Shown here: piece by piece, positions 1-64,000 of the stretch | How the letters are laid out: every line of letters starts with the position of its first letter | Numbering within the stretch: position 1 is the first letter of the stretch | NCBI RefSeq assembly: GCF_000721175.1 | Contig: NZ_JOEZ01000028.1 | Coordinates: forward strand, 1 to 64,000 | DNA from: Streptomyces anulatus | GTDB lineage: Bacteria > Actinomycetota > Actinomycetes > Streptomycetales > Streptomycetaceae | Length of the DNA: 64,000 nucleotides | Direction: 5' to 3' | Made by a program: the position numbers and the translations under genes | The notes under the pieces: generated by a model | The model's input: only the letters and a program-made list of their open reading frames with translations | Databases searched by the model: none | Told to the model about the DNA's origin: nothing

Positions 1-115
1 ATCGTCATGAGTCCACACAACCCTTGATGATCACGCGGTGGCCGTTCCAGTTCTCACGCGGGTCCGACCCAAGATCGCGAAGTCACACTGGAGTACTAGC
101 CACTCGCACCTAAAA
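1..115. other. Left edge, no supportable gene
   Basis: Short open frames cross this stretch, but none shows a recognisable domain, and the longest plus-strand frame is interrupted by a stop near position 8. It could be the 3' tail of something lying outside the window. I see no RNA gene. Confidence 0.3.
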
Positions 116-153
116 CGGAAAACCCCCTGAGAGCCACCCAGGGGGGTTTTCCG
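116..153 (-). terminator. Rho-independent terminator-like hairpin
   Basis: CGGAAAACCCCC at 116-127 pairs with GGGGGTTTTCCG at 142-153 across a 14-nt loop. It lies just past the stop codon of the minus-strand gene ending at 160 and could work in both directions. Confidence 0.8.
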
Positions 154-159
154 GATTAC

Positions 160-1164
160 CTAAGAGGTGGCTTGCGTGACCTCGACCCAATCCAGGATCA
201 CTTCACACTGGTTACCGGTCTCACACGAGATCTTGATTTCGTTCTGACCAGGTTGCAGAGTGACCGGCGCCCAGGTGGTCTGCCAGTTCTTCTCCCAGCT
301 CGGGTCAGTAGACTTGATAAAGTTCTTCAAGCCAATCGGCTGGCTGTTCTTCTTTCCATTGACCGCCAGAGTGGCATCAGCATCCTTGGCCGGAACCGCA
401 TATCGAACGGCAAGGCGATACTCCCCCTCGCCCTTCATCTCCGCCCGCCAGGTCACGGATGAGCCGACGTGGTTGAAGCCGGTGACATACGCACCGTTAC
501 CCCCCTGGGCCCCTTCGATCGAACTTTCCACGGTGGCTGGGCCGCCCAGCGTCAGCGTCGCCGCGTCCTGCTTCGGCAGCTCGACCGGCTTCGGCGTCTC
601 CTTGGGCTTCTTCTCCGGCTTCTTCGACTCCTCGACCTGGCCCGCCGAGCCCTGCGAGGTGGACGCCTCGTCCTTCTTGTCGTCCTTGTCGCCGTCGTCG
701 CCCGTGAGCAGGGCGGCGCCGATGCCGATGACGACGACCGCGACCACGGCGACCGCCGCGATCAGGAGTGCCTTCGTGTTCGGGCCGCCGCGGCCCGGAC
801 CGCCGCCGTGGCCGCCCTGCGCCGGAGGCTGTCCGCCGGACGCGCCGCCGGGGTAGGTCTCGGGGGCCGCGTACTGCGGGTTCGGCCGGTTGTACTGCTG
901 TGCGGGCTGGCCGTACTGCTGCTGGGGCGGGTAGCCGTAACCACCCTGCTGCGGCGGCACCTGCTGCTGGCCGTACTGGCGCTCGCCGACGGCACGCACC
1001 TGGTTGTAGGACGTTCTGGGCACACCCGGCTGGGCGGCCGGACCCGGGTAGCCGTAGCCGCCCTGGCCGGGCGCCTGGGCGCCTGCCGCCTGTCCGTCCG
1101 CGTACAGATAGCCGAACGGATCGTCGTCCTCGGGCTTGCTCGCGCCGTTGTTTCCGGCCGTCAT
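160..1164 (-). CDS. Membrane-anchored carbohydrate-binding-module protein
   Basis: A 334-residue protein with three parts: a long Pro/Gly/Gln/Tyr-rich cytoplasmic N-terminus (about 1-125), one transmembrane helix (ALLIAAVAVVAVVVIGIGAA), a charged Lys/Glu/Pro linker, and a C-terminal beta-sandwich of about 130 residues. The C-terminal domain resembles the CBM6/CBM35-type modules that bind sugars, ending in ILDWVEVT as these modules do. The likely role is binding of an extracellular polysaccharide or wall glycan; no catalytic domain is present. I chose the ATG at 1164 because GAGGAG lies about 10 nt upstream; an ATG at 1185 would add seven residues. The ligand is unknown. Confidence 0.75.
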   Translation of the reverse strand: MTAGNNGASKPEDDDPFGYLYADGQAAGAQAPGQGGYGYPGPAAQPGVPRTSYNQVRAVGERQYGQQQVPPQQGGYGYPPQQQYGQPAQQYNRPNPQYAAPETYPGGASGGQPPAQGGHGGGPGRGGPNTKALLIAAVAVVAVVVIGIGAALLTGDDGDKDDKKDEASTSQGSAGQVEESKKPEKKPKETPKPVELPKQDAATLTLGGPATVESSIEGAQGGNGAYVTGFNHVGSSVTWRAEMKGEGEYRLAVRYAVPAKDADATLAVNGKKNSQPIGLKNFIKSTDPSWEKNWQTTWAPVTLQPGQNEIKISCETGNQCEVILDWVEVTQATS

Positions 1165-1308
1165 CCCTGGGTCACTCCTCACCATGTCGCCAGCCGTCGC
1201 CGACCGGCCGAGCCTACCTCGAACGGAGCAGCCCCCGAGTTGCGCTCGTCGACCGGGGCGGCCCTGGGGGAACGGGTACGGGGTAGGGGGAGAAACGGGT
1301 CGTGAACG

Positions 1309-2967
1309 TCATCCGGCCCTGCGGTGAACCTTCGACCGGGACCGCTTCTCCACGTACATCCGCTGGTCGGCGGAGCGCAGGACCTCTTCCACGGTCATTC
1401 CGCACTCGGCCCAGCCGATGCCGAAACTCGCCCCGACCCGGACCGCGCGACCGTCGACCCTTATGGGGGGAATGATGGCATTCCTCAGACGAACGGCCAG
1501 GTCAGCCGCGTCCGCCGCTCCGAGGCCGTCGGCGAGGACGACGAATTCGTCACCTCCGAGCCGGGCGACGGTGTCGCCGTCCCGCACACAGGTGCTCAGC
1601 CGCCGGGCGACCTCGATGAGCACGGCGTCGCCGGTGTGGTGTCCGAAGCGGTCGTTGATGGACTTGAAGCCGTCGAGGTCGCAGAAGAGGACCGCGAGCC
1701 CCTTCGTCCCGTCGTCACGCTCCGGATCCGGGGCCACCGTGTGCACATGGTGGTCGAAGGGCCCGCCGCCACCGGGGACCACCTCGCCCTCGTAGCCGTC
1801 GGCCTGGTAACCGTGGGTCAGCGACGACTCGACGTCCCCGTACGCCGCGTCCAGCGCCTCGATCGCGGTCGCGGCCGGGGAGTGCGGGCGCTCGCAGATC
1901 CGGGCACTGAGCCGCGACTTCAGCTCGGCACTGTTGGGCAGCCCGGTCAGCGCGTCGTGCGAGGCGCGGTGGGCGAGGTTCAGCTCGTGCCGCTTGCGCT
2001 CCTCGATGTCCTCGACATGCGTGAGCAGGAAGCGCGGGCCGTCGGCGGCGTCGGCGACGACCGAGTTGCGGAGCGAGACCCAGAGGTAGGTGCCGTCCCG
2101 GCGGCTCAGCCGCAGCTCGGCCCGGCCGCCCTCGGCGGAGGTGCGCAGCAGGGTGCCGATGTCCTCGGGGTGGACCAGGTCGGCGAAGGAGTAGCGGCGG
2201 AGCACCGAGGCGGGGCGGCCGAGCAGCCGGCACAGGGCGTCGTTGGTGCGCAGCAGCCGGCCGTGCTGGTCGCCGCCCATCTCGGCGATGGCCATGCCGC
2301 TGGGCGCGTACTCGAAGGCCTGCCGGAAGGACTCCTCGCTGGCCCGCAGCGCCTGCTGCTCCCGTTCCAGGCGGACCAGGGCACGCTGCATGTTGGCCCG
2401 CAGACGGGCGTTGCTGATCGCGATGGCGGCCTGGGAGGCGTACATCTGGAGCGCTTCGCGCCCCCACGCGCCGGGGCGGCGTCCATTGCGCGGCCGGTCG
2501 ACGGATATGACCCCGAGGAGGTCCCGGCCGCCCCCGGAGGCGTACATCGGGGCGTAGAGCCGGTCCAGCGGGTGCCACTCGTCCTCGAACCGGGGTTCGG
2601 GCCCCTCGGTGTGCCACTGGGGTACGTCGTCGTCGAGGAGGACCCAGCCCTCGGTGTGCGGGATGAACCGGAGGTCGTCCCAGGCCTCACCCATGGAGAG
2701 CCGCCGTTCCCAGGAGGCACGGGAGCCGACGCGGCCGGTGATCAGCGCCTCGGCGGCGGCGTTGCCCGCGAAGGCGGCGATGACGAGGTCGCCGTCCGGC
2801 CGGACCAGGTTGACGCAGCCCAGCTCGTAACCGAGGCCCTCGACGATCCCGTCGGCCACGGCCTGCAGCGTGTCCGCCAGACTCCGCGCCGTATTGAGAT
2901 CAGCGACGGCCTGATGCAGCTGCCGCATGGTCGCAAGGCGGACGTACGGTTCCGACTCGGCCTCCAT
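1309..2967 (-). CDS. cdgB: Diguanylate cyclase CdgB (GAF-PAS-GGDEF)
   Basis: A 552-residue cytosolic protein that makes c-di-GMP from two GTP. Order of domains: GAF (about 20-190), PAS/PAC (about 205-320) and GGDEF (about 325-545). The catalytic motif LGGDEF is intact near residue 471. An RxxD inhibitory site (RDGD) sits five residues before it, so product inhibition is expected. The domain order matches Streptomyces CdgB, a BldD-regulated cyclase that affects development. The start at 2967 is preceded by GGGGAG at about 8 nt; an in-frame start at 2997 is less likely. An unusual Gly/Asp/His-rich insertion of about 65 residues lies between the start of the cyclase domain and the CDLDGFKSIND segment. 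No EAL domain is present. Confidence 0.9.
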   Translation of the reverse strand: MEAESEPYVRLATMRQLHQAVADLNTARSLADTLQAVADGIVEGLGYELGCVNLVRPDGDLVIAAFAGNAAAEALITGRVGSRASWERRLSMGEAWDDLRFIPHTEGWVLLDDDVPQWHTEGPEPRFEDEWHPLDRLYAPMYASGGGRDLLGVISVDRPRNGRRPGAWGREALQMYASQAAIAISNARLRANMQRALVRLEREQQALRASEESFRQAFEYAPSGMAIAEMGGDQHGRLLRTNDALCRLLGRPASVLRRYSFADLVHPEDIGTLLRTSAEGGRAELRLSRRDGTYLWVSLRNSVVADAADGPRFLLTHVEDIEERKRHELNLAHRASHDALTGLPNSAELKSRLSARICERPHSPAATAIEALDAAYGDVESSLTHGYQADGYEGEVVPGGGGPFDHHVHTVAPDPERDDGTKGLAVLFCDLDGFKSINDRFGHHTGDAVLIEVARRLSTCVRDGDTVARLGGDEFVVLADGLGAADAADLAVRLRNAIIPPIRVDGRAVRVGASFGIGWAECGMTVEEVLRSADQRMYVEKRSRSKVHRRAG

Positions 2968-3026
2968 TGCTCGCACTCCCCGAGACCTCGACAGCAACTC
3001 CAGGTTTCATATCGACGTACTTGTTG

Positions 3027-3110
3027 CAGTGTCACGGCCACTGAATCACAGTGAGCTGTGCACCCGGTACACAGGGTCAGCAGAAAATGGACTCTGTGAC
3101 TCAAGTCACA
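3027..3110. promoter_or_regulatory. Cluster of BldD-like dyads upstream of cdgB
   Basis: Three dyads in 84 bp: CAGTG...CACTG at 3027-3042, TCACAGTGA at 3046-3054, and TGTGACTCAAGTCACA at 3095-3110 (perfect 7-bp arms around CA). BldD-c-di-GMP boxes follow an AGTGA-n-TCACC pattern, and cdgB is a known BldD target in Streptomyces. The sites are 60-145 bp upstream of the start codon. Assignment to BldD is inference from pattern and gene identity. The remainder of 2968-3293 shows no gene. Confidence 0.5.
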
Positions 3111-3293
3111 ACAGATGCCCGGGTGGTGCCGGTGACTCACGGCGACGGTGGTCGTTCGGCGGTCACCGGGAGGGACCGGTTCCCGTTGTGTGCGCCCGCG
3201 CACGCCCTCCTTCCGGGGGTCAGGGCCCGGGGGCCCGGGGTCCTAGGACCGGCCTGGTCCCCTGGCCCGATGCGACCACCCCGCCGCCGCGGT

Positions 3294-3299
3294 TAGCGT
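3294..3299 (+). promoter_or_regulatory. -10 element (TAGCGT) of a leaderless-type promoter
   Basis: TAGCGT ends 6 nt before the GTG at 3306 and no ribosome-binding site intervenes, so transcription probably begins at or near the start codon. Similar elements precede several other genes in this window. Confidence 0.45.
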
Positions 3300-3305
3300 C
3301 TGGGT

Positions 3306-3869
3306 GTGCTCCAGACGAAACCCCCCACCCCGCGACCCGAGCCCATCCCCCATGCTGAGGGAGTGAGCAACGACGAGTTCCGCGCCGCTCTCGCGCGGCT
3401 GGCCGCCGGGGTGGTGCTGGTCACCGCCCAGGAGCCGCCCCTCGACGAGGACGGCCGGGGCGAGGACGTGGGCATGACGGCGACCGCCTTCATGTCCGTG
3501 TCCCTGGAACCGCCCCTGGTGACGGTGAGCCTGCGCAACGGCTCCCGGATGGACGACCTGCTGGACGAGCAGCCGCTGTGGGCGGTCTCCGTCCTGGCCG
3601 CGAGCCAGCGGCACATCGCGGGCCGCTTCGCCATGAAGGGCCGGATCAGCGACCGGCTGCTGTTCGAGGACGTCGCGTACGTACGGGGCGAGGTGACGCA
3701 CGCCCCGCTGATCGGCGGGGCGCTGGCGACGCTGGAGTGCCGCACCGAGCAGCGCGTGGTGGCCGGGGACCACACCCTGGTGATCGGGCGGGTGCTCACG
3801 GCGGACCTGCCGAGCCCGGAGGGCGACCCCCTGACGTACTTCAAGGGGCGCTACCGCCAGGTGGGCTGA
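3306..3869 (+). CDS. Flavin reductase family protein
   Basis: A 187-residue protein with the flavin_reductase (HpaC/ActVB-like) split-barrel fold. Typical segments are LARLAAGVVLVTA near residue 30, GMTATAFMSVSLEPPLVTVSL (the FMN-binding strand region) and a C-terminal VIGRVL...PLTYFKGRYR. Members use NAD(P)H to reduce free FMN for a partner oxygenase or act as flavin-binding oxidoreductases. The GTG at 3306 follows a -10-like box and would be leaderless; a GTG at 3363 directly after GAGGGA is an alternative giving 168 residues. No partner monooxygenase gene adjoins it. The 3' end including the stop codon is tandemly duplicated downstream. Confidence 0.8.
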   Translation: MLQTKPPTPRPEPIPHAEGVSNDEFRAALARLAAGVVLVTAQEPPLDEDGRGEDVGMTATAFMSVSLEPPLVTVSLRNGSRMDDLLDEQPLWAVSVLAASQRHIAGRFAMKGRISDRLLFEDVAYVRGEVTHAPLIGGALATLECRTEQRVVAGDHTLVIGRVLTADLPSPEGDPLTYFKGRYRQVG

Positions 3870-3901
3870 CGGCGGGCGCTACCGCCGGTCGGGCTGACGG
3901 C
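3846..3901 (+). repeat. 28-bp tandem duplication spanning a stop codon
   Basis: Two near-identical 28-bp units (3846-3873 and 3874-3901), each beginning GGGCGCTACCGCC and containing GGGCTGACGGC. The first carries the real stop codon of the flavin reductase gene; the second repeats it just outside the gene. Confidence 0.8.
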
Positions 3902-3916
3902 GCACCGCCTGCGGAG

Positions 3917-4351
3917 TCACCAGTCGCGGCCCGAGCGCCCGCGCTTGGTGTCGCCGCGCTGCTTCTTCTCACGCAGCCTGCGCTCGTTGATCCCGCGCGG
4001 GATCTTCCGCTTGATCCGGGGCTTGGGCGGCGGCGCCGTGGCCTCGGCCAGGAGGGCGGCGAGCCGCACGGCGGCCGTCTCGCGGTTGCGCCACTGGGAG
4101 CGGTGCTCGGAGGCCCGTACGGAGACCACCCCGCCCACCAGCCTGCCCGCGAGCCGCTCCAGCGCCCGCGCCTTCCACACCTCGGGGAGCGCGTCGGTCG
4201 CCGCCAGGTCGAAGCGCAGCTCCACCTGGGAGTCGCTGGTGTTGACGTGCTGACCGCCGGGCCCGGAGGACCGCGAGAAACGCCACGTGAGCTCGGCCTC
4301 CGGGAGGGAGACCGAGCCGCGGATGACATAGGGCCCGGACATGACACCCAT
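3917..4351 (-). CDS. arfB: Peptidyl-tRNA hydrolase ArfB (YaeJ-type ribosome rescue factor)
   Basis: A 144-residue RF1-like domain protein. The GGQ motif is clear (SSGPGGQHVNTSDS, near residue 35) and the C-terminal tail is Lys/Arg-rich (PRIKRKIPRGINERRLREKK), the feature that lets ArfB insert into the empty mRNA channel and hydrolyse peptidyl-tRNA on stalled ribosomes. Codon-recognition domains of true release factors are absent. The ATG at 4351 has GGGAAGGGA a few bases upstream; in-frame ATGs at 4369 and 4342 are alternatives. It lies tail-to-tail with the flavin reductase gene. Confidence 0.88.
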   Translation of the reverse strand: MGVMSGPYVIRGSVSLPEAELTWRFSRSSGPGGQHVNTSDSQVELRFDLAATDALPEVWKARALERLAGRLVGGVVSVRASEHRSQWRNRETAAVRLAALLAEATAPPPKPRIKRKIPRGINERRLREKKQRGDTKRGRSGRDW

Positions 4352-4544
4352 GGTCCCTTCCCCGCGCACCGTTCGTCACCCTCTTTTGCGCCCGGAGCCC
4401 GCTGCCAGGTGTCTCATCAGGACGAAGTTCGGCAAAGAAAGTAAAGCGACCAGGAACCTCGTGGTCTGCTGCTTGCGTTATGACGGGTGACGGTAGCTTT
4501 CGTGATGGCACGAAGCCCGCACACGACGAGGAAAGGGACATCCC

Positions 4545-5120
4545 ATGGCAGTAAGCCTGTCCAAGGGCGGCAACGTCTCGCTCACCAAGGAGGCACCGGG
4601 CCTTACCGCCGTCACGGTCGGCCTCGGCTGGGACGTCCGCACCACCACCGGCACCGACTTCGACCTCGACGCCTCGGCGATCGCGGTCAACCCGGGCGGG
4701 AAGGTCGTCTCGGACGGCCACTTCGTCTTCTTCAACAACAAGGCGACGCCGGACCAGACCATCGTGCACACCGGTGACAACGTCACGGGTGAGGGCGAGG
4801 GCGACGACGAGCAGATCAACGTCAACCTGGCGGGCCTGCCGGCCGACGTGGACAAGATCGTCTTCCCGGTCTCCATCTACGACGCCGAGACCCGCAGCCA
4901 GAACTTCGGCCAGGTCCGCAACGCGTTCATCCGCATCCTCAACCAGGCCGGCGGCGCCGAGATCGCCCGCTACGACCTGAGCGAGGACGCCGCCACCGAG
5001 ACCGCCATGGTCTTCGGCGAGCTCTACCGCAACGGCGCCGAGTGGAAGTTCCGCGCGGTCGGCCAGGGGTACGCCTCCGGCCTGAGCGGCATCGCCCGCG
5101 ACTTCGGCGTCAACCTCTGA
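4545..5120 (+). CDS. terD: TerD family protein
   Basis: A 191-residue TerD-domain protein ([20 protein letters not shown] at the N-terminus). It has the Asp-rich calcium-binding segments DFDLDASA and DDEQINVNL, then [20 protein letters not shown] near the end. Members bind Ca2+ and are linked to tellurite and stress tolerance; in Streptomyces several copies are scattered through the chromosome and some affect differentiation. It stands alone rather than in a full ter operon. The start is supported by GAAAGGGA about 7 nt upstream, and a strong hairpin follows the stop. Confidence 0.92.
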
Positions 5121-5162
5121 CCCGAGCGCACATCCGCCTCACCCGCTTCACCCTGCTTCACG

Positions 5163-5196
5163 GGAGCCCCCGGCCGCCTTCGCGGCCGGGGGCTCC
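5163..5196 (+). terminator. Strong terminator hairpin after terD
   Basis: A perfect 15-bp stem: GGAGCCCCCGGCCGC (5163-5177) pairs with 5182-5196 around a CTTC tetraloop. It lies about 42 nt beyond the stop codon. Confidence 0.85.
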
Positions 5197-5264
5197 GGCG
5201 CGTGTGAGGGTCGGTCACGTCACCAGCCGCGCACGGTGAAAAGCCGCCACTTCACCGAATACCG

Positions 5265-5336
5265 GACCTGTTCGGCGCGGACAGCGAGGAGCTGAAGGCG
5301 GTCTCGGCCACCTGGACCGGGGTCGACGTCAAGTAA
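5265..5336 (+). pseudogene. C-terminal remnant of an M4-type neutral metalloprotease
   Basis: A plus-strand frame ending in TAA reads DLFGADSEELKAVSATWTG then VDVK. This looks like the extreme C-terminus of thermolysin-like (M4) secreted proteases, which commonly end with a segment such as LYG...AVxxAWxAVNV. The frame upstream loses similarity at about 5260, so only some 23 codons remain. It abuts a second protease remnant on the other strand. Identification rests on a short match and is tentative. Confidence 0.4.
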
Positions 5337-5364
5337 CCCCAGCCGTGAGGAACACGGGAGCCGG

Positions 5365-6030
5365 TCAGCTCTCCACGGGCGGCCGGCTCCCGCCGTACAG
5401 CCAGGCGTCCCACAGCTCCGGCGACGGTCGCCAGATAGCTCGCCATCGGTTCGGCGGTCCCCCAGCGGTAGACGGTGCGGCCGTTCACCGTACGCCGGGA
5501 GACCAACTCCCCGTTGGAGACGGCCGCCAGCGGTTCGGGAACGGTGATCCCGATGTCGTACGCGGCCTTGTCGCCCGGGTGGTGGTTGCCGGGGAACCAG
5601 GCCATGGAGCCGGTCGGCTCGCCGAGGGCCACCGCCCCGTCCGCCGCCCGCAGCCAGCCCTCCTGCTCGTCGTCCGCGTCGGTGATGGCCTGCGGGGAGC
5701 CGGAGTAGCGCACGACGGTCGTGAACGTGCGCCCCTTGCGCAGCCGGTCCTCCACCGCCGCGCCCGGACGGATCGTCAGCTCCCTGCCCGCCCGGTTCAC
5801 GGCGGCCGGAAGCCCCTGGACGGTGGCGCTCTCCACATCGAGCCTGCCGGGTCGGAGCGGAAGGCGCTCAGGTCCTGGGTGGCGCGGGCGGTGATCGTGG
5901 CCGTGCCGCGCAGCTGGCCGACGGCGGGGTCGACGTCGAGCTCCAGGCCGTAGTGGGTGACGTGCCGCCGCGCGGGCCCGACCCTCACGGCGGTCACCCC
6001 GCTCCCGGAGGCCGCACCGTTCGCCGTCAT
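5365..6030 (-). pseudogene. Truncated, frameshifted M1 aminopeptidase-like gene
   Basis: The N-terminal beta domain of an M1 metallopeptidase is visible in two frames. One reads HYGLELDVDPAVGQLRGTA and then ITARATQDLSAF; the other resumes with RLDVESATVQGLPAAVNRAG and continues through WFPGNHHPGDKAAYDIGITV to EPMASYLATVAGAVGRLAV. A one-base shift near 5840-5860 separates them. The catalytic half (GxMEN, HExxH) is missing altogether, so the gene is dead. The start is placed at a possible ATG at 6030, but no signal peptide is seen. Confidence 0.75.
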
Positions 6031-6127
6031 CGAGGCCGTGGCCGGCTGCCCCGCGCCGAGCGGCCCTCGCACACCAGACATTGTTGAGGTGCGCGCGAAG
6101 ACAGGACTTCCGGAGCGAACCCGGCGA

Positions 6128-7036
6128 TCAGATCTCCGCGAGCACCGCGTCGACGGTCGTCGCCGTAACGGCCCGCTCGAACCACACGTCGAGCACCGTG
6201 AGGTCCTTGCAGGCGGTGATCCGCTGCCGTGCTTCATCCGGCACCGTGACACCGCGCACCGCGAGAATCCGCAGAATGTCCTCGGCCCGGCCTTCGACAC
6301 GGCCTTCGACGCGGCCTTCGAGGCGGCCTTCGTCGCGGCCTTCGTCGCGGAAGCTCTCGGCGACGAAGCCGCGGAAGTGACTGAGACCAGTGCCCATCAG
6401 GTTCCTCCAGATCTCGCGGGCCGGGGTGGCTCCCAGACCCGCCTCGGTGAATTCGGCGAAGACCGCTGCGGCATCGGCGTCCGTGGCCCGGAGCGCCTCG
6501 GCAAGAGCTTCCAGTATGACAGCGATGCCATGATCGTCACTATGAGTGATCGCTGAGAAGACGGCCATCGGGATGTCGTCGGCCGCCCTGGCGGCGTCCG
6601 TGACCATGGGTACGTTGTGCGGCCCGAGCACCAGGGGGAGAACGACCAGGCTCGGGTGCTTGTCCAGGCCGATACGGATCGGCTCGGCCGCCCACTCCGC
6701 CGTCCCCTTGTCCCGGCAGACGACCAGGAGCACGCACGGGTAGCGGAACTTCGCGTAGAGGTGGGCGAGGTAGTACGCCCAGCTACTGCGCTTGTCCGGG
6801 TCCTTCCTGCCCTGAGCCTCGATCGCCAGCAACAGGGAGCCCCCGTCGGCCACGTCGATGCGCAGCAGCGTGTCCACGTGTCGTTCGAGGGGTCTGATCT
6901 CCGTGAGATCCGTGTCCATGAGCGACACCGCGACGGGTTCCGGAAAAGGGATGCCCAAGGTGCGGAAAGCACTCGCGAATAAACCCGGGCTCTCCTGGAA
7001 GATCCGATGATGAGCCTCATGAGGCGAACTGACCAT
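6128..7036 (-). CDS. PD-(D/E)XK nuclease family / Rpn-like protein
   Basis: A 302-residue protein of the group annotated as Rpn-family putative transposase or DUF4351-type proteins, common in Streptomyces and beginning MVSSPHEAHHRIFQESPGLF. Nuclease-fold features are VDTLLRIDVADG, the E-x-Q motif LLAIEAQGRKD and KRSSWAYYLAHLYAKF. The C-terminal third has short charged repeats (RDEGR, LEGR, VEGR x2, AEGR-like) that form the variable tail typical of the family. Rpn relatives in E. coli promote RecA-independent recombination and some act as defence nucleases; the role here is not known. No clear ribosome-binding site precedes the ATG at 7036. Confidence 0.75.
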   Translation of the reverse strand: MVSSPHEAHHRIFQESPGLFASAFRTLGIPFPEPVAVSLMDTDLTEIRPLERHVDTLLRIDVADGGSLLLAIEAQGRKDPDKRSSWAYYLAHLYAKFRYPCVLLVVCRDKGTAEWAAEPIRIGLDKHPSLVVLPLVLGPHNVPMVTDAARAADDIPMAVFSAITHSDDHGIAVILEALAEALRATDADAAAVFAEFTEAGLGATPAREIWRNLMGTGLSHFRGFVAESFRDEGRDEGRLEGRVEGRVEGRAEDILRILAVRGVTVPDEARQRITACKDLTVLDVWFERAVTATTVDAVLAEI

Positions 7037-7138
7037 GTGCCGGAGACTAGAGACCGATCGGCATATGCGTCCGACATATCCGCACGGCTTCACTCGATCG
7101 TGGTGGCCCGCCTCGGACGGGCATGACACCATCGATCC

Positions 7139-7636
7139 GTGCTCGACATCGGCTACTCCCTCTCCCGCCGCTTCCCCGACCCCCCGCAGACCGACTACCG
7201 CCGCGCGGACGTCCGCGCGCTGCGGCACGATCTGTTCTCCGGCGACGTCTACCTCGCGGACACCAAGGCGGACCGCGAGGTGTCCACAGCCTGGGGATGG
7301 GTGCCGGTGCTCGACTTCGCGTGGGCGCTGTGCGACATCGTCGAGCAGATCGACCAGGACCCGCGCGGCAACCGCTCGCACCGGCAGCAGTACGCGGAGC
7401 TGGACTTCACCGAGTCCTCGGACCGGATGCTGTTCGAGCGGCGCTTCGGCTGGGTCGACGTCGAGGCGGACTGGATGCCCGGCGACGAGCCCCCGCTCAC
7501 CTTCAGCCACTCCCTCCTGCGCCGCGAGGCCCGCGACTTCCTGCACGACCTGATCGCCGATCTGGCCGACATGCACGAGGGCCTCGCCGACAACCCCGTG
7601 ATCTGGGACCTCCAGGCCCGCTTCCCCCGTTTGTGA
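7139..7636 (+). CDS. Conserved Streptomyces-type hypothetical protein
   Basis: A 165-residue acidic soluble protein beginning at GTG 7139 (MLDIGYSLSRRFPDPPQTDY). I do not recognise a family with confidence. It is rich in Trp, Asp and Arg, has no signal peptide or membrane segment, and carries the segment FERRFGWVDVEADWMPGDE, a pattern seen in small Streptomyces proteins of unknown function. It is divergent from the Rpn-like gene with only about 100 bp between. The 3' end including the stop codon is repeated about three times downstream. Confidence 0.65.
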   Translation: MLDIGYSLSRRFPDPPQTDYRRADVRALRHDLFSGDVYLADTKADREVSTAWGWVPVLDFAWALCDIVEQIDQDPRGNRSHRQQYAELDFTESSDRMLFERRFGWVDVEADWMPGDEPPLTFSHSLLRREARDFLHDLIADLADMHEGLADNPVIWDLQARFPRL

Positions 7637-7710
7637 AGCCCCGGGGCCCGCTTCCTCGCCTGTGAGGCCCGGGATTCGCTTCCTCGCCTGTGAGGCCCCC
7701 GGGGTTCGCT
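7617..7710 (+). repeat. 28-30-bp tandem repeat spanning a stop codon
   Basis: Units begin with CGCTTCC at 7619, 7649 and 7677, with a partial fourth at 7707. Two share CGCTTCCTCGCCTGTGAGGC. The first unit carries the stop codon of the upstream gene; later units repeat that end in non-coding DNA. Confidence 0.8.
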
Positions 7711-8429
7711 CACCCCTCCACCCGCACCCCGATCTGCGCCGCGAACGCCGGAGCCAGCTCCATCAACTGCGACGGGCTGATCACCGCACCCGCCAGCCGG
7801 TCCACGCCCCGGGCGATGTCCAGCTCGGCCACCGCGCGCAGGTCCACCGACTCCATCCGGACCCCGCTGAAGTCCGCCCGCTTCAGCACGCAGTCACGGA
7901 ACTCGACCCGGACCAGGTGCGCGTCCCCGAAGTCCGGCTCGGAGAGCACGCAGCCCTCGAAGACGACGTCCTTCAGCCGTGCCTTGCGCAGATTCATGTA
8001 GTCGATCTTGCCGCCGCGCACCACCACCCGCTCCAGCACCGCCCCGTGCAGCTGCACCCCGCCCAGCCGCGCGTCCACCACCTCCACGTCCCGCAGCGAC
8101 GCCTCCGCGAGGTCCGTGCCCACGCCCCGTACGCCCGTCAGCACCGTGTCGATGAAGCGGGCCCGCGCCAGCTCCGCACGGTCCAGGCCGCAGTGGTCCA
8201 GGGCGCAGTCCATGAACCGGGCGCCCCGGCCCGACGCGTCCGCCAGGTCGACCCCGTCGAACCGCACCCCGTCGTAGTCCCCGTCCGGCTCCAGGCCCTC
8301 GCCGTCGTACGGAACGAGCGGCGGCAGCCGCACCTCCGGACGCCGCGCCGCCGCGACGGCGTCCTTCCTGCTTCCGGCCGCCGCCGTCGTCCTGGCCGTC
8401 CTGGTCGTCCTGCCCGCGCTCGCTGCCAT
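7710..8429 (-). CDS. Pentapeptide-repeat protein
   Basis: A 239-residue protein. After a basic Ala/Arg-rich N-terminus it shows A(D/N)LxX pentapeptide-type periodicity from about residue 70: VDLADAS, CALDHCGLDRAELARARF, DTVLTGVRGVGTDLAEASL, MNLRKARLKDVVFEGCVLSE and LKRADFSGVRM. Such repeats form a right-handed quadrilateral beta-helix. Some members mimic DNA and protect gyrase, but most have no known function, and nothing nearby suggests a target. The ATG at 8429 has GGGG a few bases upstream; an ATG at 8447 would add six residues. Confidence 0.85.
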   Translation of the reverse strand: MAASAGRTTRTARTTAAAGSRKDAVAAARRPEVRLPPLVPYDGEGLEPDGDYDGVRFDGVDLADASGRGARFMDCALDHCGLDRAELARARFIDTVLTGVRGVGTDLAEASLRDVEVVDARLGGVQLHGAVLERVVVRGGKIDYMNLRKARLKDVVFEGCVLSEPDFGDAHLVRVEFRDCVLKRADFSGVRMESVDLRAVAELDIARGVDRLAGAVISPSQLMELAPAFAAQIGVRVEG

Positions 8430-8531
8430 GTCCCCATCGTGACGCACCCCACTGACACCGCCCCGGCGACCGTGTCACGAGCGGCCGCCCCGGATCCCTC
8501 GCATCATCGAAGATGCGACGGAGATCCAGTC

Positions 8532-8660
8532 ATGGAGCAAATTCTCGTCATCGGCGGCGGCCTGCGCGCCCTGGAGACCCGCGCCCTCGCCGAGGCGGCC
8601 ACCGCCCACCGGGCCCTGGAGACCCGCGGCACGATGGGCAAGGTGGTCCTGGAGCCATGA
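8532..8660 (+). pseudogene. Remnant of an NAD(P)-dependent oxidoreductase (42 codons)
   Basis: The frame starts MEQILVIGGG and ends HRALETRGTMGKVVLEP before TGA. The end matches the C-terminus of zinc-type or quinone oxidoreductases (AH..LE.R.T.GK.VL.P), while the beginning looks like a Rossmann N-terminus. The middle is missing. This reads as an internal deletion of an oxidoreductase gene rather than a true small gene, but the match is short. Confidence 0.4.
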
Positions 8661-8731
8661 CCAGCGCGAGCAACCTGACCAGCGCGATCAGACTGACCAG
8701 CCTGACCAGCCGACCGGCCGGGCCGAAGTGG

Positions 8732-9220
8732 CTAGGGGGCGCCGTCGGCGGCGCCCAGCCGCGCCAACGGCCCGTCCGTCAGCCGGTACACCGTCCACTC
8801 GTCCTGCGGCCGTGCGCCCAGCGACTCGTAGAACGCGATGGCCGGCTCGTTCCAGTCGAGCACCGACCACTCCAGCCGCTGGTAGCCGCGCTCCACGCAG
8901 ATCCGCGCCAGCTCCGTCAGCAGCGCCCTGCCGTGTCCGCCGCCCCGCCGTTCGGGGCGGACGTACAGGTCCTCCAGGTAGATGCCGTGGACCCCGCGCC
9001 AGGTGGAGAAGTTGAGGAACCACAGGGCGAAGCCGATCACCTCGCCGCAGTCGTCGGCCGTCGCGACGTGCGCGTACACGGCGGGCCGGTCGCCGAACAG
9101 CGCCTGGTGCAGCTGCTCCTCGGAGGCGACGACCTCGTCGAGGGCCTTCTCGTACGCGGCGAGTTCGCGCACCAGGGAGTGCAGGGCGGGAATGTCGTCA
9201 GGGGTAGCGGTACGGATCAT
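8732..9220 (-). CDS. GNAT family N-acetyltransferase (diamine/thialysine type)
   Basis: A 162-residue single-domain GNAT enzyme that should transfer acetyl from acetyl-CoA to an amine. The acetyl-CoA loop is VRPERRGGGHGRALL near residue 95. The flanking segments FALWFLNFSTWRGVHGIYLEDLYV and RLEWSVLDWNEPAIAFYESLG are typical of the spermidine/diamine and thialysine acetyltransferase group. The ATG at 9220 gives the family's usual N-terminus (MIRTATPDDIPAL). It lies 34 bp past the stop of the APH(6)-type kinase gene on the same strand and may be cotranscribed. Confidence 0.88.
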   Translation of the reverse strand: MIRTATPDDIPALHSLVRELAAYEKALDEVVASEEQLHQALFGDRPAVYAHVATADDCGEVIGFALWFLNFSTWRGVHGIYLEDLYVRPERRGGGHGRALLTELARICVERGYQRLEWSVLDWNEPAIAFYESLGARPQDEWTVYRLTDGPLARLGAADGAP

Positions 9221-9254
9221 GGGCGCAGCGTAAGCAGCCGGGAGACGGCGCCCG

Positions 9255-10169
9255 TCACCGCCCCAGCAGTCGCCGCGCGATCTCCGCATGGTCGGGGGCG
9301 ATCCGCTCCTCCCCGCTCCCGGCCGCCCACAGCCCGGTCTGGAGCACCCTCCCCAGCGTCCAGGCCCGCGCCCGCTCCCGGTCGTGCTCCAGGCCCAGCG
9401 CCTCCGTCAGCGCGTCGAACCGCCACACCACCTCCTCCGCGTCGAAGAGGTTGTCCAGCGCCGGGAACAGCTCGAAGCCCGGGTCTCCGGCGAGCGGCTT
9501 CGGGTCGAGCGCCACCCACCGATCCGCCCGCCCCGCGTCAGCGCGCCCGGCCAGGACGTTGTCGTAGTGCAGGTCCCAGTGCAGCAGCCGGTCCCCCGGC
9601 TCCCCCGCGACCTCCCGCACCGCCGCCGCGCAGTCCGCGAGCAGCCGCCGGTCCGCCTCGTCGGCCAGCAGGCCCACCCGCTCCGGCACCGTCGCGAGCA
9701 TCCGCTCCGCCACCCCGCCCAAGGTGCGCAGCCCCTGCGGCGCGGGCACCGCCACCAGCCGGGCCAGCACCGCGCCGAGGGCCGCCACCGCGCCCCGCAC
9801 ATCGGTCTCGCCGGACAGCGGCCGCCGCTCGTCGAGCCGTTCCAGCAGCAGCGCACCGGTCTCCGGATCGTGGTCGAGCAGCTCCACCGCCCCGGCCCCG
9901 GCGGCCGACCACGCCCGCAGCGCGACCGGCTCGTCCACCGTCTCCTCGTCCACCGCCTGGAGCTTCAGCGCGGCGGGCCGCCCGTCCGCCTCCCGCACCA
10001 CCGGCAGGACCAGCGCGCACATCCCGTACATCGACGGGCCGTCCGGCCGCAGCCCCCACCGCTCCAGGAAGCTCTCGGCGAGGTCCGGCAGGGCCGCGAC
10101 GAAGGCCCGGCCGGCCGCTCCGTTGCCGTGGGACTGCGTGGCGATCAGTTCCTCGGGGATGTCGATCAC
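9255..10169 (-). CDS. Aminoglycoside/hydroxyurea phosphotransferase (APH(6) family)
   Basis: A 304-residue kinase-like protein, the usual length for APH(6)-type enzymes. The Brenner motif is LLHWDLHYDNVLAG near residue 200 and the metal-binding segment is ALDPKPLAGDPGFELFPALDNL. Both are diagnostic of the streptomycin 6-kinase / hydroxyurea kinase group (APH_6_hur). Such genes are common in Streptomyces without a proven antibiotic substrate, so resistance is a possibility, not a conclusion. The GTG at 10169 is preferred over upstream starts because it begins the conserved N-terminus. It is divergent from the FAD oxidoreductase gene. Confidence 0.85.
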   Translation of the reverse strand: MIDIPEELIATQSHGNGAAGRAFVAALPDLAESFLERWGLRPDGPSMYGMCALVLPVVREADGRPAALKLQAVDEETVDEPVALRAWSAAGAGAVELLDHDPETGALLLERLDERRPLSGETDVRGAVAALGAVLARLVAVPAPQGLRTLGGVAERMLATVPERVGLLADEADRRLLADCAAAVREVAGEPGDRLLHWDLHYDNVLAGRADAGRADRWVALDPKPLAGDPGFELFPALDNLFDAEEVVWRFDALTEALGLEHDRERARAWTLGRVLQTGLWAAGSGEERIAPDHAEIARRLLGR

Positions 10170-10287
10170 GCCACCGATCCTAGGGACGGGCCGGGCGGCG
10201 GGAGACGGAACGGCCCCGCGCGCAGTAACGTCCCGCCACACGTACGCTCGGCATCTCTCCGGACCGGGCAGGGACACCAGGGGCATC

Positions 10288-11688
10288 ATGAGCACCGTCA
10301 GTACCGTCGTCGGCGGCATATCGTTCTGGTACGCGCAGGAGGGCACCCCCGCCCCGCGCGAACCCCTCCCCGGCGACACGAGCGTCGACGTCTGCATCGT
10401 CGGCGGCGGCTACACCGGCCTCTGGACGGCGTACTACCTGAAGAAGGCCGCCCCCTTCCTCAACATCACCGTCCTGGAAGCGAAGTTCTGCGGTTACGGG
10501 GCCTCCGGCCGAAACGGCGGCTGGCTGTACAACGGCATCGCGGGCCGCGACCGGTACGCCAAGCTGCACGGCCACGACGCCGCCGTGCGGCTCCAGAAGG
10601 CGATGAACGAGACGGTCGGCGAGGTCGTCCGGGCCGCCGCCGAGGAGAAGATCGACGCCGACATCCACCAGGGCGGCGTCCTGGAGGTGGCCCACACCCC
10701 CGCCCAGCTCGCCCGCCTCAAGGACTTCCACAGCGTCGAGATCGCCTTCGGGGAGACCGACCGGGTCCTGCGCGGCGCCCGCGAGACCGCCGAGCGCGTC
10801 CATGTGACCGGGGCCGTCGGCTCCACCTGGACCCCGCACGGGGCCCGGCTGCACCCCGCCAAACTGGTCAAGGGCCTCGCGGACGCGGTGGAGGCGCTCG
10901 GCGTCACCATCCACGAGTCGACGCCGGTCACCGAGATCGAGCCCAAGCACGCGGTGACGCCGTACGGCACGGTCCGCGCCCCGTACGTCCTGCGCTGCAC
11001 CGAGGGCTTCACCGCGAGCCTCAAGGGCCAGAAGCGCACCTGGCTCCCGATGAACTCCTCCATGATCGTCACCGAGCCGCTGCCCGCCCGGATCTGGGAC
11101 ACGATCGGCTGGGAGGGCCGCGAGACGCTCGGCGACATGGCCCACGCCTACTTCTACGCCCAGCGCACCGCGGACGACCGCATCGCGCTCGGCGGACGCG
11201 GCCACCCGTACCGCTTCGGCTCGGCGACCGACGACGACGGCCGCACCCGGCCCGCCACCGTGGCCGCCCTGCGCGACCTGATGGTCAAGCTCTTCCCCAC
11301 CACGGCGGGCGTCCACGTCGACCACGCCTGGTCCGGCGTCCTCGGCGTCCCCCGCGACTGGTGCGCCACGGTCACCCTGGACCGCTCCACGGGCCTGGGG
11401 TGGGCGGGCGGTTACGTCGGCTCCGGCGTCGCCACCGCCAACCTCGCCGCCCGCACCCTGCGCGACCTGATCCAGCAGGACTCCGGCCAGGCGGGTCCCA
11501 CGGATCTCACCGCCCTGCCCTGGGTGAACCACAAGGTCCGCCGCTGGGAGCCGGAACCCTTCCGCTGGCTCGGCGTCCACGGCATGTACGCGGCCTACCG
11601 CGCCGCCGACCGCCGCGAGAGCACCTCGCCCCGCCCCGGCACGGACCCCGTCGCGAAGGCGGCGGACCGCATAGCGGGCCGCCACTGA
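10288..11688 (+). CDS. FAD-dependent amine/amino-acid oxidoreductase (DadA-like)
   Basis: A 466-residue flavoprotein. The dinucleotide-binding motif VDVCIVGGGYTGLWTAYYL lies near residue 35, followed by LEAKFCGYGASGRNGGW, the FAD-contact segment of the DAO superfamily. The C-terminal part has GWAGGYVGSGVATANLAART, the second FAD-binding stretch. It is close to gamma-glutamylputrescine-oxidase-like and other amine-oxidising proteins; the substrate cannot be told. The ATG at 10288 is preceded by CAGGGG. Confidence 0.85.
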   Translation: MSTVSTVVGGISFWYAQEGTPAPREPLPGDTSVDVCIVGGGYTGLWTAYYLKKAAPFLNITVLEAKFCGYGASGRNGGWLYNGIAGRDRYAKLHGHDAAVRLQKAMNETVGEVVRAAAEEKIDADIHQGGVLEVAHTPAQLARLKDFHSVEIAFGETDRVLRGARETAERVHVTGAVGSTWTPHGARLHPAKLVKGLADAVEALGVTIHESTPVTEIEPKHAVTPYGTVRAPYVLRCTEGFTASLKGQKRTWLPMNSSMIVTEPLPARIWDTIGWEGRETLGDMAHAYFYAQRTADDRIALGGRGHPYRFGSATDDDGRTRPATVAALRDLMVKLFPTTAGVHVDHAWSGVLGVPRDWCATVTLDRSTGLGWAGGYVGSGVATANLAARTLRDLIQQDSGQAGPTDLTALPWVNHKVRRWEPEPFRWLGVHGMYAAYRAADRRESTSPRPGTDPVAKAADRIAGRH

Positions 11689-11799
11689 CCCGCCCACCCC
11701 TGGACCCGCGTTCTCCTCCGACTCCAGCCCGCCGATCTCGCCGGTGGCCGGCCGGGGCGGGACGGGCCGCGCGGGCGGTGGTGCCGCTGACAGGTCCTG

Positions 11800-12467
11800 A
11801 TGACGAACACGGCCTCGGTCCTGGTCGGCTTCGCGACGTACGCCCAGTCCCTCGTCGTGCCCCAGCTGCTCCAGCTGCCCGAGGCCACCGGGTACGGCCT
11901 GGGGCAGTCGATGCTCGCGATGGGCCTGTGGATGGCTCCGGCGGGCCTGATGATGATGGCGATGTCCCCGGTCGGCGCGAAACTGTCCGCCGCCAAGGGC
12001 CCGAAGGTCACCCTGACCGTCGGCAGCCTCCTCATCGCGGCCGGCTACGGCCTGTCCGTGCCGCTGATCGGCGCGGACTCCCCGTGGAGCCTGCTGATCG
12101 TCACCCTCGTCTGCAACTCGGGCGTCGGCTTCGCGTACGGGCGATGCCCGCGCTCATCATGGGCGCGGTGCCCCGGTCCGAGACCGCGTCGGCGAACAGC
12201 TTCAACTCCCTGATGCGCTCGATCGGCACGTCGTTCGCCGCGGCGGTGATCGGTGTGGTCCTGGCCCGGATGACCACGGACTTCGGCGGCTTCCCGCTGG
12301 CCTCCCAGAACGGCTTCCGCGCGGCGATGCTGATCGGCTGCGGGGTGGGGCTCGCGGCGGCGGTCGTCGCCGCCCTCATCCCCGTACGCCCGGCGACCGC
12401 ACTCCTCCGGCCGGCCGCCGCCTCCGGTCCGGCGGGTGCGCCCGAGCCGTCGAAGGCCAACGCCTGA
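11800..12467 (+). pseudogene. Broken MFS transporter (N-terminal half lost, frameshift)
   Basis: The C-terminal half of a 14-TM MFS drug exporter is readable: LVGFATYAQSLVVPQLLQLP, GMLAMGLWMAPAGLMM-like helices and LTVGSLLIAAGYGLSVPLIG. Near 12138 the frame breaks where VGFAYGAMPALIMGAVP is expected; one G appears to be missing. It resumes in the next frame as MPALIMGAVPRSETASANSF and runs to a TGA at 12467. The preceding helices are absent upstream. Even if the missing base were a sequencing error, the N-terminal truncation would remain. Confidence 0.8.
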
Positions 12468-12564
12468 CCGACGTCCGAACGGAACACGGCCCGCTGCCCG
12501 GCGGCTGAACCGCCGGGCCCCGGGCCGGTCTTCGTACGGTGACGAGCGCCGTCGGGACGACGCG

Positions 12565-14235
12565 TCAGCGGGTGAGCCGCAGGAGCCGCCCCGACCTCGC
12601 CGCCGCCACCAGCTCCTCCACGGTGGCGAGCTTCACCCGGGGCCGCCCGTCGCGCCGCCCCCGTTCCCGTTCGGCACGGTCGATCGCGGCCAGGCCCCGG
12701 GCGTCCACGACCCGGCGGTTGCGCTGATGGGCCAGGCGCCGGAACGCCTTGGCGTCGCCCGTCGGAGCGGGCAGTGTCCCGGCGACCGCGTCGGCCAGGA
12801 GCGTGCCGACCGTCTCGGCCGCGCAGGTGCGGTTGGCGCCGATCCCGCCGGAGGGCCCTCGCTTGATCCAGCCGGCCACATAGCTGCCGGGCAGCCCCGC
12901 GACCCGGCCGCCCTCGTGCGGGACGGTGCCCGCGGCCTCGTCGAACGGCAGCCCGGGGACCGGCAGCCCCCGGTAGCCGATGGCCCGCAGCAGCAGCCCG
13001 GCGCCGAGGTCGGCCGTGCCCCCGCCGTCCGTGACGCGTACGGAGCGCACGCCCCCCTCGCCCAGGATCTCCACCGGCTCGGAGTGGAACCGGAGCACGA
13101 TGCGCCGGTCCGCCCCTCGACCGGGCGCGGGGGACGCGGCCTCCGTCCGGACCCGGGGCAGCCCACGGAGCACTCCGGCCCGGTCGCCCGCCCCGGCCGC
13201 GTCGATCGCCGCCCCCGTCCGCGGATCGTGGTCGTCCACCACCAGTTCCACGTCCGGCAGATGCTTCAGCGCGAGGAGTTCGGAGCGGGTGTACGCGGCG
13301 TCCCCGGGACCCCGCCGCCCCAGCACCACCACCTCTCGGACCCGGCTCGCCCGCAGCGCCTCCAGCGCGTGGGCGGCGATGTCGGTGCCCGCGAGCGCCT
13401 CCGGGTCGGCGACCAGGATCCGGGCGACGTCGAGGGCGACGTTGCCGTTGCCCACCACGACGACCCGCTCGGCCGACAGGTCGGCACCCTGCGCGACCGC
13501 CTCCGGATGGGCGTTGTACCAGGCGACGAACGAGGTCGCCGACAGGCACCCGGGGCTGTCCTCACCCGGGACGCCGAGCCGCCGGTCCGTGGAGGCGCCG
13601 ACCGCGTAGATCACCGCGTCGTGGTGGGCGGCCAGCTCCTGCACGGTGACGTCCCGGCCCACCTCGATGCCCAGGTGCATCCGGACCCGGGGATGGGAGT
13701 GGAAGCGGGAGAAGGTGTCGCCGGCCTTCTTCGTCGCGGGGTGGTCGGGGGCCACCCCGTACCGGACGAGCCCGCCGGCCACCGGCAGCCGGTCGATCAG
13801 GGTCACCTCGGCGGCGGTGTGCAGCAGAAGATCCTGCGCCGCGTACATCCCGGCCGGCCCGGTGCCGACGACGGCCACCCGCAGCGGCCCGAAGTCGGAC
13901 GGCAGGCTGCGTCCGAAGGCCGGCTCGCCCCAGACATGGAAGTTGGGCCCGTCGACCTCGTCCCCGGTCGAAGGCCGCTCCTCGTCCTCGTAATAGGCGG
14001 CGTTGATCTCCGCGTACTCCCGCTGACCCGCCGGCAGCGCGTCGACCGGGAAGATCGCGTCCACCGGGCAGGCGTCGGCGCAGGCGCCGCAGTCGATGCA
14101 CGCCCGGGGGTCGATGTGGAGCATCTCCGTGCTGCCGAAGGCGCGTTCCTCCGGTGTCGGGTGGATGCAGTTGACCGGGCACACGGCCACGCAGGTGGCG
14201 TCGTTGCAGCAGGTCTGGGTGATGGCGTAGGTCAT
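12565..14235 (-). CDS. Ferredoxin-fused ferredoxin-NADP+ reductase (FprB-like)
   Basis: A 556-residue fusion. Residues 1-80 are a seven-iron-type ferredoxin (CCNDATCVAVCPVNCI and CIDCGACADACPVDAIF). The rest is an adrenodoxin-reductase-like flavoprotein with the FAD motif VAVVGTGPAGMYAAQDLL near residue 128 and the NADPH motif VVVVGNGNVALDVARIL near 265. It ends with the conserved YVAGWIKRGPSGGIGANR segment. It should pass electrons from NADPH through FAD to Fe-S clusters and on to an oxygenase. It starts 9 bp after the AurF-like gene's stop, so a dedicated redox-partner role is a strong inference. Confidence 0.9.
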   Translation of the reverse strand: MTYAITQTCCNDATCVAVCPVNCIHPTPEERAFGSTEMLHIDPRACIDCGACADACPVDAIFPVDALPAGQREYAEINAAYYEDEERPSTGDEVDGPNFHVWGEPAFGRSLPSDFGPLRVAVVGTGPAGMYAAQDLLLHTAAEVTLIDRLPVAGGLVRYGVAPDHPATKKAGDTFSRFHSHPRVRMHLGIEVGRDVTVQELAAHHDAVIYAVGASTDRRLGVPGEDSPGCLSATSFVAWYNAHPEAVAQGADLSAERVVVVGNGNVALDVARILVADPEALAGTDIAAHALEALRASRVREVVVLGRRGPGDAAYTRSELLALKHLPDVELVVDDHDPRTGAAIDAAGAGDRAGVLRGLPRVRTEAASPAPGRGADRRIVLRFHSEPVEILGEGGVRSVRVTDGGGTADLGAGLLLRAIGYRGLPVPGLPFDEAAGTVPHEGGRVAGLPGSYVAGWIKRGPSGGIGANRTCAAETVGTLLADAVAGTLPAPTGDAKAFRRLAHQRNRRVVDARGLAAIDRAERERGRRDGRPRVKLATVEELVAAARSGRLLRLTR

Positions 14236-14244
14236 GGCCCCGGC

Positions 14245-15159
14245 TCAGATCAGGTTCGCGCGCTTGTAGAACGCGAGGGCGGGCTTGGTGAGGAGGCGGG
14301 CGGAGGCCAGGAAGTCCATCAGCCCCGAACAGCTCGACCGCATCATCGACTTGTGGTGCTCGTTGCCCTTGGCGGCGGCCAGCGCCCGCTTCCGGTCCAG
14401 CCCGGCCCTCCGGTAGACCTCCGGGTTCACCATGCTGGTCACGATGAAGTACGAGGCGACGGCGACGACGAACGCGTTGATCTGCCGCCGCGCCCACCCG
14501 GCGCCTTCCAGGCGCTTGAGGGTCTCGTCCCGGGCGAACTTCATGTGCCGGGACTCCTCCACCACGTGGATGTTGTTGATGGTGCGGACGAACGGCACGA
14601 CCCGCTCGTCGCGCATCCAGTCCCGCTGCATCACGTCGAGGACTTCCTCGGCGACCAGGATCGCCGCGTACGCCGCCTCGCCGAACGCCAGCGTCTTGAA
14701 GGCCCTGCCCAGCTCCATCACCGCGCGGCGGGGGCGGTAGTGGGGCGCGCCGAGCTTCTGCGCGCCACGCGCGAACATGATCGAGTGGCGGCACTCCTCG
14801 GCTATCTCGGTCAGCGCCCACTGGAACTCCGCGCCCGCCGGGTTCTTCATGTAGATGTCCCGCAGCACCATCTGCTGGAGGATCATCTCGAACCAGATCC
14901 CGGTACTGGCGACCGAGGCCGCCTCCTGCCGGGTGAGCTCCTTGCGCTGGCTCTCGGTCAGCTCACCCCAGTACGCGGTCCCGTAGAGACTGCTCCACTC
15001 CGGGCTCGCGCCGTGGAACTCCTTGTCCAGCGGCGTCTCCCAGTCCACCTCGGTGGCCGGGTCGTACGCCAGCTGCGCGGCCGAGTCGAGCAGCCGCCGC
15101 GCGACGTCGTCGCCCTCGGGGCTCTCCTGGACCTTCGACGGAACGGTGCTGCCGGCCAT
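14245..15159 (-). CDS. AurF-like diiron oxygenase
   Basis: A 304-residue protein of the AurF (p-aminobenzoate N-oxygenase-like) diiron family. The carboxylate/histidine ligand set is visible in order: GIWFEMILQQMV, TEIAEECRHSIMFARG, LVAEEVLDVMQRD and IHVVEESRHMKFARDE. Family members oxidise aryl amines to nitro groups or perform other O2 chemistry; many stand-alone actinobacterial copies have unknown substrates. The ATG at 15159 has AAGGAG 7 nt upstream. It is cotranscribed with the downstream ferredoxin-fused reductase. No biosynthetic cluster surrounds the pair. Confidence 0.85.
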   Translation of the reverse strand: MAGSTVPSKVQESPEGDDVARRLLDSAAQLAYDPATEVDWETPLDKEFHGASPEWSSLYGTAYWGELTESQRKELTRQEAASVASTGIWFEMILQQMVLRDIYMKNPAGAEFQWALTEIAEECRHSIMFARGAQKLGAPHYRPRRAVMELGRAFKTLAFGEAAYAAILVAEEVLDVMQRDWMRDERVVPFVRTINNIHVVEESRHMKFARDETLKRLEGAGWARRQINAFVVAVASYFIVTSMVNPEVYRRAGLDRKRALAAAKGNEHHKSMMRSSCSGLMDFLASARLLTKPALAFYKRANLI

Positions 15160-15278
15160 GCTGCGGCTCCTTGGGTCGAGTGCGGTGATCCTTGATCGTG
15201 GCGATGTGTGCGCGCGGCGTGGTGCCGTACGCACGGCGACTGCCCCGTCGCCCGGGCACCGGCCGGGTGCCCCACCCG

Positions 15279-15303
15279 CTTGTTAGACGCAAGGTATAAC
15301 AAG
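15279..15303. promoter_or_regulatory. Inverted repeat upstream of the AurF-like operon
   Basis: CTTGTTA (15279-15285) and TAACAAG (15297-15303) form a perfect 7-bp dyad with an 11-bp centre, about 120 bp before the start codon. It has the look of a repressor operator overlapping a promoter; no regulator gene adjoins the operon. Confidence 0.45.
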
Positions 15304-15374
15304 GAGTCCGGGCCGCCTACCCCCCGGTAGAAATCGGCCCGGACCCTCACCCCGGCCCCACATCTCCTCGTCGG

Positions 15375-16166
15375 CTACCGGGGGTCCTGGCCGAACTTCG
15401 CGGTCGCCCAGAAGTAGCCGAGCACCACGAGCCCGAGGCTCCAGCCGACGGCGAGCCAGCCGTTGTGGCCGATCTCGCTGCCGAGCAGCAGGCCGCGCAG
15501 CGTCTCGATGGCCGGGGTGAACGGCTGGTACTCGGCGATCGGCCGGAACCACCCCGGCATCGTCTCCACCGGGATGAAGGCGCTGGACAGCAGCGGCAGC
15601 AGGATCATCGGCAGGGCGTTGTTGCCGGCGGCCTCGGCGTTCGGGCTGATCAGCCCCATGCCGACCGCGATCCAGGTGAGGGCCGAGGCGAAGAGCACGA
15701 GCAGCCCGAACGCCGCCAGCCACTCCAGGAGCGTGGCGTCCGTGGACCGGAAGCCGATCGCCACGGCGACGGCGCCGACCAGGACCACGCTCAGCACGCT
15801 CTGCAGCACGCTGCCGACGACATGCCCGACGAGCACCGAGCCGCGGTGGATGGCCATGGTGCGGAAGCGGGCGATGATGCCCTCGGTCGTGTCGTTGGAG
15901 ACGGACACCGCGGTCCCGACCACGGTGGAGCCGATGGTCATCATCAGCAGCCCCGGGACGATGTAGGCGATGTAGTCGGCGCGGTCGGCCCCTGGGCCGC
16001 CGATGCCCGCGCTCATCACATCGCCGAAGACGTAGACGAAAAGCAGCAGGAGCATGACAGGTGTGAGGAGCAGGTTCAGCGTGAGCGAGGGGTAGCGCCG
16101 GGCGTGCAGGAGGTTGCGGCGCAGCATGGTGTTCGAGTCGCGTACGGCGAGGGCGAGGGTACTCAT
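15375..16166 (-). CDS. ABC-2 type transporter permease (DrrB-like)
   Basis: A 263-residue integral membrane protein with about six helices, of the daunorubicin-resistance DrrB / ABC-2 group. Typical segments are LTLNLLLTPVMLLLLFVYVF, the fourth-helix motif GIIARFRTMAIHRGSVLVGH and the C-terminal FIPVETMPGWFRPIAEYQPF then TPAIETLRGLL, nearly invariant in DrrB relatives. It exports a hydrophobic compound or lipid with the ATPase encoded just upstream (4-bp ATGA overlap). Substrate unknown. Confidence 0.9.
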   Translation of the reverse strand: MSTLALAVRDSNTMLRRNLLHARRYPSLTLNLLLTPVMLLLLFVYVFGDVMSAGIGGPGADRADYIAYIVPGLLMMTIGSTVVGTAVSVSNDTTEGIIARFRTMAIHRGSVLVGHVVGSVLQSVLSVVLVGAVAVAIGFRSTDATLLEWLAAFGLLVLFASALTWIAVGMGLISPNAEAAGNNALPMILLPLLSSAFIPVETMPGWFRPIAEYQPFTPAIETLRGLLLGSEIGHNGWLAVGWSLGLVVLGYFWATAKFGQDPR

Positions 16167-17164
16167 CGGAGGGCCTCCTTGGGCTGGTCGTTCCGGCCGG
16201 GCGCCCCGGATCCGGTGAGGGCGAAGAACACGTCGTCGAGGTCGGGGGTGTGCACGGTCAGCTCGTCGGCCTCGATCCCGGCCGCGTCCAGCCAGTCGAG
16301 GATGGAGCGCAGTTCACGCTGACTGCCGCCACTGGGGATCTGGAGCGACAGCGCCTCGGCGTCACCGGTGGCCTCGCGCAGGGCGAAGGCGGCTGACCGG
16401 TAGGCGTCCGGGTCGGTGAAGCGGAGCCTGACGTGCCCGCCGGGGACGATCCGCTTCAGCTCCTCGGCACTGCCCTCGGCGGCGATCCTCCCGTCGTTCA
16501 GCACGGCGATACGGTCGGCCAGCTCGTCGGCCTCCTCCAGGTACTGGGTGGTGAGGAAGACGGTGACGCCGCCCGCGACCAGTTCGCGGATGATCCCCCA
16601 CATGGTGTGGCGGGAACGCGGGTCGAGACCCGTGGTCGGCTCGTCCAGGAAGATGATCCGCGGGGAGCCGACCAGCGTCATGGCGATGTCCAGGCGGCGC
16701 TTCATGCCGCCGGAGTAGCCGGCGGCAGGCTTCCTCGCCGCCTCCACGAGGTCGAAGCGCTCCAGCAGTTCGGCGGCGACCCGGCGGCCCTCCCGGCGCG
16801 GCAGGTGGTGCAGGTCGGCCATGAGCAGCATGTTCTCCTCACCGGTGATCAGCCCGTCCACGGCGGAGAACTGCCCGGTGACGCCGATCGCGGCGCGCAC
16901 GGCCTGCGGGTCGGTGGCCACGTCATGCCCTCCGACGCGGAGTTCGCCCGCGTCGGCGGTGACGAGGGTGGAGAGGATGTTGACGGCGGTGGTCTTGCCC
17001 GCGCCGTTGGGGCCGAGCAGGGAGAAGACGGTGCCCTCGGGCACCGACAGGTCGATGCCGTCGAGCACGAGCTTGTCGCCGTAGGACTTGCGCAGTCCGG
17101 TGGCGGTGATCGCCTGCGTCGCGGCCCGGCCGGCGAGCGGCGCGGAGGCCCGGGTGACAGTCAT
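16163..17164 (-). CDS. ABC transporter ATP-binding protein (DrrA-like)
   Basis: A 333-residue ATPase. Walker A GPNGAGKTTAV lies near residue 55, the signature YSGGMKRRLDIAM near 150 and Walker B RIIFLDEPTTGLDPRSR near 170, followed by the H-loop TTQYLEEADELADRIAVL. The C-terminal extension of about 90 residues is the DrrA-type regulatory domain ending in TPDLDDVFFALTG. It couples ATP hydrolysis to the permease encoded downstream and is translationally linked to it. It follows the DUF4097 gene by 58 bp, suggesting one operon. Confidence 0.92.
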   Translation of the reverse strand: MTVTRASAPLAGRAATQAITATGLRKSYGDKLVLDGIDLSVPEGTVFSLLGPNGAGKTTAVNILSTLVTADAGELRVGGHDVATDPQAVRAAIGVTGQFSAVDGLITGEENMLLMADLHHLPRREGRRVAAELLERFDLVEAARKPAAGYSGGMKRRLDIAMTLVGSPRIIFLDEPTTGLDPRSRHTMWGIIRELVAGGVTVFLTTQYLEEADELADRIAVLNDGRIAAEGSAEELKRIVPGGHVRLRFTDPDAYRSAAFALREATGDAEALSLQIPSGGSQRELRSILDWLDAAGIEADELTVHTPDLDDVFFALTGSGAPGRNDQPKEALR

Positions 17165-17222
17165 GCTGATTCCCTTTCACGAGCGGTGGGTCGGGCGTGG
17201 GCGGTGCGGGACGCGGCGGAGC

Positions 17223-18113
17223 TCAGGCGCGGCGGACGATGATGTCGCCGGCCCCGCTCCGGGCGTGCACCTCGACGGTCTCGTCGGAGTCCTCGGGACC
17301 GGCGGCGGCGCCGAGCGAGTTGCGTACGGTGCCGAACTTGGGGTTCAGGTCGAGCCAGGCGGCGGTGCCCTCGTGGATGCCCACTTCGAGGTCGCCGACG
17401 GAGGTGCGCAGAGCGATGCGGCCACGGGTCACGTCGCCGACGCGGATGCGCCCGTTGGAGGAGTTCGCGTCGACCCCGGCATGGGCGACGCCGATCTCGA
17501 TGCGCCCGTTGGCCGACTTGGCGACGACGTCGCCGTGCGCGACGCCCACGGAGATGTCGCCGTTGGCCGCGTTGACCTTCAGCGCACCGCCGATCTCGTC
17601 GATCCCGGTCGTACCGTTGCCGTTCTTGACGACCGCCGCCCCGGTGACCGCACCGACCTCGACCCGGCCGGATCCGACGACTTCGGCGTCCCCGGTGGTG
17701 CGGGCCAGCCGGATGTCGCCGTGGTCGGTCCTGAGCTCGGCGCGGGCCGCCTCGTCCACCTGGAGGTCGCCGAGCGAGGTCGTGAGCTTCACGTCCCCGA
17801 GGGGGCCTTCGCAGAAGAAGCCGCCCAGGGCGGAGGTGCCCCGTACGTCGGATCCGGCGGGCAGTTCGATGCTGACCACGACGGTGCCCGGCTTCCCGAA
17901 GAGCGACCGCTTCTTCGGGGTCCTGACGGTGAGACGGCCGCCCGAGCAGGTGACCTGGGTCTGCTGCACGGCGCGCACGTCGTCCTCGTCGGACCCGTTG
18001 CCCGGCAGCACCTCGACGACGGTGTCGGCGCGCTTGCCGGCGGTGACGCGGGCGGTGCCGGCGTCCAGCTCGACGACGGCGGAGATCGGCTCAGGAGTAT
18101 CGAAAGAAGGCAT
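17223..18113 (-). CDS. DUF4097-family beta-repeat protein
   Basis: A 296-residue protein made of short repeating beta strands with the rhythm A(x)GDVxV / SNGRIxIGxAxGxV, as in the DUF4097 (DUF4098/adhesin-like) family: VNAANGDISVGVAHGDVVAK then SANGRIEIGVAHAGVDANSS. Such proteins form a right-handed beta-helix. No signal peptide or membrane helix is evident. Members often sit next to ABC transporters or anti-sigma genes in actinobacteria, as here, but their job is unknown. It lies between the RHH regulator gene and the DrrA-like ATPase gene. Confidence 0.85.
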   Translation of the reverse strand: MPSFDTPEPISAVVELDAGTARVTAGKRADTVVEVLPGNGSDEDDVRAVQQTQVTCSGGRLTVRTPKKRSLFGKPGTVVVSIELPAGSDVRGTSALGGFFCEGPLGDVKLTTSLGDLQVDEAARAELRTDHGDIRLARTTGDAEVVGSGRVEVGAVTGAAVVKNGNGTTGIDEIGGALKVNAANGDISVGVAHGDVVAKSANGRIEIGVAHAGVDANSSNGRIRVGDVTRGRIALRTSVGDLEVGIHEGTAAWLDLNPKFGTVRNSLGAAAGPEDSDETVEVHARSGAGDIIVRRA

Positions 18114-18238
18114 GGCTGTCCCGTCCTCTTGGCTCGGTGAGTGATGAGTGATGGGTGATCAGTGGCATCGGCCGGATCGGCGATCCGCCCGTGAAGTGGT
18201 GCCGCCTGCGGGCCCGGCGGGCCTGGGGCGTGTCCGGC

Positions 18239-18766
18239 TCAGCGGACCCAGCCGGTGAAGCCGCCGCGACCGCCCGCGCCCTTGCCCCGGCCCGGCGCGC
18301 TCGCCCGCCCCCCACCGTCGAGGGAGACGGACACGGCCCGCACGAGCCAGGCGTTGACCGACAGCCCCTCGGCCGCCGCGGCGCTCTCGGCCCGGCCCTT
18401 GAGGTGGGCGGGGAGGCGGAGGTTGATCCGCACCATGGTGTCGTCGTCGGCCTCCGTGCCCTGCGGCGCGGCCACCGCGGGAGCCACGACCGGCTCCTGC
18501 GCCTCCCGCACCGGCTCGGGCACCGGCGGCGGCGTCACCACGAACTCGGGATCGAGCCCGCGCAGCCGTACGTCGACCGAACCGGGCGCCAGCTCCCGGG
18601 TGACCTCACCCATGGCCGCGGAGAGCACGTTGAGCAGGGCCAGCCGGGCGGCGGACTCCAGGGGGGCGCTGAGCCGCTCGGCCAGGGCGCGGGCTTCGTC
18701 GCCGCCGGCGCCCGCGGCGACGGCGAGTTCCCGCCGGAGATTGTCGACGTAAGGGGTGAGGTCCAT
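18239..18766 (-). CDS. Ribbon-helix-helix (HicB/CopG-like) regulator
   Basis: A 175-residue protein. The first 75 residues form an Ala/Leu/Arg helical domain (MDLTPYVDNLRRELAVAAGA), followed by a Pro/Val-rich linker. A C-terminal ribbon-helix-helix domain spans about 115-150: MVRINLRLPAHLKGRAESAA then AAEGLSVNAWLVRAVSVSL. The tail is Gly/Arg-rich. RHH proteins bind short repeated DNA sites as dimers, usually near their own promoters. This gene heads the DUF4097/ABC set on the same strand, and an array of TGGC(A/G)CC repeats lies immediately upstream. The ATG at 18766 gives the conserved start. Confidence 0.8.
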   Translation of the reverse strand: MDLTPYVDNLRRELAVAAGAGGDEARALAERLSAPLESAARLALLNVLSAAMGEVTRELAPGSVDVRLRGLDPEFVVTPPPVPEPVREAQEPVVAPAVAAPQGTEADDDTMVRINLRLPAHLKGRAESAAAAEGLSVNAWLVRAVSVSLDGGGRASAPGRGKGAGGRGGFTGWVR

Positions 18767-18776
18767 GGAGCCATCA

Positions 18777-19002
18777 TGGCACACACATGGCACCACTTCG
18801 AGCCACAATGGCGCCCGACACTCAGGATCGCCCCTGACCTGCGGCATTACCGCCAAGCATGCCGGAATGGCACCGCACAAGCCCCCCGGATGACCAAAGA
18901 TGGCACCACATCGACACCGCGTGGCACCACGCGGCGCACCCCTGCCTCCGCGTGGCACACCCACCCCGCAGCCGAAGCCGGACGCACCGACGGCTGGCGC
19001 CA
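18777..19002. repeat. Array of TGGC(A/G)CC repeats, candidate RHH operator array
   Basis: Eight direct copies on the plus strand begin at 18777, 18788, 18809, 18868, 18901, 18922, 18953 and 18995. Three read TGGCACCAC in full and two are TGGCGCC. Most intervals (11, 21, 33, 21, 31, 42) are close to whole helical turns; one (59) is not. The array fills the gene-free stretch before the RHH gene; the rest of 18767-19053 shows nothing else. Confidence 0.6.
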
Positions 19003-19053
19003 CGCGCGCGAAACAACCGGGCGTGCGCCGCCCGAAGCCGCCCGGAAATGAAT

Positions 19054-19088
19054 GAAGCTCAGGTCAGAGCGCATCCGACCTGAGCTTC
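19054..19088. terminator. 12-bp-stem hairpin next to the tRNA fragment
   Basis: GAAGCTCAGGTC (19054-19065) pairs perfectly with GACCTGAGCTTC (19077-19088). It sits 5 bp beyond the truncated tRNA-Thr 3' copy, where a tRNA terminator would lie. It is probably the original tRNA-Thr terminator, displaced by insertion of the island. Confidence 0.7.
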
Positions 19089-19093
19089 ACGCT

Positions 19094-19136
19094 GAGCCCC
19101 CTGTCGGATTCGAACCGACGACCTACGCAATACAAG
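19094..19136 (-). repeat. Duplicated 3' part of tRNA-Thr (distal attachment repeat)
   Basis: A 43-bp stretch matches 25273-25315 with one mismatch (at 19130). It runs from the discriminator end through the T-arm to the anticodon stem, then diverges. The 5' half of a tRNA is missing here, so this is not a working tRNA gene but the second attachment-site copy left by integration into the complete gene at 25274-25347. Confidence 0.85.
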
Positions 19137-19365
19137 GGCAGCACATCGGCCATGATGACCCCTCCCATGATCATTACTGAGAGTTGTTATCTCATGACTC
19201 TGGGTACTCATGGTCGCGGTTGCCTGAACGACGATTGCGCTACGCCGGAGGACCTTCATCTGGCTGCCCTCGGGAGTGGGCGGAGCGGTGGGACCACAGG
19301 GAGAACGGACGCCCCCGAGCATGGCCACATCGTATTCGTGCCCGGGAGCCGGTGGCCTCTCGAGG

Positions 19366-19908
19366 TTAGAGAATCGCCCGGGCGACCCGCTGCCTCAGCC
19401 GCTCATCGGAAAAGCTCTCCACCGTGCGCCATGCTGCATCGGTGACTTCTTCGGCCTGCAGTTCGCCGATGTCGGCAGTGGTACGGAAGAGGAAGCGGAA
19501 GTCGAAGTGCTGATGGGCGGGCTCGCTCTTGGTCGGATCGGCGGCGATGGGGTGGATATCGATGTGCAGTGGGATCTCGCTGTGCGGGGTGACGACCTGG
19601 GGTGGGATGCCGGTCTCCTCGGCGAGCTCACGGCCAGCGGCCTGCAGGAGCGTGTCGTCCGAGGGTTCGATGTGACCACCGGGCAGCAGCCATTTGCCGG
19701 TGGCGTTATGGAGGATGTGCAGGACGCGGCCGTCACGGCCGACGAGGATCGCCCCCGCGGTGACGTGTCCCGGCAGGGACTTGCGGCTGGTGAGGTCGTC
19801 GCCGTCGTCGAGGAGGCCCTGGACGACGGTGATCTCGCGCTTGTCCTCGGGGTGCTGGTCGAGGTACGCGGTGATGGTGGTGCGGATGTGCTGGGCCGTG
19901 ATGGGCAT
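19366..19908 (-). CDS. Nudix hydrolase
   Basis: A 180-residue Nudix protein. The box reads GGHIEPSDD ... GRELAEETGI near residues 75-100; the REUXEEXGU core that binds Mg2+ is intact, while the first Glu of the consensus is Asp. Nudix enzymes cleave X-linked nucleoside diphosphates; the substrate here is unknown. The C-terminal EEVTDAAWRTVESFSDERL segment is typical of relatives. It is last in the five-gene left operon of the island. A GTG at 19917 overlapping the upstream stop is an alternative start; the ATG at 19908 has AGGTGA just upstream. Confidence 0.85.
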   Translation of the reverse strand: MPITAQHIRTTITAYLDQHPEDKREITVVQGLLDDGDDLTSRKSLPGHVTAGAILVGRDGRVLHILHNATGKWLLPGGHIEPSDDTLLQAAGRELAEETGIPPQVVTPHSEIPLHIDIHPIAADPTKSEPAHQHFDFRFLFRTTADIGELQAEEVTDAAWRTVESFSDERLRQRVARAIL

Positions 19909-19913
19909 GGTGA

Positions 19914-21035
19914 TCACCTGTTGAAGTAGGAGAGCCAGGTCGCCGCGATGGCCTCGCGGTCAGGTGCGGAGACCTCGTGGATGCCAGGGGTGAGGTCCCC
20001 GTGGGTAAGCATCCTGATCGCGGCGAGGATCTCGGCCTGGATCAGGAAGATGAACGGTCCAACGCTTGCGCCGTGGATGAAGTTGACGGCATTGCCGCCG
20101 TTCGCCAGATAGAAGTAATGGCCGGTGGTCTGGTAGCGGGTGACGTGGTCGCCGACGACCGTGCGGGTGTAGACGTCCGGCAGGCCGGCGAGGTCGAGCT
20201 CGTCCTCGCTGGAGGTGACGGTGGCGACGTAGGCGCCGTTGCGCAGGTGGGAGAAGTCCTCGCCGCGCAGGGAGACCGCGCCGGTGGCGCAGAGCACCAG
20301 CCCGGCACCCGTGAGAGCGGTCTCACGGTCGCGGGCGACGGTGAACCCCTGGGACAGGGCCTGAGTACGTCGGACGGGGTCGATGTCGAAGACGGTGACC
20401 TGGACGCCCTTGGCGTGCAGGAGCCTGGCGATGGAGGAGCCGAGCTTGCCGAAGCCGATCACCAGGGCGGGGCGGCCGTGGAGGATGTCGCCGCGGCCAC
20501 GCATGACGGCCTCGGTGGAGAACACCACGGACTGGCCAACGAGGAAGTCCTCGGGGTCCTTGAGCGGGGAGCGGGCCACCGAGACCACAGGGCAGGGCAG
20601 CTTGTCGAGGGCGTCGTAGCGGCGGTGGCCGTTCTCGGTGTCCTCGACGACGCCGACCAGGCGACCGGTGAAGCGGCTGTGGAGGTCGGTGAGGGTAGGG
20701 GAGAAGTAGCCCCCGACGTCGAGGAGGGCGACGGATTCTCCGGCGGCCCGGGATTCGAGGTAGTCCAGTGCCGTGTCCGGGTCGGCGAACAGTTCGCGGG
20801 TGAGCGAGTCGACGGCGACGGTCCGCTCGGTCTCACGCTGGGCGGCCGGGTCGACGGACTTCGGCTTGGGCAGCACCGCCGCGAGCCGGGTCATCGAGGC
20901 GACGGCACGGACGAATGCGGGGCGCTCGGCCAACAGGTGAGTGATCAGGAGCGACGAGGTCTGCTCGTCGGGGGCGAACTGGGCGGCGATCCGGGCGAAG
21001 TAGGCGTCCAGCTTGGCGCGTTCGAAGGTTTCCAT
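19914..21035 (-). CDS. S-adenosylhomocysteine-hydrolase-like NAD-binding protein
   Basis: A 373-residue protein with a Rossmann domain like the NAD domain of adenosylhomocysteinase: PALVIGFGKLGSSIARLLHA near residue 205, acidic VTVFDIDP following, then GAGLVLCATGAVSLRGEDF and NGAYVATVTSSEDELD. This resembles AHCY's GYGxVG...ATG segments. The N-terminal half only loosely resembles the AHCY substrate domain, and the protein is about 80-100 residues shorter than bacterial AHCY (about 470). It may be a divergent dehydrogenase-like enzyme. The ATG at 21035 follows GAGGGA. It lies between an unknown gene and the Nudix gene in the island. Confidence 0.75.
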   Translation of the reverse strand: METFERAKLDAYFARIAAQFAPDEQTSSLLITHLLAERPAFVRAVASMTRLAAVLPKPKSVDPAAQRETERTVAVDSLTRELFADPDTALDYLESRAAGESVALLDVGGYFSPTLTDLHSRFTGRLVGVVEDTENGHRRYDALDKLPCPVVSVARSPLKDPEDFLVGQSVVFSTEAVMRGRGDILHGRPALVIGFGKLGSSIARLLHAKGVQVTVFDIDPVRRTQALSQGFTVARDRETALTGAGLVLCATGAVSLRGEDFSHLRNGAYVATVTSSEDELDLAGLPDVYTRTVVGDHVTRYQTTGHYFYLANGGNAVNFIHGASVGPFIFLIQAEILAAIRMLTHGDLTPGIHEVSAPDREAIAATWLSYFNR

Positions 21036-21086
21036 CTCAGTTCCCTCTCGTCCGTACAACCGGAACGTGCAGGAGGTTTCAGGCGG

Positions 21087-21557
21087 TCAGCGGGTGCGGG
21101 CCATCCCGTACAGCAGCCGGTCGGACCGGCTTGCCGTACCCAGGTAGGTGTCGAGCTGGGATGCGTCGGCGGACTGCGACAACGATTCCAAGCCGAGCAG
21201 GAGAACGGCTGTGCCGGTGCGGGCGACCAGAGCCGTCCAGGCGGGGCGGCTCGGCAGCCGCAGCCTGTGGAAGGCGCCGGGGAAGTGCAGAAACACTTGG
21301 TCGCCAATGATGTGCAGGCAGCGGCCGGCGTCCGGAACCACGTCCTCTGCCCGGCCCAGTCCGCCGAGGCTGTCCGCGAGACACCGCATGCGGGCTTCGA
21401 GCGCGTCAGCGGTGTCGGGGAGAGCCGGGGCAGGACTGTGCGTGATCAGGATGTGGGCGATCTCGCGGTCGTCCGGACCGATGCCCGGCCAGCTCCAAGC
21501 AGCGAGCGAGAGCAGTAGTCGGGGCTCAGGTCCGGTCGGAGTAGGGATGGCGGTCAC
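21087..21557 (-). CDS. Unknown island protein
   Basis: A 156-residue soluble protein, GTG start at 21557 overlapping the previous stop (GTGA), with GGGAACCGG upstream. I recognise no family. Visible features: an N-terminal LLLSLAAWSWPG, DDREIAHILITHSPAPALPD, a central GDQVFLHFPGAFHRLRLPSR and a helical C-terminus (SDRLLYGMART). There is no signal peptide or zinc motif. Tight coupling to the RsbW-like ATPase gene suggests a joint function. Confidence 0.6.
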   Translation of the reverse strand: MTAIPTPTGPEPRLLLSLAAWSWPGIGPDDREIAHILITHSPAPALPDTADALEARMRCLADSLGGLGRAEDVVPDAGRCLHIIGDQVFLHFPGAFHRLRLPSRPAWTALVARTGTAVLLLGLESLSQSADASQLDTYLGTASRSDRLLYGMARTR

Positions 21558-21967
21558 GCCCGGTTCCCTCCCGCGCCCTTGAAGGAGGACCAAACGATCT
21601 TCCCGAAAGGCGTGCGGTCCTGCACTCCCCAGTCGTCGGCGAGCGCGGCCACCAGGACCAGGCCGCGTCCGGACAGGTCGGTGTCGGCGGCCTCACGCGT
21701 CTTGGGGCGTTCGCGGCGGCTGTCGTGCACCTCCAGGCGTACGCCGTCGTCCTCGGCGTCGAGGCGGACCAGGAATCCGTGGTCGGAGACGGTGCCGTGG
21801 ACCAGCGCGTTCGTCGCCAGCTCGGAGACGCAGAGACGGACATCGTCGATCCGTTCACCACGGCCCCACCCGGCCAGGGTCGCGGTGGCGAATTCCCGCG
21901 CCTGTTGGACGGATTTGGGAGTGACCTCGAAGAAGCGCTGGTCCGTTTCGATCATGGGTGTCCTCAT
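21554..21967 (-). CDS. RsbW-type ATP-binding protein (HATPase_c_2)
   Basis: A 137-residue GHKL-fold protein of the anti-sigma/serine-kinase-like type. The N box is CVSELATNALVHGTVS near residue 45, the G1 box LEVHDSRRERP near 75, and the G2 region LSGRGLVLVAALADDWG near 95. In Streptomyces such small ATPases are very often encoded beside XRE regulators, as in this island. A 4-bp ATGA overlap joins it to the upstream gene and a GTGA overlap to the downstream gene. Confidence 0.85.
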   Translation of the reverse strand: MRTPMIETDQRFFEVTPKSVQQAREFATATLAGWGRGERIDDVRLCVSELATNALVHGTVSDHGFLVRLDAEDDGVRLEVHDSRRERPKTREAADTDLSGRGLVLVAALADDWGVQDRTPFGKIVWSSFKGAGGNRA

Positions 21968-22392
21968 GACTCGGCGTCCAGGAGGCGGGCGGGTCCGCAG
22001 CCGTGGCGGGGAGCAGTGCCACTGGAGGCGCCCGACGCGCGCGCAGGGCAGGGCCGCCGGACGAGCAGTAGCCGGGAGCCGGCCGCCTCAATCCACCGAC
22101 CGCGCTCAGCGGCTATCGCCTTCGGGCCAAGGTGGGACGCGGCCGGGGCGAGTACGCCGTAGACGTCCGGCAGGGCCAACACGTCCAGCAGACCAGTGAA
22201 GGCCGCCGAACCGGGTCCGGCACTCGCCTCGCGATCAGTGAAGACGCCGGACAGCTCCAGCTCGTGCCTGCGGCAGTACTCGGCGAGCGAGGCGGCCAGC
22301 GCCTCTTGCCTGGCTTCGGAGACCCGCACCAGCCGCAGGAATCCGTAGATGACAGGCCCGCTGACCGGGCGATGTTCCGTGAGGGGTTCCAT
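21964..22392 (-). CDS. Resolvase-N-terminal-like protein, probably non-catalytic
   Basis: A 142-residue protein resembling the catalytic N-domain of serine recombinases: YGFLRLVRVSEARQEALAAS, CRRHELELSGVFTDREASAG, AFTGLLDVLALPDVYGVLAP and RGRWIEAAGSRLLLVRR follow the strand-helix order of that fold. The Arg-rich LDRL(S/G)R motif is replaced by SHLGP, and no DNA-binding C-domain is present, so recombination is unlikely. It heads the left operon, with the divergent XRE gene 153 bp away. The ATG at 22392 has no good ribosome-binding site. Confidence 0.55.
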   Translation of the reverse strand: MEPLTEHRPVSGPVIYGFLRLVRVSEARQEALAASLAEYCRRHELELSGVFTDREASAGPGSAAFTGLLDVLALPDVYGVLAPAASHLGPKAIAAERGRWIEAAGSRLLLVRRPCPARASGASSGTAPRHGCGPARLLDAES

Positions 22393-22545
22393 GCTGGGGA
22401 CCGTCCAAGGAGTCGGCAGGTGGTGACGCTCCTGAGCATGGAGGTCCCCGAACTCCTGGCCAATCACCCGTCGTTCTACTTCCGTTCCACTTCCGTCCCG
22501 CCGCCCCCGGGCATCTGCTTCGATGACGGTGGAAGGGAGCAAGGC

Positions 22546-23646
22546 GTGGCAACCGTGCACCACTGGACCGGCCTGGAGGCCAGGGCTCTGCGTCTCGCTC
22601 TACGTCTGAGCGTGCGGGCCTTTGCCGAGCACCTCGGTGTGGCCGTCGCGACGGTCTCGAAGTGGGAGAGCAAGCGCGCCGAGACCGAGCCCAGACCTGA
22701 CACCCAGGCCATCCTCGACACCGCCCTCGGACGCGCTGACGCTCCCGCCCACCTGCGTTTCGAGACCCTCCTGTCCGAGATGGCCAGCACCGTGCAGAAC
22801 GCCGGGCGGCGCGTCACCACTGCCGGCCCGCGAGCTTGGGAGTACGAATCGTGGGCCGAGGACCTGGACCGCGTGGTGGTCGCGCTCTCCCGCCAGAACT
22901 TCGCCTTCGCCGACAGCCTGCTCAGCCGCTGGCTGACGCGGTACGACGCCAGGGAAATGGACGAGAAGGGCCTGTACCTTTTCGCCCGATCGACTGCGCT
23001 GCTCGGTGACGTCAAACGCGACCAAGGCGCTGTGCTCGGACCACTCTCCGCCCAGCACTCCTACACCAGGGCGCGCGCGGTCTTCACCCAGCTCGACATC
23101 CCGCGACGTGTCGCGCAGCTCGACCTTTCCCTCGCGGTGATCACGGAAATGTCCGGCAGCCTGGAGGTTGCCGCCCGCCACTACGAAGCCCTCGCCGTCG
23201 ACGACCGGCTCTCCCGTCGGGACCGTGCCAGGGCCCGCCTGTGGGTGGGCACGGCGCTGAGCAAGAACGGTCGGCACGACTACGCGACCCGCGTCATGCA
23301 GGCCGCGACCCGCGACTTCGAGGACCTCACCGAACCCGACGACTGGTCGGTGGCCCACCAGAAACTAGCCCTTGCCCGCCGAGGTGCCGACGACCTCACC
23401 CAAGCCCTGCACTACATCGACATCGCCCGCGGCAGTGGAGCCACCGACTCACCGATGCAACGCGTACGGCTGGATACCGCCCATGGCCACATCCTGCTCT
23501 CCGACACGGCGACCCGGGATGATGGGCTCCTTGTCCTCGATCGGGCCACGCGCACGGCCGCGCAGTATGGACTCGTCCACCAATTGCGCAGTATCGAGGG
23601 CATCAAGGCCATGAACGAGGGGTCGACCGGCCCCCGGCGACGGTGA
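22546..23646 (+). CDS. XRE-family regulator with TPR-like C-terminus
   Basis: A 366-residue protein. The N-terminal HTH (about 5-65) is LRLALRLSVRAFAEHLGVAV then ATVSKWESKRAETEPRPD. The remaining 280 residues are an all-helical TPR-like region typical of long Streptomyces XRE regulators that read peptide or small-ligand signals. The GTG at 22546 follows GGAAGGGAGC. It heads the plus-strand operon of the island and is divergent from the resolvase-like/RsbW-like operon, so it may control both through the 153-bp intergenic space. Confidence 0.82.
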   Translation: MATVHHWTGLEARALRLALRLSVRAFAEHLGVAVATVSKWESKRAETEPRPDTQAILDTALGRADAPAHLRFETLLSEMASTVQNAGRRVTTAGPRAWEYESWAEDLDRVVVALSRQNFAFADSLLSRWLTRYDAREMDEKGLYLFARSTALLGDVKRDQGAVLGPLSAQHSYTRARAVFTQLDIPRRVAQLDLSLAVITEMSGSLEVAARHYEALAVDDRLSRRDRARARLWVGTALSKNGRHDYATRVMQAATRDFEDLTEPDDWSVAHQKLALARRGADDLTQALHYIDIARGSGATDSPMQRVRLDTAHGHILLSDTATRDDGLLVLDRATRTAAQYGLVHQLRSIEGIKAMNEGSTGPRRR

Positions 23647-23660
23647 CCAGGGAGAGACGC

Positions 23661-24329
23661 GTGAGCGACAAGCAGCAGGCCATCACCGAGGACCAGTGGC
23701 ACCGGGCCGCGCTCATCTGGGACTACCACCAGATGCACCACCAGTTGCGGCCCGTCGACGTGGCGATCGGCCTGGGCAGCCACGACCTCGGCGTCGCCAC
23801 GCACTCCGCCGAGCTGTACCGCGCCGGACTCTTCTCGACCCTGGTCTTCACCGGCGGCAACAGCCCCACCACCGCCAAGGTCTTCCCCCGAGGCGAGGCC
23901 GTCCACTTCCGCGAGCACGCCATCTACCTCGGCGTACCCGCAGAGGCGATCCTGCTGGAACCGGACGCCGGCAACACGGGGCAGAACATCACTCTCTCCC
24001 GTCAGGTCCTTGCCGCCGCCGGTATCCACCCGACGACGGTGCTGCTGGTCTCCAAGCCCTATATGGAACGGCGGTCGTTCGCGACCGCCCGCAAGCTCTG
24101 GCCCGACGTCGAGATTCTCTGCGCGTCGGAGCCGTTGGAGCTCGACGACTACGTGAAGTCCATCGGCGACGAGAAGCTCGTGCTGGACATGCTCGTCGGC
24201 GATCTCCAGCGGGTCATCGAGTATCCGAAGCTCGGTTTCGCCATCGAGCAGGAGGTCCCGGAGGACGTGCATGCAGCGTACGAATCCCTCATCCGTGATG
24301 GCTTCATCAGCCGTCTCATCGCTTCCTGA
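23661..24329 (+). CDS. YdcF/DUF218-family protein
   Basis: A 222-residue cytosolic DUF218 protein related to YdcF. The family pattern is clear: DVAIGLGSHDLGVATHSAEL near residue 40, LFSTLVFTGGNSP, EPDAGNTGQNITLSRQVL near 115 and TTVLLVSKPYMERRSFATA. YdcF of E. coli binds S-adenosylmethionine, and SanA/ElyC relatives affect the envelope, but the enzymatic role is unsettled. No membrane helix is present. The GTG at 23661 follows GGGAG at 7 nt; a GTG at 23643 overlapping the XRE stop is an alternative. Confidence 0.85.
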   Translation: MSDKQQAITEDQWHRAALIWDYHQMHHQLRPVDVAIGLGSHDLGVATHSAELYRAGLFSTLVFTGGNSPTTAKVFPRGEAVHFREHAIYLGVPAEAILLEPDAGNTGQNITLSRQVLAAAGIHPTTVLLVSKPYMERRSFATARKLWPDVEILCASEPLELDDYVKSIGDEKLVLDMLVGDLQRVIEYPKLGFAIEQEVPEDVHAAYESLIRDGFISRLIAS

Positions 24330-25047
24330 CCTGCCGGAGTCGGGCGGGCTGTGTGCCATCCACCAGCCCAATCTGTTCCCGAGACTGACGACGCTGGCCA
24401 AGCTGTTCGCGGCGGACTACTGGATCGTCCTGGACGACGTGCAGTTCACCCGCCGCGACTACCAGCACCGAGCCCGCCTCGGCGACCTCGACGAATCGGA
24501 CCGTCGGCAGTGGATCACCGTCCCTACCCGCCTCCCCCATGGACGTCCGACGCTCATCCGGGACACGTTGATCGACGATCCCGACCGGGCCTGCCGCAAA
24601 ACTGCGGGGATGCTGCGGCAGTACTACGGTGCGAGCCCCTACTGGCCCGCTCTCGCACAGGCCCTGGCCCCAGTACTGGATGCCTTCGGTACGGGCAGGA
24701 CCGCCACGGTCGCCGAAACCTCCACGCGTGCTCTGCTCGGCCTGCTCGGCTGGCAGGGCGAGATCCTCACCGGCAGCGATCTGCCCTCCCGGCCAGGGCG
24801 TTCCCAGCGGCTCGCCGATCTCTCCGCCATCACCGGTGCCCGCGCCTATCTCTGCGGAACCGGCGGCATGGCGTACCTCGACCCGGCACCGTTCGCCGCC
24901 GAGGGCATCGCCGTCACGCCGTTCCGGCCGCCGACGACCGGCATCTGGTCCTCCGGTCGGAGTCTCAGTTCGCTCGGGGCATTGGCGGCACTCGGCCCTC
25001 AGGAGGTGGCCACCATCATGCAGAGGCTCGCCTCGGACCACGCCTGA
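24271..25047 (+). CDS. WbqC-family protein
   Basis: A 258-residue WbqC-like protein. The hallmark N-terminus is CAIHQPNLFPRLTTLAKLF near residue 28, followed by DYWIVLDDVQFTRRDYQHRA, and ITVPT... and RLADLSAITGARAYLCGTGG lie further on. WbqC proteins occur in O-antigen and other sugar-modification loci and are thought to act as acyl- or glycine-transfer-type enzymes; mechanism unproven. The gene overlaps the end of the ydcF-like gene by 59 bp; the ATG at 24271 has GGAGG 6 nt upstream. It ends the island's right operon. Confidence 0.85.
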   Translation: MQRTNPSSVMASSAVSSLPDLPESGGLCAIHQPNLFPRLTTLAKLFAADYWIVLDDVQFTRRDYQHRARLGDLDESDRRQWITVPTRLPHGRPTLIRDTLIDDPDRACRKTAGMLRQYYGASPYWPALAQALAPVLDAFGTGRTATVAETSTRALLGLLGWQGEILTGSDLPSRPGRSQRLADLSAITGARAYLCGTGGMAYLDPAPFAAEGIAVTPFRPPTTGIWSSGRSLSSLGALAALGPQEVATIMQRLASDHA

Positions 25048-25233
25048 TGGCGGCCGCCGCTTGACCGCGGCCTGTGGGCGACTGTTCCGGATCAGCGGTG
25101 TGCGCGGGTCGGCCGACTCGTGGGAGTCCCGGCCGGTGTCGGCGGCCGGTCGCTGCGGGAAGGGGCGCCGACGGCTGATGCGGTAGTGCTTCGGTACCCC
25201 GACAGTGTGCCCCGTCATGCCCTGCGCAACAGA

Positions 25234-25268
25234 AAACCCCAGGTCACGGGCTATGTGACCTGGGGTTT
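25234..25268 (-). terminator. Terminator of tRNA-Thr
   Basis: AAACCCCAGGTCAC (25234-25247) pairs perfectly with GTGACCTGGGGTTT (25255-25268). It lies a few bases beyond the 3' end of the minus-strand tRNA and just inside the island. Positions 25048-25230 hold no gene I can support. Confidence 0.8.
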
Positions 25269-25272
25269 CTCG

Positions 25273-25315
25273 GAGCCCCCTGTCGGATTCGAACCGACGA
25301 CCTACGCATTACAAG
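25273..25315 (-). repeat. tRNA-Thr-proximal attachment repeat
   Basis: This is the 43-bp segment of the intact tRNA gene that is repeated at 19094-19136. It covers the anticodon loop, T-arm and acceptor 3' strand. Confidence 0.85.
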
Positions 25316-25347
25316 TGCGTTGCTCTGGCCAGCTGAGCTAAGGAGGC
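25274..25347 (-). tRNA. tRNA-Thr (TGT anticodon)
   Basis: On the minus strand a 74-nt cloverleaf is readable: acceptor GCCTCCT/AGGGGGC, D-arm with AGCTCAGCTGG, anticodon stem ACGCA/TGCGT with loop CTTGTAA (anticodon TGT), and T-arm GTCGG-TTCGAAT-CCGAC. The CCA end is not encoded. Its 3' half is duplicated at 19094-19136, marking it as an integration target. Confidence 0.95.
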
Positions 25348-25524
25348 GTGCCGGGAGCAGTCTAACCAACCTCGCGCCCGCCCGTCCGCGATAAAGGTGT
25401 GCCTCGGACTACTGACAGATCGGGAACCGCCAGGTAGCGTCACGGCAGGTTCGCGTCTGTGGACCAGACCACTCCCTACTCGGATCGTCCGGCACGTTCC
25501 TGCCGGTTGAGGAGAAGATTCAGC

Positions 25525-26661
25525 ATGGCCAGTGTCACGTTCGACAAGGCGTCCCGCGTCTACCCCGGCTCCACGAAGCCGGCCGTGGACCAGCTCGAGA
25601 TCGACATCGCGGACGGTGAGTTCCTCGTCCTCGTCGGTCCCTCCGGTTGTGGCAAGTCGACCTCCCTGCGCATGCTCGCGGGTCTCGAGGACGTCAACGG
25701 CGGTGCGATCCGCATCGGTGACCGCGACGTCACGCACCTGCCGCCGAAGGACCGGGACATCGCCATGGTGTTCCAGAACTACGCGCTCTACCCGCACATG
25801 TCCGTCGCGGACAACATGGGCTTCGCGCTGAAGATCGCCGGTATCAACAAGACGGAGATCCGGGCGAAGGTCGAAGAGGCCGCAAAGATGCTGGACCTCA
25901 CCGACTACCTGGACCGCAAGCCGAAGGCGCTCTCCGGTGGTCAGCGTCAGCGTGTGGCGATGGGCCGGGCCATCGTGCGTGAGCCGCAGGTCTTCCTCAT
26001 GGACGAGCCGCTGTCGAACCTCGACGCCAAGCTCCGTGTCTCCACCCGTACGCAGATCGCCTCGCTGCAGCGCCGCCTCGGCATCACCACCGTGTACGTC
26101 ACCCACGACCAGGTCGAGGCCCTCACCATGGGCGACCGGGTCGCGGTGCTGAAGGACGGGCTGCTCCAGCAGGTCGACTCGCCGCGCAACATGTACGACC
26201 GCCCCGCGAACCTCTTCGTCGCCGGCTTCATCGGCTCCCCCGCGATGAACCTCGTCGAGGTCCCGATCACCGACGGCGGCGTGAAGTTCGGCAACAGCGT
26301 CGTCCCGGTCTCCCGCGAGGCGCTCTCCGCCGCCGCGGACCGTGGCGACACCACCGTCACGGTCGGCATCCGCCCCGAGCACTTCGACATCGTCGAGCAC
26401 GGTGGCGCCGCCGCCAAGTCGCTGACCAAGGACGCCTCCGACGCGCCGGCCGGTCTCGCCGTCTCCGTCAACGTCGTCGAGGAGCTCGGCGCCGACGGCT
26501 TCGTCTACGGCGGCGCCCAGGTCGCCGGCGAGCACAAGGACCTGGTCGTCCGTGTCGGCGGCCGTGCCGTCCCGGAGAAGGGCACCGAGCTGCACGTCGT
26601 CCCGCGCCCGGACGAGCTGCACGTCTTCGCGACCTCCACCGGTGAGCGGCTCACCAACTGA
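25525..26661 (+). CDS. msiK: Multiple-sugar ABC importer ATPase MsiK
   Basis: A 378-residue ATPase of the MalK/UgpC group. Walker A VGPSGCGKSTSLRML is near residue 37, the signature LSGGQRQRVAMGRAIVREPQ near 135 and Walker B FLMDEPLSNLDAKLR near 155, followed by the H-loop VTHDQVEALTMGDRVAVLKD. The C-terminal TOBE-type regulatory domain starts near 240. In Streptomyces MsiK is the shared energy-coupling subunit of several sugar importers (maltose, cellobiose, xylobiose and others) whose own operons lack an ATPase. It stands alone here, as expected. A perfect GC-rich hairpin follows. Confidence 0.95.
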   Translation: MASVTFDKASRVYPGSTKPAVDQLEIDIADGEFLVLVGPSGCGKSTSLRMLAGLEDVNGGAIRIGDRDVTHLPPKDRDIAMVFQNYALYPHMSVADNMGFALKIAGINKTEIRAKVEEAAKMLDLTDYLDRKPKALSGGQRQRVAMGRAIVREPQVFLMDEPLSNLDAKLRVSTRTQIASLQRRLGITTVYVTHDQVEALTMGDRVAVLKDGLLQQVDSPRNMYDRPANLFVAGFIGSPAMNLVEVPITDGGVKFGNSVVPVSREALSAAADRGDTTVTVGIRPEHFDIVEHGGAAAKSLTKDASDAPAGLAVSVNVVEELGADGFVYGGAQVAGEHKDLVVRVGGRAVPEKGTELHVVPRPDELHVFATSTGERLTN

Positions 26662-26682
26662 CGCCCCGCCCGCCGTACGCCC

Positions 26683-26721
26683 GGCCCCGCACCCCCGCAA
26701 GGCGCAAGGGGGTGCGGGGCC
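26683..26721 (+). terminator. Terminator after msiK
   Basis: GGCCCCGCACCCCC (26683-26696) pairs perfectly with GGGGGTGCGGGGCC (26708-26721). Confidence 0.85.
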
Positions 26722-26882
26722 GTTTGCGTGGTCCCGGCTGGTTTGGGTTTCGGTGCCGGGCGACGTCAAATACCCCGGCACACAGGGCATTTCGCCCCGG
26801 TTCGTCAACCTCGTATTCGAAAGGGCGCGTCGAACCATCCCCCGCGAGGGTGACGAATTGTCGCCAGGTCATCACTGGCCGC

Positions 26883-26888
26883 TACGCT
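26883..26888 (+). promoter_or_regulatory. -10 element (TACGCT) of a leaderless-type promoter
   Basis: TACGCT ends 6 nt before the GTG at 26895. A TTGTCG is found about 19 bp upstream as a possible -35. Confidence 0.5.
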
Positions 26889-26894
26889 CGCTGC

Positions 26895-27308
26895 GTGACC
26901 CACACCGCGCGCCGCATCGGCCGATCCCTCGCTCTCGTCCTGCCCGTCGTCATGGTTCTGTCCGGGACCCTCGCGGTCACCAGCGTTCCGTGGGCGGCGT
27001 CGGACAACGACTCCCAGCTGCTGGCCGCCTCATCGGAGACCGTGTCCAAGCCCGCGAAGCCGCACGCCCCGCAGGACGTCCTGCGCGAGAAGCTGCTCGT
27101 GGAGCTCCAGGAGAAGGACCCGGGCACCGCGCTCACGGGCCTCCAGCGCGCCGTCGAGCAGCGCCCCTCGCTCGCCCGCCACTGCATGTCGATCGCCCGG
27201 GCCCTCGGCAAGGCGGCCGTCGAGCAGTACGGCCCGACCCGTGCGCACCGCTTCTCCCGGCCCGTCTGCGACACCTCGTTCGCCTCGGGCGTCGCGCAGT
27301 TCAGCTGA
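26895..27308 (+). CDS. Small secreted protein of unknown function
   Basis: A 137-residue protein with a signal peptide: basic RRIGR, hydrophobic SLALVLPVVMVLSGTLAVTS, probable cleavage after WAA near residue 36. The mature part is a helical domain with HCMSIARALGKAAVEQYGP and two Cys that could form a disulfide. I do not recognise a family beyond similar exported Streptomyces proteins. The GTG start lies 6 nt after a -10-like box and has no ribosome-binding site. Confidence 0.75.
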   Translation: MTHTARRIGRSLALVLPVVMVLSGTLAVTSVPWAASDNDSQLLAASSETVSKPAKPHAPQDVLREKLLVELQEKDPGTALTGLQRAVEQRPSLARHCMSIARALGKAAVEQYGPTRAHRFSRPVCDTSFASGVAQFS

Positions 27309-27371
27309 GCCCGGGAGGCGGCCGCGCGGAGCGGTGCCCTCCGTCGGCGGGCACCGCATATCGTGCCTGCC

Positions 27372-28088
27372 ATGCATACGTATCCGACGCAGGCCGTGAT
27401 CCTTGCCGGTGGCCAGGGGTCGCGGCTGCGGCCGTACACCGACGACCGCCCCAAGCCGATGGTCGAGATCCCCGGGACCGGGACTCCGATCATCGGCCAT
27501 CAGCTGTCCTGGCTGGCCGCCGAGGGGGTCACCGACGCCGTGGTCTCCTGCGGGCATCTCGCCGAGGTGCTCCAGGAGTGGCTGGAGGCGGCCGTGCTGC
27601 CGCTCCGGGTCACCACCGTCGTGGAGACCGAGCCGCTGGGGCGCGGCGGCGGACTGAAGTACGCGGCCGGGCGGCTGCCCGATCCGGAGCAGCCCTGGTA
27701 CGCGACCAACGGCGACATCTGGACGCGCTTCTCCCTGCGGGAGATGGCCGCCTTCCACGCGGAGCGCGATGCCACCGCCACCCTCGCGCTCGCCCGGCCC
27801 CGGATCCCGTGGGGCGCCGTGGAGACGGACGCGTTCGGGCACATCACCGACTTCATCGAGTCGCCGCCGTCGCCGTATCTGATCAACGCCGGGGTTTACG
27901 TGTTCTCGCCGGCGTTCACGGAGCTGCTGCCGGACCGGGGCGACCATGAGCGGACCACGTTCCCGCGGCTGGCCCGCGAGCGCCGGCTGGCCGGGTATCC
28001 GCTGCCGAACGGGGCGTACTGGCGGGCCATCGACACCGCGAAGGACCTGACCGAAGCGGCCCGCGAGCTCGGTTCCCCCACCGCCTGA
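27372..28088 (+). CDS. Sugar nucleotidyltransferase (NTP_transferase)
   Basis: A 238-residue enzyme of the mannose-1-phosphate guanylyltransferase / HddC-like group. The nucleotide-binding motif AVILAGGQGSRLRPYTDDRP then KPMVEI is near residues 10-35; the metal-binding Asp is in WYATNGDIWTRFSL near 115. It should activate a sugar 1-phosphate with NTP. There is no hexapeptide-repeat tail, so it is a minimal catalytic domain. The ATG at 27372 follows a weak upstream GTG at 27363. Confidence 0.85.
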   Translation: MHTYPTQAVILAGGQGSRLRPYTDDRPKPMVEIPGTGTPIIGHQLSWLAAEGVTDAVVSCGHLAEVLQEWLEAAVLPLRVTTVVETEPLGRGGGLKYAAGRLPDPEQPWYATNGDIWTRFSLREMAAFHAERDATATLALARPRIPWGAVETDAFGHITDFIESPPSPYLINAGVYVFSPAFTELLPDRGDHERTTFPRLARERRLAGYPLPNGAYWRAIDTAKDLTEAARELGSPTA

Positions 28089-28125
28089 CGGACACCGGCA
28101 CCCGCAGAACGCGCACGCACGGGGC

Positions 28126-28159
28126 GGCGCCCACCCGGTCTTCCGTCCGGGTGGGCGCC
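28126..28159. terminator. Shared terminator between convergent genes
   Basis: GGCGCCCACCCGG (28126-28138) pairs perfectly with CCGGGTGGGCGCC (28147-28159), between the convergent nucleotidyltransferase and DoxX genes. Confidence 0.85.
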
Positions 28160-28186
28160 GTCCTGTGTGCCGTCACATCCTCACTG

Positions 28187-29818
28187 TCAGCCGAGGAGGC
28201 CGCCGATCGGGTTCCGCCCTCCGCCGCCCGAGGTCGATCCCTCGCCGCCGGAGGAGGTGGAGCCGCCGGTGGGTGCCGGTTCGCCGCCGCCGGAGGAGGC
28301 GTCGCCGCCGGTGGAGCCGGACGAGGCGGGTCCGGCACTGGTGGCGGCCGGGGGCTGCTGCGGGGTGGACTGCTGCGGGGGTGCCTGGCCGGTGCCCTGG
28401 GTCTGGCTGGGCCGGGTGTCCGCGCCGGTGCTCTGGCCGCCGGAGTCGCGGGTCGCGCCCGGGGTCGCCTGCCCGGGGGCGGGTGCGGTGGCCGCGCCGG
28501 AGCGGGTGGGCTCCGGCTGTCGCTGCTGCTCCGGCGTACGGGAGGCCTGGCGTTCGCCGGTGGACTCCTGGGGCAGCGGCATGCCGGGGAGGCGGTTGGT
28601 GGGGTTGTCGTTGCGGCCGGGGACGGTGACGACCTCGGTGGAGCGGACGGCGCCGCCGAGGATGGAGCCGATGAGCAGGGTGAGGCCGACGACGACCGTG
28701 GCGACGACGGTGCCCCGGCGCAGGACCCGGCGGCGCAGGTCCCAGATCTCCGAGCGCGGGCCGAGCTTGCGCCAGGCTTCCCCGGCCAGTCGGCCGTCCA
28801 CGGAGTAGACCGGGGCACCCGCGATGATCAGCGGGCTCCACGCGGCGAGCAGGATGATGTCGGGGGCGTCGTACACCGCGACCGAGCGCCAGCTGACCGT
28901 CACCAGCAGCGCGGCGGAGAGCAGCGCGCCGAAGGCGGCGGCGACCCGCTGCCAGAGGCCGAGGACGGTGAGCACGCCGACCACGACCTGGAGGAAGGCG
29001 ACGGTGAGTCCGGCGCCGACGGGGTGGGAGAGGGCGAAGTCGCGCAGGGGCTCGGCGAGCGCCCACGGGTGCAGGGAGGTCAGCCACTTGACCATCGAGC
29101 CGCGCTCGCCGCCGTCGAAGTAGACGGGGTCGCACAGCTTGCCCATGCCGGCGTAGATGGCGATGAAGCCGAGGAGCACCCGCATGGGGAGCAGGACGAC
29201 GCCCAGGTTCATCCGGTGGCCGGGGTAGTAGGCGTGCCGGACGGGGTCGTTGCCGTGGCGCCGGGCGCGGGAGTCCGCGGCTTCGTCGTAGTCGTCGTCG
29301 ACGCCGTCGGGCCGGCCGGGGTCGTCGGGTCGGTCGACCGGGTCGTCGTACGCGCCGACGGCCTGCCGCATGGGCGGCAGCAGCGGTCCGGTGCGTCCGG
29401 GCTGGTGGGGGGCGGTCAGTACGGGGTTGGGCTGCGTCTCCTCCAGGAGCGGGATGACCTGCGTCGCGCCCGCTTCGTGCCCGTGCCCGCCCCCGGAGAC
29501 CCCGCCGAGTCCGGCGTCGAGGTGTCCGGCGGTGGAGTTGCGCACGGCCTGGAGGAGGCCCGTCGCGCCGGGGTCGCCGGGAGCGGACCTGCCGCTCCAG
29601 ACGACCGGTGCCCGCCTGCGGCCTCCGGCGGCGCCGCTCATGGCGGGGATGCGGGCCGTTTCCGCGGGGGCACCGCGCAGCCGTGCGCGCTGGCCCGGGG
29701 CGAGCTGCACCCGGAAGCTGGCGTGGTTGACGATGACCTGCGCGGGGTCGCTGTCCACCTTGGTCATGCTCAGGGCGGGTTGCTCGTCGAACCGAGGCGT
29801 TCTGGTGTCCACACTCAT
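28187..29818 (-). CDS. DoxX-family membrane protein
   Basis: A 543-residue protein in three parts. The N-terminal 200 residues are disordered and acidic; a DoxX core of four to five helices follows (MNLGVVLLPMRVLLGFIAIY then AGMGKLCDPVYF; VGAGLTVAFLQVVVGVLTVL; PDIILLAAWSPLIIAGAPVY). The last part is a helix (VVATVVVGLTLLIGSILGGA) and a long Gly/Ser/Pro/Thr tail. DoxX proteins are linked to thiol and redox homeostasis in actinobacteria. The long disordered flanks are typical of Streptomyces versions. The ATG at 29818 is supported by the conserved start. Confidence 0.85.
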   Translation of the reverse strand: MSVDTRTPRFDEQPALSMTKVDSDPAQVIVNHASFRVQLAPGQRARLRGAPAETARIPAMSGAAGGRRRAPVVWSGRSAPGDPGATGLLQAVRNSTAGHLDAGLGGVSGGGHGHEAGATQVIPLLEETQPNPVLTAPHQPGRTGPLLPPMRQAVGAYDDPVDRPDDPGRPDGVDDDYDEAADSRARRHGNDPVRHAYYPGHRMNLGVVLLPMRVLLGFIAIYAGMGKLCDPVYFDGGERGSMVKWLTSLHPWALAEPLRDFALSHPVGAGLTVAFLQVVVGVLTVLGLWQRVAAAFGALLSAALLVTVSWRSVAVYDAPDIILLAAWSPLIIAGAPVYSVDGRLAGEAWRKLGPRSEIWDLRRRVLRRGTVVATVVVGLTLLIGSILGGAVRSTEVVTVPGRNDNPTNRLPGMPLPQESTGERQASRTPEQQRQPEPTRSGAATAPAPGQATPGATRDSGGQSTGADTRPSQTQGTGQAPPQQSTPQQPPAATSAGPASSGSTGGDASSGGGEPAPTGGSTSSGGEGSTSGGGGRNPIGGLLG

Positions 29819-30025
29819 CTAACCGAGTGATGTGTGCTTAGGACACTGCCTTGACCGCACCGGATGTGTCCGAGACCCGTCAAGATCAGGCCAAACTCGG
29901 GCATCCTGGATCTGTGTTCGGCGTTCGCGCGTCAACTCGCGGATCGGGCGATCCGGTTGCCGGGCGCGTGGCCGCGGCGCGAACGCCGCGGCCCCGTCGC
30001 GCCGGGGCGCGGACTCCGCGCGCGG

Positions 30026-30982
30026 CTATCCGCGGCGGCGCGCCACCTCGTACAGCACGATGCCCGCGGCGACACCGGCGTTGAGCGACTCCGCGCCGCC
30101 CGGCATCGAGATCCGGACCCGGTAGTCGCAGGTCTCGCCGACGAGCCGGCCGAGGCCCTTGCCCTCGCTGCCGATGACGATGACGACCGGGCCGGCCAGC
30201 TGCTCCAGGTCCTCCACCGTGTGCTCGCCGTCGGCGGCCAGGCCGACGACCGTGAGGCCCGCCTTCTGGTAGCCCTCCAGCGCGCGGGTGAGGTTGGTGA
30301 CCCGGGAGACCGGGGTGCGGGCCGCCGTGCCGGCGGAGGACTTCCACGCTCCGGCGGTCATGCCGGCCGCGCGGCGCTCGGGGACGACCACGCCGTGGCC
30401 GCCGAACGCGGAGACCGAGCGGACGATGGCGCCGAGGTTGCGCGGGTCGGTCACCCCGTCGAGGGCGACGATCAGCGGGTCCTCGTTGTTGTCGTACGCG
30501 GCGGCGGTGAGGTCCTCCGGGTGCGCGTACTCGTACGGCGGGACCTGGAGGACGAGGCCCTGGTGGTTCAGGCCGTTCGTCATCCGGTCCAGCTCGGGGC
30601 GCGGGGCCTCCATCAGGTTGATGTTGCCGCGCTCGCTCGCGAGCTTGAGGGCGTCCCGGACGCGCTCGTCGTTGTCGATGTACTGCTGGACGTAGAGGGT
30701 GACGGCGGGCACGCCGTCGCGCAGGGCCTCGTAGACCGGGTTGCGGCCGACGACCATCTCCGAGGTGCCCTTCACGCCGCCGCGCCGGGGCGCGGGACGG
30801 CGGGCCGCGGCCTGCTTGGCCTGGGCGTTGGCGACCCGGTTCTTCTTGTGCCCCTTACGGGCGGAGGCGGGCGGCGTCGGTCCCTTGCCTTCGAGACCAC
30901 GGCGTCGCTGGCCACCGCTGCCGACCTGCATGCCCTTCTTGTTGGACGTGCGGCGGTTCCTGCGTTGGCTGTTCCCGGCCAT
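30026..30982 (-). CDS. rlmB: 23S rRNA Gm2251 2'-O-methyltransferase (TrmH/SpoU)
   Basis: A 318-residue SpoU enzyme. A basic N-terminal extension of about 75 residues (AGNSQRRNRRTSNKKG) precedes the L30e-like substrate-binding domain (VGRNPVYEALRDGVPAVTLY). The knotted catalytic domain follows, with motif 1 DGVTDPRNLGAIVRS near 195, motif 2 VIVIGSEGKGLGRLV near 265 and motif 3 ISMPGGAESLNAGVAAGIVLYE near 295. It methylates G2251 in the 50S peptidyl-transferase loop using SAM. It follows cysS on the same strand. Confidence 0.92.
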   Translation of the reverse strand: MAGNSQRRNRRTSNKKGMQVGSGGQRRRGLEGKGPTPPASARKGHKKNRVANAQAKQAAARRPAPRRGGVKGTSEMVVGRNPVYEALRDGVPAVTLYVQQYIDNDERVRDALKLASERGNINLMEAPRPELDRMTNGLNHQGLVLQVPPYEYAHPEDLTAAAYDNNEDPLIVALDGVTDPRNLGAIVRSVSAFGGHGVVVPERRAAGMTAGAWKSSAGTAARTPVSRVTNLTRALEGYQKAGLTVVGLAADGEHTVEDLEQLAGPVVIVIGSEGKGLGRLVGETCDYRVRISMPGGAESLNAGVAAGIVLYEVARRRG

Positions 30983-31030
30983 GATCTACCTGTTTCGTTG
31001 CTTTCAGACGTACGTACGTATAAGGAAAGT

Positions 31031-31056
31031 GTGCCGCCCGGATCGCCGGGCGGCAC
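31031..31056 (-). terminator. Hairpin between cysS and rlmB
   Basis: GTGCCGCCCG (31031-31040) pairs perfectly with CGGGCGGCAC (31047-31056) over a 6-nt loop, 25 bp beyond the cysS stop. Confidence 0.7.
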
Positions 31057-31080
31057 GATCTCACTGCTCGGAGCGGGTGC

Positions 31081-32481
31081 TCAGCGCGGTCCCAGCGTCC
31101 ACCGGGGGCCGGTGGGGCTGTCCTCGATGACGAGGCCGGACTGGCTCAGCTGGTCGCGGATGGCATCGGCGGCGGCCCAGTCCTTGCGGGCGCGTGCCGA
31201 CTGCCGTTGGTCGAGGACGAGGCCGACGAGCGTGTCGACGACGCCGTGCAGGTCCTCGCTCCGGTCCCCCTCGCCCGCCCAGTGCGGGTCGAGCGGGTCC
31301 AGGCCGAGGACGCCGAGCATGGCCCGGACCTCGGCGAGGCGGGCGGCGGCGGCTTCCTTGTCGTCGGCGGCGAGCGCGCTGTTGCCCTGGCGGACGGTGG
31401 TGTGGATGATCGCCAGCGCCTGCGGTACGCCGAGGTCCTCGTCCATCGCCTCGGCGAAGGCGGGCGGCACCTCGGCGGCGGGGGGAACGGTCTCCCCGGC
31501 CTTCTCGGTGACGCGCTGGACGAAGCCCTCGATCCGCGCGAACGCGGACTCGGCCTCGCGCAGGGCCTCCTCGCTGTACTCGATCATCGACCGGTAGTGC
31601 GGGGTGCCGAGGTAGTAGCGCAGGACGATCGGGCGCCACTGCTTGACCATCTCGCCGACGAGGACGGAGTTGCCCAGCGACTTCGACATCTTCTCGCCGG
31701 ACAGGGTGACCCAGCCGTTGTGCACCCAGTACTTCGCGAACTCGTCGCCGTAGGCCTTGGCCTGGGCGATCTCGTTCTCGTGGTGCGGGAAGATCAGGTC
31801 GATGCCGCCGCCGTGGATGTCGAAGGCGGAGCCCAGGTACTTGTGGGCCATCGCGGAGCACTCCAGGTGCCAGCCGGGCCGGCCACGGCCCCAGGGCGTC
31901 TCCCAGCTGGGCTCGCCCGGCTTGGTGGCCTTCCACATGGCGAAGTCACGCTGGTCGCGCTTGCCGGTCTCGCCCTCGCCGGAGGGCTGGCGCAGATCGT
32001 CCAGCTCCTGGTTGGAGAGCTCCAGGTAGCCGGGCAGCGAGCGCACGTCGAAGTAGACGTTGCCGTGGGCCTCGTAGGCGTGACCGCTCTCGATCAGGCC
32101 GCGCATCATCTCGATCATCTCGGGAACGTGGCCGGTGGCGCGGGGCTCGTAGGTGGGCGGCAGGCAGCCGAGCGCGTTGTAGCCGTCGTTGAACGCGCGC
32201 TCGTTCTCGTAGCCGATCGACCACCACGGGCGGCCCTGTTCGGCGGACTTCGCGATGATCTTGTCGTCGATGTCGGTGACGTTCCGGATGAACGTGACGT
32301 CGTAGCCGCGGTAGGTGAACCAGCGGCGCATGATGTCGAAGTTCAGGCCCGAGCGGATGTGGCCGATGTGCGGTGCTGCCTGGACGGTGGCGCCACAGAG
32401 GTAGATCGAGACACAGCCCGCTGTGAGCGGGACGAAGTCACGGATCTGCCGGGCGCTGGTGTCGTGCAGGCGAATAGTCAC
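31081..32481 (-). CDS. cysS: Cysteinyl-tRNA synthetase
   Basis: A 466-residue class I synthetase. The HIGH motif appears as [13 protein letters not shown] near residue 36 and the KMSKS motif as [13 protein letters not shown] near 265. The zinc ligands are in [16 protein letters not shown] and HHENEIAQ. The C-terminal DALR domain and [20 protein letters not shown] segment are normal for CysS. It lacks the shortened architecture of MshC, so it charges tRNA-Cys rather than making mycothiol. It follows the PPOX gene on the same strand. Confidence 0.96.
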
Positions 32482-32669
32482 GCCTCAAGGGTAGTAGGCC
32501 CGCACCAGTGCCCCGCGACCCTTGGGGATCGCGGGGACAACTTTCTGGTACCGGGATGGCCCGGAGCGGCCCGGAGAGCGTCTCCCGGGGTGCGCGGGAC
32601 GCCCTCCGCGAGCGTGCGCGCCGGGCATCGCCCGGCAGGCGGGAAGGTGACGACCGGCCCTGAGCGGCC

Positions 32670-33074
32670 TCAGATGCTGCCGACGACCTTGCGCGGGGAG
32701 ATGCGGACGACCACACGGGGGTCGTCGGCGCCGGAGTTCGGGTTGAACTCGGCGTACGGCTTGCCGGTGTACTTCACCGAGAGCTCGTCGATCAGTTCCT
32801 GTCCGCCGTCCGTCGTCAGCGTCGCCTCGCCGCGGATCTCGGCGTAGCTGTACGGGGCGTCGAAGGGCTGGACGACCACGGTGACGCGCGGGTCGCGGCG
32901 GAGGTTCTTCTCCTTGCGGCGGCCGACGGTGGTGGAGATCAGGACGTCGTCGCCGTCGCGCTTGACCCAGACCGGGGAGACCTGGGGGCTGCCGTCGGGC
33001 TGGATGGTGGCGATGTTGACGAACACGGGGGTGTCGAGCAGGTTCTTGAGCTCGGCGGAGAGTGCGGCGGTCAT
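32670..33074 (-). CDS. PPOX-class F420/FMN-dependent oxidoreductase
   Basis: A 134-residue split-beta-barrel protein of the PPOX family: DTPVFVNIATIQPDGSPQVS near residue 13, VWVKRDGDDVLISTTVGRRK and RVTVVVQPFDAPYSYAEIRG. Actinobacterial members of this size bind F420 or FMN; biliverdin, PNPOx-like and other activities occur, so the substrate is open. The ATG at 33074 follows an AGGAGG-like site. The 187-bp gap to cysS holds an imperfect GC hairpin at 32511-32536 and no gene. Confidence 0.85.
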   Translation of the reverse strand: MTAALSAELKNLLDTPVFVNIATIQPDGSPQVSPVWVKRDGDDVLISTTVGRRKEKNLRRDPRVTVVVQPFDAPYSYAEIRGEATLTTDGGQELIDELSVKYTGKPYAEFNPNSGADDPRVVVRISPRKVVGSI

Positions 33075-33196
33075 GCGTACGTCCTCCTGAGTGCCTGCGG
33101 GGCGATCGGTCCGATGCTTCTACCTCGTAACCGTGCGCGCCCCCGCTTCCTTCCCGCCGCGGCCCGCCGGAAGAGTGAACGCCGGTGCCGGTGCGG

Positions 33197-33661
33197 CTAG
33201 GGCTGTCCCGCGATTCCCGGCGGGCGCACGACGACAGCTACGGCACCTCGCCGCGTTGTCGGAACATCCACATACATCCAGTATGCGGATGCCCCTCCGC
33301 CTTGCGATGCACCGACGACCTGGACAGCGACGTTCCCGATCTCGAAGCCCCCGGCGCGGACGATCCGGGCGGCTTCGGTGAGCAGTGTGATGCCCGCGGC
33401 CCCGGACCACTCGGGGCGGCCGGTGCCGAAGTGCTGCCCCAGGTCGCCGAGACCGGCGGCGGAGAAGAGCGCGTTGCACGCGGCGTGCGCGACGACGTCG
33501 GCGTCCGAGTGACCGGCGAGACCGGGGCCCTCGCCCTCCCACTTCAGGCCCGCGCACCACAGCTCGCGGCCCTCCTCGAAGGCGTGGATGTCGGTGCCGA
33601 TCCCGACGAGCGGGATGACGGGTGCGGCGGGCGTTCCGGCCGCATGCTGCTCAGAAGCCAT
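33197..33661 (-). CDS. ispF: IspF-like protein with replaced C-terminus, probably damaged
   Basis: The first 115 residues are a normal MEcPP synthase of the MEP isoprenoid pathway: [20 protein letters not shown] with metal ligands Asp and His, [20 protein letters not shown] with the third ligand, and [10 protein letters not shown]. The usual continuation (RPKxxxRRxEAxxxL ... TTTDGLGxTGRGEG, which carries the catalytic Thr and CDP contacts) is absent. It is replaced by [20 protein letters not shown] and a short tail ending IAGQP. No frame nearby restores the missing end. The start overlaps the ispD stop by 11 bp. Activity is doubtful unless a second ispF exists or the sequence is misassembled. 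Confidence 0.75.
33266..33290. repeat. Hairpin element at the altered ispF 3' end
   Basis: ATCCACATAC (33266-33275) pairs with GTATGCGGAT (33281-33290), one mismatch or wobble, across a 5-nt loop. It lies inside the foreign tail of ispF, consistent with a small inserted or recombined element. Confidence 0.5.
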
Positions 33662-34418
33662 CGTTGGCCCTCCTGCGGGCGAGTACCGCTTCGGCCAGTA
33701 CGAGGTCGAGCGGCCGGGTCACCTTGAACGCCTCCTCGTGGCCGGGGACGACGACCACCGGCGCGCCGAGGCGCTCCACCATGCCCGCGTCGTCCGTGGC
33801 GCCCTCGCCGTCGAGCGCGACCTCGGCGTGGGCCCGCACCAGCGTGTCCCGGTCGAAGCCCTGCGGCGTCTGCACCGCGCGCAGCCTGGCCCGTACGGGG
33901 GTGGCGAGCACCGGCTCCGGCTCGCCGGGCGTCCCGGCCGGCTCGACCTCCTTGACGGTGTCCGCGAGGGGCAGCGCGGGGACGACGGCGGGTGCACCGT
34001 CCCGTACGGCGGCGGCGACCGCGTCGACCGTGTCGACCGGCACCAGGGGGCGGGCGGCGTCGTGGACCAGGACGACGGAGAAGTCCTCGGGCAGCGCGTC
34101 GAGGCCCAGGCGCACGGACTCCTGGCGGGTCTCACCGCCCGGCACGACCAGATAGTCGGTGCGCTCGGGCAGCGCGTGCTCGTCGAGGAGGTGCTTCACC
34201 TCGGGCGCGCCGTCCGGCGGGGCGACGACCACGACGAGGGAGACGGCGCGGGACGCGGCCATGGCGCGAATGGCGTGGATCAGCATGGGCGTCCCGCCGA
34301 GCACCCGGAGGGCCTTGGGCGCGCCCGGCCCGAGTCGCACGCCCCGCCCGGCGGCGGGGATCACCGCGGCGGTACGGGGAGGGCGCGGCCGGTCGGTCGG
34401 GGGTGGCGTCGATGACAT
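33651..34418 (-). CDS. ispD: 2-C-methyl-D-erythritol 4-phosphate cytidylyltransferase
   Basis: A 255-residue IspD, which makes CDP-ME from MEP and CTP. The CTP-binding motif [20 protein letters not shown] is near residue 20, the product-side motif [20 protein letters not shown] near 120 and [20 protein letters not shown] near 190, and [13 protein letters not shown] follows. The ATG at 34418 begins at the conserved length; an upstream start at 34496 would add 26 unsupported residues. Its stop overlaps the ispF start, as usual for ispDF pairs. Confidence 0.94.
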
Positions 34419-34702
34419 CGGTTGCACTCCGAAGGTCCGAGAGGGTCCGAGGGGGAAGGTCCGAAGGTTCGGCAGGTTTGTTTCCACGACCGACATGGGT
34501 AGGGGCCCAGCGAGCCGGGCGTGACGCCCTGACTCGCACCGGGCCCCTTCCGTGACACCCGGTCGAGCACAGGTCGCATCGGGCGCTCAAGCACCACCGG
34601 AGGCCGCCGCGTAGCGACGGTCGCCGCATTCACGGATCACGCCGCGGGCACGAGGGTGACCGGCAGTCGGGCACCGGATGTGGACGCGGGTCGGAGTTGG
34701 TG

Positions 34703-34763
34703 GGTCCGGATCCGGACCTGCGGATCCGGGTCCGAGCATGCGGTTCTGGGTCCGAACATGCCG
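34703..34763. repeat. Palindrome and 20-bp direct repeat between carD and ispD
   Basis: GGTCCGGATCCGGACC (34703-34718) is a perfect 16-bp palindrome. GGGTCCGA(G/A)CATGC(G/C)G then occurs at 34728-34743 and 34748-34763, exactly 20 bp apart. The rest of the 423-bp gene-free space 34419-34841 shows no gene; the ispD promoter must lie in it. Confidence 0.65.
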
Positions 34764-34841
34764 CAGCGCCCGACGACACAGCGTGGAAACGGCTGGTCAG
34801 CGGGCACCGCGGCACATTCATACGACCGGTGCGATCCGGTT

Positions 34842-35324
34842 TCAGGACGCGAGGACCTCGTCGAGCAGGGCCTCGGCCTTGTCCTCGTTCGTGTTCTCCG
34901 CGAGAGCGAGTTCGCTCACCAGGATCTGGCGGGCCTTGGCGAGCATGCGCTTCTCTCCGGCGGAGAGACCGCGCTCGCGCTCCCGACGCCACAGGTCACG
35001 CACTACTTCGGCGACCTTGATGACATCGCCGGAGGCGAGCTTTTCGAGATTTGCCTTGTAGCGCCGGGACCAGTTCGTCGGCTCTTCGGCATACGGTGCG
35101 CGCAGCACCTCGAAGACCCGGTCCAGCCCGTCCTGCCCGACCACGTCGCGCACGCCTACGAACTCCGCGTTGTCCGCCGGCACACGAACCGTCAAGTCGC
35201 CCTGGGCGACCTTGAGCACCAAGTAGGTCTTGTCCACGCCTTTGATCTGGCGAGTTTCGATAGCCTCGATCAGCGCGGCCCCGTGATGGGGATAGACCAC
35301 GGTGTCGCCAACCTTGAACGTCAT
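34842..35324 (-). CDS. carD: CarD-family RNA polymerase-binding regulator
   Basis: A 160-residue CarD protein. The N-terminal Tudor-like RNAP-interaction domain is [20 protein letters not shown] then AIETRQIKG, with [19 protein letters not shown]. The C-terminal helical DNA-binding domain includes [20 protein letters not shown], with the Trp that contacts the upstream edge of the transcription bubble, and [20 protein letters not shown]. CarD stabilises open complexes at most housekeeping promoters in actinobacteria. GGAAGGGG lies about 10 nt before the ATG. It stands upstream of ispD-ispF on the same strand, as in other Streptomyces. Confidence 0.95.
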
Positions 35325-35990
35325 GTGACAGGTACCCCTTCCGTGGCTATCCAGAGTAACACGAGAACCGCATCTCCTGAATGGCGTTTTCGCAGGTCAG
35401 GGCATATCTCGGGGCTTGACAACAGCGACACGGACGTGCTGCGGAAGGCTTCCGGAAGGCGGTATTCGCAGGTCGGAGCCACTGCGCACCCGGAGCGAAA
35501 CACCCACGTCACATGCCCCGGAAGTCCTGCAGAAGAGGGCGAAAGTCCCGTTTTGTCGGTTTACGGATGGCGATCATTCCATACTCCGTTCGATGACCGC
35601 TCACCCGTACGAGCGTAACTGCCGGGCCGCAATGAAATTGATCAAGCCAGGGGCCGCCCGGCACTTTTCCGCCGCGAAGCGGGGAATGGAGAAGAAGCCA
35701 CGACGCGGGCGGAAGAATTGATCACACGGATTATGTGAACGGCACATGGCGTACCGGCCGGTAGAACACCTTGCGGGAACACCTCGCGGACCGTTCGGCG
35801 GGCCTGCCGCGGAAGGGCGGGCCCGGCCCTGATCGACGAGACACCTCCAAGGGGCGGGTCGGGTGCGGGGCGGGCACGGCGGCTCGGTAGCCTAAGGCCG
35901 CTGACACACCCTTGGGGCGGCTTCACACCACCGCCCGACGCCCGACGTCCGAAGCCCGCAGATCCGATCGTTCAAGGAGTTGCCGCCGCC
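35325..35990. other. 666-bp divergent intergenic region, no gene supported
   Basis: This space separates carD (minus) from the lipoprotein gene (plus) and must hold both promoters. A TTGACA occurs at about 35417. It is richer in A+T than the surroundings. A short frame at about 35593-35721 encoding a Lys/Arg-rich peptide lacks coding bias and a good start signal, so I do not call it. Confidence 0.4.
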
Positions 35991-36695
35991 GTGAGCCGCA
36001 GCCTTCGACACGGCGCCCTCGCCGCCACCGCCACCGTGCTCTCGATCGTCTCCCTGTCCGCCTGTGCGGCGGGCAACAACGCCGAGACGCTCAAGGTCAG
36101 GCCGGACAACCCGGCCACCACGGTGGGCGACATCAAGATCCAGAACGTCAACGTGATCACGCAGCCCGACGGCGGCGCGGACGGCCCCGCCGTCGTCGCC
36201 GCGACGCTGTTCAACGACGGCACCGAGCGCGAGGTGCTGGAGGCGGTCACGCTGCCCGGCAGCGACGTCGAGGTGAAGCTCCAGGCCGCCGAGGGCGAGG
36301 GGCCCATCGTGGTCCCGGCCGGCGGCCAGGTCATCATCGGCGGCAAGGGCAACGCCGCCGCCGTGATCGAGAACAGTGGCGAGGCCGCGCGCAACGGTGA
36401 CGTCCAGCAGGTCGTCTTCAAGCTCAGCCGGACCGGCGACGTCGGCCTCGGCGCCAGCGTCTTCCCCGCCGAGGGCTTCTTCAAGGACTTCGGCCCCAGC
36501 CCCAAGGCGGAGGCGCCCGCGCCGAAGCCGAGCCCGACCCCGTCGGGCAACGCCTCCGGCGAGGGGGAGACCCCCGGCGCGACCACGGGCGAGACGTCCG
36601 GTGCGCCGGCGAACGGCTCCGGCACCGAAGGCGCCCAGGGCGACGCGGCTGCGCAGGGCGCGGGCGACGCCGCCTCGGTGCCCGCGGCCGACTGA
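35991..36695 (+). CDS. Lipoprotein, DUF461/PCuAC-like
   Basis: A 234-residue exported protein. The lipoprotein signal is RSLRHGALAATATVLSIVSL with lipobox LSAC near residues 23-26. The mature domain of about 130 residues resembles the cupredoxin-like DUF461/PCu(A)C fold: VGDIKIQNVNVITQPDGG, VVAATLFNDGTEREVLEAVT and PAGGQVIIGGKG. The His/Met copper ligands of true PCuAC are not obvious. It ends in a Pro/Gly/Ala tail of about 70 residues. The GTG at 35991 follows AAGGAGTTG. It is convergent with phoP and separated by a perfect hairpin. Confidence 0.8.
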   Translation: MSRSLRHGALAATATVLSIVSLSACAAGNNAETLKVRPDNPATTVGDIKIQNVNVITQPDGGADGPAVVAATLFNDGTEREVLEAVTLPGSDVEVKLQAAEGEGPIVVPAGGQVIIGGKGNAAAVIENSGEAARNGDVQQVVFKLSRTGDVGLGASVFPAEGFFKDFGPSPKAEAPAPKPSPTPSGNASGEGETPGATTGETSGAPANGSGTEGAQGDAAAQGAGDAASVPAAD

Positions 36696-36744
36696 CGCGG
36701 GCGCTCCGGCCCCGTAACGCGGGCACACCGCACACAGCACGCAC

Positions 36745-36784
36745 GCCGAAGGGGCGCTTCCCGGCCGGGAAGCGCCCCTTCGGC
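36745..36784. terminator. Perfect 20-bp inverted repeat terminator
   Basis: GCCGAAGGGGCGCTTCCCGG (36745-36764) is followed directly by its exact complement (36765-36784). It serves the convergent lipoprotein and phoP genes. Confidence 0.9.
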
Positions 36785-36801
36785 ATACGCGGCCTCGCGG
36801 T

Positions 36802-37482
36802 TTACGGCTCGAACTTGTACCCCAGGCCCCGCACGGTGACGAGGTAGCGCGGCGCACCCGGGTCGGGCTCGATCTTGGCGCGCAGGCGCTTCACGTGGAC
36901 GTCGAGGGTCTTGGTGTCGCCGACGTAGTCCGCGCCCCAGACCCGGTCGATGAGCTGCATCCGGGTCAGCACCCGGCCCGCGTTGCGCAGCAGCATCTCC
37001 AGCAGGTCGAACTCCTTGAGCGGGAGGTCGACCTTGCCGCCGGAGACGGTGACCACGTGCCGGTCCACGTCCATCCGGACCGGTCCCGCCTCCAGGGCGG
37101 CCGGGGTGACCTCCTCCGGCTCCCCGCGGCGACGCAGGACGGCCCGGATGCGGGCGACGAGCTCCCGGGAGGAGAAGGGCTTGGTGACGTAGTCGTCGGC
37201 TCCTATTTCCAGCCCGACGACCTTGTCGATCTCACTGTCCTTGGCGGTGACCATGATCACCGGGACGTTGGAGCGGCTGCGGAGCTGGCGGCACACCTCG
37301 GTGCCGGGCAGGCCGGGCAGCATCAGGTCGAGCAGGACCAGGTCGGCGCCGTTGCGCTCGAACTCGTCCAGCCCGTCGGGGCCGGTCGCCGCGATGGCGA
37401 CCTCGAAACCTTCCTTGCGCAGCATGTAGGACAGGGCGTCGCTGAAGGATTCCTCATCCTCGACGACAAGCACTCGGGTCAC
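36802..37482 (-). CDS. phoP: Response regulator PhoP
   Basis: A 226-residue OmpR-family regulator. The receiver domain (1-120) has the acidic pair VLVVEDEESFSD, the phospho-acceptor Asp in LVLLDLMLPGLPGTEV near 52, Thr in VIMVTAKDSE near 80 and Lys in ADDYVTKPFSSRELVARI near 102. The winged-helix domain ends KTLDVHVKRLRAKIEPDPGA. It switches on phosphate-starvation genes and represses antibiotic production in Streptomyces by binding PHO boxes. Its start overlaps the end of phoR by 4 bp. Confidence 0.95.
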   Translation of the reverse strand: MTRVLVVEDEESFSDALSYMLRKEGFEVAIAATGPDGLDEFERNGADLVLLDLMLPGLPGTEVCRQLRSRSNVPVIMVTAKDSEIDKVVGLEIGADDYVTKPFSSRELVARIRAVLRRRGEPEEVTPAALEAGPVRMDVDRHVVTVSGGKVDLPLKEFDLLEMLLRNAGRVLTRMQLIDRVWGADYVGDTKTLDVHVKRLRAKIEPDPGAPRYLVTVRGLGYKFEP

Positions 37483-38741
37483 GGAAGAGCCTCCGGGGCA
37501 GGGAAGGGGTCAAAGGTGTCGGTCTCGTACGGCCCCTCGTCGTCGCCGTTGACGATAAGCGGTCCGCCGGTGGTGCGCTCCCTCGTGGCGCCCGATTCGG
37601 GCAGCCGGAGGGTGAAGGTGGAGCCCTGTCCTTCGGAGCTCCAGACGGTGACCTCCCCGCCGTGCGAGGCGGCCACGTGCTTGACGATGGCGAGGCCGAG
37701 ACCGGTGCCACCGGTGGCCCGTGAGCGGGCCGGGTCGACGCGGTAGAACCGCTCGAAGACCCGTTCGCGGTCCTTCTCGGAGATGCCGATCCCCTGGTCG
37801 GTGACGGCTATCTCGATGAGGTCCCCGCCGGGCGATGCCATCCGGCGTGCGGCGATGCCGACGCGGGTGTGGGCGGGGCTGTAGTTGACGGCGTTCTCGA
37901 CGAGGTTGCCGAGCGCGCCGACGAGCTGGCCGCGGTTGCCCCAGACCGTGAGGTCCTCGGTGCCCGCGGAGGCCATGGTGATCTGCTTCGAGCCGGCCTG
38001 CTGGCGGCAGCGGTCGATCGCCTCGGCCACCAGCGTCTCCACCTTGACCGGCTCGGCGTCCTCCAGCGGGTCGTCGTTCTGCACCCGGGAGAGGTCGATG
38101 AGCTCCTGGACGAGGTTGGTCAGCCGGGTCGCCTCGATCTGCATCCGCCCGGCGAACCGCTCCACCGCCTCCGGGTCGTCGGAGGCGTCCATGACCGCCT
38201 CGGAGAGCAGGGAGAGCGCCCCGGTCGGCGTCTTGAGCTCATGGCTGACGTTGGCGACGAAGTCGCGCCGTACCGCTTCTATCCGGCGGGCCTCGGTGAG
38301 GTCCTCCACCAGCAGCAGCACCAGTCGCGAGCCCAGCGGGGCGACCCGGGCGGAGACGGCGAGGGTGTCCCCCCGGCCGGTGCCGCGCCGGGGCAGGTCC
38401 AGCTCGCCCTGTCGTATCTCCCCGTCCCGCCGGGTGTCCCTGGCCATGTTGAGCATGGGCTCGACGGCCAGCCGGCCGCCCCTGACCAGACCCAGGGCGT
38501 ACGCCGCGGAGCTGGCCTTGACCACGCTGTCGCTCTCGTCGAGGACGACGGCGGAGGAGCTGAGAACGGAGAGGACGGTGTCCACTCCGGGGGGCAGGGC
38601 CGCGTTGCTGTCGGGCCGCAGGGACGTACGCGTGGGCCGTTTCAGGTCGCGCTCGCTCCAGCGGAACGCCAGCATGGCGATCACACCGGTACAGAGACCG
38701 GCGATCGCTGCAGCTGCGGCGACCGCCGCGTTCACGTCCAT
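37479..38741 (-). CDS. phoR: Sensor histidine kinase PhoR (SenX3-like)
   Basis: A 420-residue kinase with one N-terminal membrane helix (VAAAAAIAGLCTGVIAMLAF), a PAS-like region (about 60-150), the HisKA domain with the phospho-acceptor FVANVSHELKTPTGALSLLS near 165, and a HATPase domain with VENAVNYSPAHTRVG, VTDQGIGISEKDRERVFERF and ATGGTGLGLAIVKHVAASH. Two-helix periplasmic sensors are not present, matching SenX3-type PhoR, which senses through PhoU and the Pst system. It is divergent from phoU across the PHO-box region and precedes phoP. Confidence 0.94.
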   Translation of the reverse strand: MDVNAAVAAAAAIAGLCTGVIAMLAFRWSERDLKRPTRTSLRPDSNAALPPGVDTVLSVLSSSAVVLDESDSVVKASSAAYALGLVRGGRLAVEPMLNMARDTRRDGEIRQGELDLPRRGTGRGDTLAVSARVAPLGSRLVLLLVEDLTEARRIEAVRRDFVANVSHELKTPTGALSLLSEAVMDASDDPEAVERFAGRMQIEATRLTNLVQELIDLSRVQNDDPLEDAEPVKVETLVAEAIDRCRQQAGSKQITMASAGTEDLTVWGNRGQLVGALGNLVENAVNYSPAHTRVGIAARRMASPGGDLIEIAVTDQGIGISEKDRERVFERFYRVDPARSRATGGTGLGLAIVKHVAASHGGEVTVWSSEGQGSTFTLRLPESGATRERTTGGPLIVNGDDEGPYETDTFDPFPAPEALP

Positions 38742-38814
38742 GCTTCAAGGTTATGCGGGTGCGCCGACTCCCTCCCAGCCGTCCGAGTGCCTTCTCGAAC
38801 ACTCGTCGCCCAGA

Positions 38815-38847
38815 GTTCACCGAGGGGATGGAGCCGGTTCACTTAGG
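38815..38847. promoter_or_regulatory. PHO box (PhoP direct repeats) in the phoR-phoU divergon
   Basis: GTTCACC at 38815-38821 and GTTCACT at 38837-38843 are 22 bp apart, two 11-bp units, with a degenerate unit between. This is the Streptomyces PhoP direct-repeat pattern, sited where PhoP can control both phoR-phoP and phoU. Confidence 0.8.
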
Positions 38848-38939
38848 GGGTCGGATCCCGACGCGTTGTGCCCCCACCGTGTAACCGTGGGGGTCGGTCC
38901 GAGACCCCGGCCTCAGTTTGGAACTGGAGAGGGACTTCC

Positions 38940-39617
38940 ATGCGCGACGCTTACCACGAGGAACTCGATTCGATCGGAGAAGGCCTGGTCGAGATGGCCC
39001 GGCTGGTCGGCTCGGCGATCGGGCGGGCGACCACGTCCATGCTCGACGCCGACCTGACGCTGGCCGAGAACGTGATCGCCGGCGACCAGAAGGTCGACGA
39101 CCTCCAGCACGACCTGGAGGCCCGCGCCATCGCGCTCCTCGCCCGCCAGCAGCCGGTGGCGACCGACCTGCGCATCGTGGTGACCTCGCTGCGGATGAGC
39201 GCCGACCTGGAGCGCTCGGGCGACCTCGCCCAGCACGTGGCGAAGCTGGCCCGGCTGCGCTTCCCGCAGGCGGCGGTCCCGCACGACCTCCACGCCACCA
39301 TCCTGGAGATGGGCCAGCTCGCCCAGCGCCTGATGGCCAAGGCGGCGGAGGTCATCATCACCAAGGACGTCGATCTGGCGCTCCAGCTGGAGCAGGACGA
39401 CGACGAGATGGACCTGCTGCACCGCACGCTGTTCCAGCACCTGATGGACGACCGCTGGAAGCACGGCATCGAGACGGCCGTCGACGTGACGCTGCTGGGC
39501 CGCTACTACGAGCGCTTCGCCGACCACGCGGTGTCGGTCGCCAAGCGCGTCGTCTACCTGGTGACGGGTGAGCACGCGGACGAGATCCAGGCGGCGGCGC
39601 CGGTCGAGGGCGCGTAA
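38940..39617 (+). CDS. phoU: Phosphate transport system regulator PhoU
   Basis: A 225-residue all-helical PhoU with its two repeats of a three-helix bundle. The signature acidic metal-binding motifs are VIAGDQKVDDLQHDLEARAI near residue 42 and LQLEQDDDEMDLLHRTLFQH near 145. The C-terminal repeat has LLGRYYERFADHAVSVAKRV. It links the Pst transporter to PhoR and is needed to shut the regulon off in high phosphate. The ATG at 38940 has GAGAGGGAC just upstream. It is divergent from phoR-phoP. Confidence 0.95.
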   Translation: MRDAYHEELDSIGEGLVEMARLVGSAIGRATTSMLDADLTLAENVIAGDQKVDDLQHDLEARAIALLARQQPVATDLRIVVTSLRMSADLERSGDLAQHVAKLARLRFPQAAVPHDLHATILEMGQLAQRLMAKAAEVIITKDVDLALQLEQDDDEMDLLHRTLFQHLMDDRWKHGIETAVDVTLLGRYYERFADHAVSVAKRVVYLVTGEHADEIQAAAPVEGA

Positions 39618-39622
39618 CGGCC

Positions 39623-39663
39623 GCTGCGGTACGGCGACGGTGCGGCTGCGGTACGGCGACGGT
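39623..39663 (+). repeat. 19-bp direct repeat after phoU
   Basis: GCTGCGGTACGGCGACGGT occurs at 39623-39641 and again at 39645-39663, with further degenerate copies of CGGTACGGC to about 39710. It begins 6 bp past the phoU stop. Nothing else is seen in 39664-39881 apart from the ribosome-binding site of the next gene. Confidence 0.7.
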
Positions 39664-39881
39664 ACGACTCCGACAGGGCTCCGGTACGGCTCCGGTGCGG
39701 CGACGCCGTGCCGGAGCGTCACCAGCCCGGTATCCATGGGCATCACTACTGGCGTACGCGGGTCGCACATACGTTCCTGCGCGCGTGCGCCGTTGATGCG
39801 CCTGCCGGGATGGGCGTGCAATGGGGCGGGGCGGTGCACCATGCCGACCGCCGCCCCAGCCGTACGCCCTGAGGAGGGACC

Positions 39882-40022
39882 ATGGCCGATTCCCCCATGA
39901 CCGAACCCCAGCAGGAGACCCCGACCGAAGTGGTGCACCGAGGCGTGCTCGGCGCCTGCGGCTGCGGCTCGGGCTGCGGGTGCGGCTGCCAGTCCGGTGC
40001 CCCGTGCCAGTGCGGCGGCTGA
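39882..40022 (+). CDS. 46-residue cysteine-rich protein
   Basis: A small gene with an excellent ribosome-binding site (GAGGAGGGAC directly before ATG). The product starts MADSPMTEPQQETPTEVVH and ends with the Cys/Gly-rich stretch CGCGSGCGCGCQSGAPCQC, which holds seven cysteines in 19 residues. Such a cluster can bind zinc or copper like a small metallothionein, or be matured as a peptide. The N-terminus is acidic and there is no signal peptide. I do not recognise a named family. It follows phoU by 264 bp, so separate transcription is likely. Confidence 0.75.
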   Translation: MADSPMTEPQQETPTEVVHRGVLGACGCGSGCGCGCQSGAPCQCGG

Positions 40023-40209
40023 TCCGGCCGACTCGCACCGCGTACGCAACGGACGGCGCCCGCCCGGTTCTTCCTCCGGGCGGGCGCCGTTCCGCGTTCA
40101 GGTTCCGGGTCCCGGGCCCGGGGCGAAGCGCTGCCCGGAGGAGGCCCGGGGCAAGGCGCTGCCCGCGTCCGGATTCCGGGCGGGCGGCGTCCGCTCGACG
40201 GGCCGCCGG

Positions 40210-41538
40210 TCAGACGGCCCGCTCCGCCGACGGCGCGGGTGCGGGCTCCGGCTCGGCCTGGTCCGGCCGGGCCTCGGCCGGGACGGGTGCGGGCTCGGGC
40301 AGGGCGTCCGCAACGTCGTGCTCCTCGCGCGGCAGGTTGCGCATCAGCAGCCAGTAGCCGAGGCCGGCGACCGTGCCGATCACGGCGCAGGCGGTCCAGA
40401 GCCAGGTGGCGCCGTAGTGGTCGATGACGAAGCCGGACATCAGCGGCGCGACGAGCGCGGCCACCGACCACGACATCGTGTACACGCCCTGGTAGCGGCC
40501 CCGGCCCTCGGCGGGCGACAACTGCACGACCAGACCCGTCTGGGTGGGCGCGTTCACGATCTCGGCCAGCGTCCAGACGCACACCGTCAGGGCGTACGCC
40601 GCGACCGACCCGGCGAAGGCCGTCAGCCCGAAGCCGTACCCGGCGAGCAGCGAGGAGATGATCAGCAGCCGGCGCGGATCGCGGTGCTGGATGAAGCGGG
40701 TGACGGGGATCTGCAGGACCACGATCAGCACACCGTTGACGGCGATGGCGGTGCCGAAGTCGGAGCTGGAGAGCCCGTCCGTACCCATCGCCACCGGCAG
40801 CCCCACGTACCCCTGCTGGAAGATCAGCGACACCAGGAACGACAGCCCCACGACACCCATGTAGCGCCCGTCGCGCAGCACGGTGGTCAGCCGCACCTCG
40901 TCCTTGGGCCGCTTGCCGCCGGCGCTCTTCACGACCGCTTCCGCGGGCCGTGACTCCGGGACCTTCACGAACACGACGACGGCGCACACGAGCGTCATCA
41001 GGGCCTCGCCGATGAAACCGGCGAGGTAGCTGTACTCGGCGATGAACCCGGCCCCGGCGGAGGAGATCGCGAAGCCGAGGTTGATGGCCCAGTAGTTGAG
41101 CGAGAAGGCCCGGACCCGGTCCTTCGGGGGCACGATGTCGGCCATCATCGCCTGGACGGCGGGGCGGGAGGCGTTGCTCGCCATGCCGACGAAGAACGCC
41201 ACCGCGGCGATGGCGAAGGGATGCACCATGAACCCGAGCACCGCCACCGACACCGCGGTGGAGACCTGGGCGATCAGCATGGTGGGCCGCCGCCCGAGCC
41301 GGTCGGTCATCACGCCCGCACCGAGCGAGGAGATGACCCCGCCGAGCCCGTGGAGGGCGGCGACGAGCCCGGCGTACGAGGCGGAGTAGCCCCGGTCCAG
41401 GGTCAGATACAGGGCCATGAAGGTCGCGACGAACGCCCCGAGGCGGTTGACCAGGGTGCTGGTCCACAGCCACCAGAACTCGCGGGGCATCCCCGAGACG
41501 GTCTCCCGGGCGGCTCTGCGCAGACCGGCGACGGACAT
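40210..41538 (-). CDS. MFS transporter
   Basis: A 442-residue, 12-helix major facilitator protein. Clear features are the start [20 protein letters not shown], the loop 2-3 motif [19 protein letters not shown] (motif A), the helix-5 motif [20 protein letters not shown], and an acidic Pro/Ala/Glu tail after the last helix ([12 protein letters not shown]). It resembles MFS exporters of the MdtH/drug-efflux type. The substrate is unknown. GGGGGA lies 6 nt before the ATG at 41538. It is divergent from gpmA. Confidence 0.9.
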
Positions 41539-41732
41539 AAGGATTCCCCCCACGGGACGTACGGAACGAGGGCCTCGGGTAACACTCCCGGCGGCCATCG
41601 AGACATTACGAAGCCCGGCTCCCCGCCCGCCACCGGATTGACGCCCACCGTCAATCGTCCGGCCGTCGGGCCCTCCCCGGCCGGGCCCTGTCCGCGTTGC
41701 GGGCGGGCGCGCGGAGGCCGCACGGGTTCGAT

Positions 41733-41738
41733 TACGCT
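41733..41738 (+). promoter_or_regulatory. -10 element (TACGCT) before gpmA
   Basis: TACGCT ends 7 nt upstream of the ATG at 41746; no ribosome-binding site is seen, so the gpmA mRNA is probably leaderless. Confidence 0.5.
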
Positions 41739-41745
41739 CGGACTC

Positions 41746-42507
41746 ATGGCCGACGCACCGTACAAGCTGATCCTCCTCCGCCACGGCGAGAGCGAATGGA
41801 ACGCGAAGAACCTGTTCACCGGTTGGGTGGACGTCAACCTCACCGAAAAGGGCGAGAAGGAAGCAGTCCGCGGCGGTGAGCTGCTCAAGGACGCCGGTCT
41901 GCTCCCCGACGTCCTGCACACCTCCCTCCAGCGCCGCGCGATCCGGACCGCCCAGCTGGCCCTGGAGTCCGCCGACCGCCTCTGGATCCCGGTCCGCCGC
42001 TCCTGGCGCCTGAACGAGCGCCACTACGGCGCGCTCCAGGGCAAGGACAAGGCGCAGACGCTCGCCGAGTTCGGCGAGGAGCAGTTCATGCTGTGGCGCC
42101 GCTCGTACGACACCCCGCCGCCGCCCCTGGACCGCGACGCCGAGTACTCCCAGTTCGACGACCCGCGCTACGCGACCCTCCCCCCGGAGCTGCGCCCGGC
42201 CACGGAGTGCCTGAAGGACGTCGTCGTCCGGATGCTCCCGTACTGGTTCGACAGCATCGTCCCGGACCTCCTCACGGGCCGCACGGTCCTGGTCGCCGCC
42301 CACGGCAACAGTCTGCGCGGCCTGGTGAAGCACCTGGACGGCATCTCGGACGAGGAGATCTCGGGCCTCAACATCCCGACCGGCATCCCGCTCTCCTACG
42401 AGCTGGACGCCGACTTCAAGCCGCTGAAGCCTGGCGGCACGTACCTCGACCCGGACGCGGCGAAGGCCGCCATCGAGGCCGTGAAGAACCAGGGCAAGAA
42501 GAAGTAG
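41746..42507 (+). CDS. gpmA: 2,3-bisphosphoglycerate-dependent phosphoglycerate mutase
   Basis: A 253-residue dPGM that interconverts 3- and 2-phosphoglycerate in glycolysis. The catalytic motif [12 protein letters not shown] has the phospho-His near residue 12. [45 protein letters not shown] and the second His in [17 protein letters not shown] near 185 complete the active site. Length and motifs are canonical. A clear hairpin terminator follows. Confidence 0.96.
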
Positions 42508-42526
42508 CCCACCTCTTCTCCACACC

Positions 42527-42563
42527 GAGCCCCCTGTTTCGCGGACCGCGAGGCAGGGGGCTC
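42527..42563 (+). terminator. Terminator after gpmA
   Basis: GAGCCCCCTG (42527-42536) pairs perfectly with CAGGGGGCTC (42554-42563); the loop itself can pair weakly. It starts 20 bp beyond the stop. Confidence 0.8.
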
Positions 42564-42644
42564 GTCGGTGCTCCGGGCCAGTGCGGCTCAGACGGGCTTG
42601 CGCCAGACGGAGATGTGTTTGCCGGAGTACTCGGTGAACGGCGC

Positions 42645-43328
42645 TCAGTCCCAGTCCGCCACGCGCCGTTCCCGCTCCAGGCCGGCGATGCGGGCCATCA
42701 GGTCCAGCTCCGCCGGCCAGGCGTACCGGTGCCGGGAGGCGCCCCGGCGGTAGCTGCCGTCCTCGCCGTCGCGGGTGAAGTGGTGCGAGACGAGGATCTG
42801 CCCGACCAGGTCGAAGGTGTCGAAGCCGAGGTGCCGCTCGGATACGTCGAACGGCACCGCGACCTGGCCGGGCGGCAGGAACCGCAGCGGCGGTACTTCG
42901 AGTTCGATGACGAACCGGCCGCCGGGCGCGAGGTGCCGGGCCGCGTTGCGGAAGCACTCGGCCTGCTCGTCCTGGGTGAGCAGGTTCGAGATGGTGTTGT
43001 AGACGAGGTAGACCAGGGTGAACTCGCCGGGGACGACGGTGGTGGCCATGTCCCCGATGACCACCGGGAGGGTGGCCTCGTCGACCTTGCGCCGGAGCAC
43101 CGCCGCCATGGGCTCGGACAGTTCGATGCCCACCACCGGCACGCCGCGCTCCCGGAGCGGCACGCCCACGCGCCCGGTCCCGATGGCGAACTCCAGGGCG
43201 CGGCCGTCTCCGGCCAGTTCGGCGAGGAAGCAGAGGGTGGGTTCGAGGACGGCGGCCGAGGAGTTCTCGGCCTCCTCGGCGTCGTAGCGGTCGGCGGTCG
43301 CCCGGGTCCACAGTTCGCTGCTCGTCAC
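42645..43328 (-). CDS. Class I SAM-dependent methyltransferase
   Basis: A 227-residue methyltransferase. SAM motif I is ALEFAIGTGRVGVPLRERGV near residue 40, with acidic VVGIELSEPM at the end of strand 2 and FTLVYLVYNTISNLL as motif II near 105. The C-terminal part has VPPLRFLPPGQVAVPFDVSE and HRYAWPAELDLMARIAGL, common in small actinobacterial methyltransferases of unknown substrate. It is convergent with gpmA. The GTG/ATG start at 43328 gives MTSSELWTRATADRYD. Confidence 0.85.
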   Translation of the reverse strand: MTSSELWTRATADRYDAEEAENSSAAVLEPTLCFLAELAGDGRALEFAIGTGRVGVPLRERGVPVVGIELSEPMAAVLRRKVDEATLPVVIGDMATTVVPGEFTLVYLVYNTISNLLTQDEQAECFRNAARHLAPGGRFVIELEVPPLRFLPPGQVAVPFDVSERHLGFDTFDLVGQILVSHHFTRDGEDGSYRRGASRHRYAWPAELDLMARIAGLERERRVADWD

Positions 43329-43487
43329 GGGCGACCACTCTGCCCGGGCGCCGGGGGCCCGTGTCGACGCGGTTTCCCGCGGTCAACTCCTCTGCGCGGG
43401 TGGGCGGCTGCCGCCCCCGGCCTGCGTGGATCGAGTGGGACCACGGGGCAGGGCGGGCGCGGACGACAAGGCTGGGGTGGGCGGGTC

Positions 43488-43697
43488 GTGGCCAAGAGGA
43501 AGTCGTACCTGGACACACCCGGGTATATGGCGTTCATCGGGGTCGTGGCGTTCTGGGCAGCGGCGAGTTCCGGAAGCGATTCCTACGTCAGGGTGCTGGC
43601 GGGGGCCTGCGCCGCCTTCGCCTTGGTGCGGCTCGGCATCCAGCTGGTCGGGCGGCGCCGGAGACGGCGCGCTGCCGCTGTCGCGGGCGGCAGCTGA
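43488..43697 (+). CDS. Small two-helix membrane protein
   Basis: A 69-residue protein, GTG start: basic VAKRKSYLDTPG, helix YMAFIGVVAFWAAASSG, helix VRVLAGACAAFALVRLGIQL, then RRRRRRAAAV. The arrangement predicts two membrane helices with a basic cytosolic end. No family is recognised. Coding is supported by GC-biased codon usage and the signal arrangement, not by homology I can name. Confidence 0.5.
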   Translation: MAKRKSYLDTPGYMAFIGVVAFWAAASSGSDSYVRVLAGACAAFALVRLGIQLVGRRRRRRAAAVAGGS

Positions 43698-43847
43698 TAC
43701 GGCCTGGCCCGGCGCTCTCACTGCCAGGTGTGGAGGCCGGTCGCCGTCGCCGCGGCGAACGTCACCGACGCCGCCCCGGCAAGCCTGCGGTACCGGCCCG
43801 GCCGGGCAGCCGTGGCGTTGTCAGTGCCCCCTGCCACCATGGCCGTC

Positions 43848-44237
43848 ATGGCGACCTACCTGCTCTCCGACATCGAACAGGCCCTCCGCGACAGTTGGAG
43901 CGCCGAGACCTGCACCCCGGAGTTCCGGGACCGCTGGCGTCCGGACAATCCGGCGCGGGATCAGTGCGGCGTGACCGCCATGGTGGTCAACGACCTGCTC
44001 GGCGGGGAGTTGATCCGGGGCGAGGTGCATGTCGACGGGGTGCGTACCGACTTCCACTGGTGGAACCGCCTGGGCATGGGTGTGGAGGTCGATCTGACGC
44101 GGGAGCAGTTCGGGCCCGAGGAGGTCGTAGTCGGCGGTGATGTCATGGTGCGGCCGCCCGTGAGCGAGTGGCGGCGGCTCCAGGAGGAGTACGCGATCCT
44201 GCGCGACCGGGTCGCGGAGAGGCTCGGGCGGGACTGA
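43848..44237 (+). CDS. YunG-family protein
   Basis: A 129-residue soluble protein matching the YunG family pattern: SWSAETCTPEFRDRWRPDNP, then DQCGVTAMVVNDLLGGELIR with the conserved Gln-Cys-Gly, then TDFHWWNRLGMGVEVDLTRE with QF. The Cys/His arrangement hints at a papain-like or hydrolase fold, but function is unknown in the family. An in-frame ATG at 43839 would add three residues. It is separated by 150 bp from the small membrane protein gene. Confidence 0.75.
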   Translation: MATYLLSDIEQALRDSWSAETCTPEFRDRWRPDNPARDQCGVTAMVVNDLLGGELIRGEVHVDGVRTDFHWWNRLGMGVEVDLTREQFGPEEVVVGGDVMVRPPVSEWRRLQEEYAILRDRVAERLGRD

Positions 44238-44427
44238 GGTCCCGGTGGCGGTCCGTGTCGCGGTCGCTGCCGGACAGCGTGGGTCGAGGCGTGGCGTGCC
44301 TGCGGCACGCCCTGATCCGTGCCCGATCCGTGACCCCGCCGGACGGGCCGAAACGCCCCTCGTACGCACTACGGTGGGCCCATGCCGTCCGTCTGCTTCC
44401 GGGGCGAGGAGATCGAGGAGAGCGATC

Positions 44428-44676
44428 ATGGGTGAGTCTCTGAAGACCTTCGTCGGCGGTGCCGAGGTCGACGTGCCCAACAGCATCCCGGACATCCGCG
44501 CGGCGCTGCCCGAGGAGAGACGCGAGGAGTTCGATCTCGCGATCAACGAGGCCGGGGTGCACGAGATCCAGGCCGTCATGCGGCACTGGATGCTGGAGGC
44601 CGTGCCCGATCCCGAGGCCGAGAAGATCCTGGACCGGCTGGCGCAGGACGAGGCGGAGAGGCGGAGCGTCGCTTGA
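44428..44676 (+). CDS. Small antitoxin-like protein
   Basis: An 82-residue acidic helical protein (PDIRAALPEERREEFDLAIN, then IQAVMRHWMLEAVPDPEAEK). It resembles the small actinobacterial proteins that precede RelE/ParE-like genes (DUF6247-type, from memory). GAGGAG lies upstream of the ATG at 44428. Its stop overlaps the next start by 4 bp (TTGA), which supports a two-gene toxin-antitoxin-like unit. Confidence 0.6.
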   Translation: MGESLKTFVGGAEVDVPNSIPDIRAALPEERREEFDLAINEAGVHEIQAVMRHWMLEAVPDPEAEKILDRLAQDEAERRSVA

Positions 44677-44915
44677 GCTTCCGCATCTCCTACGCACCGC
44701 CCGCCGACGACACCCTGGCCAAGATGCGCGGCGGCGAGTCCTTCCGGAACGAGATGGCCCGCACCCTCGGCGAGGAGCCGTACGGCCACGCCTCCTCCGC
44801 CGTCAAGAGCGAACGGGACCGGCGCGAGGCGACCGTCTCCGGGGCCATCGTCCTCTACTACGTCTCCCGGTCCGTCCTGACCGTCACCGTCGTGCGCCTC
44901 GTGCCCCTGCCCTGA
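44673..44915 (+). CDS. RelE/ParE-like toxin candidate
   Basis: An 80-residue protein starting at TTG 44673, translationally coupled to the antitoxin-like gene. The segment ATVSGAIVLYYVSRSVLTVT then VVRLVPLP resembles the last beta strands of the RelE/ParE fold (xxVLYxVxxxxxxVxVxRVxPR). The N-terminal helix FRISYAPPADDTLAKMRGGE is also in keeping. Catalytic residues of RelE toxins are not obvious, so a ParE-like or inactive form is possible. Confidence 0.55.
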   Translation: MSFRISYAPPADDTLAKMRGGESFRNEMARTLGEEPYGHASSAVKSERDRREATVSGAIVLYYVSRSVLTVTVVRLVPLP

Positions 44916-44946
44916 CCCCACCAGGCAGAGGCACGGCGCAGGTCCG

Positions 44947-45756
44947 TCAGGCGAGCTTCTCGTCCTGCGCCGCCACGACCTCGGCCGGCACCTCGAACTT
45001 CACGTCGCCGCCCGCCGCCGCCAGGTTGAAGGCGAAGAACGTCGCCACGGTGCCTTCCTTGCGGAGCGCCACCAGCTTGAACGGGGCCTGGTCGCCGTCG
45101 TCCTCGGAGGTGACCGTCCACGCCGCGGACTCGTCACCGCCGGTGACCTTCTCCTCGGCGACCGAGGCGATCTTCGTCGGCGTACCGGCGACGGTGGCGG
45201 TGAAGCCGCCCGCGCAGTCCGCGGCGGCCTTCTTCAGCGCGGCGAACGCGTCCGGGCCCGCCGTCCCCTCGTACGAGGTCAGCGCGACGGACGTGGACGT
45301 CAGGTTGAAGGCGTCCTTGAGCGCGTCCTCGGCCTCGCCGTCCGCCAGGTCCTCCAGAGACTTCTTGCCGTCGGTCTTCTTCGGCTCGTCGATGACCTTG
45401 CGCTTCGTGGTGGCCACCGAACCCTCCTGCGCCACGCCGTACATGGCGTGGGCGACCGGCAGGCACTCCTTCTTGTCGACGGTGACGCCGTCGGCCGGGA
45501 CCTCGTCGGCCGGGCCGGCCTTGGTGACCTTGCGGTCCTTCACGTCGCCCTGGGCGAGCGTGGCCTTCTCCAGCTCGGCCGCGGTGAGCGCCTTGGCCGG
45601 GGTCTTCGGAGCCGAGCTGCTACCGCCCGCGGTGCCCTTGTCGTTCTTCCCGTCCTTGGCGTCGGCGTCCGACGAGCCGCCGCAGGCGGTGACCAGCAGG
45701 GTGAGAGCGGCCGCGGAGGCGGCGAGGGCGGTACGGCGTACGGCAGTGGTGCGCAT
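44947..45756 (-). CDS. Secreted lipoprotein
   Basis: A 269-residue lipoprotein: signal RTTAVRRTALAASAAALTLL with lipobox VTAC near residue 22-25, then a Ser/Ala/Lys-rich linker and a two-lobe alpha/beta domain of about 200 residues (PVAHAMYGVAQEGSVATTKR; VALTSYEGTAGPDAFAALKK; GFTATVAGTPTKIASVAEEK). Similar to Streptomyces surface lipoproteins without a known role. The ATG at 45756 is preferred over an upstream in-frame start because it places the signal peptide correctly. It lies convergent with the toxin-like gene. Confidence 0.82.
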   Translation of the reverse strand: MRTTAVRRTALAASAAALTLLVTACGGSSDADAKDGKNDKGTAGGSSSAPKTPAKALTAAELEKATLAQGDVKDRKVTKAGPADEVPADGVTVDKKECLPVAHAMYGVAQEGSVATTKRKVIDEPKKTDGKKSLEDLADGEAEDALKDAFNLTSTSVALTSYEGTAGPDAFAALKKAAADCAGGFTATVAGTPTKIASVAEEKVTGGDESAAWTVTSEDDGDQAPFKLVALRKEGTVATFFAFNLAAAGGDVKFEVPAEVVAAQDEKLA

Positions 45757-46036
45757 GGTTCTACTTCCTGCAATCTCCGGTTCGGAAGCAACCGCCCTCC
45801 CTCGCACGGCACTTCGACGCCGTCTGGGACGGGCCGTCGCAGTGACCACACTTTACGATCGAACCTGTGCGCGATGATCGGTCCAGTGGGCCCCTCCCAT
45901 GATCGTGATTCTGCTGTGATCATCCTGTGAACGCACCGTGCGGAATCGCCGTACAACCCTCCCGTGCGCGACCCCCGCAGGCTCCGTCCACCCCGTCGTG
46001 CGGTACCGCCGCCGCAGCCGAAAGGGCGTCACCCGC

Positions 46037-47053
46037 GTGTCCGAGCAGGCCCCCGTCACACCTCTCGCCCGCGTTCTCGCCGCCCTCGGGGCCGGCGAAC
46101 GCGACATCGCCTCGCGCGTCACCCTCACCGGCGGCACGTACAACACCGTCACCCGCGTCACGCTCACCGACGGCCGCGACTGGGTGGTCAAGACGCCCCC
46201 GCCGCACACCGCCGCCCTGCGGTACGAACGCGACCTCCTCGTCAACGAGGTCACCTTCTACACCGCCGCCGCGCGGGCGGGAGGTCCGGTGATCCCTCGT
46301 GTCGTCCGCAGCGAAGCGGATCCGGCCTCGCCCACCGGCGCGTACCTGGTCATGACCGCCCGCCCCGGCCGCCCCTGGCACGAGGCCGGCCTCACGGCGG
46401 ACGCCGGCGACGAGCCCCGGCTGCGCGCCGAACTCGGCCGGCTCGTCGGACTTCTGCACGCCGTGACCGCGCCCGCCGGACCCGGCTCCGGATTCGGCTA
46501 CCCCGCCGAGCCGTTCGGGCCGCTCTCCCCCACCTGGCGTACCGCGTTCACGGCGATGACCGAGGCCGTGCTCGCCGACGCCGATGCCTACCGGGCCCGG
46601 CTGCCGTACCCCGTCGGCCATATCCGTACGGTCCTGGCGGGCGCGGCCCGCCTCCTGGACGAGGTCGCCCGGCCCGCCCTCGTGCACTTCGATCTGTGGC
46701 CGGGGAACCTGCTGGTCGCCGGGGAGCCCGGCGCGCGCACCATCGGCGGGATCATCGACGGGGAGCGGATGTTCTGGGGCGACCCGGTGGCCGACTTCGT
46801 CTCGCCGGCGCTCTTCGGGGACATCGAGCAGGACCGGGACTTCCTCGACGGCTACGCGCGCTCCACCGGCGGAGCGGTGGAGTTCACGGACTCGCTGCGG
46901 ACCCGGCTGGCCCTCTACCGGAGCTACCTCTACCTCATCATGCTCGTCGAGACCGTGCCCCGCGGTGTCGGGCCCGAAGCCGCCGAAGCGACCTGGGAGT
47001 CGGTCGCGCCCCACCTCGTCGATGCCCTGGACAGGGTCCGGCAGGGCGGCTGA
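46037..47053 (+). CDS. Phosphotransferase family (APH/kinase-like) protein
   Basis: A 338-residue kinase-fold protein. The ATP-binding start is GGTYNTVTRVTLTDGRDWVV then KTPPP, the Brenner motif ALVHFDLWPGNLLVAG near residue 218 and the metal site GGIIDGERMFWGDPVADFVS near 238. It belongs to the PF01636 group, which includes macrolide, aminoglycoside, choline and fructosamine kinases. Substrate unknown. The GTG at 46037 begins the conserved N-terminus; an upstream in-frame start exists but is not supported. The 280-bp space before it (45757-46036) shows no gene. Confidence 0.82.
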   Translation: MSEQAPVTPLARVLAALGAGERDIASRVTLTGGTYNTVTRVTLTDGRDWVVKTPPPHTAALRYERDLLVNEVTFYTAAARAGGPVIPRVVRSEADPASPTGAYLVMTARPGRPWHEAGLTADAGDEPRLRAELGRLVGLLHAVTAPAGPGSGFGYPAEPFGPLSPTWRTAFTAMTEAVLADADAYRARLPYPVGHIRTVLAGAARLLDEVARPALVHFDLWPGNLLVAGEPGARTIGGIIDGERMFWGDPVADFVSPALFGDIEQDRDFLDGYARSTGGAVEFTDSLRTRLALYRSYLYLIMLVETVPRGVGPEAAEATWESVAPHLVDALDRVRQGG

Positions 47054-47106
47054 CGGTCAGCTGACGGACGCGTTCACCGCACGCCGCGCTGCGCCTCGTA
47101 GTGTCG

Positions 47107-47625
47107 TCAGCTGCCGGACTCGGACGGACGCCGGGTCAGGTGGCTGAACGCGTCCAGGTTCCGCGTGGACTCGCCGCGCGACACCCGCCACGCGTACTCC
47201 TTGCGGATCGAGCTCGCGAAACCGAGCTCCAGGAGGGTGTTGAACGCCCCGTCGGCCGCTTCGAGCACCACGCCGAGCAGCCGGTCCAGCTCCTCGGCGG
47301 TGACCACCGACAGCGGCAGCTTGCCGACCAGATACACGTCGCCGAGCGAGTCGATCGCGTAACCCACCCCGAACAGGCGGAGGTTGCGTTCCAGCAGCCA
47401 GCGGTGCACCTCGGCGTCGTTCTCGTCGGGGTGGCGGACGACGAACGCGTTGAGGGAGAGCGAGTGTCTGCCGACGATCAGCGAACAGGTCGTCGACAGC
47501 TTGCGGGTGCCGGGCAGCGTCACGACGTAGTTGCCGCGCTCCGGGCTCTCCCATACGAGCCCGGCGTCGTTCAGCGTCGCCTCGATGACCTGGGCCGCTG
47601 CGGTTTCGTCCGGTACGTCAGCCAT
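47107..47625 (-). CDS. YbjN domain-containing protein
   Basis: A 172-residue YbjN-domain protein: YVVTLPGTRKLSTTCSLIVG near residue 32, LSLNAFVVRHPDENDAEVHR, WLLERNLRLFGVGYAIDSLG, and VYLVGKLPLSVVTAEELDRL. The fold resembles type III secretion chaperones; E. coli YbjN affects stress and motility. In actinobacteria the gene commonly lies next to mshA, as here, and the same strand suggests linked expression. Confidence 0.85.
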   Translation of the reverse strand: MADVPDETAAAQVIEATLNDAGLVWESPERGNYVVTLPGTRKLSTTCSLIVGRHSLSLNAFVVRHPDENDAEVHRWLLERNLRLFGVGYAIDSLGDVYLVGKLPLSVVTAEELDRLLGVVLEAADGAFNTLLELGFASSIRKEYAWRVSRGESTRNLDAFSHLTRRPSESGS

Positions 47626-47669
47626 GCAGTGAGCGTACGACAGGAGCACCGGGACGCACCGCACGGGCT

Positions 47670-47754
47670 CAGCCGTGGTGCGTACGGGTCCAGCCGTGGT
47701 GCGTACGGGCCTCAGCCGTGGGTGGGCACGGGCCTCAGCCGTGGTGCGTACGGG
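47670..47754. repeat. Four tandem copies of the mshA 3' end
   Basis: CAGCCGTGGTGCGTACGGG occurs at 47670-47688, 47691-47709 and 47736-47754, with a variant copy at 47713-47732 (periods 21-23 bp). The copy at 47736 is the genuine mshA 3' end and contains its stop codon; the others repeat it in the mshA-ybjN gap. Confidence 0.85.
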
Positions 47755-49087
47755 CCCGGCGCCGGTGGTCGCAGAGCGCGGCCGTGTACACGTCGGCGGT
47801 CGCCGACGCGGCCGTGTCCCAGCCGAAGGACTGGGCGTGGGCCGCGGCGGCCGCCCCCATCCGCTCGACCAGCTCCGGCGCGTCCGCGAACCGCCCGAGC
47901 GCGCGGGCGTACGCCTCCGGCTCGTGTCCGGGCACCAGGAAGCCACTGACCCCGTCGCGCACCGCCACCGGCAGCCCGCCCACGGCTGCCGCGACGACCG
48001 GGGTGCCGGCCGCCTGGGCCTCGATGGCGACCAGGCCGAAGGACTCGCTGTACGACGGCATGACCAGCACCGACGCGGCCCGGAACCAGTCCGCGAGCTG
48101 GTCCTGGCCCACCGGCGGGTGGAACCGTACGACGTCGGCGATGCCGAGCCGGGCGGCCAGTTTCTGCAGGCCCTCGGGCTTGGCCAGGCCGCTGCCGCTC
48201 GGGCCGCCGACCACCGGCACGACGATGCGGGACCGCAGCGACGGGTCCCGGTCCAGGAGCACGGCCACCGCGCGCAGCAGCACGTCCGGGGCCTTCAGGG
48301 GCTGGATGCGGCCCGCGAAGAGCGGGATCAGCGCGTCCTGCGGCAGGCCGAGCCGGGCCCGCGCGGCGGCGCGGCCGTCGGAGGGGCGGAAGCGGTCCAG
48401 GTTGACGCCGGGGTGCACCACGGCGACCGCGGCGGGGTCCGCGTCGTAGAAGCGGACGAGTTCGGCGGCCTCCTCGGCGGTGTTGGCGATCAGCCGGTCG
48501 GAGGCGTTCACGATCTGGGTCTCACCGATGACCCGGGCGGCCGGCTCGGGGGTGTCGCCATCGGCGAGCGCGGCGTTCTTGACCTTGGCCATGGTGTGCA
48601 TGGCGTGCACGAGCGGGACGCCCCAGCGCTGCGCGGCGAGCCAGCCGACCTGGCCGGAGAGCCAGTAGTGGGAGTGCACGAGGTCGTAGTAGCCGGGGCG
48701 CTGACCGGCCCAGGCCTGCATCACGCCGTGCGTGAACGCGCAGAGCTGGGCGGGCAGGTCCTCCTTGGCGAGGCCCTCGTACGGCCCGGCGTCGACGTGC
48801 CGGACCAGGACTCCGGGGGCCAATTCGACCGAGGGGGCCAGCGAGCCGGTGGTGGCCCGGGTGAAGATCTCGACCTCGATGTTGATCGCGGCGAGGCGCT
48901 TGGCCAGTTCGACGATGTAGACGTTCATCCCGCCCGCGTCGCCCGTGCCGGGCTGGTGGAGCGGGGACGTGTGCACGGAGAGCATCGCGATGCGGCGCGG
49001 CTTGCGGGAGGCCCCGGTGAAGCCTCCGGGGAACCTGAGGCGCGCGGCCGTCCGGGTGGAGCCGAGCCGGGAGACGTACTGGCTCAC
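47735..49087 (-). CDS. mshA: D-inositol-3-phosphate glycosyltransferase (mycothiol)
   Basis: A 450-residue GT-B (family 4) glycosyltransferase that starts mycothiol synthesis by joining GlcNAc from UDP-GlcNAc to 1D-myo-inositol 3-phosphate. The N-terminal signature is [20 protein letters not shown] then [35 protein letters not shown] sequence marks the nucleotide domain, and the E-x7-E region is [20 protein letters not shown] near residue 340. The GTG at 49087 matches known Streptomyces MshA ([10 protein letters not shown]); GAGGAGG lies upstream. Confidence 0.94.
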
Positions 49088-49263
49088 CTCGTCGGTCCTC
49101 CTCGTTCGGGGCGTGCTGGCGAGAGGACACTGAGGGCCTCCGAAGAGCGAGAACAGCGGAATCGCGGCTTTCATTTCCGCTTTGCCAAATCATTACGTTG
49201 CCGGGCGGCGCGTCGCGGCCCGGGCGGGGCGTCGGGGTATCCGCTCGTCCCCGCCCCGTCGCA

Positions 49264-49269
49264 TACGCT
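49264..49269 (+). promoter_or_regulatory. -10 element (TACGCT) of a leaderless-type promoter
   Basis: TACGCT ends 6 nt before the ATG at 49276, with no intervening ribosome-binding site. Confidence 0.5.
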
Positions 49270-49275
49270 CGACCC

Positions 49276-50061
49276 ATGCGCCAGCGCCCCATCGGTACCG
49301 CCACCCGCGGGACCACCAACCCGAACCGGCTGCGGCGCATGGACCGCTGGATCGCCGATGCGCACGGGCCCGCCCTGCGCCGCGCCGGAACGCCCGTGGC
49401 CGTCGATCTCGGGTACGGGGCGGCCCCCTGGACCGCCGTCGAGCTGCTGGACCGGCTGCGCACCGCCGAGCCGCGCACCGTGGTGGCGGGCATCGAGATC
49501 GACCCGGAGCGGGTCGCCGCCGCCCAGCCGTACGCCCGCGAGGGCCTCACCTTCGTGCACGGCGGCTTCGAGGTCCCGCTGGACGTCCGGCCGCTGCTCA
49601 TCCGGGCGGCGAACGTGCTGCGCCAGTACGACGAGGGCCAGGTCGCCGAGGTCTGGGCGCGGCTGTGCTCCCGCCTCGCCCCGGGCGGCCTCCTGGTGGA
49701 GGGGACCTGCGACGAGATCGGGCGCCGGCACGTGTGGGTGGCCCTGGGGCCGGAGGGGCCGCGCACGGTCACCTTCGCGACCCGGCTCGGCTCGCTGGAG
49801 CGCCCTTCGGACCTCGCGGAACGGCTGCCGAAGGCGCTGATCCACCGCAACGTTCCGGGCGAGCCGGTCCACGCGTTCCTGCGGGACTTCGACCGGGCCT
49901 GGGCGACGGCCTCCCCGTACGCCTCGCTCGGCGCGCGGCAGCGCTGGATCGCGGCGGTGCGGATGGTGGCCGCCGACTGGCCGGTGACGGACGGGGTACG
50001 GCGGTGGCGGCAGGGCGAGATCACCGTGCCGTGGGAGGCCCTGCGGCCCGAGGGCCACTGA
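49276..50061 (+). CDS. Class I SAM-dependent methyltransferase
   Basis: A 261-residue protein beginning MRQRPIGTATRGTTNPNRLR then RMDRW. The SAM-binding motif VAVDLGYGAAPWTAVELLDR is near residue 42, with acidic VVAGIEIDPERVAAAQ and the motif GGLLVEGTCDEIGRRHVWVA near 138. This long Arg/Trp-rich form is conserved in actinobacteria next to mshA, but no substrate is known. Likely leaderless transcript. It is divergent from mshA. Confidence 0.8.
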   Translation: MRQRPIGTATRGTTNPNRLRRMDRWIADAHGPALRRAGTPVAVDLGYGAAPWTAVELLDRLRTAEPRTVVAGIEIDPERVAAAQPYAREGLTFVHGGFEVPLDVRPLLIRAANVLRQYDEGQVAEVWARLCSRLAPGGLLVEGTCDEIGRRHVWVALGPEGPRTVTFATRLGSLERPSDLAERLPKALIHRNVPGEPVHAFLRDFDRAWATASPYASLGARQRWIAAVRMVAADWPVTDGVRRWRQGEITVPWEALRPEGH

Positions 50062-50411
50062 ACAGTTGCCCGGAAGGGCAGAACTCCCCCGCTCCGGGAA
50101 CACCGCGGGGACATCATTCGTCCCAGTGAGTGGGGACGGGTGCGGAGCGGAGCGCCGCGCGAGCCGGGGGGAATCGTGACGAAATGACCCACCAGGGGCG
50201 GCATGTGACGCGCCAGGTGCCGTCGGCCTCTGTTGCTTTGCGGGACGCCATGGCACGATCGCGACGCTGCCGAAAAGCTACTGACGGTAAGTCAGATATG
50301 CGGTACCCGGCTTCTGTTGCTTTTCTCGCTTCTGCTGTATTCACCGTAGTCGTTTCCTTTGCCGCCTTCGTCCGGAGGCGGCCCCGTTGTAACCACCCGG
50401 AGGGGGAGCTC
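50062..50411 (+). other. 350-bp leader/intergenic region before the NlpC/P60 gene
   Basis: This region holds no gene. It is less GC-rich than its surroundings around 50270-50350 (CAGATATGCGG and CTTCTGTTGC segments), so a promoter and a long 5' leader are likely. Streptomyces cell-wall hydrolase genes sometimes carry a c-di-AMP (ydaO-type) riboswitch here. I could not align the conserved riboswitch core and do not call it. Confidence 0.35.
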
Positions 50412-51497
50412 GTGAACCGACGCCACTGCGCCACTGCCGCCATCACGCTGGTCTGTGCGCTGGCCCTGCTCACGTCCACGGGCCAGGCCATGGCCGCCCC
50501 GGTTCCGGACCCGTCGCCCTCCCCGTCCTCCTCCCCCGCCGGCTCGCCGCCCCGCTACTCCAACGCGGACCTCGAAAAGGTCCGCGAGCAGATCGAGACG
50601 CTGTACCGGAAGGCGGGCGCGGCGACGGACGCGTACAACCTCGCCGAGGAGCAGACCAAGAAGCAGTCCGGCGAGATCGTGAAGCTGGCCAAGGCGATCG
50701 TCGACGGCCAGGCGCGCATCGCCGCACTGAAGGACCGGGCCGGGGCCCAGGCCCGCGAGCAGTACCGCAACGGCGGCCTGCCGCCCGGCGCGCAACTGGC
50801 CCTGAGCAACGACCCGAAGCTCTTCCTGGACGGGATCAACAAGGTCCACCAGAGCCAGCAGGCCTCCAAGTCACTCCTGACCGACCTCAACCAGACGCAG
50901 CAGGACCTGGAGACGTACACCCAGGACGCCAGCGCCAACTGGGAGAAGCTGGAGACGAACCGGGTCAAGCAGGCCAAGGCCAAGAAGAAGATCAACGCCC
51001 AGATCAAGGCGGCGGAGAAGCTCGAGTCGCAGCTGGAGGAGAAGGAGCGCGACCGGCTCCGCCAGCTGGAGCGGGACGCCGCTGACAAGGCGCAGACGGC
51101 CTGGCTCTCCTCCGGCGCGGTCAGGGACGTCAGCGGCGAGGCGAGCGAGGGCGGAGCGGCGGCGGTGGCCTTCGCGACGGCCCAGATCGGCAAGCCGTAC
51201 GTCTGGGGAGCCGAGGGCCCGGCCTCGTACGACTGCTCCGGTCTGACGTCCCAGGCCTGGCTGGCGGCGAAGCGGCCGATCCCGCGCACCTCGCAGGAGC
51301 AGTGGCGGCTGCTGCCGCGTATCGACATCCAGGACATGCGCCCCGGCGACCTGATCATCTACCACGCCGACGCCAGCCATGTCGGGATGTACGTCGGCGA
51401 CGGCGCGATCGTCCACGCCCCGCGCCCCGGCCGCGATGTCACGCTGGCGGGCGCGGGCTCGATGAAGATCCTCGGCGTGGTCCGCCCGGACAAGTAG
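50412..51497 (+). CDS. NlpC/P60 family cell-wall hydrolase
   Basis: A 361-residue exported peptidoglycan hydrolase. The signal peptide is HCATAAITLVCALALLTSTG ending AMA. A coiled-coil region spans about 50-235 (DLEKVREQIETLYRKAGAAT and later KAKKKINAQIKAAEKLESQL), as in RipA/PcsB-type enzymes. The NlpC/P60 domain has the catalytic Cys in ASYDCSGLTSQAWLAAKRPI near 272, the first His in DASHVGMYVGDGA and the second in IVHAPRPGRDV. It cleaves D-Glu-mDAP/DAP-type peptide bonds. The GTG at 50412 has GGAGGGGGAG directly upstream. Confidence 0.92.
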   Translation: MNRRHCATAAITLVCALALLTSTGQAMAAPVPDPSPSPSSSPAGSPPRYSNADLEKVREQIETLYRKAGAATDAYNLAEEQTKKQSGEIVKLAKAIVDGQARIAALKDRAGAQAREQYRNGGLPPGAQLALSNDPKLFLDGINKVHQSQQASKSLLTDLNQTQQDLETYTQDASANWEKLETNRVKQAKAKKKINAQIKAAEKLESQLEEKERDRLRQLERDAADKAQTAWLSSGAVRDVSGEASEGGAAAVAFATAQIGKPYVWGAEGPASYDCSGLTSQAWLAAKRPIPRTSQEQWRLLPRIDIQDMRPGDLIIYHADASHVGMYVGDGAIVHAPRPGRDVTLAGAGSMKILGVVRPDK

Positions 51498-51500
51498 GAC

Positions 51501-51558
51501 CGGGCCGGACGCGCAAGGCCGGGTCGAACGCATGAGGCCGGGCCGGACGCGCAAGGCC
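51501..51558 (+). repeat. 20-bp direct repeat after the NlpC/P60 gene
   Basis: CGGGCCGGACGCGCAAGGCC occurs at 51501-51520 and again at 51539-51558, 3 bp past the stop codon. The remaining gap to 51808 (about 250 bp) shows promoter-like ATATGAC at about 51681 and a GGGGGAGGGAAGGAACC ribosome-binding site, but no gene. Confidence 0.75.
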
Positions 51559-51808
51559 CGGGCCACGTGAGCGGGGCCACGTCGCCGTCGGTGGGGGCGT
51601 GATGTTCGTCATGGGCGTTTCCCCGCCCGTACGGCGGCCCAGCGCGCCGGATCCGTGTCGGGACGCGGCTTATGACGCCGCATATGACAGGGGCCGGTCC
51701 CCATGCGCCATTCCGTTCCCCCACCGCGTACCGCTATCGTCCCCGACTGGCGGATCGTCGATCGTCGGACCGCCGCACCCTCGGGGGGAGGGAAGGAACC
51801 GCGAACCG

Positions 51809-53182
51809 ATGCCCGTACCCGTACCGCAGCAGCGATCCGTTCCCCCTGCGGACACCTCGCACGGCGGCCTCACTCTGCTGGTGATCGAGGACGACCCGGC
51901 GGGCACCACCATCACCGTTCCCGAGCTCTCGGCAGCGGCCGGGACCCGGGTCCGTGTCCGTACCGCCCGCAACCTCACCGAGGCCGCGCGGCTGCTCACC
52001 GACGACGTCGACTGCATCCTGCTGGACCTCGCGCTGCCGGTCACCGGCTCCGGGGCCGAGCCGGTCGCCGAGCGGGCCGAGCCCGCCTCCGAGCGGGCCG
52101 ACGAGCTGGCGGCCCTCACCCACGTACTCCGCATCGCTCCGCTGCACGCGGTCCTCGCGCTGACCGCGCAGGACGACACGGAGCTGGCGGCCGAGGCGGT
52201 ACGCGTCGGGGCGCAGGACTACCTCTTCCGGGGCGAGCTGGACGCGCGCGTCCTGAGCCGCGCCATCCGGTACGCCGTGGAGCGCAAGCGCGCCGACATC
52301 GCCCAGCACCAGCTGACCGAGTCCCGGCTGCGCGCCCAGGAGAACGCCCGCCTGGAGCGCGGCCTGCTCCCCACCCCGCTGCTGGACGGCTCCGGCCTGA
52401 GCTTCGCCGCCCGCTACCGCCCCGGCCGCAGCCGCGCCCTTCTCGGCGGCGACTTCTACGACGTCGTCCGCACCCCGGACGGCACGGTGCACGCGATGAT
52501 CGGCGACGTCTGCGGACACGGCCCGGACGAGGCGGCGCTCGGCGTCGAGCTGCGGATCGCGTGGCGGGCGCTGACCCTGGCCGGGCTGTGCGGGGACGAG
52601 CTGCTCTCCACGCTCCAGCAGGTGCTGGAGCACGAACGGCAGAGCGAGGAGATCTTCGCGACGCTCTGCACCGTCGACATCGCGTCCGACGGGCGACGGG
52701 CCGGACTCTGCCTGGCCGGACACCCGGCGCCGCTGCTCGCCCGCCACGGCCGGCCGGCCCGGCTGCTCCCGTACGAGGACGGCGGCCCGGCTCTGGGGCT
52801 GCTGCCGCGGGCCCGCTGGCCGCGCCGTCAGGTGGAGCTGGGCGGCGCGTGGAGCCTGATGATGTACACCGACGGGCTCATCGAGGGGCGCGTGGGGACC
52901 GGTGGCAGCGAGCGGCTCGGCCAGGACGGCATGGTCGCGATGGTCAACAGCCGGCTGGAGCAGGGCCTGGCGGGCGAGGAGCTGCTGGAGGCGGCGGTCG
53001 CCGAGGTGCGGGAGCTGAACGGCGGCGAGCTGACCGACGACGTGGCGGTCCTGCTGCTGGGCCGCGATCCGGAGCGGATACGACGATGGGGCGGCAGCGC
53101 ACCGCGCTCCCACCCCGCGTCCGTCGACCGGCCGCCGTCCCCGCCCGCGAGGGCGGCGGGGGCTCAGCGCCCGCCGTTGTAG
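51809..53182 (+). CDS. Receiver-linked PP2C-type (SpoIIE/RsbU) serine phosphatase
   Basis: A 457-residue fusion. The N-terminal receiver domain (about 15-150) has acidic LLVIEDDPAGTT, a phospho-acceptor Asp in VDCILLDLALPVTG and VLALTAQDDTEL. Where a conserved Lys is expected it reads QDYLFRGELD, so Arg replaces Lys. A helical linker follows, then the SpoIIE-type PP2C domain: LLGGDFYDVV near 215, IGDVCGHGPDEAALG near 235, and SLMMYTDGLIEGR then TDDVAVLLL. Such enzymes dephosphorylate anti-anti-sigma factors. It overlaps the DUF2516 gene by 19 bp (convergent). Confidence 0.88.
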   Translation: MPVPVPQQRSVPPADTSHGGLTLLVIEDDPAGTTITVPELSAAAGTRVRVRTARNLTEAARLLTDDVDCILLDLALPVTGSGAEPVAERAEPASERADELAALTHVLRIAPLHAVLALTAQDDTELAAEAVRVGAQDYLFRGELDARVLSRAIRYAVERKRADIAQHQLTESRLRAQENARLERGLLPTPLLDGSGLSFAARYRPGRSRALLGGDFYDVVRTPDGTVHAMIGDVCGHGPDEAALGVELRIAWRALTLAGLCGDELLSTLQQVLEHERQSEEIFATLCTVDIASDGRRAGLCLAGHPAPLLARHGRPARLLPYEDGGPALGLLPRARWPRRQVELGGAWSLMMYTDGLIEGRVGTGGSERLGQDGMVAMVNSRLEQGLAGEELLEAAVAEVRELNGGELTDDVAVLLLGRDPERIRRWGGSAPRSHPASVDRPPSPPARAAGAQRPPL

Positions 53183-53508
53183 GGACCGTACGGGCCGTCG
53201 CTGCTGGAGCCGCCCCTGCGGCCACCACCACCGCCGCCGCCCGAGACCTCCTTGAGCGCGGGGCGCACGTCGACCATGAACACGATCGACGCGACGACGC
53301 CCGCGAGCTGCAGGAAGAGCATCGGGATCAGCAGGTTCACGGCGACGGCGACGCCGAGGATCACCAGCCAGAATGACTTCTTCTTCTTGTCTGCGGCACG
53401 GTAGGCGTCCTCACGGGCGGTCGCCGCGAAGACGAACGCGACCACGGCCAGCACCAGCATCGCCAGATAGAGCAGCTGGAGAATCGTGCCGAATCCTGAG
53501 AGCAACAT
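53164..53508 (-). CDS. DUF2516 family membrane protein
   Basis: A 114-residue protein with three helices (FGTILQLLYLAMLVLAVVAF, SFWLVILGVAVAVNLLIPML, LAGVVASIVFMVDVRPALKE) and a Gly/Ser-rich C-terminal tail. It matches the actinobacterial DUF2516 family, which has no known function. The start MLLSGFGTIL is conserved. Its 3' end overlaps the end of the phosphatase gene. Confidence 0.88.
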   Translation of the reverse strand: MLLSGFGTILQLLYLAMLVLAVVAFVFAATAREDAYRAADKKKKSFWLVILGVAVAVNLLIPMLFLQLAGVVASIVFMVDVRPALKEVSGGGGGGGRRGGSSSDGPYGPYNGGR

Positions 53509-53674
53509 GGTGTGTACCGCCTAGTGAGTGGATGAGCGCCCTTCGGCCGAGAGGGCCAAGGTACCGGGACAACGAGCCGGCCACCCGTAAAGGTGCCCGC
53601 CCCGCGCCCCGGTCACGCGTACCGCGCCCCGGAAGGACCCGTGAAACCCATAAGGGCCGTGAGGGCCGCGAGGA

Positions 53675-54376
53675 TCACTTGCCGTCGGCCGGCGGGGTCT
53701 TCCTGGCCGCGGGCTTGCGCGGCGCGGGCGTCTTCTTGGCCGGCGCGGCCTTGGCCTCGGCGGACTTCACCGGCGCGGCGGGCCTGGCCTCGGCGGGCGC
53801 GGTCTTCGTCGCGGCGGGCTTGGCGGCCGGCTTGGCCGGGGCGGCGGGCTTCACGGAGCCGCCGGCCGCGGGAGCGCTCTTCGTCGCACCCTTGGGCGCG
53901 GCCTTGGCGCCGGTCTTCGGCTCGGCCTCGACGACGGCGGCGATCTCGATGATCTCGTCGGCCGTCTCGCCGCGCCAGGTCCGTACGGTCTGCTCGCCGT
54001 GCTCGGCGACCTTCTCGTACGTCTCCCGGGCCTTGATCGCGTACTCCGCGGCCACGCCCACACTGCGGAGCGCCAGGTCCTGAGCGCTCTCGCCCAGCTT
54101 CTTCAGGTCGGCGGCGTCGAACGAACCGAACACCTCGGTGACCTTCGCCTGCACGGTGGCCTGGGCCTCCTTGGCCTGCGTGGTCACCTTCTCCTGCACG
54201 GCCTTGGGGTCGGTGTTGCGCACGGCGTCGATCCGCTCGGGCGCCTCGGCCCGCAGCTGCTCGATCAGCGCCGGGACCTTGCGCGCCTGCTGCACGGCCA
54301 GGTCGGCCGTACCGGCGGCGAAGTAGAGGGGGGTGGGGTCGGTGAGGGTCTTGCGCAGGTCATCGGTGATGGCCAT
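53675..54376 (-). CDS. HbhA-like coiled-coil protein with Lys/Ala/Pro tail
   Basis: A 233-residue protein. The first 150 residues are helical (MAITDDLRKTLTDPTPLYFA, AVQQARKVPALIEQLRAEAP, LRSVGVAAEYAIKARETYEK). The rest is a low-complexity Lys/Ala/Pro tail like that of mycobacterial heparin-binding haemagglutinin. In Streptomyces similar proteins are found next to HTH genes of the type encoded upstream. The role may be in cell-surface or nucleoid association; evidence is composition only. Confidence 0.75.
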   Translation of the reverse strand: MAITDDLRKTLTDPTPLYFAAGTADLAVQQARKVPALIEQLRAEAPERIDAVRNTDPKAVQEKVTTQAKEAQATVQAKVTEVFGSFDAADLKKLGESAQDLALRSVGVAAEYAIKARETYEKVAEHGEQTVRTWRGETADEIIEIAAVVEAEPKTGAKAAPKGATKSAPAAGGSVKPAAPAKPAAKPAATKTAPAEARPAAPVKSAEAKAAPAKKTPAPRKPAARKTPPADGK

Positions 54377-54410
54377 GACTGTGGTCCTCCCGGATCATCA
54401 GAACCAGCTG

Positions 54411-54872
54411 CTAGCTGTGAGGGTCTTGGTCTTTGGTGACGCTCGTACCGGCGTCGTCGCCGCTACGGGGCACGGCATCGCCGCCCGCGTCGGCGTCCGC
54501 GTTCACATCCGCGTCGGGACCGGGGGCGAATCCGTTCTCGCGGCGGAAGGAGTCGTAGATCTGCAGCAGAACGTTCTTCTGCCGCTCGTTGATCGACGGA
54601 TCGGCCAGGATGACCGCCCGCGTCTCCAGCTCCTCCCGCTCCCGCTCCTCGAGGATCCCCGCACGTACGTACAGGGTCTCGGCCGAGATCCGCAGCGCCT
54701 TGGCGACCTGCTGGAGCACATCCGCACTGGGCTTGCGCAGGCCGCGCTCGATCTGGCTGAGATACGGGTTCGACACCCCGGTGGCATCGGCGAGCTGCCG
54801 CAGCGAGAGCTGCGCTGCACGGCGCTGCTCCCGCAGGTACTCACCGAGATTGCCGACGTTGAGTGATGCCAT
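54411..54872 (-). CDS. XRE-family transcriptional regulator
   Basis: A 153-residue regulator with an N-terminal HTH_3 domain: VGNLGEYLREQRRAAQLSLR, then QLADATGVSNPYLSQIERGL and RKPSADVLQQVAKALRISAE. A C-terminal helical segment follows (REELETRAVILADPSINERQ) and a disordered acidic tail. The ATG at 54872 gives the conserved start MASLNVGNLGEYLREQR. A perfect 13-bp-arm palindrome lies 27 bp upstream, overlapping the promoter, consistent with autoregulation. The downstream HbhA-like gene is on the same strand 34 bp away. Confidence 0.85.
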   Translation of the reverse strand: MASLNVGNLGEYLREQRRAAQLSLRQLADATGVSNPYLSQIERGLRKPSADVLQQVAKALRISAETLYVRAGILEEREREELETRAVILADPSINERQKNVLLQIYDSFRRENGFAPGPDADVNADADAGGDAVPRSGDDAGTSVTKDQDPHS

Positions 54873-54898
54873 GACTCGATAGTGCAACACCCTTGCTA

Positions 54899-54926
54899 AC
54901 TTTTGCAAGCACATGCTTGCAAAAGT
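54899..54926. promoter_or_regulatory. Perfect palindromic operator before the XRE gene
   Basis: ACTTTTGCAAGCA and TGCTTGCAAAAGT form perfect 13-bp arms around CA (28 bp). It overlaps the likely -35 (TTGCAA) of the minus-strand gene starting at 54872, with a CACTAT -10 downstream. Autoregulation by the adjacent XRE protein is the simplest reading. Confidence 0.7.
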
Positions 54927-55094
54927 GTCGCGCGCCACCCGGAAGTAGGCACCTGCGACTTCCGGACGCCGACCTTCCGAAGGCCTGACCTGGATGACAG
55001 GCGCCACCTGATCTTGGTGGGTCGACGCCACCCCGAGAAGCGCCGAAGCCGCACCGGATTCCTGCCGCGCCCGTCCCCTCGGCCCGCACTGCTC

Positions 55095-55100
55095 TAGCGT
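55095..55100 (+). promoter_or_regulatory. -10 element (TAGCGT) of a leaderless-type promoter
   Basis: TAGCGT ends 8 nt before the ATG at 55109. Confidence 0.5.
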
Positions 55101-55108
55101 GGGCTGCC

Positions 55109-55630
55109 ATGATCGTATGGCTCAACGGCACCCATGGCGCAGGCAAGACGACAACGAGTGCGCTCGTGCAGCAGCTGATCCCGGATTCGCGGGTGTTCGA
55201 CGCCGAGAAGGTCGGCGAGACACTCATGGACATCACGCCGGGGCTGCCCTGGACGGGCAACTTCCAGGATTGGCCGCCGTGGCGGCCGCTCGTGGTGGAG
55301 ACCTCCCGGCGCGTACTCGACTACACCGGCGGCACCCTGGTGATGCCCATGACCGTCCTGGTCGAGCAGTACTGGCGGGAGATCAGCGCGGGACTCGCCG
55401 AACACGCGATCCCGGTACGGCACTTCGTTCTCCACGCCGACCAGGAGACCCTCCGCGGGCGCATCGAGGGGGACACCGTGCTCGGCCCCTCCCCGTTCCG
55501 TCTCAAGTACCTGGAGCCCTACGCCGAGGCGGCCCGCACATGGCTGCACGGCGAGGCCGAAGTGGTCGACACCACGCACCTCACGCCCGCCCAGGCCGCC
55601 CTGCAGGTCGCAGAGGCCGTCAGGAGTTGA
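55109..55630 (+). CDS. TmrB-like P-loop ATPase
   Basis: A 173-residue protein close to the tunicamycin-resistance ATPase TmrB. MIVWLNGTHGAGKTTTSALV carries the Walker A motif at residues 7-14, and FDAEKVGETLM, NFQDWPPWRPLVVE and TLVMPMTVLVEQYWREISAG follow in the same order as in TmrB. TmrB confers tunicamycin resistance in Bacillus, probably by binding the drug; most relatives in Streptomyces have not been tested. The Lys/Arg-rich C-terminal half of TmrB is shorter here. Leaderless-type start. Confidence 0.82.
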   Translation: MIVWLNGTHGAGKTTTSALVQQLIPDSRVFDAEKVGETLMDITPGLPWTGNFQDWPPWRPLVVETSRRVLDYTGGTLVMPMTVLVEQYWREISAGLAEHAIPVRHFVLHADQETLRGRIEGDTVLGPSPFRLKYLEPYAEAARTWLHGEAEVVDTTHLTPAQAALQVAEAVRS

Positions 55631-55930
55631 GGTCCGGTCGGCAAAGTCGTACTCGGGTGGCGGTTCCGGGCCGAGACGGCTCGGACGAAGTCGCTCCGGC
55701 TTCTCAGGTTTCCGCCCGCGGAGGGGAACCGAGGCGCGGAGGGCGCGCCCGTGCCTTCTTCTTCCGCACCGGCGGGGCGGCCGTGCGCACAACGCGGCGA
55801 ACGGGGCTGCGCGTTGGGCCCGGCCGTGGGCCCGTGGGCCCCTGACAGCACGACCGGCCGACCCTACGGTCTATGCGGGCTGACCCACCGCCAAGTGTGG
55901 GACACACGGTGACGCGTGCCGCCCCGCAGG

Positions 55931-55993
55931 CCGCCCCGAAGGGGCGGTCGTGGTCGGCCATGAACGGTCCGGCGGCCGTTCATGGCCGACCAC
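55931..55993. terminator. Double hairpin after the TmrB-like gene
   Basis: Two stems follow each other. CCGCCCC-GAA-GGGGCGG lies at 55931-55947. Then GTGGTCGGCCATGAACGG (55950-55967) pairs perfectly over 18 bp with 55976-55993 across an 8-nt loop. The region 55631-56061 contains no gene. The large stem may terminate the TmrB-like transcript or regulate the HAD gene downstream. Confidence 0.65.
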
Positions 55994-56061
55994 ACGCACC
56001 ACAGCGCACACCACCGCATCACGCGCCGAAGGCCGCATCGAAGGCCCGTAGGAGACCAGCC

Positions 56062-56760
56062 ATGAGCACGCGATACGCCCCGGGCGACGACCGCGCCCCG
56101 ACCGTCTCCCCCGCCCTCCCGCCCGCCCCCGCCGGCCGCGCCTTCGACGCCGTGCTCTGCGACCTCGACAACGTCGTCCGCTTCTACGACACCGCCCCGC
56201 TCGCCACCCTGGAGCGGGCCGCCGGGCTGCCGGAGGGCACCACGACGGACATCGCCTACGCACCCGAGATCGACCTCCCGCTGCTCCTGGGCCTCATCAC
56301 CCCGGACGCCTGGGTGGAGTCCATCACCGCGGAGCTCACGGAGCGGGTGGGCGCGGCCCGGGCCCGCGAACTGGGCCGGGCCCTCGCGGACGCGCCGTTC
56401 CGGGCCGACGAGGAGGTGGTGTCGCTGCTGCGCCGGGCCCGGACCCACGTCCCCCTGGTGCTCGTCACGAACGCCACGCTCCAACTGGACCACGACCTGG
56501 CCCTGTTGGGGCTGACCGAGCTGGCCGACGCGGTCGTGAGCAGCGCGGTGGAGCAGGTGGCCAAGCCCGACCCGGCCATCTACCGCATCGCGGCCGAGCG
56601 GGCGGGCGTACCGCCGGCGCGGTGCCTTTTCGTCGACGACCGACAGGAGAACGTCGACGCGGCCGCCGCCCTCGGCATGACCGGCGCGCTCTACCGCGAA
56701 CCGGCGGATCTGCGGGCGGCGTTGGGGCCGTGCGCGGAGTACGCCGGGGCGCGCCGGTGA
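56062..56760 (+). CDS. HAD-family hydrolase
   Basis: A 232-residue HAD phosphatase. Motif I is AVLCDLDNVVRFYD (nucleophile Asp and general acid Asp), motif II VPLVLVTNATL, the motif III Lys lies in EQVAKPDPAIYRIAAERAGV and motif IV is CLFVDDRQENVDAAAALGM. It resembles epoxide-hydrolase-N/phosphoglycolate-type HAD subfamily IA. Substrate unknown. GTAGGAGA lies upstream of the ATG. It overlaps the phosphotransferase gene by 4 bp (GTGA). Confidence 0.88.
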   Translation: MSTRYAPGDDRAPTVSPALPPAPAGRAFDAVLCDLDNVVRFYDTAPLATLERAAGLPEGTTTDIAYAPEIDLPLLLGLITPDAWVESITAELTERVGAARARELGRALADAPFRADEEVVSLLRRARTHVPLVLVTNATLQLDHDLALLGLTELADAVVSSAVEQVAKPDPAIYRIAAERAGVPPARCLFVDDRQENVDAAAALGMTGALYREPADLRAALGPCAEYAGARR

Positions 56761-56776
56761 CGGGCGCCGTGGCCCG
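56743..56776 (+). repeat. 34-bp direct repeat, upstream copy
   Basis: GCCGGGGCGCGCCGG followed by TGACGGGCGCCGTGGCCCG covers the start codon of the phosphotransferase gene (56757). An identical copy lies at 57586-57619, 843 bp downstream. Confidence 0.85.
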
Positions 56777-57560
56777 GGAGCCGGAGGTGCTGTCCGGCGG
56801 GCTGGCCAACGCCGGAGCCGTCCTCCGCCACGGTGACGCCGTCGAGCGCCCCGCCCCACCGCACGTCGCCGTCCTGCACGCCCACCTCCGGGCCCTCCGG
56901 GAGCAGGGGTTCGACGGTGCGCCCGTCCCCTTGGACGTCTCCGCAACCGGGCGTCGCGAGCGGCTCTCGTACGTCCCCGGCGAGGTCGCCGTCGCCCCGC
57001 ACCCGCCCTGGACCTGGACGGATGAGGTCCTGCACTCCGTGGGGGCGCTGCTCCGGCGGATGCACGACACGGCGGCGGACGTTCCGTTCGACCGCGCGGC
57101 GGACTGGCCCTTCGACCTGGCCGACCCGGAGGGGGCGGCGGCGCACGGCACGGTGGTCTGCCACAACGACGCGTGCCTGGAGAACGTGGTGTTCCGGGGC
57201 GGTCGCGCCGCCGCCCTCATCGACTTCGATCTGGCCGCGCCCGGCCGACCGGTGTGGGACGTGGCCATGGCGGCGCGTTACTGGGTGCCGATGCGGGGCC
57301 GTGCCGGTCTCGACCCGCCGCACCGCCTGCGCGTGCTGGCCGACGGTTACGGGATGGGGCGCGCGGACCGGGCCGGCCTGCCGCACGTGATCGAGAAGGC
57401 CACCGCGGTGTGCCGGGCGTTCGTCGAGCGGCGGGTGGAACGGGGCGACGCGGCGTACACGGCGGCGTACGAGGAGAGCGGGCGGGCGGTGTGGGACCGG
57501 CACCAGAACTGGCTGGTGGACCACCGCCGCGCGCTGACCGCCGCCCTGCTCGCCGGCTGA
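56757..57560 (+). CDS. APH-like phosphotransferase
   Basis: A 267-residue APH-type kinase. Brenner motif GTVVCHNDACLENVVFRGGR is near residue 128, with the metal-binding ALIDFDLAAPGRPVWDVAMA near 150. The first 60 residues are a reduced N-lobe. It resembles phosphotransferases of the APH/HSK group without a tested substrate. The GTG at 56757 overlaps the HAD stop, so the two are co-translated. The gene is flanked by 34-bp direct repeats. Confidence 0.8.
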   Translation: MTGAVAREPEVLSGGLANAGAVLRHGDAVERPAPPHVAVLHAHLRALREQGFDGAPVPLDVSATGRRERLSYVPGEVAVAPHPPWTWTDEVLHSVGALLRRMHDTAADVPFDRAADWPFDLADPEGAAAHGTVVCHNDACLENVVFRGGRAAALIDFDLAAPGRPVWDVAMAARYWVPMRGRAGLDPPHRLRVLADGYGMGRADRAGLPHVIEKATAVCRAFVERRVERGDAAYTAAYEESGRAVWDRHQNWLVDHRRALTAALLAG

Positions 57561-57585
57561 CCACCGCGAACCGGCCGCACCTGCC

Positions 57586-57619
57586 GCCGGGGCGCGCCGG
57601 TGACGGGCGCCGTGGCCCG
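57586..57619 (+). repeat. 34-bp direct repeat, downstream copy
   Basis: This perfect second copy of 56743-56776 begins 26 bp past the phosphotransferase stop. It includes the GTGACGGGCGCC start of that gene, so it reads like the beginning of a lost tandem duplicate. Confidence 0.85.
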
Positions 57620-57793
57620 TCGCCCCCTCTGAGCCTCTCGGGTGACCTCTGATCGGGCGGCCACGCCCCGGCACGCACGCTTCCGGCTTTGCCGAAATGC
57701 CCTGGCAACTCCGCTACGAGGACCTCTCCGTGCCTGGGAATCGCACGCACCAGACCGCGTCCGCTTTCCGATCGAAGGCCACCCGACAGGCTC

Positions 57794-58516
57794 TCAGCCG
57801 CGCGGCGGGGGCTCCAGCCCCGTTCGCAGCTGGACGAACGCCTGCTCGGCCGCCTGGACCGCGCCCGCGTAGACCCGGTCCGCGCTCTCCCCCGCGTCGA
57901 TCCGCCGCCAGTTGTCCAGGGCCAGGATGCGCAGGACGGCGATGATCTGCCCGGCCGCGAGCCGTTCGGGCGCGCCGCCGCCGAGGGCGCGGGCGAGGGC
58001 CGCCTCGGAGCGGCCCTGGTAGGCGTACATGCGGGCCACCAGTGACGGTGTTCCGTACAACAGGCGGAGGAACGCCAGCACTTCGGGTACGTCGCACAGG
58101 CCGGTCACCGGGTCGCGGCGGTCGAGGCCGTCTAGGAAGTGGCGGCGCAGGGCGTCCAGCGGGCTGTCGCCGGAGGGCCGTCCTGCGACCACCCGGGCGG
58201 GCTCGTCCTCGTGGTCGGCGAACCGGTGCAGCACCAGGTCCTCCTTGGCGGGGAAGTACCGGAACAGCGTCGGCTTGGAGATGTCCGCCGCGGCCGCCAC
58301 CTCCGCCACGGACACCTTGTCGAAGCCGCGCTCCAGGAACATCGCGATGGCGGCCTCGGAGACCGCCTGGTAGGTCAGCTGTTTCTTGCGCTCCCGCAGA
58401 CCGACCGTCGCCGGGGCCTGGGGGTGCTGCCGCGCGTGGCCGGCGGTCTGCCGGCCGACGCCGTTCCCGGGATCGTTCTCGGACGTGCTCCCGGCCTTCT
58501 CTCCGCTCATGACCAT
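57794..58516 (-). CDS. TetR-family regulator
   Basis: A 240-residue TetR protein. The N-terminal HTH (about 35-85) is TYQAVSEAAIAMFLERGFDK, with SVAEVAAAADISKPTLFRYF then PAKEDLVLHRF. The ligand-binding domain has PLDALRRHFLDGLDRRDPVT and VLAFLRLLYGTPSLVARMYA. An N-terminal Gly/Ser/Glu extension of about 30 residues is present. Targets are unknown. The ATG at 58510 is an alternative start. It is 19 bp from the second TetR gene on the same strand. Confidence 0.88.
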   Translation of the reverse strand: MVMSGEKAGSTSENDPGNGVGRQTAGHARQHPQAPATVGLRERKKQLTYQAVSEAAIAMFLERGFDKVSVAEVAAAADISKPTLFRYFPAKEDLVLHRFADHEDEPARVVAGRPSGDSPLDALRRHFLDGLDRRDPVTGLCDVPEVLAFLRLLYGTPSLVARMYAYQGRSEAALARALGGGAPERLAAGQIIAVLRILALDNWRRIDAGESADRVYAGAVQAAEQAFVQLRTGLEPPPRG

Positions 58517-58535
58517 GAAGCGTACGCCCTTGACC

Positions 58536-59339
58536 TCAAGCGGACTTGACCTCGTCGGCCGGGGCCCGGGAGCCGTCGGCCGTCTTCCGGATCAGGGCCT
58601 CCACCCCGTCGAGCAACACGCCCATGCCGAAGGTGAACTCGTAATCCGGGTCGTCCGGCTCGCTCAGGACCCCGGCCTCCAGCTGCCGGGCGATCCCGGG
58701 GTGCCGCTCGGGGTCGACGAGCCGCTTGAGCGTGCGCTCGCAGGACGCCGACAGTTCCTCGGGCGTCACTCCGCGCGCGGCGACGGCGGCGGCCAGGTCG
58801 CTCATCAGGAGCGCTTCGCTGCGGACGAAGTTGGAGACGAGCAGGATCACCGAGATCTTGTCGCCCTCGCCGAGGCCGCTGCCCTCCAGCGCCTGGAGAC
58901 CCTGCTCCCACCAGGCGAGGGAGTTGGGGGTGGCGGGCGGCCCGTCGATGGGGATGCGGAGCGCCCAGAGGTTGGCGCGGAAGCGCTCGCGCTGCGCGGA
59001 GGCCCATTCGGTGAGCGCCGCCCGCCAGCCCGCACCGTCCTCCAGGGCGGACAGGGGCTCCGGCGGGCCGACGGCCGCCTCCCGCATCAGGACGTACAGC
59101 TCGTCCTTGGCGGAGACGTACCGGTACAGGGACATCGTGGACGCGCCGAGCTCCTGCGCGACCCGGCCCATCGACACGGCCGCGAGCCCGTCGGCCGCCG
59201 CGACGCCGACCGCCGCCGCCACGATCCGCTCCAGGCTCAGGCCGGGCTTCGGCCCCTTGGCCGGGCGGTCCCGCAGCCCCCAGGCCGCCTCCAGGCTGGC
59301 CGGCAGGTCGCCGCCGCCCGAGCCGCTCTTCTCCGTCAC
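58536..59339 (-). CDS. TetR-family regulator of the adjacent ABC operon
   Basis: A 267-residue TetR protein. The HTH is LSLERIVAAAVGVAAADGLA then AVSMGRVAQELGASTMSLYR and YVSAKDEL; the TetR_C domain includes RANLWALRIPIDGPPATPNS and LVSNFVRSEALLMSDLAAAV. It matches the group of TetR regulators encoded divergently from DrrA/DrrB-like transporters. The GTG at 59339 follows AAGGGGA. Paired palindromes in the divergent promoter region are probable operators. Confidence 0.88.
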   Translation of the reverse strand: MTEKSGSGGGDLPASLEAAWGLRDRPAKGPKPGLSLERIVAAAVGVAAADGLAAVSMGRVAQELGASTMSLYRYVSAKDELYVLMREAAVGPPEPLSALEDGAGWRAALTEWASAQRERFRANLWALRIPIDGPPATPNSLAWWEQGLQALEGSGLGEGDKISVILLVSNFVRSEALLMSDLAAAVAARGVTPEELSASCERTLKRLVDPERHPGIARQLEAGVLSEPDDPDYEFTFGMGVLLDGVEALIRKTADGSRAPADEVKSA

Positions 59340-59418
59340 CGCATCCCCTTCGCCCGACGTCCCGCGCACTCCGCCACCATGCTCCGCTCCCCGGTGCACC
59401 TTGACCCCATCCTAAGGA

Positions 59419-59455
59419 TGCGTAATGCTTACGCAATAACGCGTATGGCATACGC
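59419..59455. promoter_or_regulatory. Paired palindromic operators of TetR/ABC divergon
   Basis: TGCGTAATGCTTACGCA (59419-59435, perfect 7-bp arms) and GCGTATGGCATACGC (59441-59455, perfect 7-bp arms) have centres 21 bp apart, two helical turns. Both share GCGTA half-sites and lie between the divergent TetR and ABC genes. Confidence 0.75.
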
Positions 59456-59471
59456 AGAAGGGGGTCCCGAC

Positions 59472-60515
59472 ATGACAGACCCGTCCGGAATCACCGCCGG
59501 CGCCGAAAGCGGCGGCGCCACCCGCACCATCGAGGCGTACGGCCTCACCAAGTCCTACGGAAAGCCCGCCGTCCGGGTCCTCGACGGCATCGACCTCCAG
59601 GTCGGGCGCGGCAGCGTCTTCGCCCTCCTCGGGCCGAACGGGGCCGGCAAGACCACCACCGTGCGGATCCTCGCGACGCTCGCCGAGGCCGACTCCGGCA
59701 CCGCCCGCGTCGCGGGGTACGACGTGGTCGCCGAGCGGAGCGCCGTGCGCCGGTCGATCAGCCTCACCGGCCAGTTCGCCGCCGTCGACGAGACCCAGAC
59801 CGGTGAGGAGAACCTGCGCATGATGGCCCGGCTCACCGGGCAGCCCCGGGCCGCCGCCCGACGCCGGGCGGCGGAGCTGCTGGAACGCTTCGACCTCACC
59901 ACGGCGGCCCGCCGCCCCGTCCGGACGTACTCCGGCGGCATGCGACGCCGCCTCGACCTGGCCGCCGGCCTCGTCGGCTCACCGGAGCCCGGGGTGTTCT
60001 TCCTCGACGAGCCGACCACCGGCCTCGACCCGCGCAGCCGCCGGGAGCTCTGGGCGGTCGTCCGGGAGCTGGCCGTACGCGGGGCGACCGTCCTGCTCAC
60101 CACCCAGTACCTGGAGGAGGCCGACCGCCTCGCCGACCGGATCGCCCTGCTGAACCGGGGCCGGATCGTCGCCGACGGCACCGCCGCCGACCTCAAGTCC
60201 CGCGTCGGCGGACACCGCCTCGACCTGGTCCTCACCAGCGACGAGGCCTACCTCCGACTGGCCGGCCGGGCCGTCCACCACTCCCCCGAGACCCTGACGC
60301 TCGGCCTCCCCACCGACGGCTCGGCGGCCCAGGTGCGCGCGCTGCTCGACGAGATCGACCCGGCGGGCCACGAGATCGAACGCTTCAGCCTGCACAGCGC
60401 GACCCTCGACGACGTCTTCCTGGACCTGACCTCGAACGCGGCCCCGAGCACGCCCACCACCTCGAACGCGACCCCGGCCCCGGCCCCGGCCCCGGAGGCA
60501 CCCACCCATGTCTGA
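59472..60515 (+). CDS. ABC transporter ATP-binding protein (DrrA-like)
   Basis: A 347-residue ATPase. Walker A LLGPNGAGKTTTVRIL is near residue 55, the signature YSGGMRRRLDLAAGLVGSPE near 155 and Walker B VFFLDEPTTGLDPRSRRE near 180, with the H-loop TTQYLEEADRLADRIALL. A DrrA-type C-terminal domain ends SLHSATLDDVFLDLTSN. The tail is Pro/Ala/Thr-rich. It pairs with the permease encoded 8 bp overlapping downstream. Expression is probably controlled by the divergent TetR. Confidence 0.92.
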   Translation: MTDPSGITAGAESGGATRTIEAYGLTKSYGKPAVRVLDGIDLQVGRGSVFALLGPNGAGKTTTVRILATLAEADSGTARVAGYDVVAERSAVRRSISLTGQFAAVDETQTGEENLRMMARLTGQPRAAARRRAAELLERFDLTTAARRPVRTYSGGMRRRLDLAAGLVGSPEPGVFFLDEPTTGLDPRSRRELWAVVRELAVRGATVLLTTQYLEEADRLADRIALLNRGRIVADGTAADLKSRVGGHRLDLVLTSDEAYLRLAGRAVHHSPETLTLGLPTDGSAAQVRALLDEIDPAGHEIERFSLHSATLDDVFLDLTSNAAPSTPTTSNATPAPAPAPEAPTHV

Positions 60516-61350
60516 CACCGCCGTTCAGCGGAGAAGCCCGGCCCGGCGCCCCGTCGGGGCCGAGGCCGTGCGGGACCCGGGCCGGGGGCCCGGCCCGCTC
60601 ACCCACACCGTCGTCATGGCCGCCCGTGCCCTGCGCATCAGCAGCCGCAACACCGACGCCCTGATCACGTCCCTGGCCCTGCCGATCATGCTGATGCTGA
60701 TCTTCGTCTACCTCTTCGGCGGCGCGATCGACACCGGGACGGACTACGACTCGTACGTCATGTACGTGGTCCCGGGCGTCCTGCTGCTGTCCGCCGGGTT
60801 CGGCGCCGCGACCACCGCCACCGCCGTCAGCGAGGACATGAAGGGCGGCATCATCGACCGCTTCCGCTCCCTGGACGTGGGCGGCACGCCGGTGCTCGCC
60901 GGCCATGTGGCGGCCAGCACCGTCCGCAATCTCCTCGCCACCGCCCTGGTCTTCGGCGTCGCGCTGCTGATCGGCTTCCGTCCCGCCGCCACCTGGAGCG
61001 GCTGGCTCGTGGTGGCCGTCGTGCTGGTGGCCTACATCGTGGCCCTGTCCTGGATCTCGGCGGCGATCGGCCTGCTGGCCCGGACCCCGGAGGCGGCGAG
61101 CGGCTTCACGTTCTTCATGTCGCTCCTGCCCTACCCGAGCAGCGCGTTCGTCCCGACCGAGAAGATGCCGGACTGGCTGCACGGGTTCGCCGGCCACCAG
61201 CCGATCACCCCGGCCATCGAGTCCCTGCGCGGGCTGCTGCTCGGCCAGGACGTGGGCGACACCCCCTGGATCGCGCTCGCCTGGGCCGCCGGGCTGCTCA
61301 CCGTGGCGATCGGCGCCTCGGGGACGCTGTTCCGGATCCGGACGCGCTGA
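60508..61350 (+). CDS. ABC-2 type transporter permease (DrrB-like)
   Basis: A 280-residue permease with about six helices: LITSLALPIMLMLIFVYLFG, YVVPGVLLLSAGFGAATTAT, AVSEDMKGGIIDRFRSLDVG (conserved cytosolic loop), GWLVVAVVLVAYIVALSWIS, and FVPTEKMPDWLHGFAGHQPI then TPAIESLRGLL. It exports a hydrophobic compound together with the upstream ATPase. Substrate unknown. Confidence 0.92.
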   Translation: MSDTAVQRRSPARRPVGAEAVRDPGRGPGPLTHTVVMAARALRISSRNTDALITSLALPIMLMLIFVYLFGGAIDTGTDYDSYVMYVVPGVLLLSAGFGAATTATAVSEDMKGGIIDRFRSLDVGGTPVLAGHVAASTVRNLLATALVFGVALLIGFRPAATWSGWLVVAVVLVAYIVALSWISAAIGLLARTPEAASGFTFFMSLLPYPSSAFVPTEKMPDWLHGFAGHQPITPAIESLRGLLLGQDVGDTPWIALAWAAGLLTVAIGASGTLFRIRTR

Positions 61351-61374
61351 CCCGGCCCCACCGGCGGGCGGGAC

Positions 61375-62625
61375 TCAGAACACGTCCGGGCACCACGGCC
61401 GCCGGCCCGTACGGAACACGGCGTCCGCCGCCGTCGCCGCACCCGCCCGCAACTCCTCGGCCCGGCCCAGGTCCACCAGCCGCCGCACGGACTCGTCGCC
61501 CAGATACAGCGTGGCCAACTCCGCCACTCCCAGGGCCAGATCGGCGCTGCGGGTGGTCGGGGTGCAGCGCGCACCGGAGGGCGAGGCGTCCAGCAGGAAG
61601 CGGCCGCCGGCCAGAGCCGCGTCGTCCCGGACGTCCAGGACGAGCGACGCCTCGGTGCCGTAGGTCCGGGCCTCCAGGGCGCGCGGCACGTCCAGCACCC
61701 GCAGCCACAGCCAGTCCACGTTCGTGATCATCCGGGCCGCGCGCGGGTCGGGGAGCAGCAGCGGGAGCAGGTCGTCGGGGGCGCGGTGGCCCGAGCGGAC
61801 CGCGCTGATCCAGTCGATCGAGCAGACGTGGTGCCACAGGGCCCGCTCGGCCGCCGGGTTCAGCGCGATCATGTCCCGTACGGAGGCGGTGCTCAGCGGC
61901 TGCTTGGCGTCACCCCACTTGTCGTCCGCGCTGTACACCATCAAGCCGTCGACCGTGCCGTCGGCGGCGCGGTGCACCAGGTAGAACGGTTCGGTCCACT
62001 TGTCGTGGTCCGGGCGGGGGGCGGCCCCCGTGCGCAGCCGCCACCAGCGCTCGCCGCGGGTGACGATGCCGGGCTGCCGGGCCGCCAGCGCCGCGTGCAC
62101 CTCCGGGCCGATCTTGCGGACGTCGGCGCCGTCCACCATCTCGACGCGGCCGCCGGCCGCCGGCTGCCCGGAGCGGCGCGGGTCGAGGCCGGCCCGGTGC
62201 ACGGAGACCTCCCACTCGGCGCTCCAGGCGGCGGGGCCGAAGCCGTACCGCCCGTAGATCGGGTACTCGGCGGCGATCAGCGAGGCGACCGGCTCGCCAC
62301 GCTCCCTGGCCGCCGCCAGGTCCGCCGCCATCATCCGGCTGAGCAGTCCGCGCCGGCGGTGCGTGGACGTCACCGTCACCCCGCTGATCGCGTCGGCCCG
62401 TACGGTGGCCCCGCCGACCACGGTCAGCTCCTGGGCGAACGAACGGAACGTCGCCACGCAGCGCCCGGCCTCGAACGCGCCCTGCGTACGGGAGAGATCG
62501 GCGTCGGCGAACCGGTCCGCGACGAGCTCCTCGCTCGGTGTGCCCGGTGTCAGGAACCCGGTCCCCACCGCCCTCATCCAGTCGGCGGTCTCGGACGCGG
62601 TGACGGTGCGGACATCAAGGCTCAT
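61375..62625 (-). CDS. Eis-like GNAT acetyltransferase
   Basis: A 416-residue tripartite acetyltransferase like Mycobacterium Eis. The first GNAT domain carries the acetyl-CoA loop [20 protein letters not shown] (near residue 80) and [21 protein letters not shown] second GNAT-like region and a C-terminal SCP2-like domain follow ([20 protein letters not shown]). Eis acetylates multiple amines of aminoglycosides; other members act on lysines or are uncharacterised. The ATG at 62625 gives the conserved length. Confidence 0.87.
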
Positions 62626-62649
62626 TCCCCCACGCTAGGCACGCGCACT

Positions 62650-63636
62650 TCAGAATGTCGCGCGAATTTCCCCGACCTCCGCCGCCCCGCCCAGCAGCGG
62701 CGAACGGCCGATCCGGGCGACCACCGGGGCGTCCACGCCCAGCAGCTCCAGGGCTCGGGCCAGCACCGGGCCGAGCGCCCGGACCGACCCGTCGTCGATC
62801 TTGAAAGCGAGGGCCCGGCCGTCGGCCAGGGCCACCGCCTGGACCGCCTCGGCGCCCATCTTGGAGAGCGTCCCCGGCACCTCGCGCATCAGCCACGTGT
62901 CCAGGCGCCGGGTGCCCGCGACGTACTCCGGGTGGGCGCGCATCGCGTCCGCGACCCGGCGCTCGGCGCTCCCGGGCTCCGCCAGCACGAAGGACCGGAA
63001 GGCGCGGGCCAGGCCGGTCAGCCCGATCGCCATCAGCGGGGCCCCGCAGCCGTCCGTGCCGAGCGCCGCGACGGGCTCGCCCGCCGCCTCGGCGACGACC
63101 TGGCCCACGAGCCGCTGGAGCGGGTGGGCGGGGTCGAGGTAGGTCGCGGTGTCCCAGCCGTTGTGGACGCAGACGGCGAGCATGGCCGCGTGCTTGCCGG
63201 AGCAGTTCATCGTGATCCGCTCGCGTACGTTCCCGGCGGCGAGGTAGGCCTCCGCCTCCACCGCGTCCAGCGGCAGGTCCGGCGGGGTCCGGAGGTCGGC
63301 GGTGCTCAGTCCGTGCTCGGCGAGCATCTTCCGCGCGAGGTCGAGGTGGAAGGGCTCCCCGGAGTGGCTCGCCGCGGCCAGCGCCAGCCGTTCGCCCGAC
63401 AGGTCGAGGCCGGCCCGCAGGATCGCGGCGGCCTGCATCGGCTTGTTGGACGACCGGGGGAAGACCGGCGCCGCCGGATCGCCGATCGTCCGTTCCACGC
63501 TGCCGTCGGCGGCCAGCAGGACCAGCGCACCCCGGTGGTGTCCCTCCGTGAACCCGGAGCGCACGACCTCGGCCAGGACGGGCGGGGCGGGGACCGGAGC
63601 GGAGGATATGGCGGACGGGGCGTCGCTGGACGTCAT
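62650..63636 (-). CDS. Asparaginase (type II thermolabile-like family)
   Basis: A 328-residue protein of the Asparaginase_II family (PF06089), which hydrolyses L-asparagine to aspartate and ammonia. Recognisable segments are LAEVVRSGFTEGHHRGALVL, PVFPRSSNKPMQAAAILRAG with the conserved Ser-Ser-Asn-Lys, ITMNCSGKHAAMLAVCVHNG and VAALGTDGCGAPLMAIGLTG. There is no signal peptide, so it is cytosolic. A weak hairpin lies between it and the rsiG gene upstream. Confidence 0.9.
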   Translation of the reverse strand: MTSSDAPSAISSAPVPAPPVLAEVVRSGFTEGHHRGALVLLAADGSVERTIGDPAAPVFPRSSNKPMQAAAILRAGLDLSGERLALAAASHSGEPFHLDLARKMLAEHGLSTADLRTPPDLPLDAVEAEAYLAAGNVRERITMNCSGKHAAMLAVCVHNGWDTATYLDPAHPLQRLVGQVVAEAAGEPVAALGTDGCGAPLMAIGLTGLARAFRSFVLAEPGSAERRVADAMRAHPEYVAGTRRLDTWLMREVPGTLSKMGAEAVQAVALADGRALAFKIDDGSVRALGPVLARALELLGVDAPVVARIGRSPLLGGAAEVGEIRATF

Positions 63637-63642
63637 GGTGGC

Positions 63643-63679
63643 CTTCCGGGGACGGGGGTGCGGGACCCGCGCCCGGAAG
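63643..63679 (-). terminator. Hairpin after rsiG
   Basis: CTTCCGGG (63643-63650) pairs with CCCGGAAG (63672-63679) across a GC-rich loop, just beyond the rsiG stop codon on the minus strand. Confidence 0.45.
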
Positions 63680-63686
63680 GATCGCT

Positions 63687-64000
63687 TCAGGCGAGCAGGT
63701 CGTCTACTTGTGCTTCCCCGTCACGGTACCTGCGGGCGATCTCCGCGCCGCAATCGTCGGCGGTGCGCTGGAGCTCGTGACGGCGCCGGGAGACCTGCTG
63801 TTCGTAGCGGACGAGCCGCCCCATCGCCGTGTGCAGTTCCTCGTCCGTCCGGGCGTCCAGATCGGACAGCTCGACCTCGGCGAGGGTCTCGGCGGCGAGC
63901 TGCCGGAACTCGTCGCCGCGCGGCGTCCGCAGCGTGACGTGCCGGGCGGAGGAGCGGTGCCGGGACGGGGTGTCGGCCAGGATCTCCGAGAGCCGGTCGA
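63687..64000 (-). CDS. rsiG: c-di-GMP-dependent anti-sigma factor RsiG, 3' part
   Basis: The last 104 residues are visible; the start lies outside the window. The signature E(X)3S(X)2R(X)3Q(X)3D is present exactly as EQQVSRRRHELQRTAD, in the helix that binds c-di-GMP, and a preceding acidic helix (ELSDLDARTDEELHTAMGRL) is also present. RsiG (older name AmfC) binds the sporulation sigma factor WhiG only when c-di-GMP is bound, holding it inactive. The protein ends DGEAQVDDLLA. Confidence 0.85.
   Translation of the reverse strand, partial: DRLSEILADTPSRHRSSARHVTLRTPRGDEFRQLAAETLAEVELSDLDARTDEELHTAMGRLVRYEQQVSRRRHELQRTADDCGAEIARRYRDGEAQVDDLLA

Follow-up and report, generated by a model that had tools for sequence, protein, structure and literature searches.

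Described relatives of the island

Transferable elements are known to suffer deletions that leave their cargo behind. Cis-mobilizable elements (CIMEs), as defined in the available part of PMC5704250, have lost their genes for integration and transfer and have kept attL and attR, at sites where tandem stacking occurs. In a Streptomyces population, decayed AICEs derived from TraB-type conjugative elements have been described, and a tRNA-Thr gene is named among their integration sites in the accessible text of PMC9513070; an element near a tRNA-Thr gene is likewise mentioned in the accessible portion of PMC10711302. Several integrative mobilizable elements (IMEs) found in Streptomyces genomes in the course of this analysis (loci L046, L059, L195 and L199) carry a relaxase, MobC, DUF2637, DUF3631 or a DnaB-like protein, and a tyrosine integrase.

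The island considered here lies in a 64,000-nucleotide stretch of a Streptomyces anulatus contig (hereafter the window) and resembles all of these, each in part. It shares the cargo core of the four IMEs in the same order, but their whole mobility half is gone, and it encodes neither a recognisable integrase nor an intact relaxase of its own, as an IME would. As in the CIMEs of PMC5704250, so far as that text is available, it is flanked by attL and attR, has lost the genes of integration and transfer, and descends from an ICE or IME; it differs from them in its actinobacterial IME origin, in a cargo for which no paper was found, and in that its mobilisation in cis is plausible only. The AICEs of PMC9513070, in the part consulted, derive from TraB-type elements, whereas the scar in the island is that of a MobA/VirD2-type relaxase, with no recognisable integrase codons. 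With a probability of about 90%, we regard the island as a decayed integrative mobilizable element, that is, a CIME, the cargo of which was left behind by an internal deletion.

Boundaries and the empty site

The intact tRNA-Thr(TGT) gene (25272..25347, minus strand), recognised by ARAGORN and by comparison with the empty site, owes its 3' part to the element. Within it lies the proximal att copy (25273..25318, minus strand; repeat D2), and the distal copy (19094..19139, minus strand), which is the displaced original 3' end of the tRNA gene, agrees with the intact gene at 44 of 46 bp, without a mismatch in its first 36 (19094-19129). Both copies were found as repeats and by a pattern search of the genome. 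A 35-bp core, sought with up to three mismatches in the S. anulatus genome (8.40 Mb, 166 contigs), occurs only twice, at the two ends of the island, and the reversed pattern, used as a control, gave no matches; the repeat is thus not due to chance. Between the att copies are eight reading frames that we count as genes. The island is lower in G+C (68.3%) than its two flanks (71.8% and 72.5%), and for its leftmost stretch (19140-19272) none of the loci compared gave a significant match.

Each boundary has its own terminator hairpin on the minus strand, with a computed folding energy of -29.8 kcal/mol (z -4.4) 3' of the intact tRNA gene (25234..25269) and of -29.7 kcal/mol (z -6.4) 3' of the tRNA fragment (19052..19090). 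The distal hairpin is the ancestral one: in the empty-site relative, L131, a homologue of it directly follows the single tRNA gene. The proximal hairpin, brought in by the element, is of the type that adjoins the integrase ends of related elements, and a near-identical sequence stands next to a tRNA-Thr(CGT) fragment elsewhere in the S. anulatus genome (L125).

An exact empty site was found in genome G115, where the two flanks of the island meet at one tRNA-Thr gene and overlap there by 43 bp; identity is 84.8% on the left (17000-19136) and 96.5% on the right (25273-27400), and a separate copy of the module sits elsewhere in that genome. An earlier note on this DNA, made from the window's letters alone, was right about a duplicated tRNA-Thr 3' part bracketing eight genes, a terminator at each boundary and a replacement tRNA end supplied by the element, and the strain with an empty site for which it called has been found. 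Among 20 single-copy loci compared, the window's left neighbours adjoin the tRNA gene in the G115 locus alone, so the left side is variable. The same tRNA end is present in several copies in about 45 of 295 genomes (counted by hand), and the tRNA-Thr(TGT) site is an integration hotspot, with tandem stacking as at the CIME sites of PMC5704250.

The deletion scar

The closest relative found is L046, a complete-looking element of S. globisporus that encodes a relaxase, MobC, a DnaB-like protein, an HTH_17 protein and an integrase of its own. Its positions 5003-10925 match 19273..25193 of the window at 91.5% DNA identity over 5.9 kb, and the match continues beyond the WbqC gene, takes in the final 33 codons of the relaxase gene and stops at 25192/25193. 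This relaxase tail (33 codons and the stop, 25092..25193, minus strand), the family of which is known from the full MobA/VirD2-type gene in L046, was absent from the earlier note. From 25194 to 25271 follows a different sequence, the one usually found in related elements between the stop of the tyrosine integrase gene and tRNA-Thr or its fragment; it has matches at L125 (in the S. anulatus genome), L116, L199, L064, L059, L056 and L026. The two parental matches overlap by 2 bp (25192..25193), which sequence comparison marks as the deletion junction. What is missing extends from inside the relaxase gene to approximately 40-50 bp beyond the integrase stop, and by these comparisons a single internal deletion, sized on the relatives at 6.5-8.2 kb, took everything from the relaxase through the integrase.

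Five loci, the window included, have C-terminal relaxase scars, which begin at five different residues of the 572: approximately 540 in the window (from the DNA break), 484 in L045, 450 in L116, 355 in L044 and 332 in L184.

The comparisons show that an element entered the 3' end of tRNA-Thr(TGT) and pushed the original tRNA end and its terminator to the far edge. The integrase of this element was presumably of the L064 type, to which the 80 bp that survive next to the tRNA gene belong. The deletion probably followed the integration and arose through end joining at the 2-bp microhomology. The island represents one half, the cargo, of a type of element that has a mobility half as well in complete-looking relatives. 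Today it would be inherited passively, with renewed movement expected only by way of a compatible element integrating alongside; the multiple copies of tRNA ends make such mobilisation in cis plausible, and only that.

Relatives of the cargo

The cargo is also found on plasmids and on complete-looking IMEs, and three further tRNA-bracketed groups of it have no full integrase. The mobility genes of the complete-looking relatives are a relaxase, MobC, DUF2637, a replication-type protein, Xre/HTH proteins and a tyrosine integrase. L195 and L199 have the cargo core (genes C-H) between att repeats (3034-3190 and 19332-19492 in L195; 1422-1508 and 17787-17873 in L199), together with relaxase, MobC, DUF2637, DUF3631 and integrase. 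The integrase of L046 belongs to another group than the L064 type, and its att ends lie beyond the stretch compared. In no single relative compared does the cargo A-H occur with an L064-type integrase at tRNA-Thr(TGT), and the island itself may be a mosaic.

At least four different tRNA genes (Thr-TGT, Thr-CGT, Glu-TTC and Gly-CCC) have repeats that enclose cargo stranded without a relaxase or full integrase. The YdcF gene is open at all of these loci, and the regulator gene at all except L063.

Alternative origins

The earlier note left the choice between a satellite mobilised by a helper and a fixed remnant. Such a satellite would be a minimal element that never had an integrase, the integrase of another element in the genome excising it in trans. 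Both att copies are indeed well preserved, with 36 bp exact, the three other bracketed cargo groups likewise have no full integrase, and the genome has 16 matches to PF00589 (none on contig C28, that of the window), including a 438-aa frame adjoining tRNA-Thr(CGT) on contig C21. Yet the end sequences of the TGT and CGT tRNA genes differ, and the search for a fitting integrase which the note had suggested gave an 84% match to the L064 type that is a C-terminal remnant, the only full-length relative (53%, contig C16) lying at tRNA-Met; since the genome is a draft in 166 contigs, a helper integrase could lie in a gap. It also speaks against the satellite that a deletion scar, and not a designed end, forms the proximal edge, that L046 has a mobility apparatus of its own, and that the other bracketed copies vary in gene set, each with at least one damaged or partial gene. 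We therefore hold a satellite to be very unlikely; of the two options in the note, the internal-deletion scar bears out the remnant. Its statement that mobility genes are absent stands to the extent that none is recognisable or intact, the 33-codon tail having been overlooked. No integrase was found at 12001-38000 of the window with a profile built for this analysis, Pfam and NCBIfam scans of the eight island proteins gave no serine recombinase and no transfer family, and no excisionase or replication gene was recognised in the island, the relaxase tail being the sole remainder of transfer genes.

Descent from a TraB-type conjugative element, an AICE, has a very slim chance. It would agree with the DUF3631 (RepAM) replication proteins of the relatives L056 and L195, which are AICE markers according to the available part of PMC3218068; against it, L046 and L195 both have MobC and a relaxase of the MobA/VirD2 type, no FtsK/TraB-type protein was seen among their scanned proteins (the left-hand cargo proteins being covered only in part), Pfam finds no TraB (FtsK-type) gene among the eight island proteins, as an AICE or DAICE would have, and the scar itself is a relaxase. 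Practically negligible is the probability of a stable core segment with a second tRNA piece that arose by local duplication, the two outcomes by which the earlier note would have been overturned. The YdcF gene is common in the genus, 147 of 295 genomes having a match at E<=1e-60, but the flanks are directly joined in G115, the left side is variable, and the island differs from its flanks in G+C. The empty site rules out local duplication of the tRNA gene, which is also unable to explain the proximal edge, because a foreign relaxase tail and integrase-downstream sequence are found there.

Cargo genes

The decayed element retains eight genes, all open, with dN/dS of 0.09-0.44 against L046 (pairwise values, which do not date selection to after the deletion); they are probably functional. 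Five are on the minus strand: A (19366..19914), a NUDIX hydrolase (PF00293); B (19917..21035), a divergent S-adenosylhomocysteine-hydrolase-like protein (PF00670); C (21087..21560), of 157 aa; D (21554..21955), an anti-sigma-factor-like ATPase of the HATPase_c_2 family (PF13581); and E (21964..22392), of 142 aa. Neither C nor E has a Pfam or NCBIfam match at E<=0.01. On the plus strand are F (22546..23646), a helix-turn-helix regulator of 366 aa (PF13560, PF01381), G (23664..24329), a YdcF/DUF218 protein (PF02698), and H (24271..25047), a WbqC family protein (PF08889). As read from these families, the cargo would consist of a regulator and of genes for metabolism or the handling of nucleotides, transcribed divergently.

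Protein B falls short of the curated NCBIfam score for functional adenosylhomocysteinase (best 81.7 bits, cut-off 275; residues 99-368 of 373). No conclusion is drawn from a likeness of E to resolvases, seen by eye: among 25 homologues a single one has a weak match to Resolvase (E 0.23), some rows of the alignment have proline at the position of the serine that is catalytic in resolvases, and the AlphaFold model of E (pLDDT 43) is unusable. The model of H (pLDDT 88) has no PDB fold match at E<=0.001, and its best sequence match to a solved chain is at E 0.14; there was no WbqC match in phage records. A known anti-phage system was likewise rejected, as PADLOC matches were weak only (A to PDC-S07, E 2.4e-5; B, 0.0037; F, 0.0061).

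We found no paper on WbqC with YdcF in Streptomyces or on WbqC with actinobacteria. Judged by titles and the beginnings of abstracts, none of the papers found on WbqC treats this gene block; YdcF is absent among the best matches for YdcF/NUDIX in Streptomyces, and the available part of PMC13118837 mentions neither WbqC nor YdcF. That the cargo is an undescribed system, retained through benefit or addiction after the death of its vehicle and carried by plasmids and by IMEs with different integrases, is a tentative and rather doubtful proposal.

Implications

The empty site, the relatives, the ancestral terminator and the junction together give a base-by-base record of a mobile element becoming a fixed island, and an integrase-less tRNA island is explained without recourse to a satellite. 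The analysis also draws attention to a conserved Streptomyces gene block in which YdcF, WbqC and a regulator are accompanied by HATPase, NUDIX and SAHH-like proteins. The stranding of one cargo at several tRNA genes offers a natural comparison of which mobile genes merit keeping.

Duplicated tRNA end and empty site

ARAGORN places an intact tRNA-Thr(TGT) gene at 25272-25347 on the minus strand, and its 3' part recurs at 19094-19139, where 44 of 46 bp agree and the first 36 are exact. In the host genome (8.40 Mb, 166 contigs) the 35-bp tRNA core, sought with up to three mismatches, occurs in two places only, both island edges; a reversed-pattern control gave 0 matches. Hairpins immediately 3' of the two copies fold at -29.8 kcal/mol (intact gene) and -29.7 kcal/mol (fragment), and for neither copy did any of 200 shuffles fold as well. 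Another ARAGORN call in the window, a 101-nt tRNA-Gly(CCC) at 13069-13169 (minus strand), overlaps a long reading frame in G+C-rich DNA and is doubtful.

With at most two mismatches, the core is present in 187 of 295 genomes of the genus, 45 of the 295 carrying two or more copies (a hand count that includes the host genome); among the places listed, many pairs are separated by anything from a few kb to some tens of kb, and some are far wider or on separate contigs. Twenty single-copy loci were fetched, drawn from the exact matches listed. All have on the right side an ABC-transporter ATPase gene, which we take to be MsiK. In one of the 20, locus L131 of genome G115, the left neighbours seen in the window adjoin the tRNA directly as well. 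At this locus the sequences that flank the island on the left (17000-19136, 84.8% identity) and on the right (25273-27400, 96.5%) meet with a 43-bp overlap; on the sequence of this junction, L131 is an exact empty site. The window and L131 agree in all 75 bases of 25273-25347 and differ at base 25272. Because the L131 tRNA is followed by a homologue of the hairpin at the window's distal edge, that hairpin is ancestral, and the one after the intact tRNA is element-borne.

Twenty multi-copy loci were also fetched for their short copy spacing, two of which (L026, L029) end before the second copy. Using a profile built in this analysis and tblastn, we found an integrase frame of 400 aa or longer in 10 of these 20 and shorter remnants in eight (in L027 by tblastn only); L030 and L036 yielded no integrase by either method. 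These eight remnants and two absences indicate that integrase decay is common at the tRNA-Thr(TGT) site. L030 (G274:C9:1330400-1346200) is an island between tRNA-Thr(TGT) copies with different cargo, including, by eye, NUDIX and radical-SAM look-alikes.

Related elements and deletion junction

A scan for the WbqC protein, with each species represented by a single genome, retained 80 of the 117 loci that encode a relative. The S. globisporus element L046 has all eight island genes A-H in the same order, followed by a relaxase (PF03432), MobC, DUF2637, DnaB-like, Xre-type and HTH_17 proteins and a tyrosine integrase. The island aligns with L046 at 91.5% identity across 5,929 columns, and the alignment stops at 25193, inside the relaxase gene and 146 bp beyond the WbqC stop, the window retaining the last 33 relaxase codons and the stop, in frame. 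The bases from 25192 up to the tRNA have different counterparts: they match the stretch between integrase stop and tRNA-Thr in L059, L064, L056 and L199, the equivalent position in L116, a locus without an ARAGORN tRNA call, and, in the host-genome locus L125, the place beside an integrase remnant. The two parental matches share a 2-bp overlap at the junction. The missing DNA comes to about 6.5 kb sized on L199 and about 8.2 kb sized on L195, by coordinate subtraction on these relatives rather than on the parent.

L195 and L199 look complete: cargo genes C-H, relaxase, MobC, DUF2637, DUF3631 and integrase are bracketed by tRNA-Thr(CGT) repeats with a spacing of about 16.3 kb, which are 78% identical over 165 columns in L195 and 85% over 87 in L199, with 36/36 at the tRNA end. 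Pfam confirms all five backbone families on L195 and finds no FtsK-type protein among the nine L195 proteins scanned; an apparent DNA methylase, judged by eye, lies near its left end.

Of 94 module loci compared, L190 and L191 were dropped, leaving 92, of which 15 by our own count combine a relaxase match spanning 400 residues or more with an integrase frame of 350 or more; not all 15 are intact, the L056 relaxase being split over two frames. The window, L045, L116, L044 and L184 each retain a relaxase piece from the C-terminal side, and these five deletions look independent, because their starting residues differ. Only an N-terminal piece is found in L105 and L186, and L090 has a 46% relaxase match without integrase. 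L045, from another actinobacterial genus (Actinorugispora endophytica), has YdcF 97% and WbqC 89% identical to those of the window, a relaxase scar and a tRNA-Ser(GGA) 2.4 kb away; it represents either recent transfer or contamination. In the dropped pair, both from genome G176, YdcF is 89-90% identical, WbqC has no match, and the HTH gene is split between two frames in L190 and unmatched in L191, so that the cargo block, too, erodes.

Other stranded cargo and candidate helpers

Three more locus groups have cargo between tRNA-type repeats and, by the queries used, neither relaxase nor full integrase: L201 at tRNA-Thr(CGT), with 88-bp repeats (94%) and a C-terminal integrase piece; L189 and L063 at tRNA-Glu(TTC), with a 217-bp repeat (84%) in L189; and L098 at tRNA-Gly(CCC), where a further small repeat interval stands in tandem. 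L098, L189 and L063 either lost the mobility half or never carried it. All four loci have YdcF as an open, full-length frame. L201 lacks genes A and B, and L189 and L063 lack A-C; gene H is fragmented in L201 and L189, gene F lies in two frames in L063, and L098 has a partial gene C and gene B in two pieces. Such absences and damage count against a simple story of cargo retention. An ARAGORN tRNA-Cys call at L189 7294-7368 joins the displaced tRNA-Glu end to element sequence and is probably a chimera, not a gene.

PF00589 matches number 16 in the host genome, and the island's contig, NZ_JOEZ01000028.1, has none of them. Integrases of the L064 type, the group whose downstream stretch resembles the island's right arm, are represented by a C-terminal remnant next to a tRNA-Thr(CGT) fragment, 84% identical over 148 residues, and by one full-length relative at 53% next to tRNA-Met(CAT). 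L125 (C21:60000-79900) apparently comprises two stacked islands at tRNA-Thr(CGT), where one integrase frame adjoins the intact tRNA (19361-19435) and an integrase remnant adjoins the tRNA fragment near 9545. Contig C56 carries a sister backbone of the mobilizable element without the A-H cargo, whose integrase is 100% identical to that of L046, and also a tRNA-Ser(GGA). This backbone (L124, C56:1-20000) matches L046 in two blocks, 98.9% and 90.8% identical, and its DnaB-like gene seems shorter.

Island genes

Eight reading frames between the tRNA copies are taken as genes. Pfam assigns NUDIX, divergent SAHH-like, HATPase, helix-turn-helix regulator, YdcF/DUF218 and WbqC families, and no family to two of the eight proteins; the SAHH-like gene B scores far below the cut-offs of the NCBIfam adenosylhomocysteinase models. 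All eight are open, with pairwise dN/dS against L046 of 0.09-0.44. The order C-H is conserved on the two Streptomyces plasmids inspected, and E-H, or part of it, recurs in chromosomes of other actinobacterial genera. PADLOC gave weak matches only, and our literature search found no paper on the cargo block; our guess is a regulated small-molecule or nucleotide-related function.

Comparison with published elements

In PMC5704250, CIMEs are elements that keep attL and attR and have lost integration and transfer genes, and accretion is described. PMC9513070 reports Streptomyces AICEs decaying to a partial integrase, cargo and two repeats, as well as accretion and the use of a tRNA-Thr gene by different elements; PMC3218068 uses DUF3631 as a RepAM marker and locates one integrase group in tRNA-Thr. 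Judged by this CIME and AICE literature, the mechanism of decay is already known, and the S. anulatus island is a new and unusually clear case of it.
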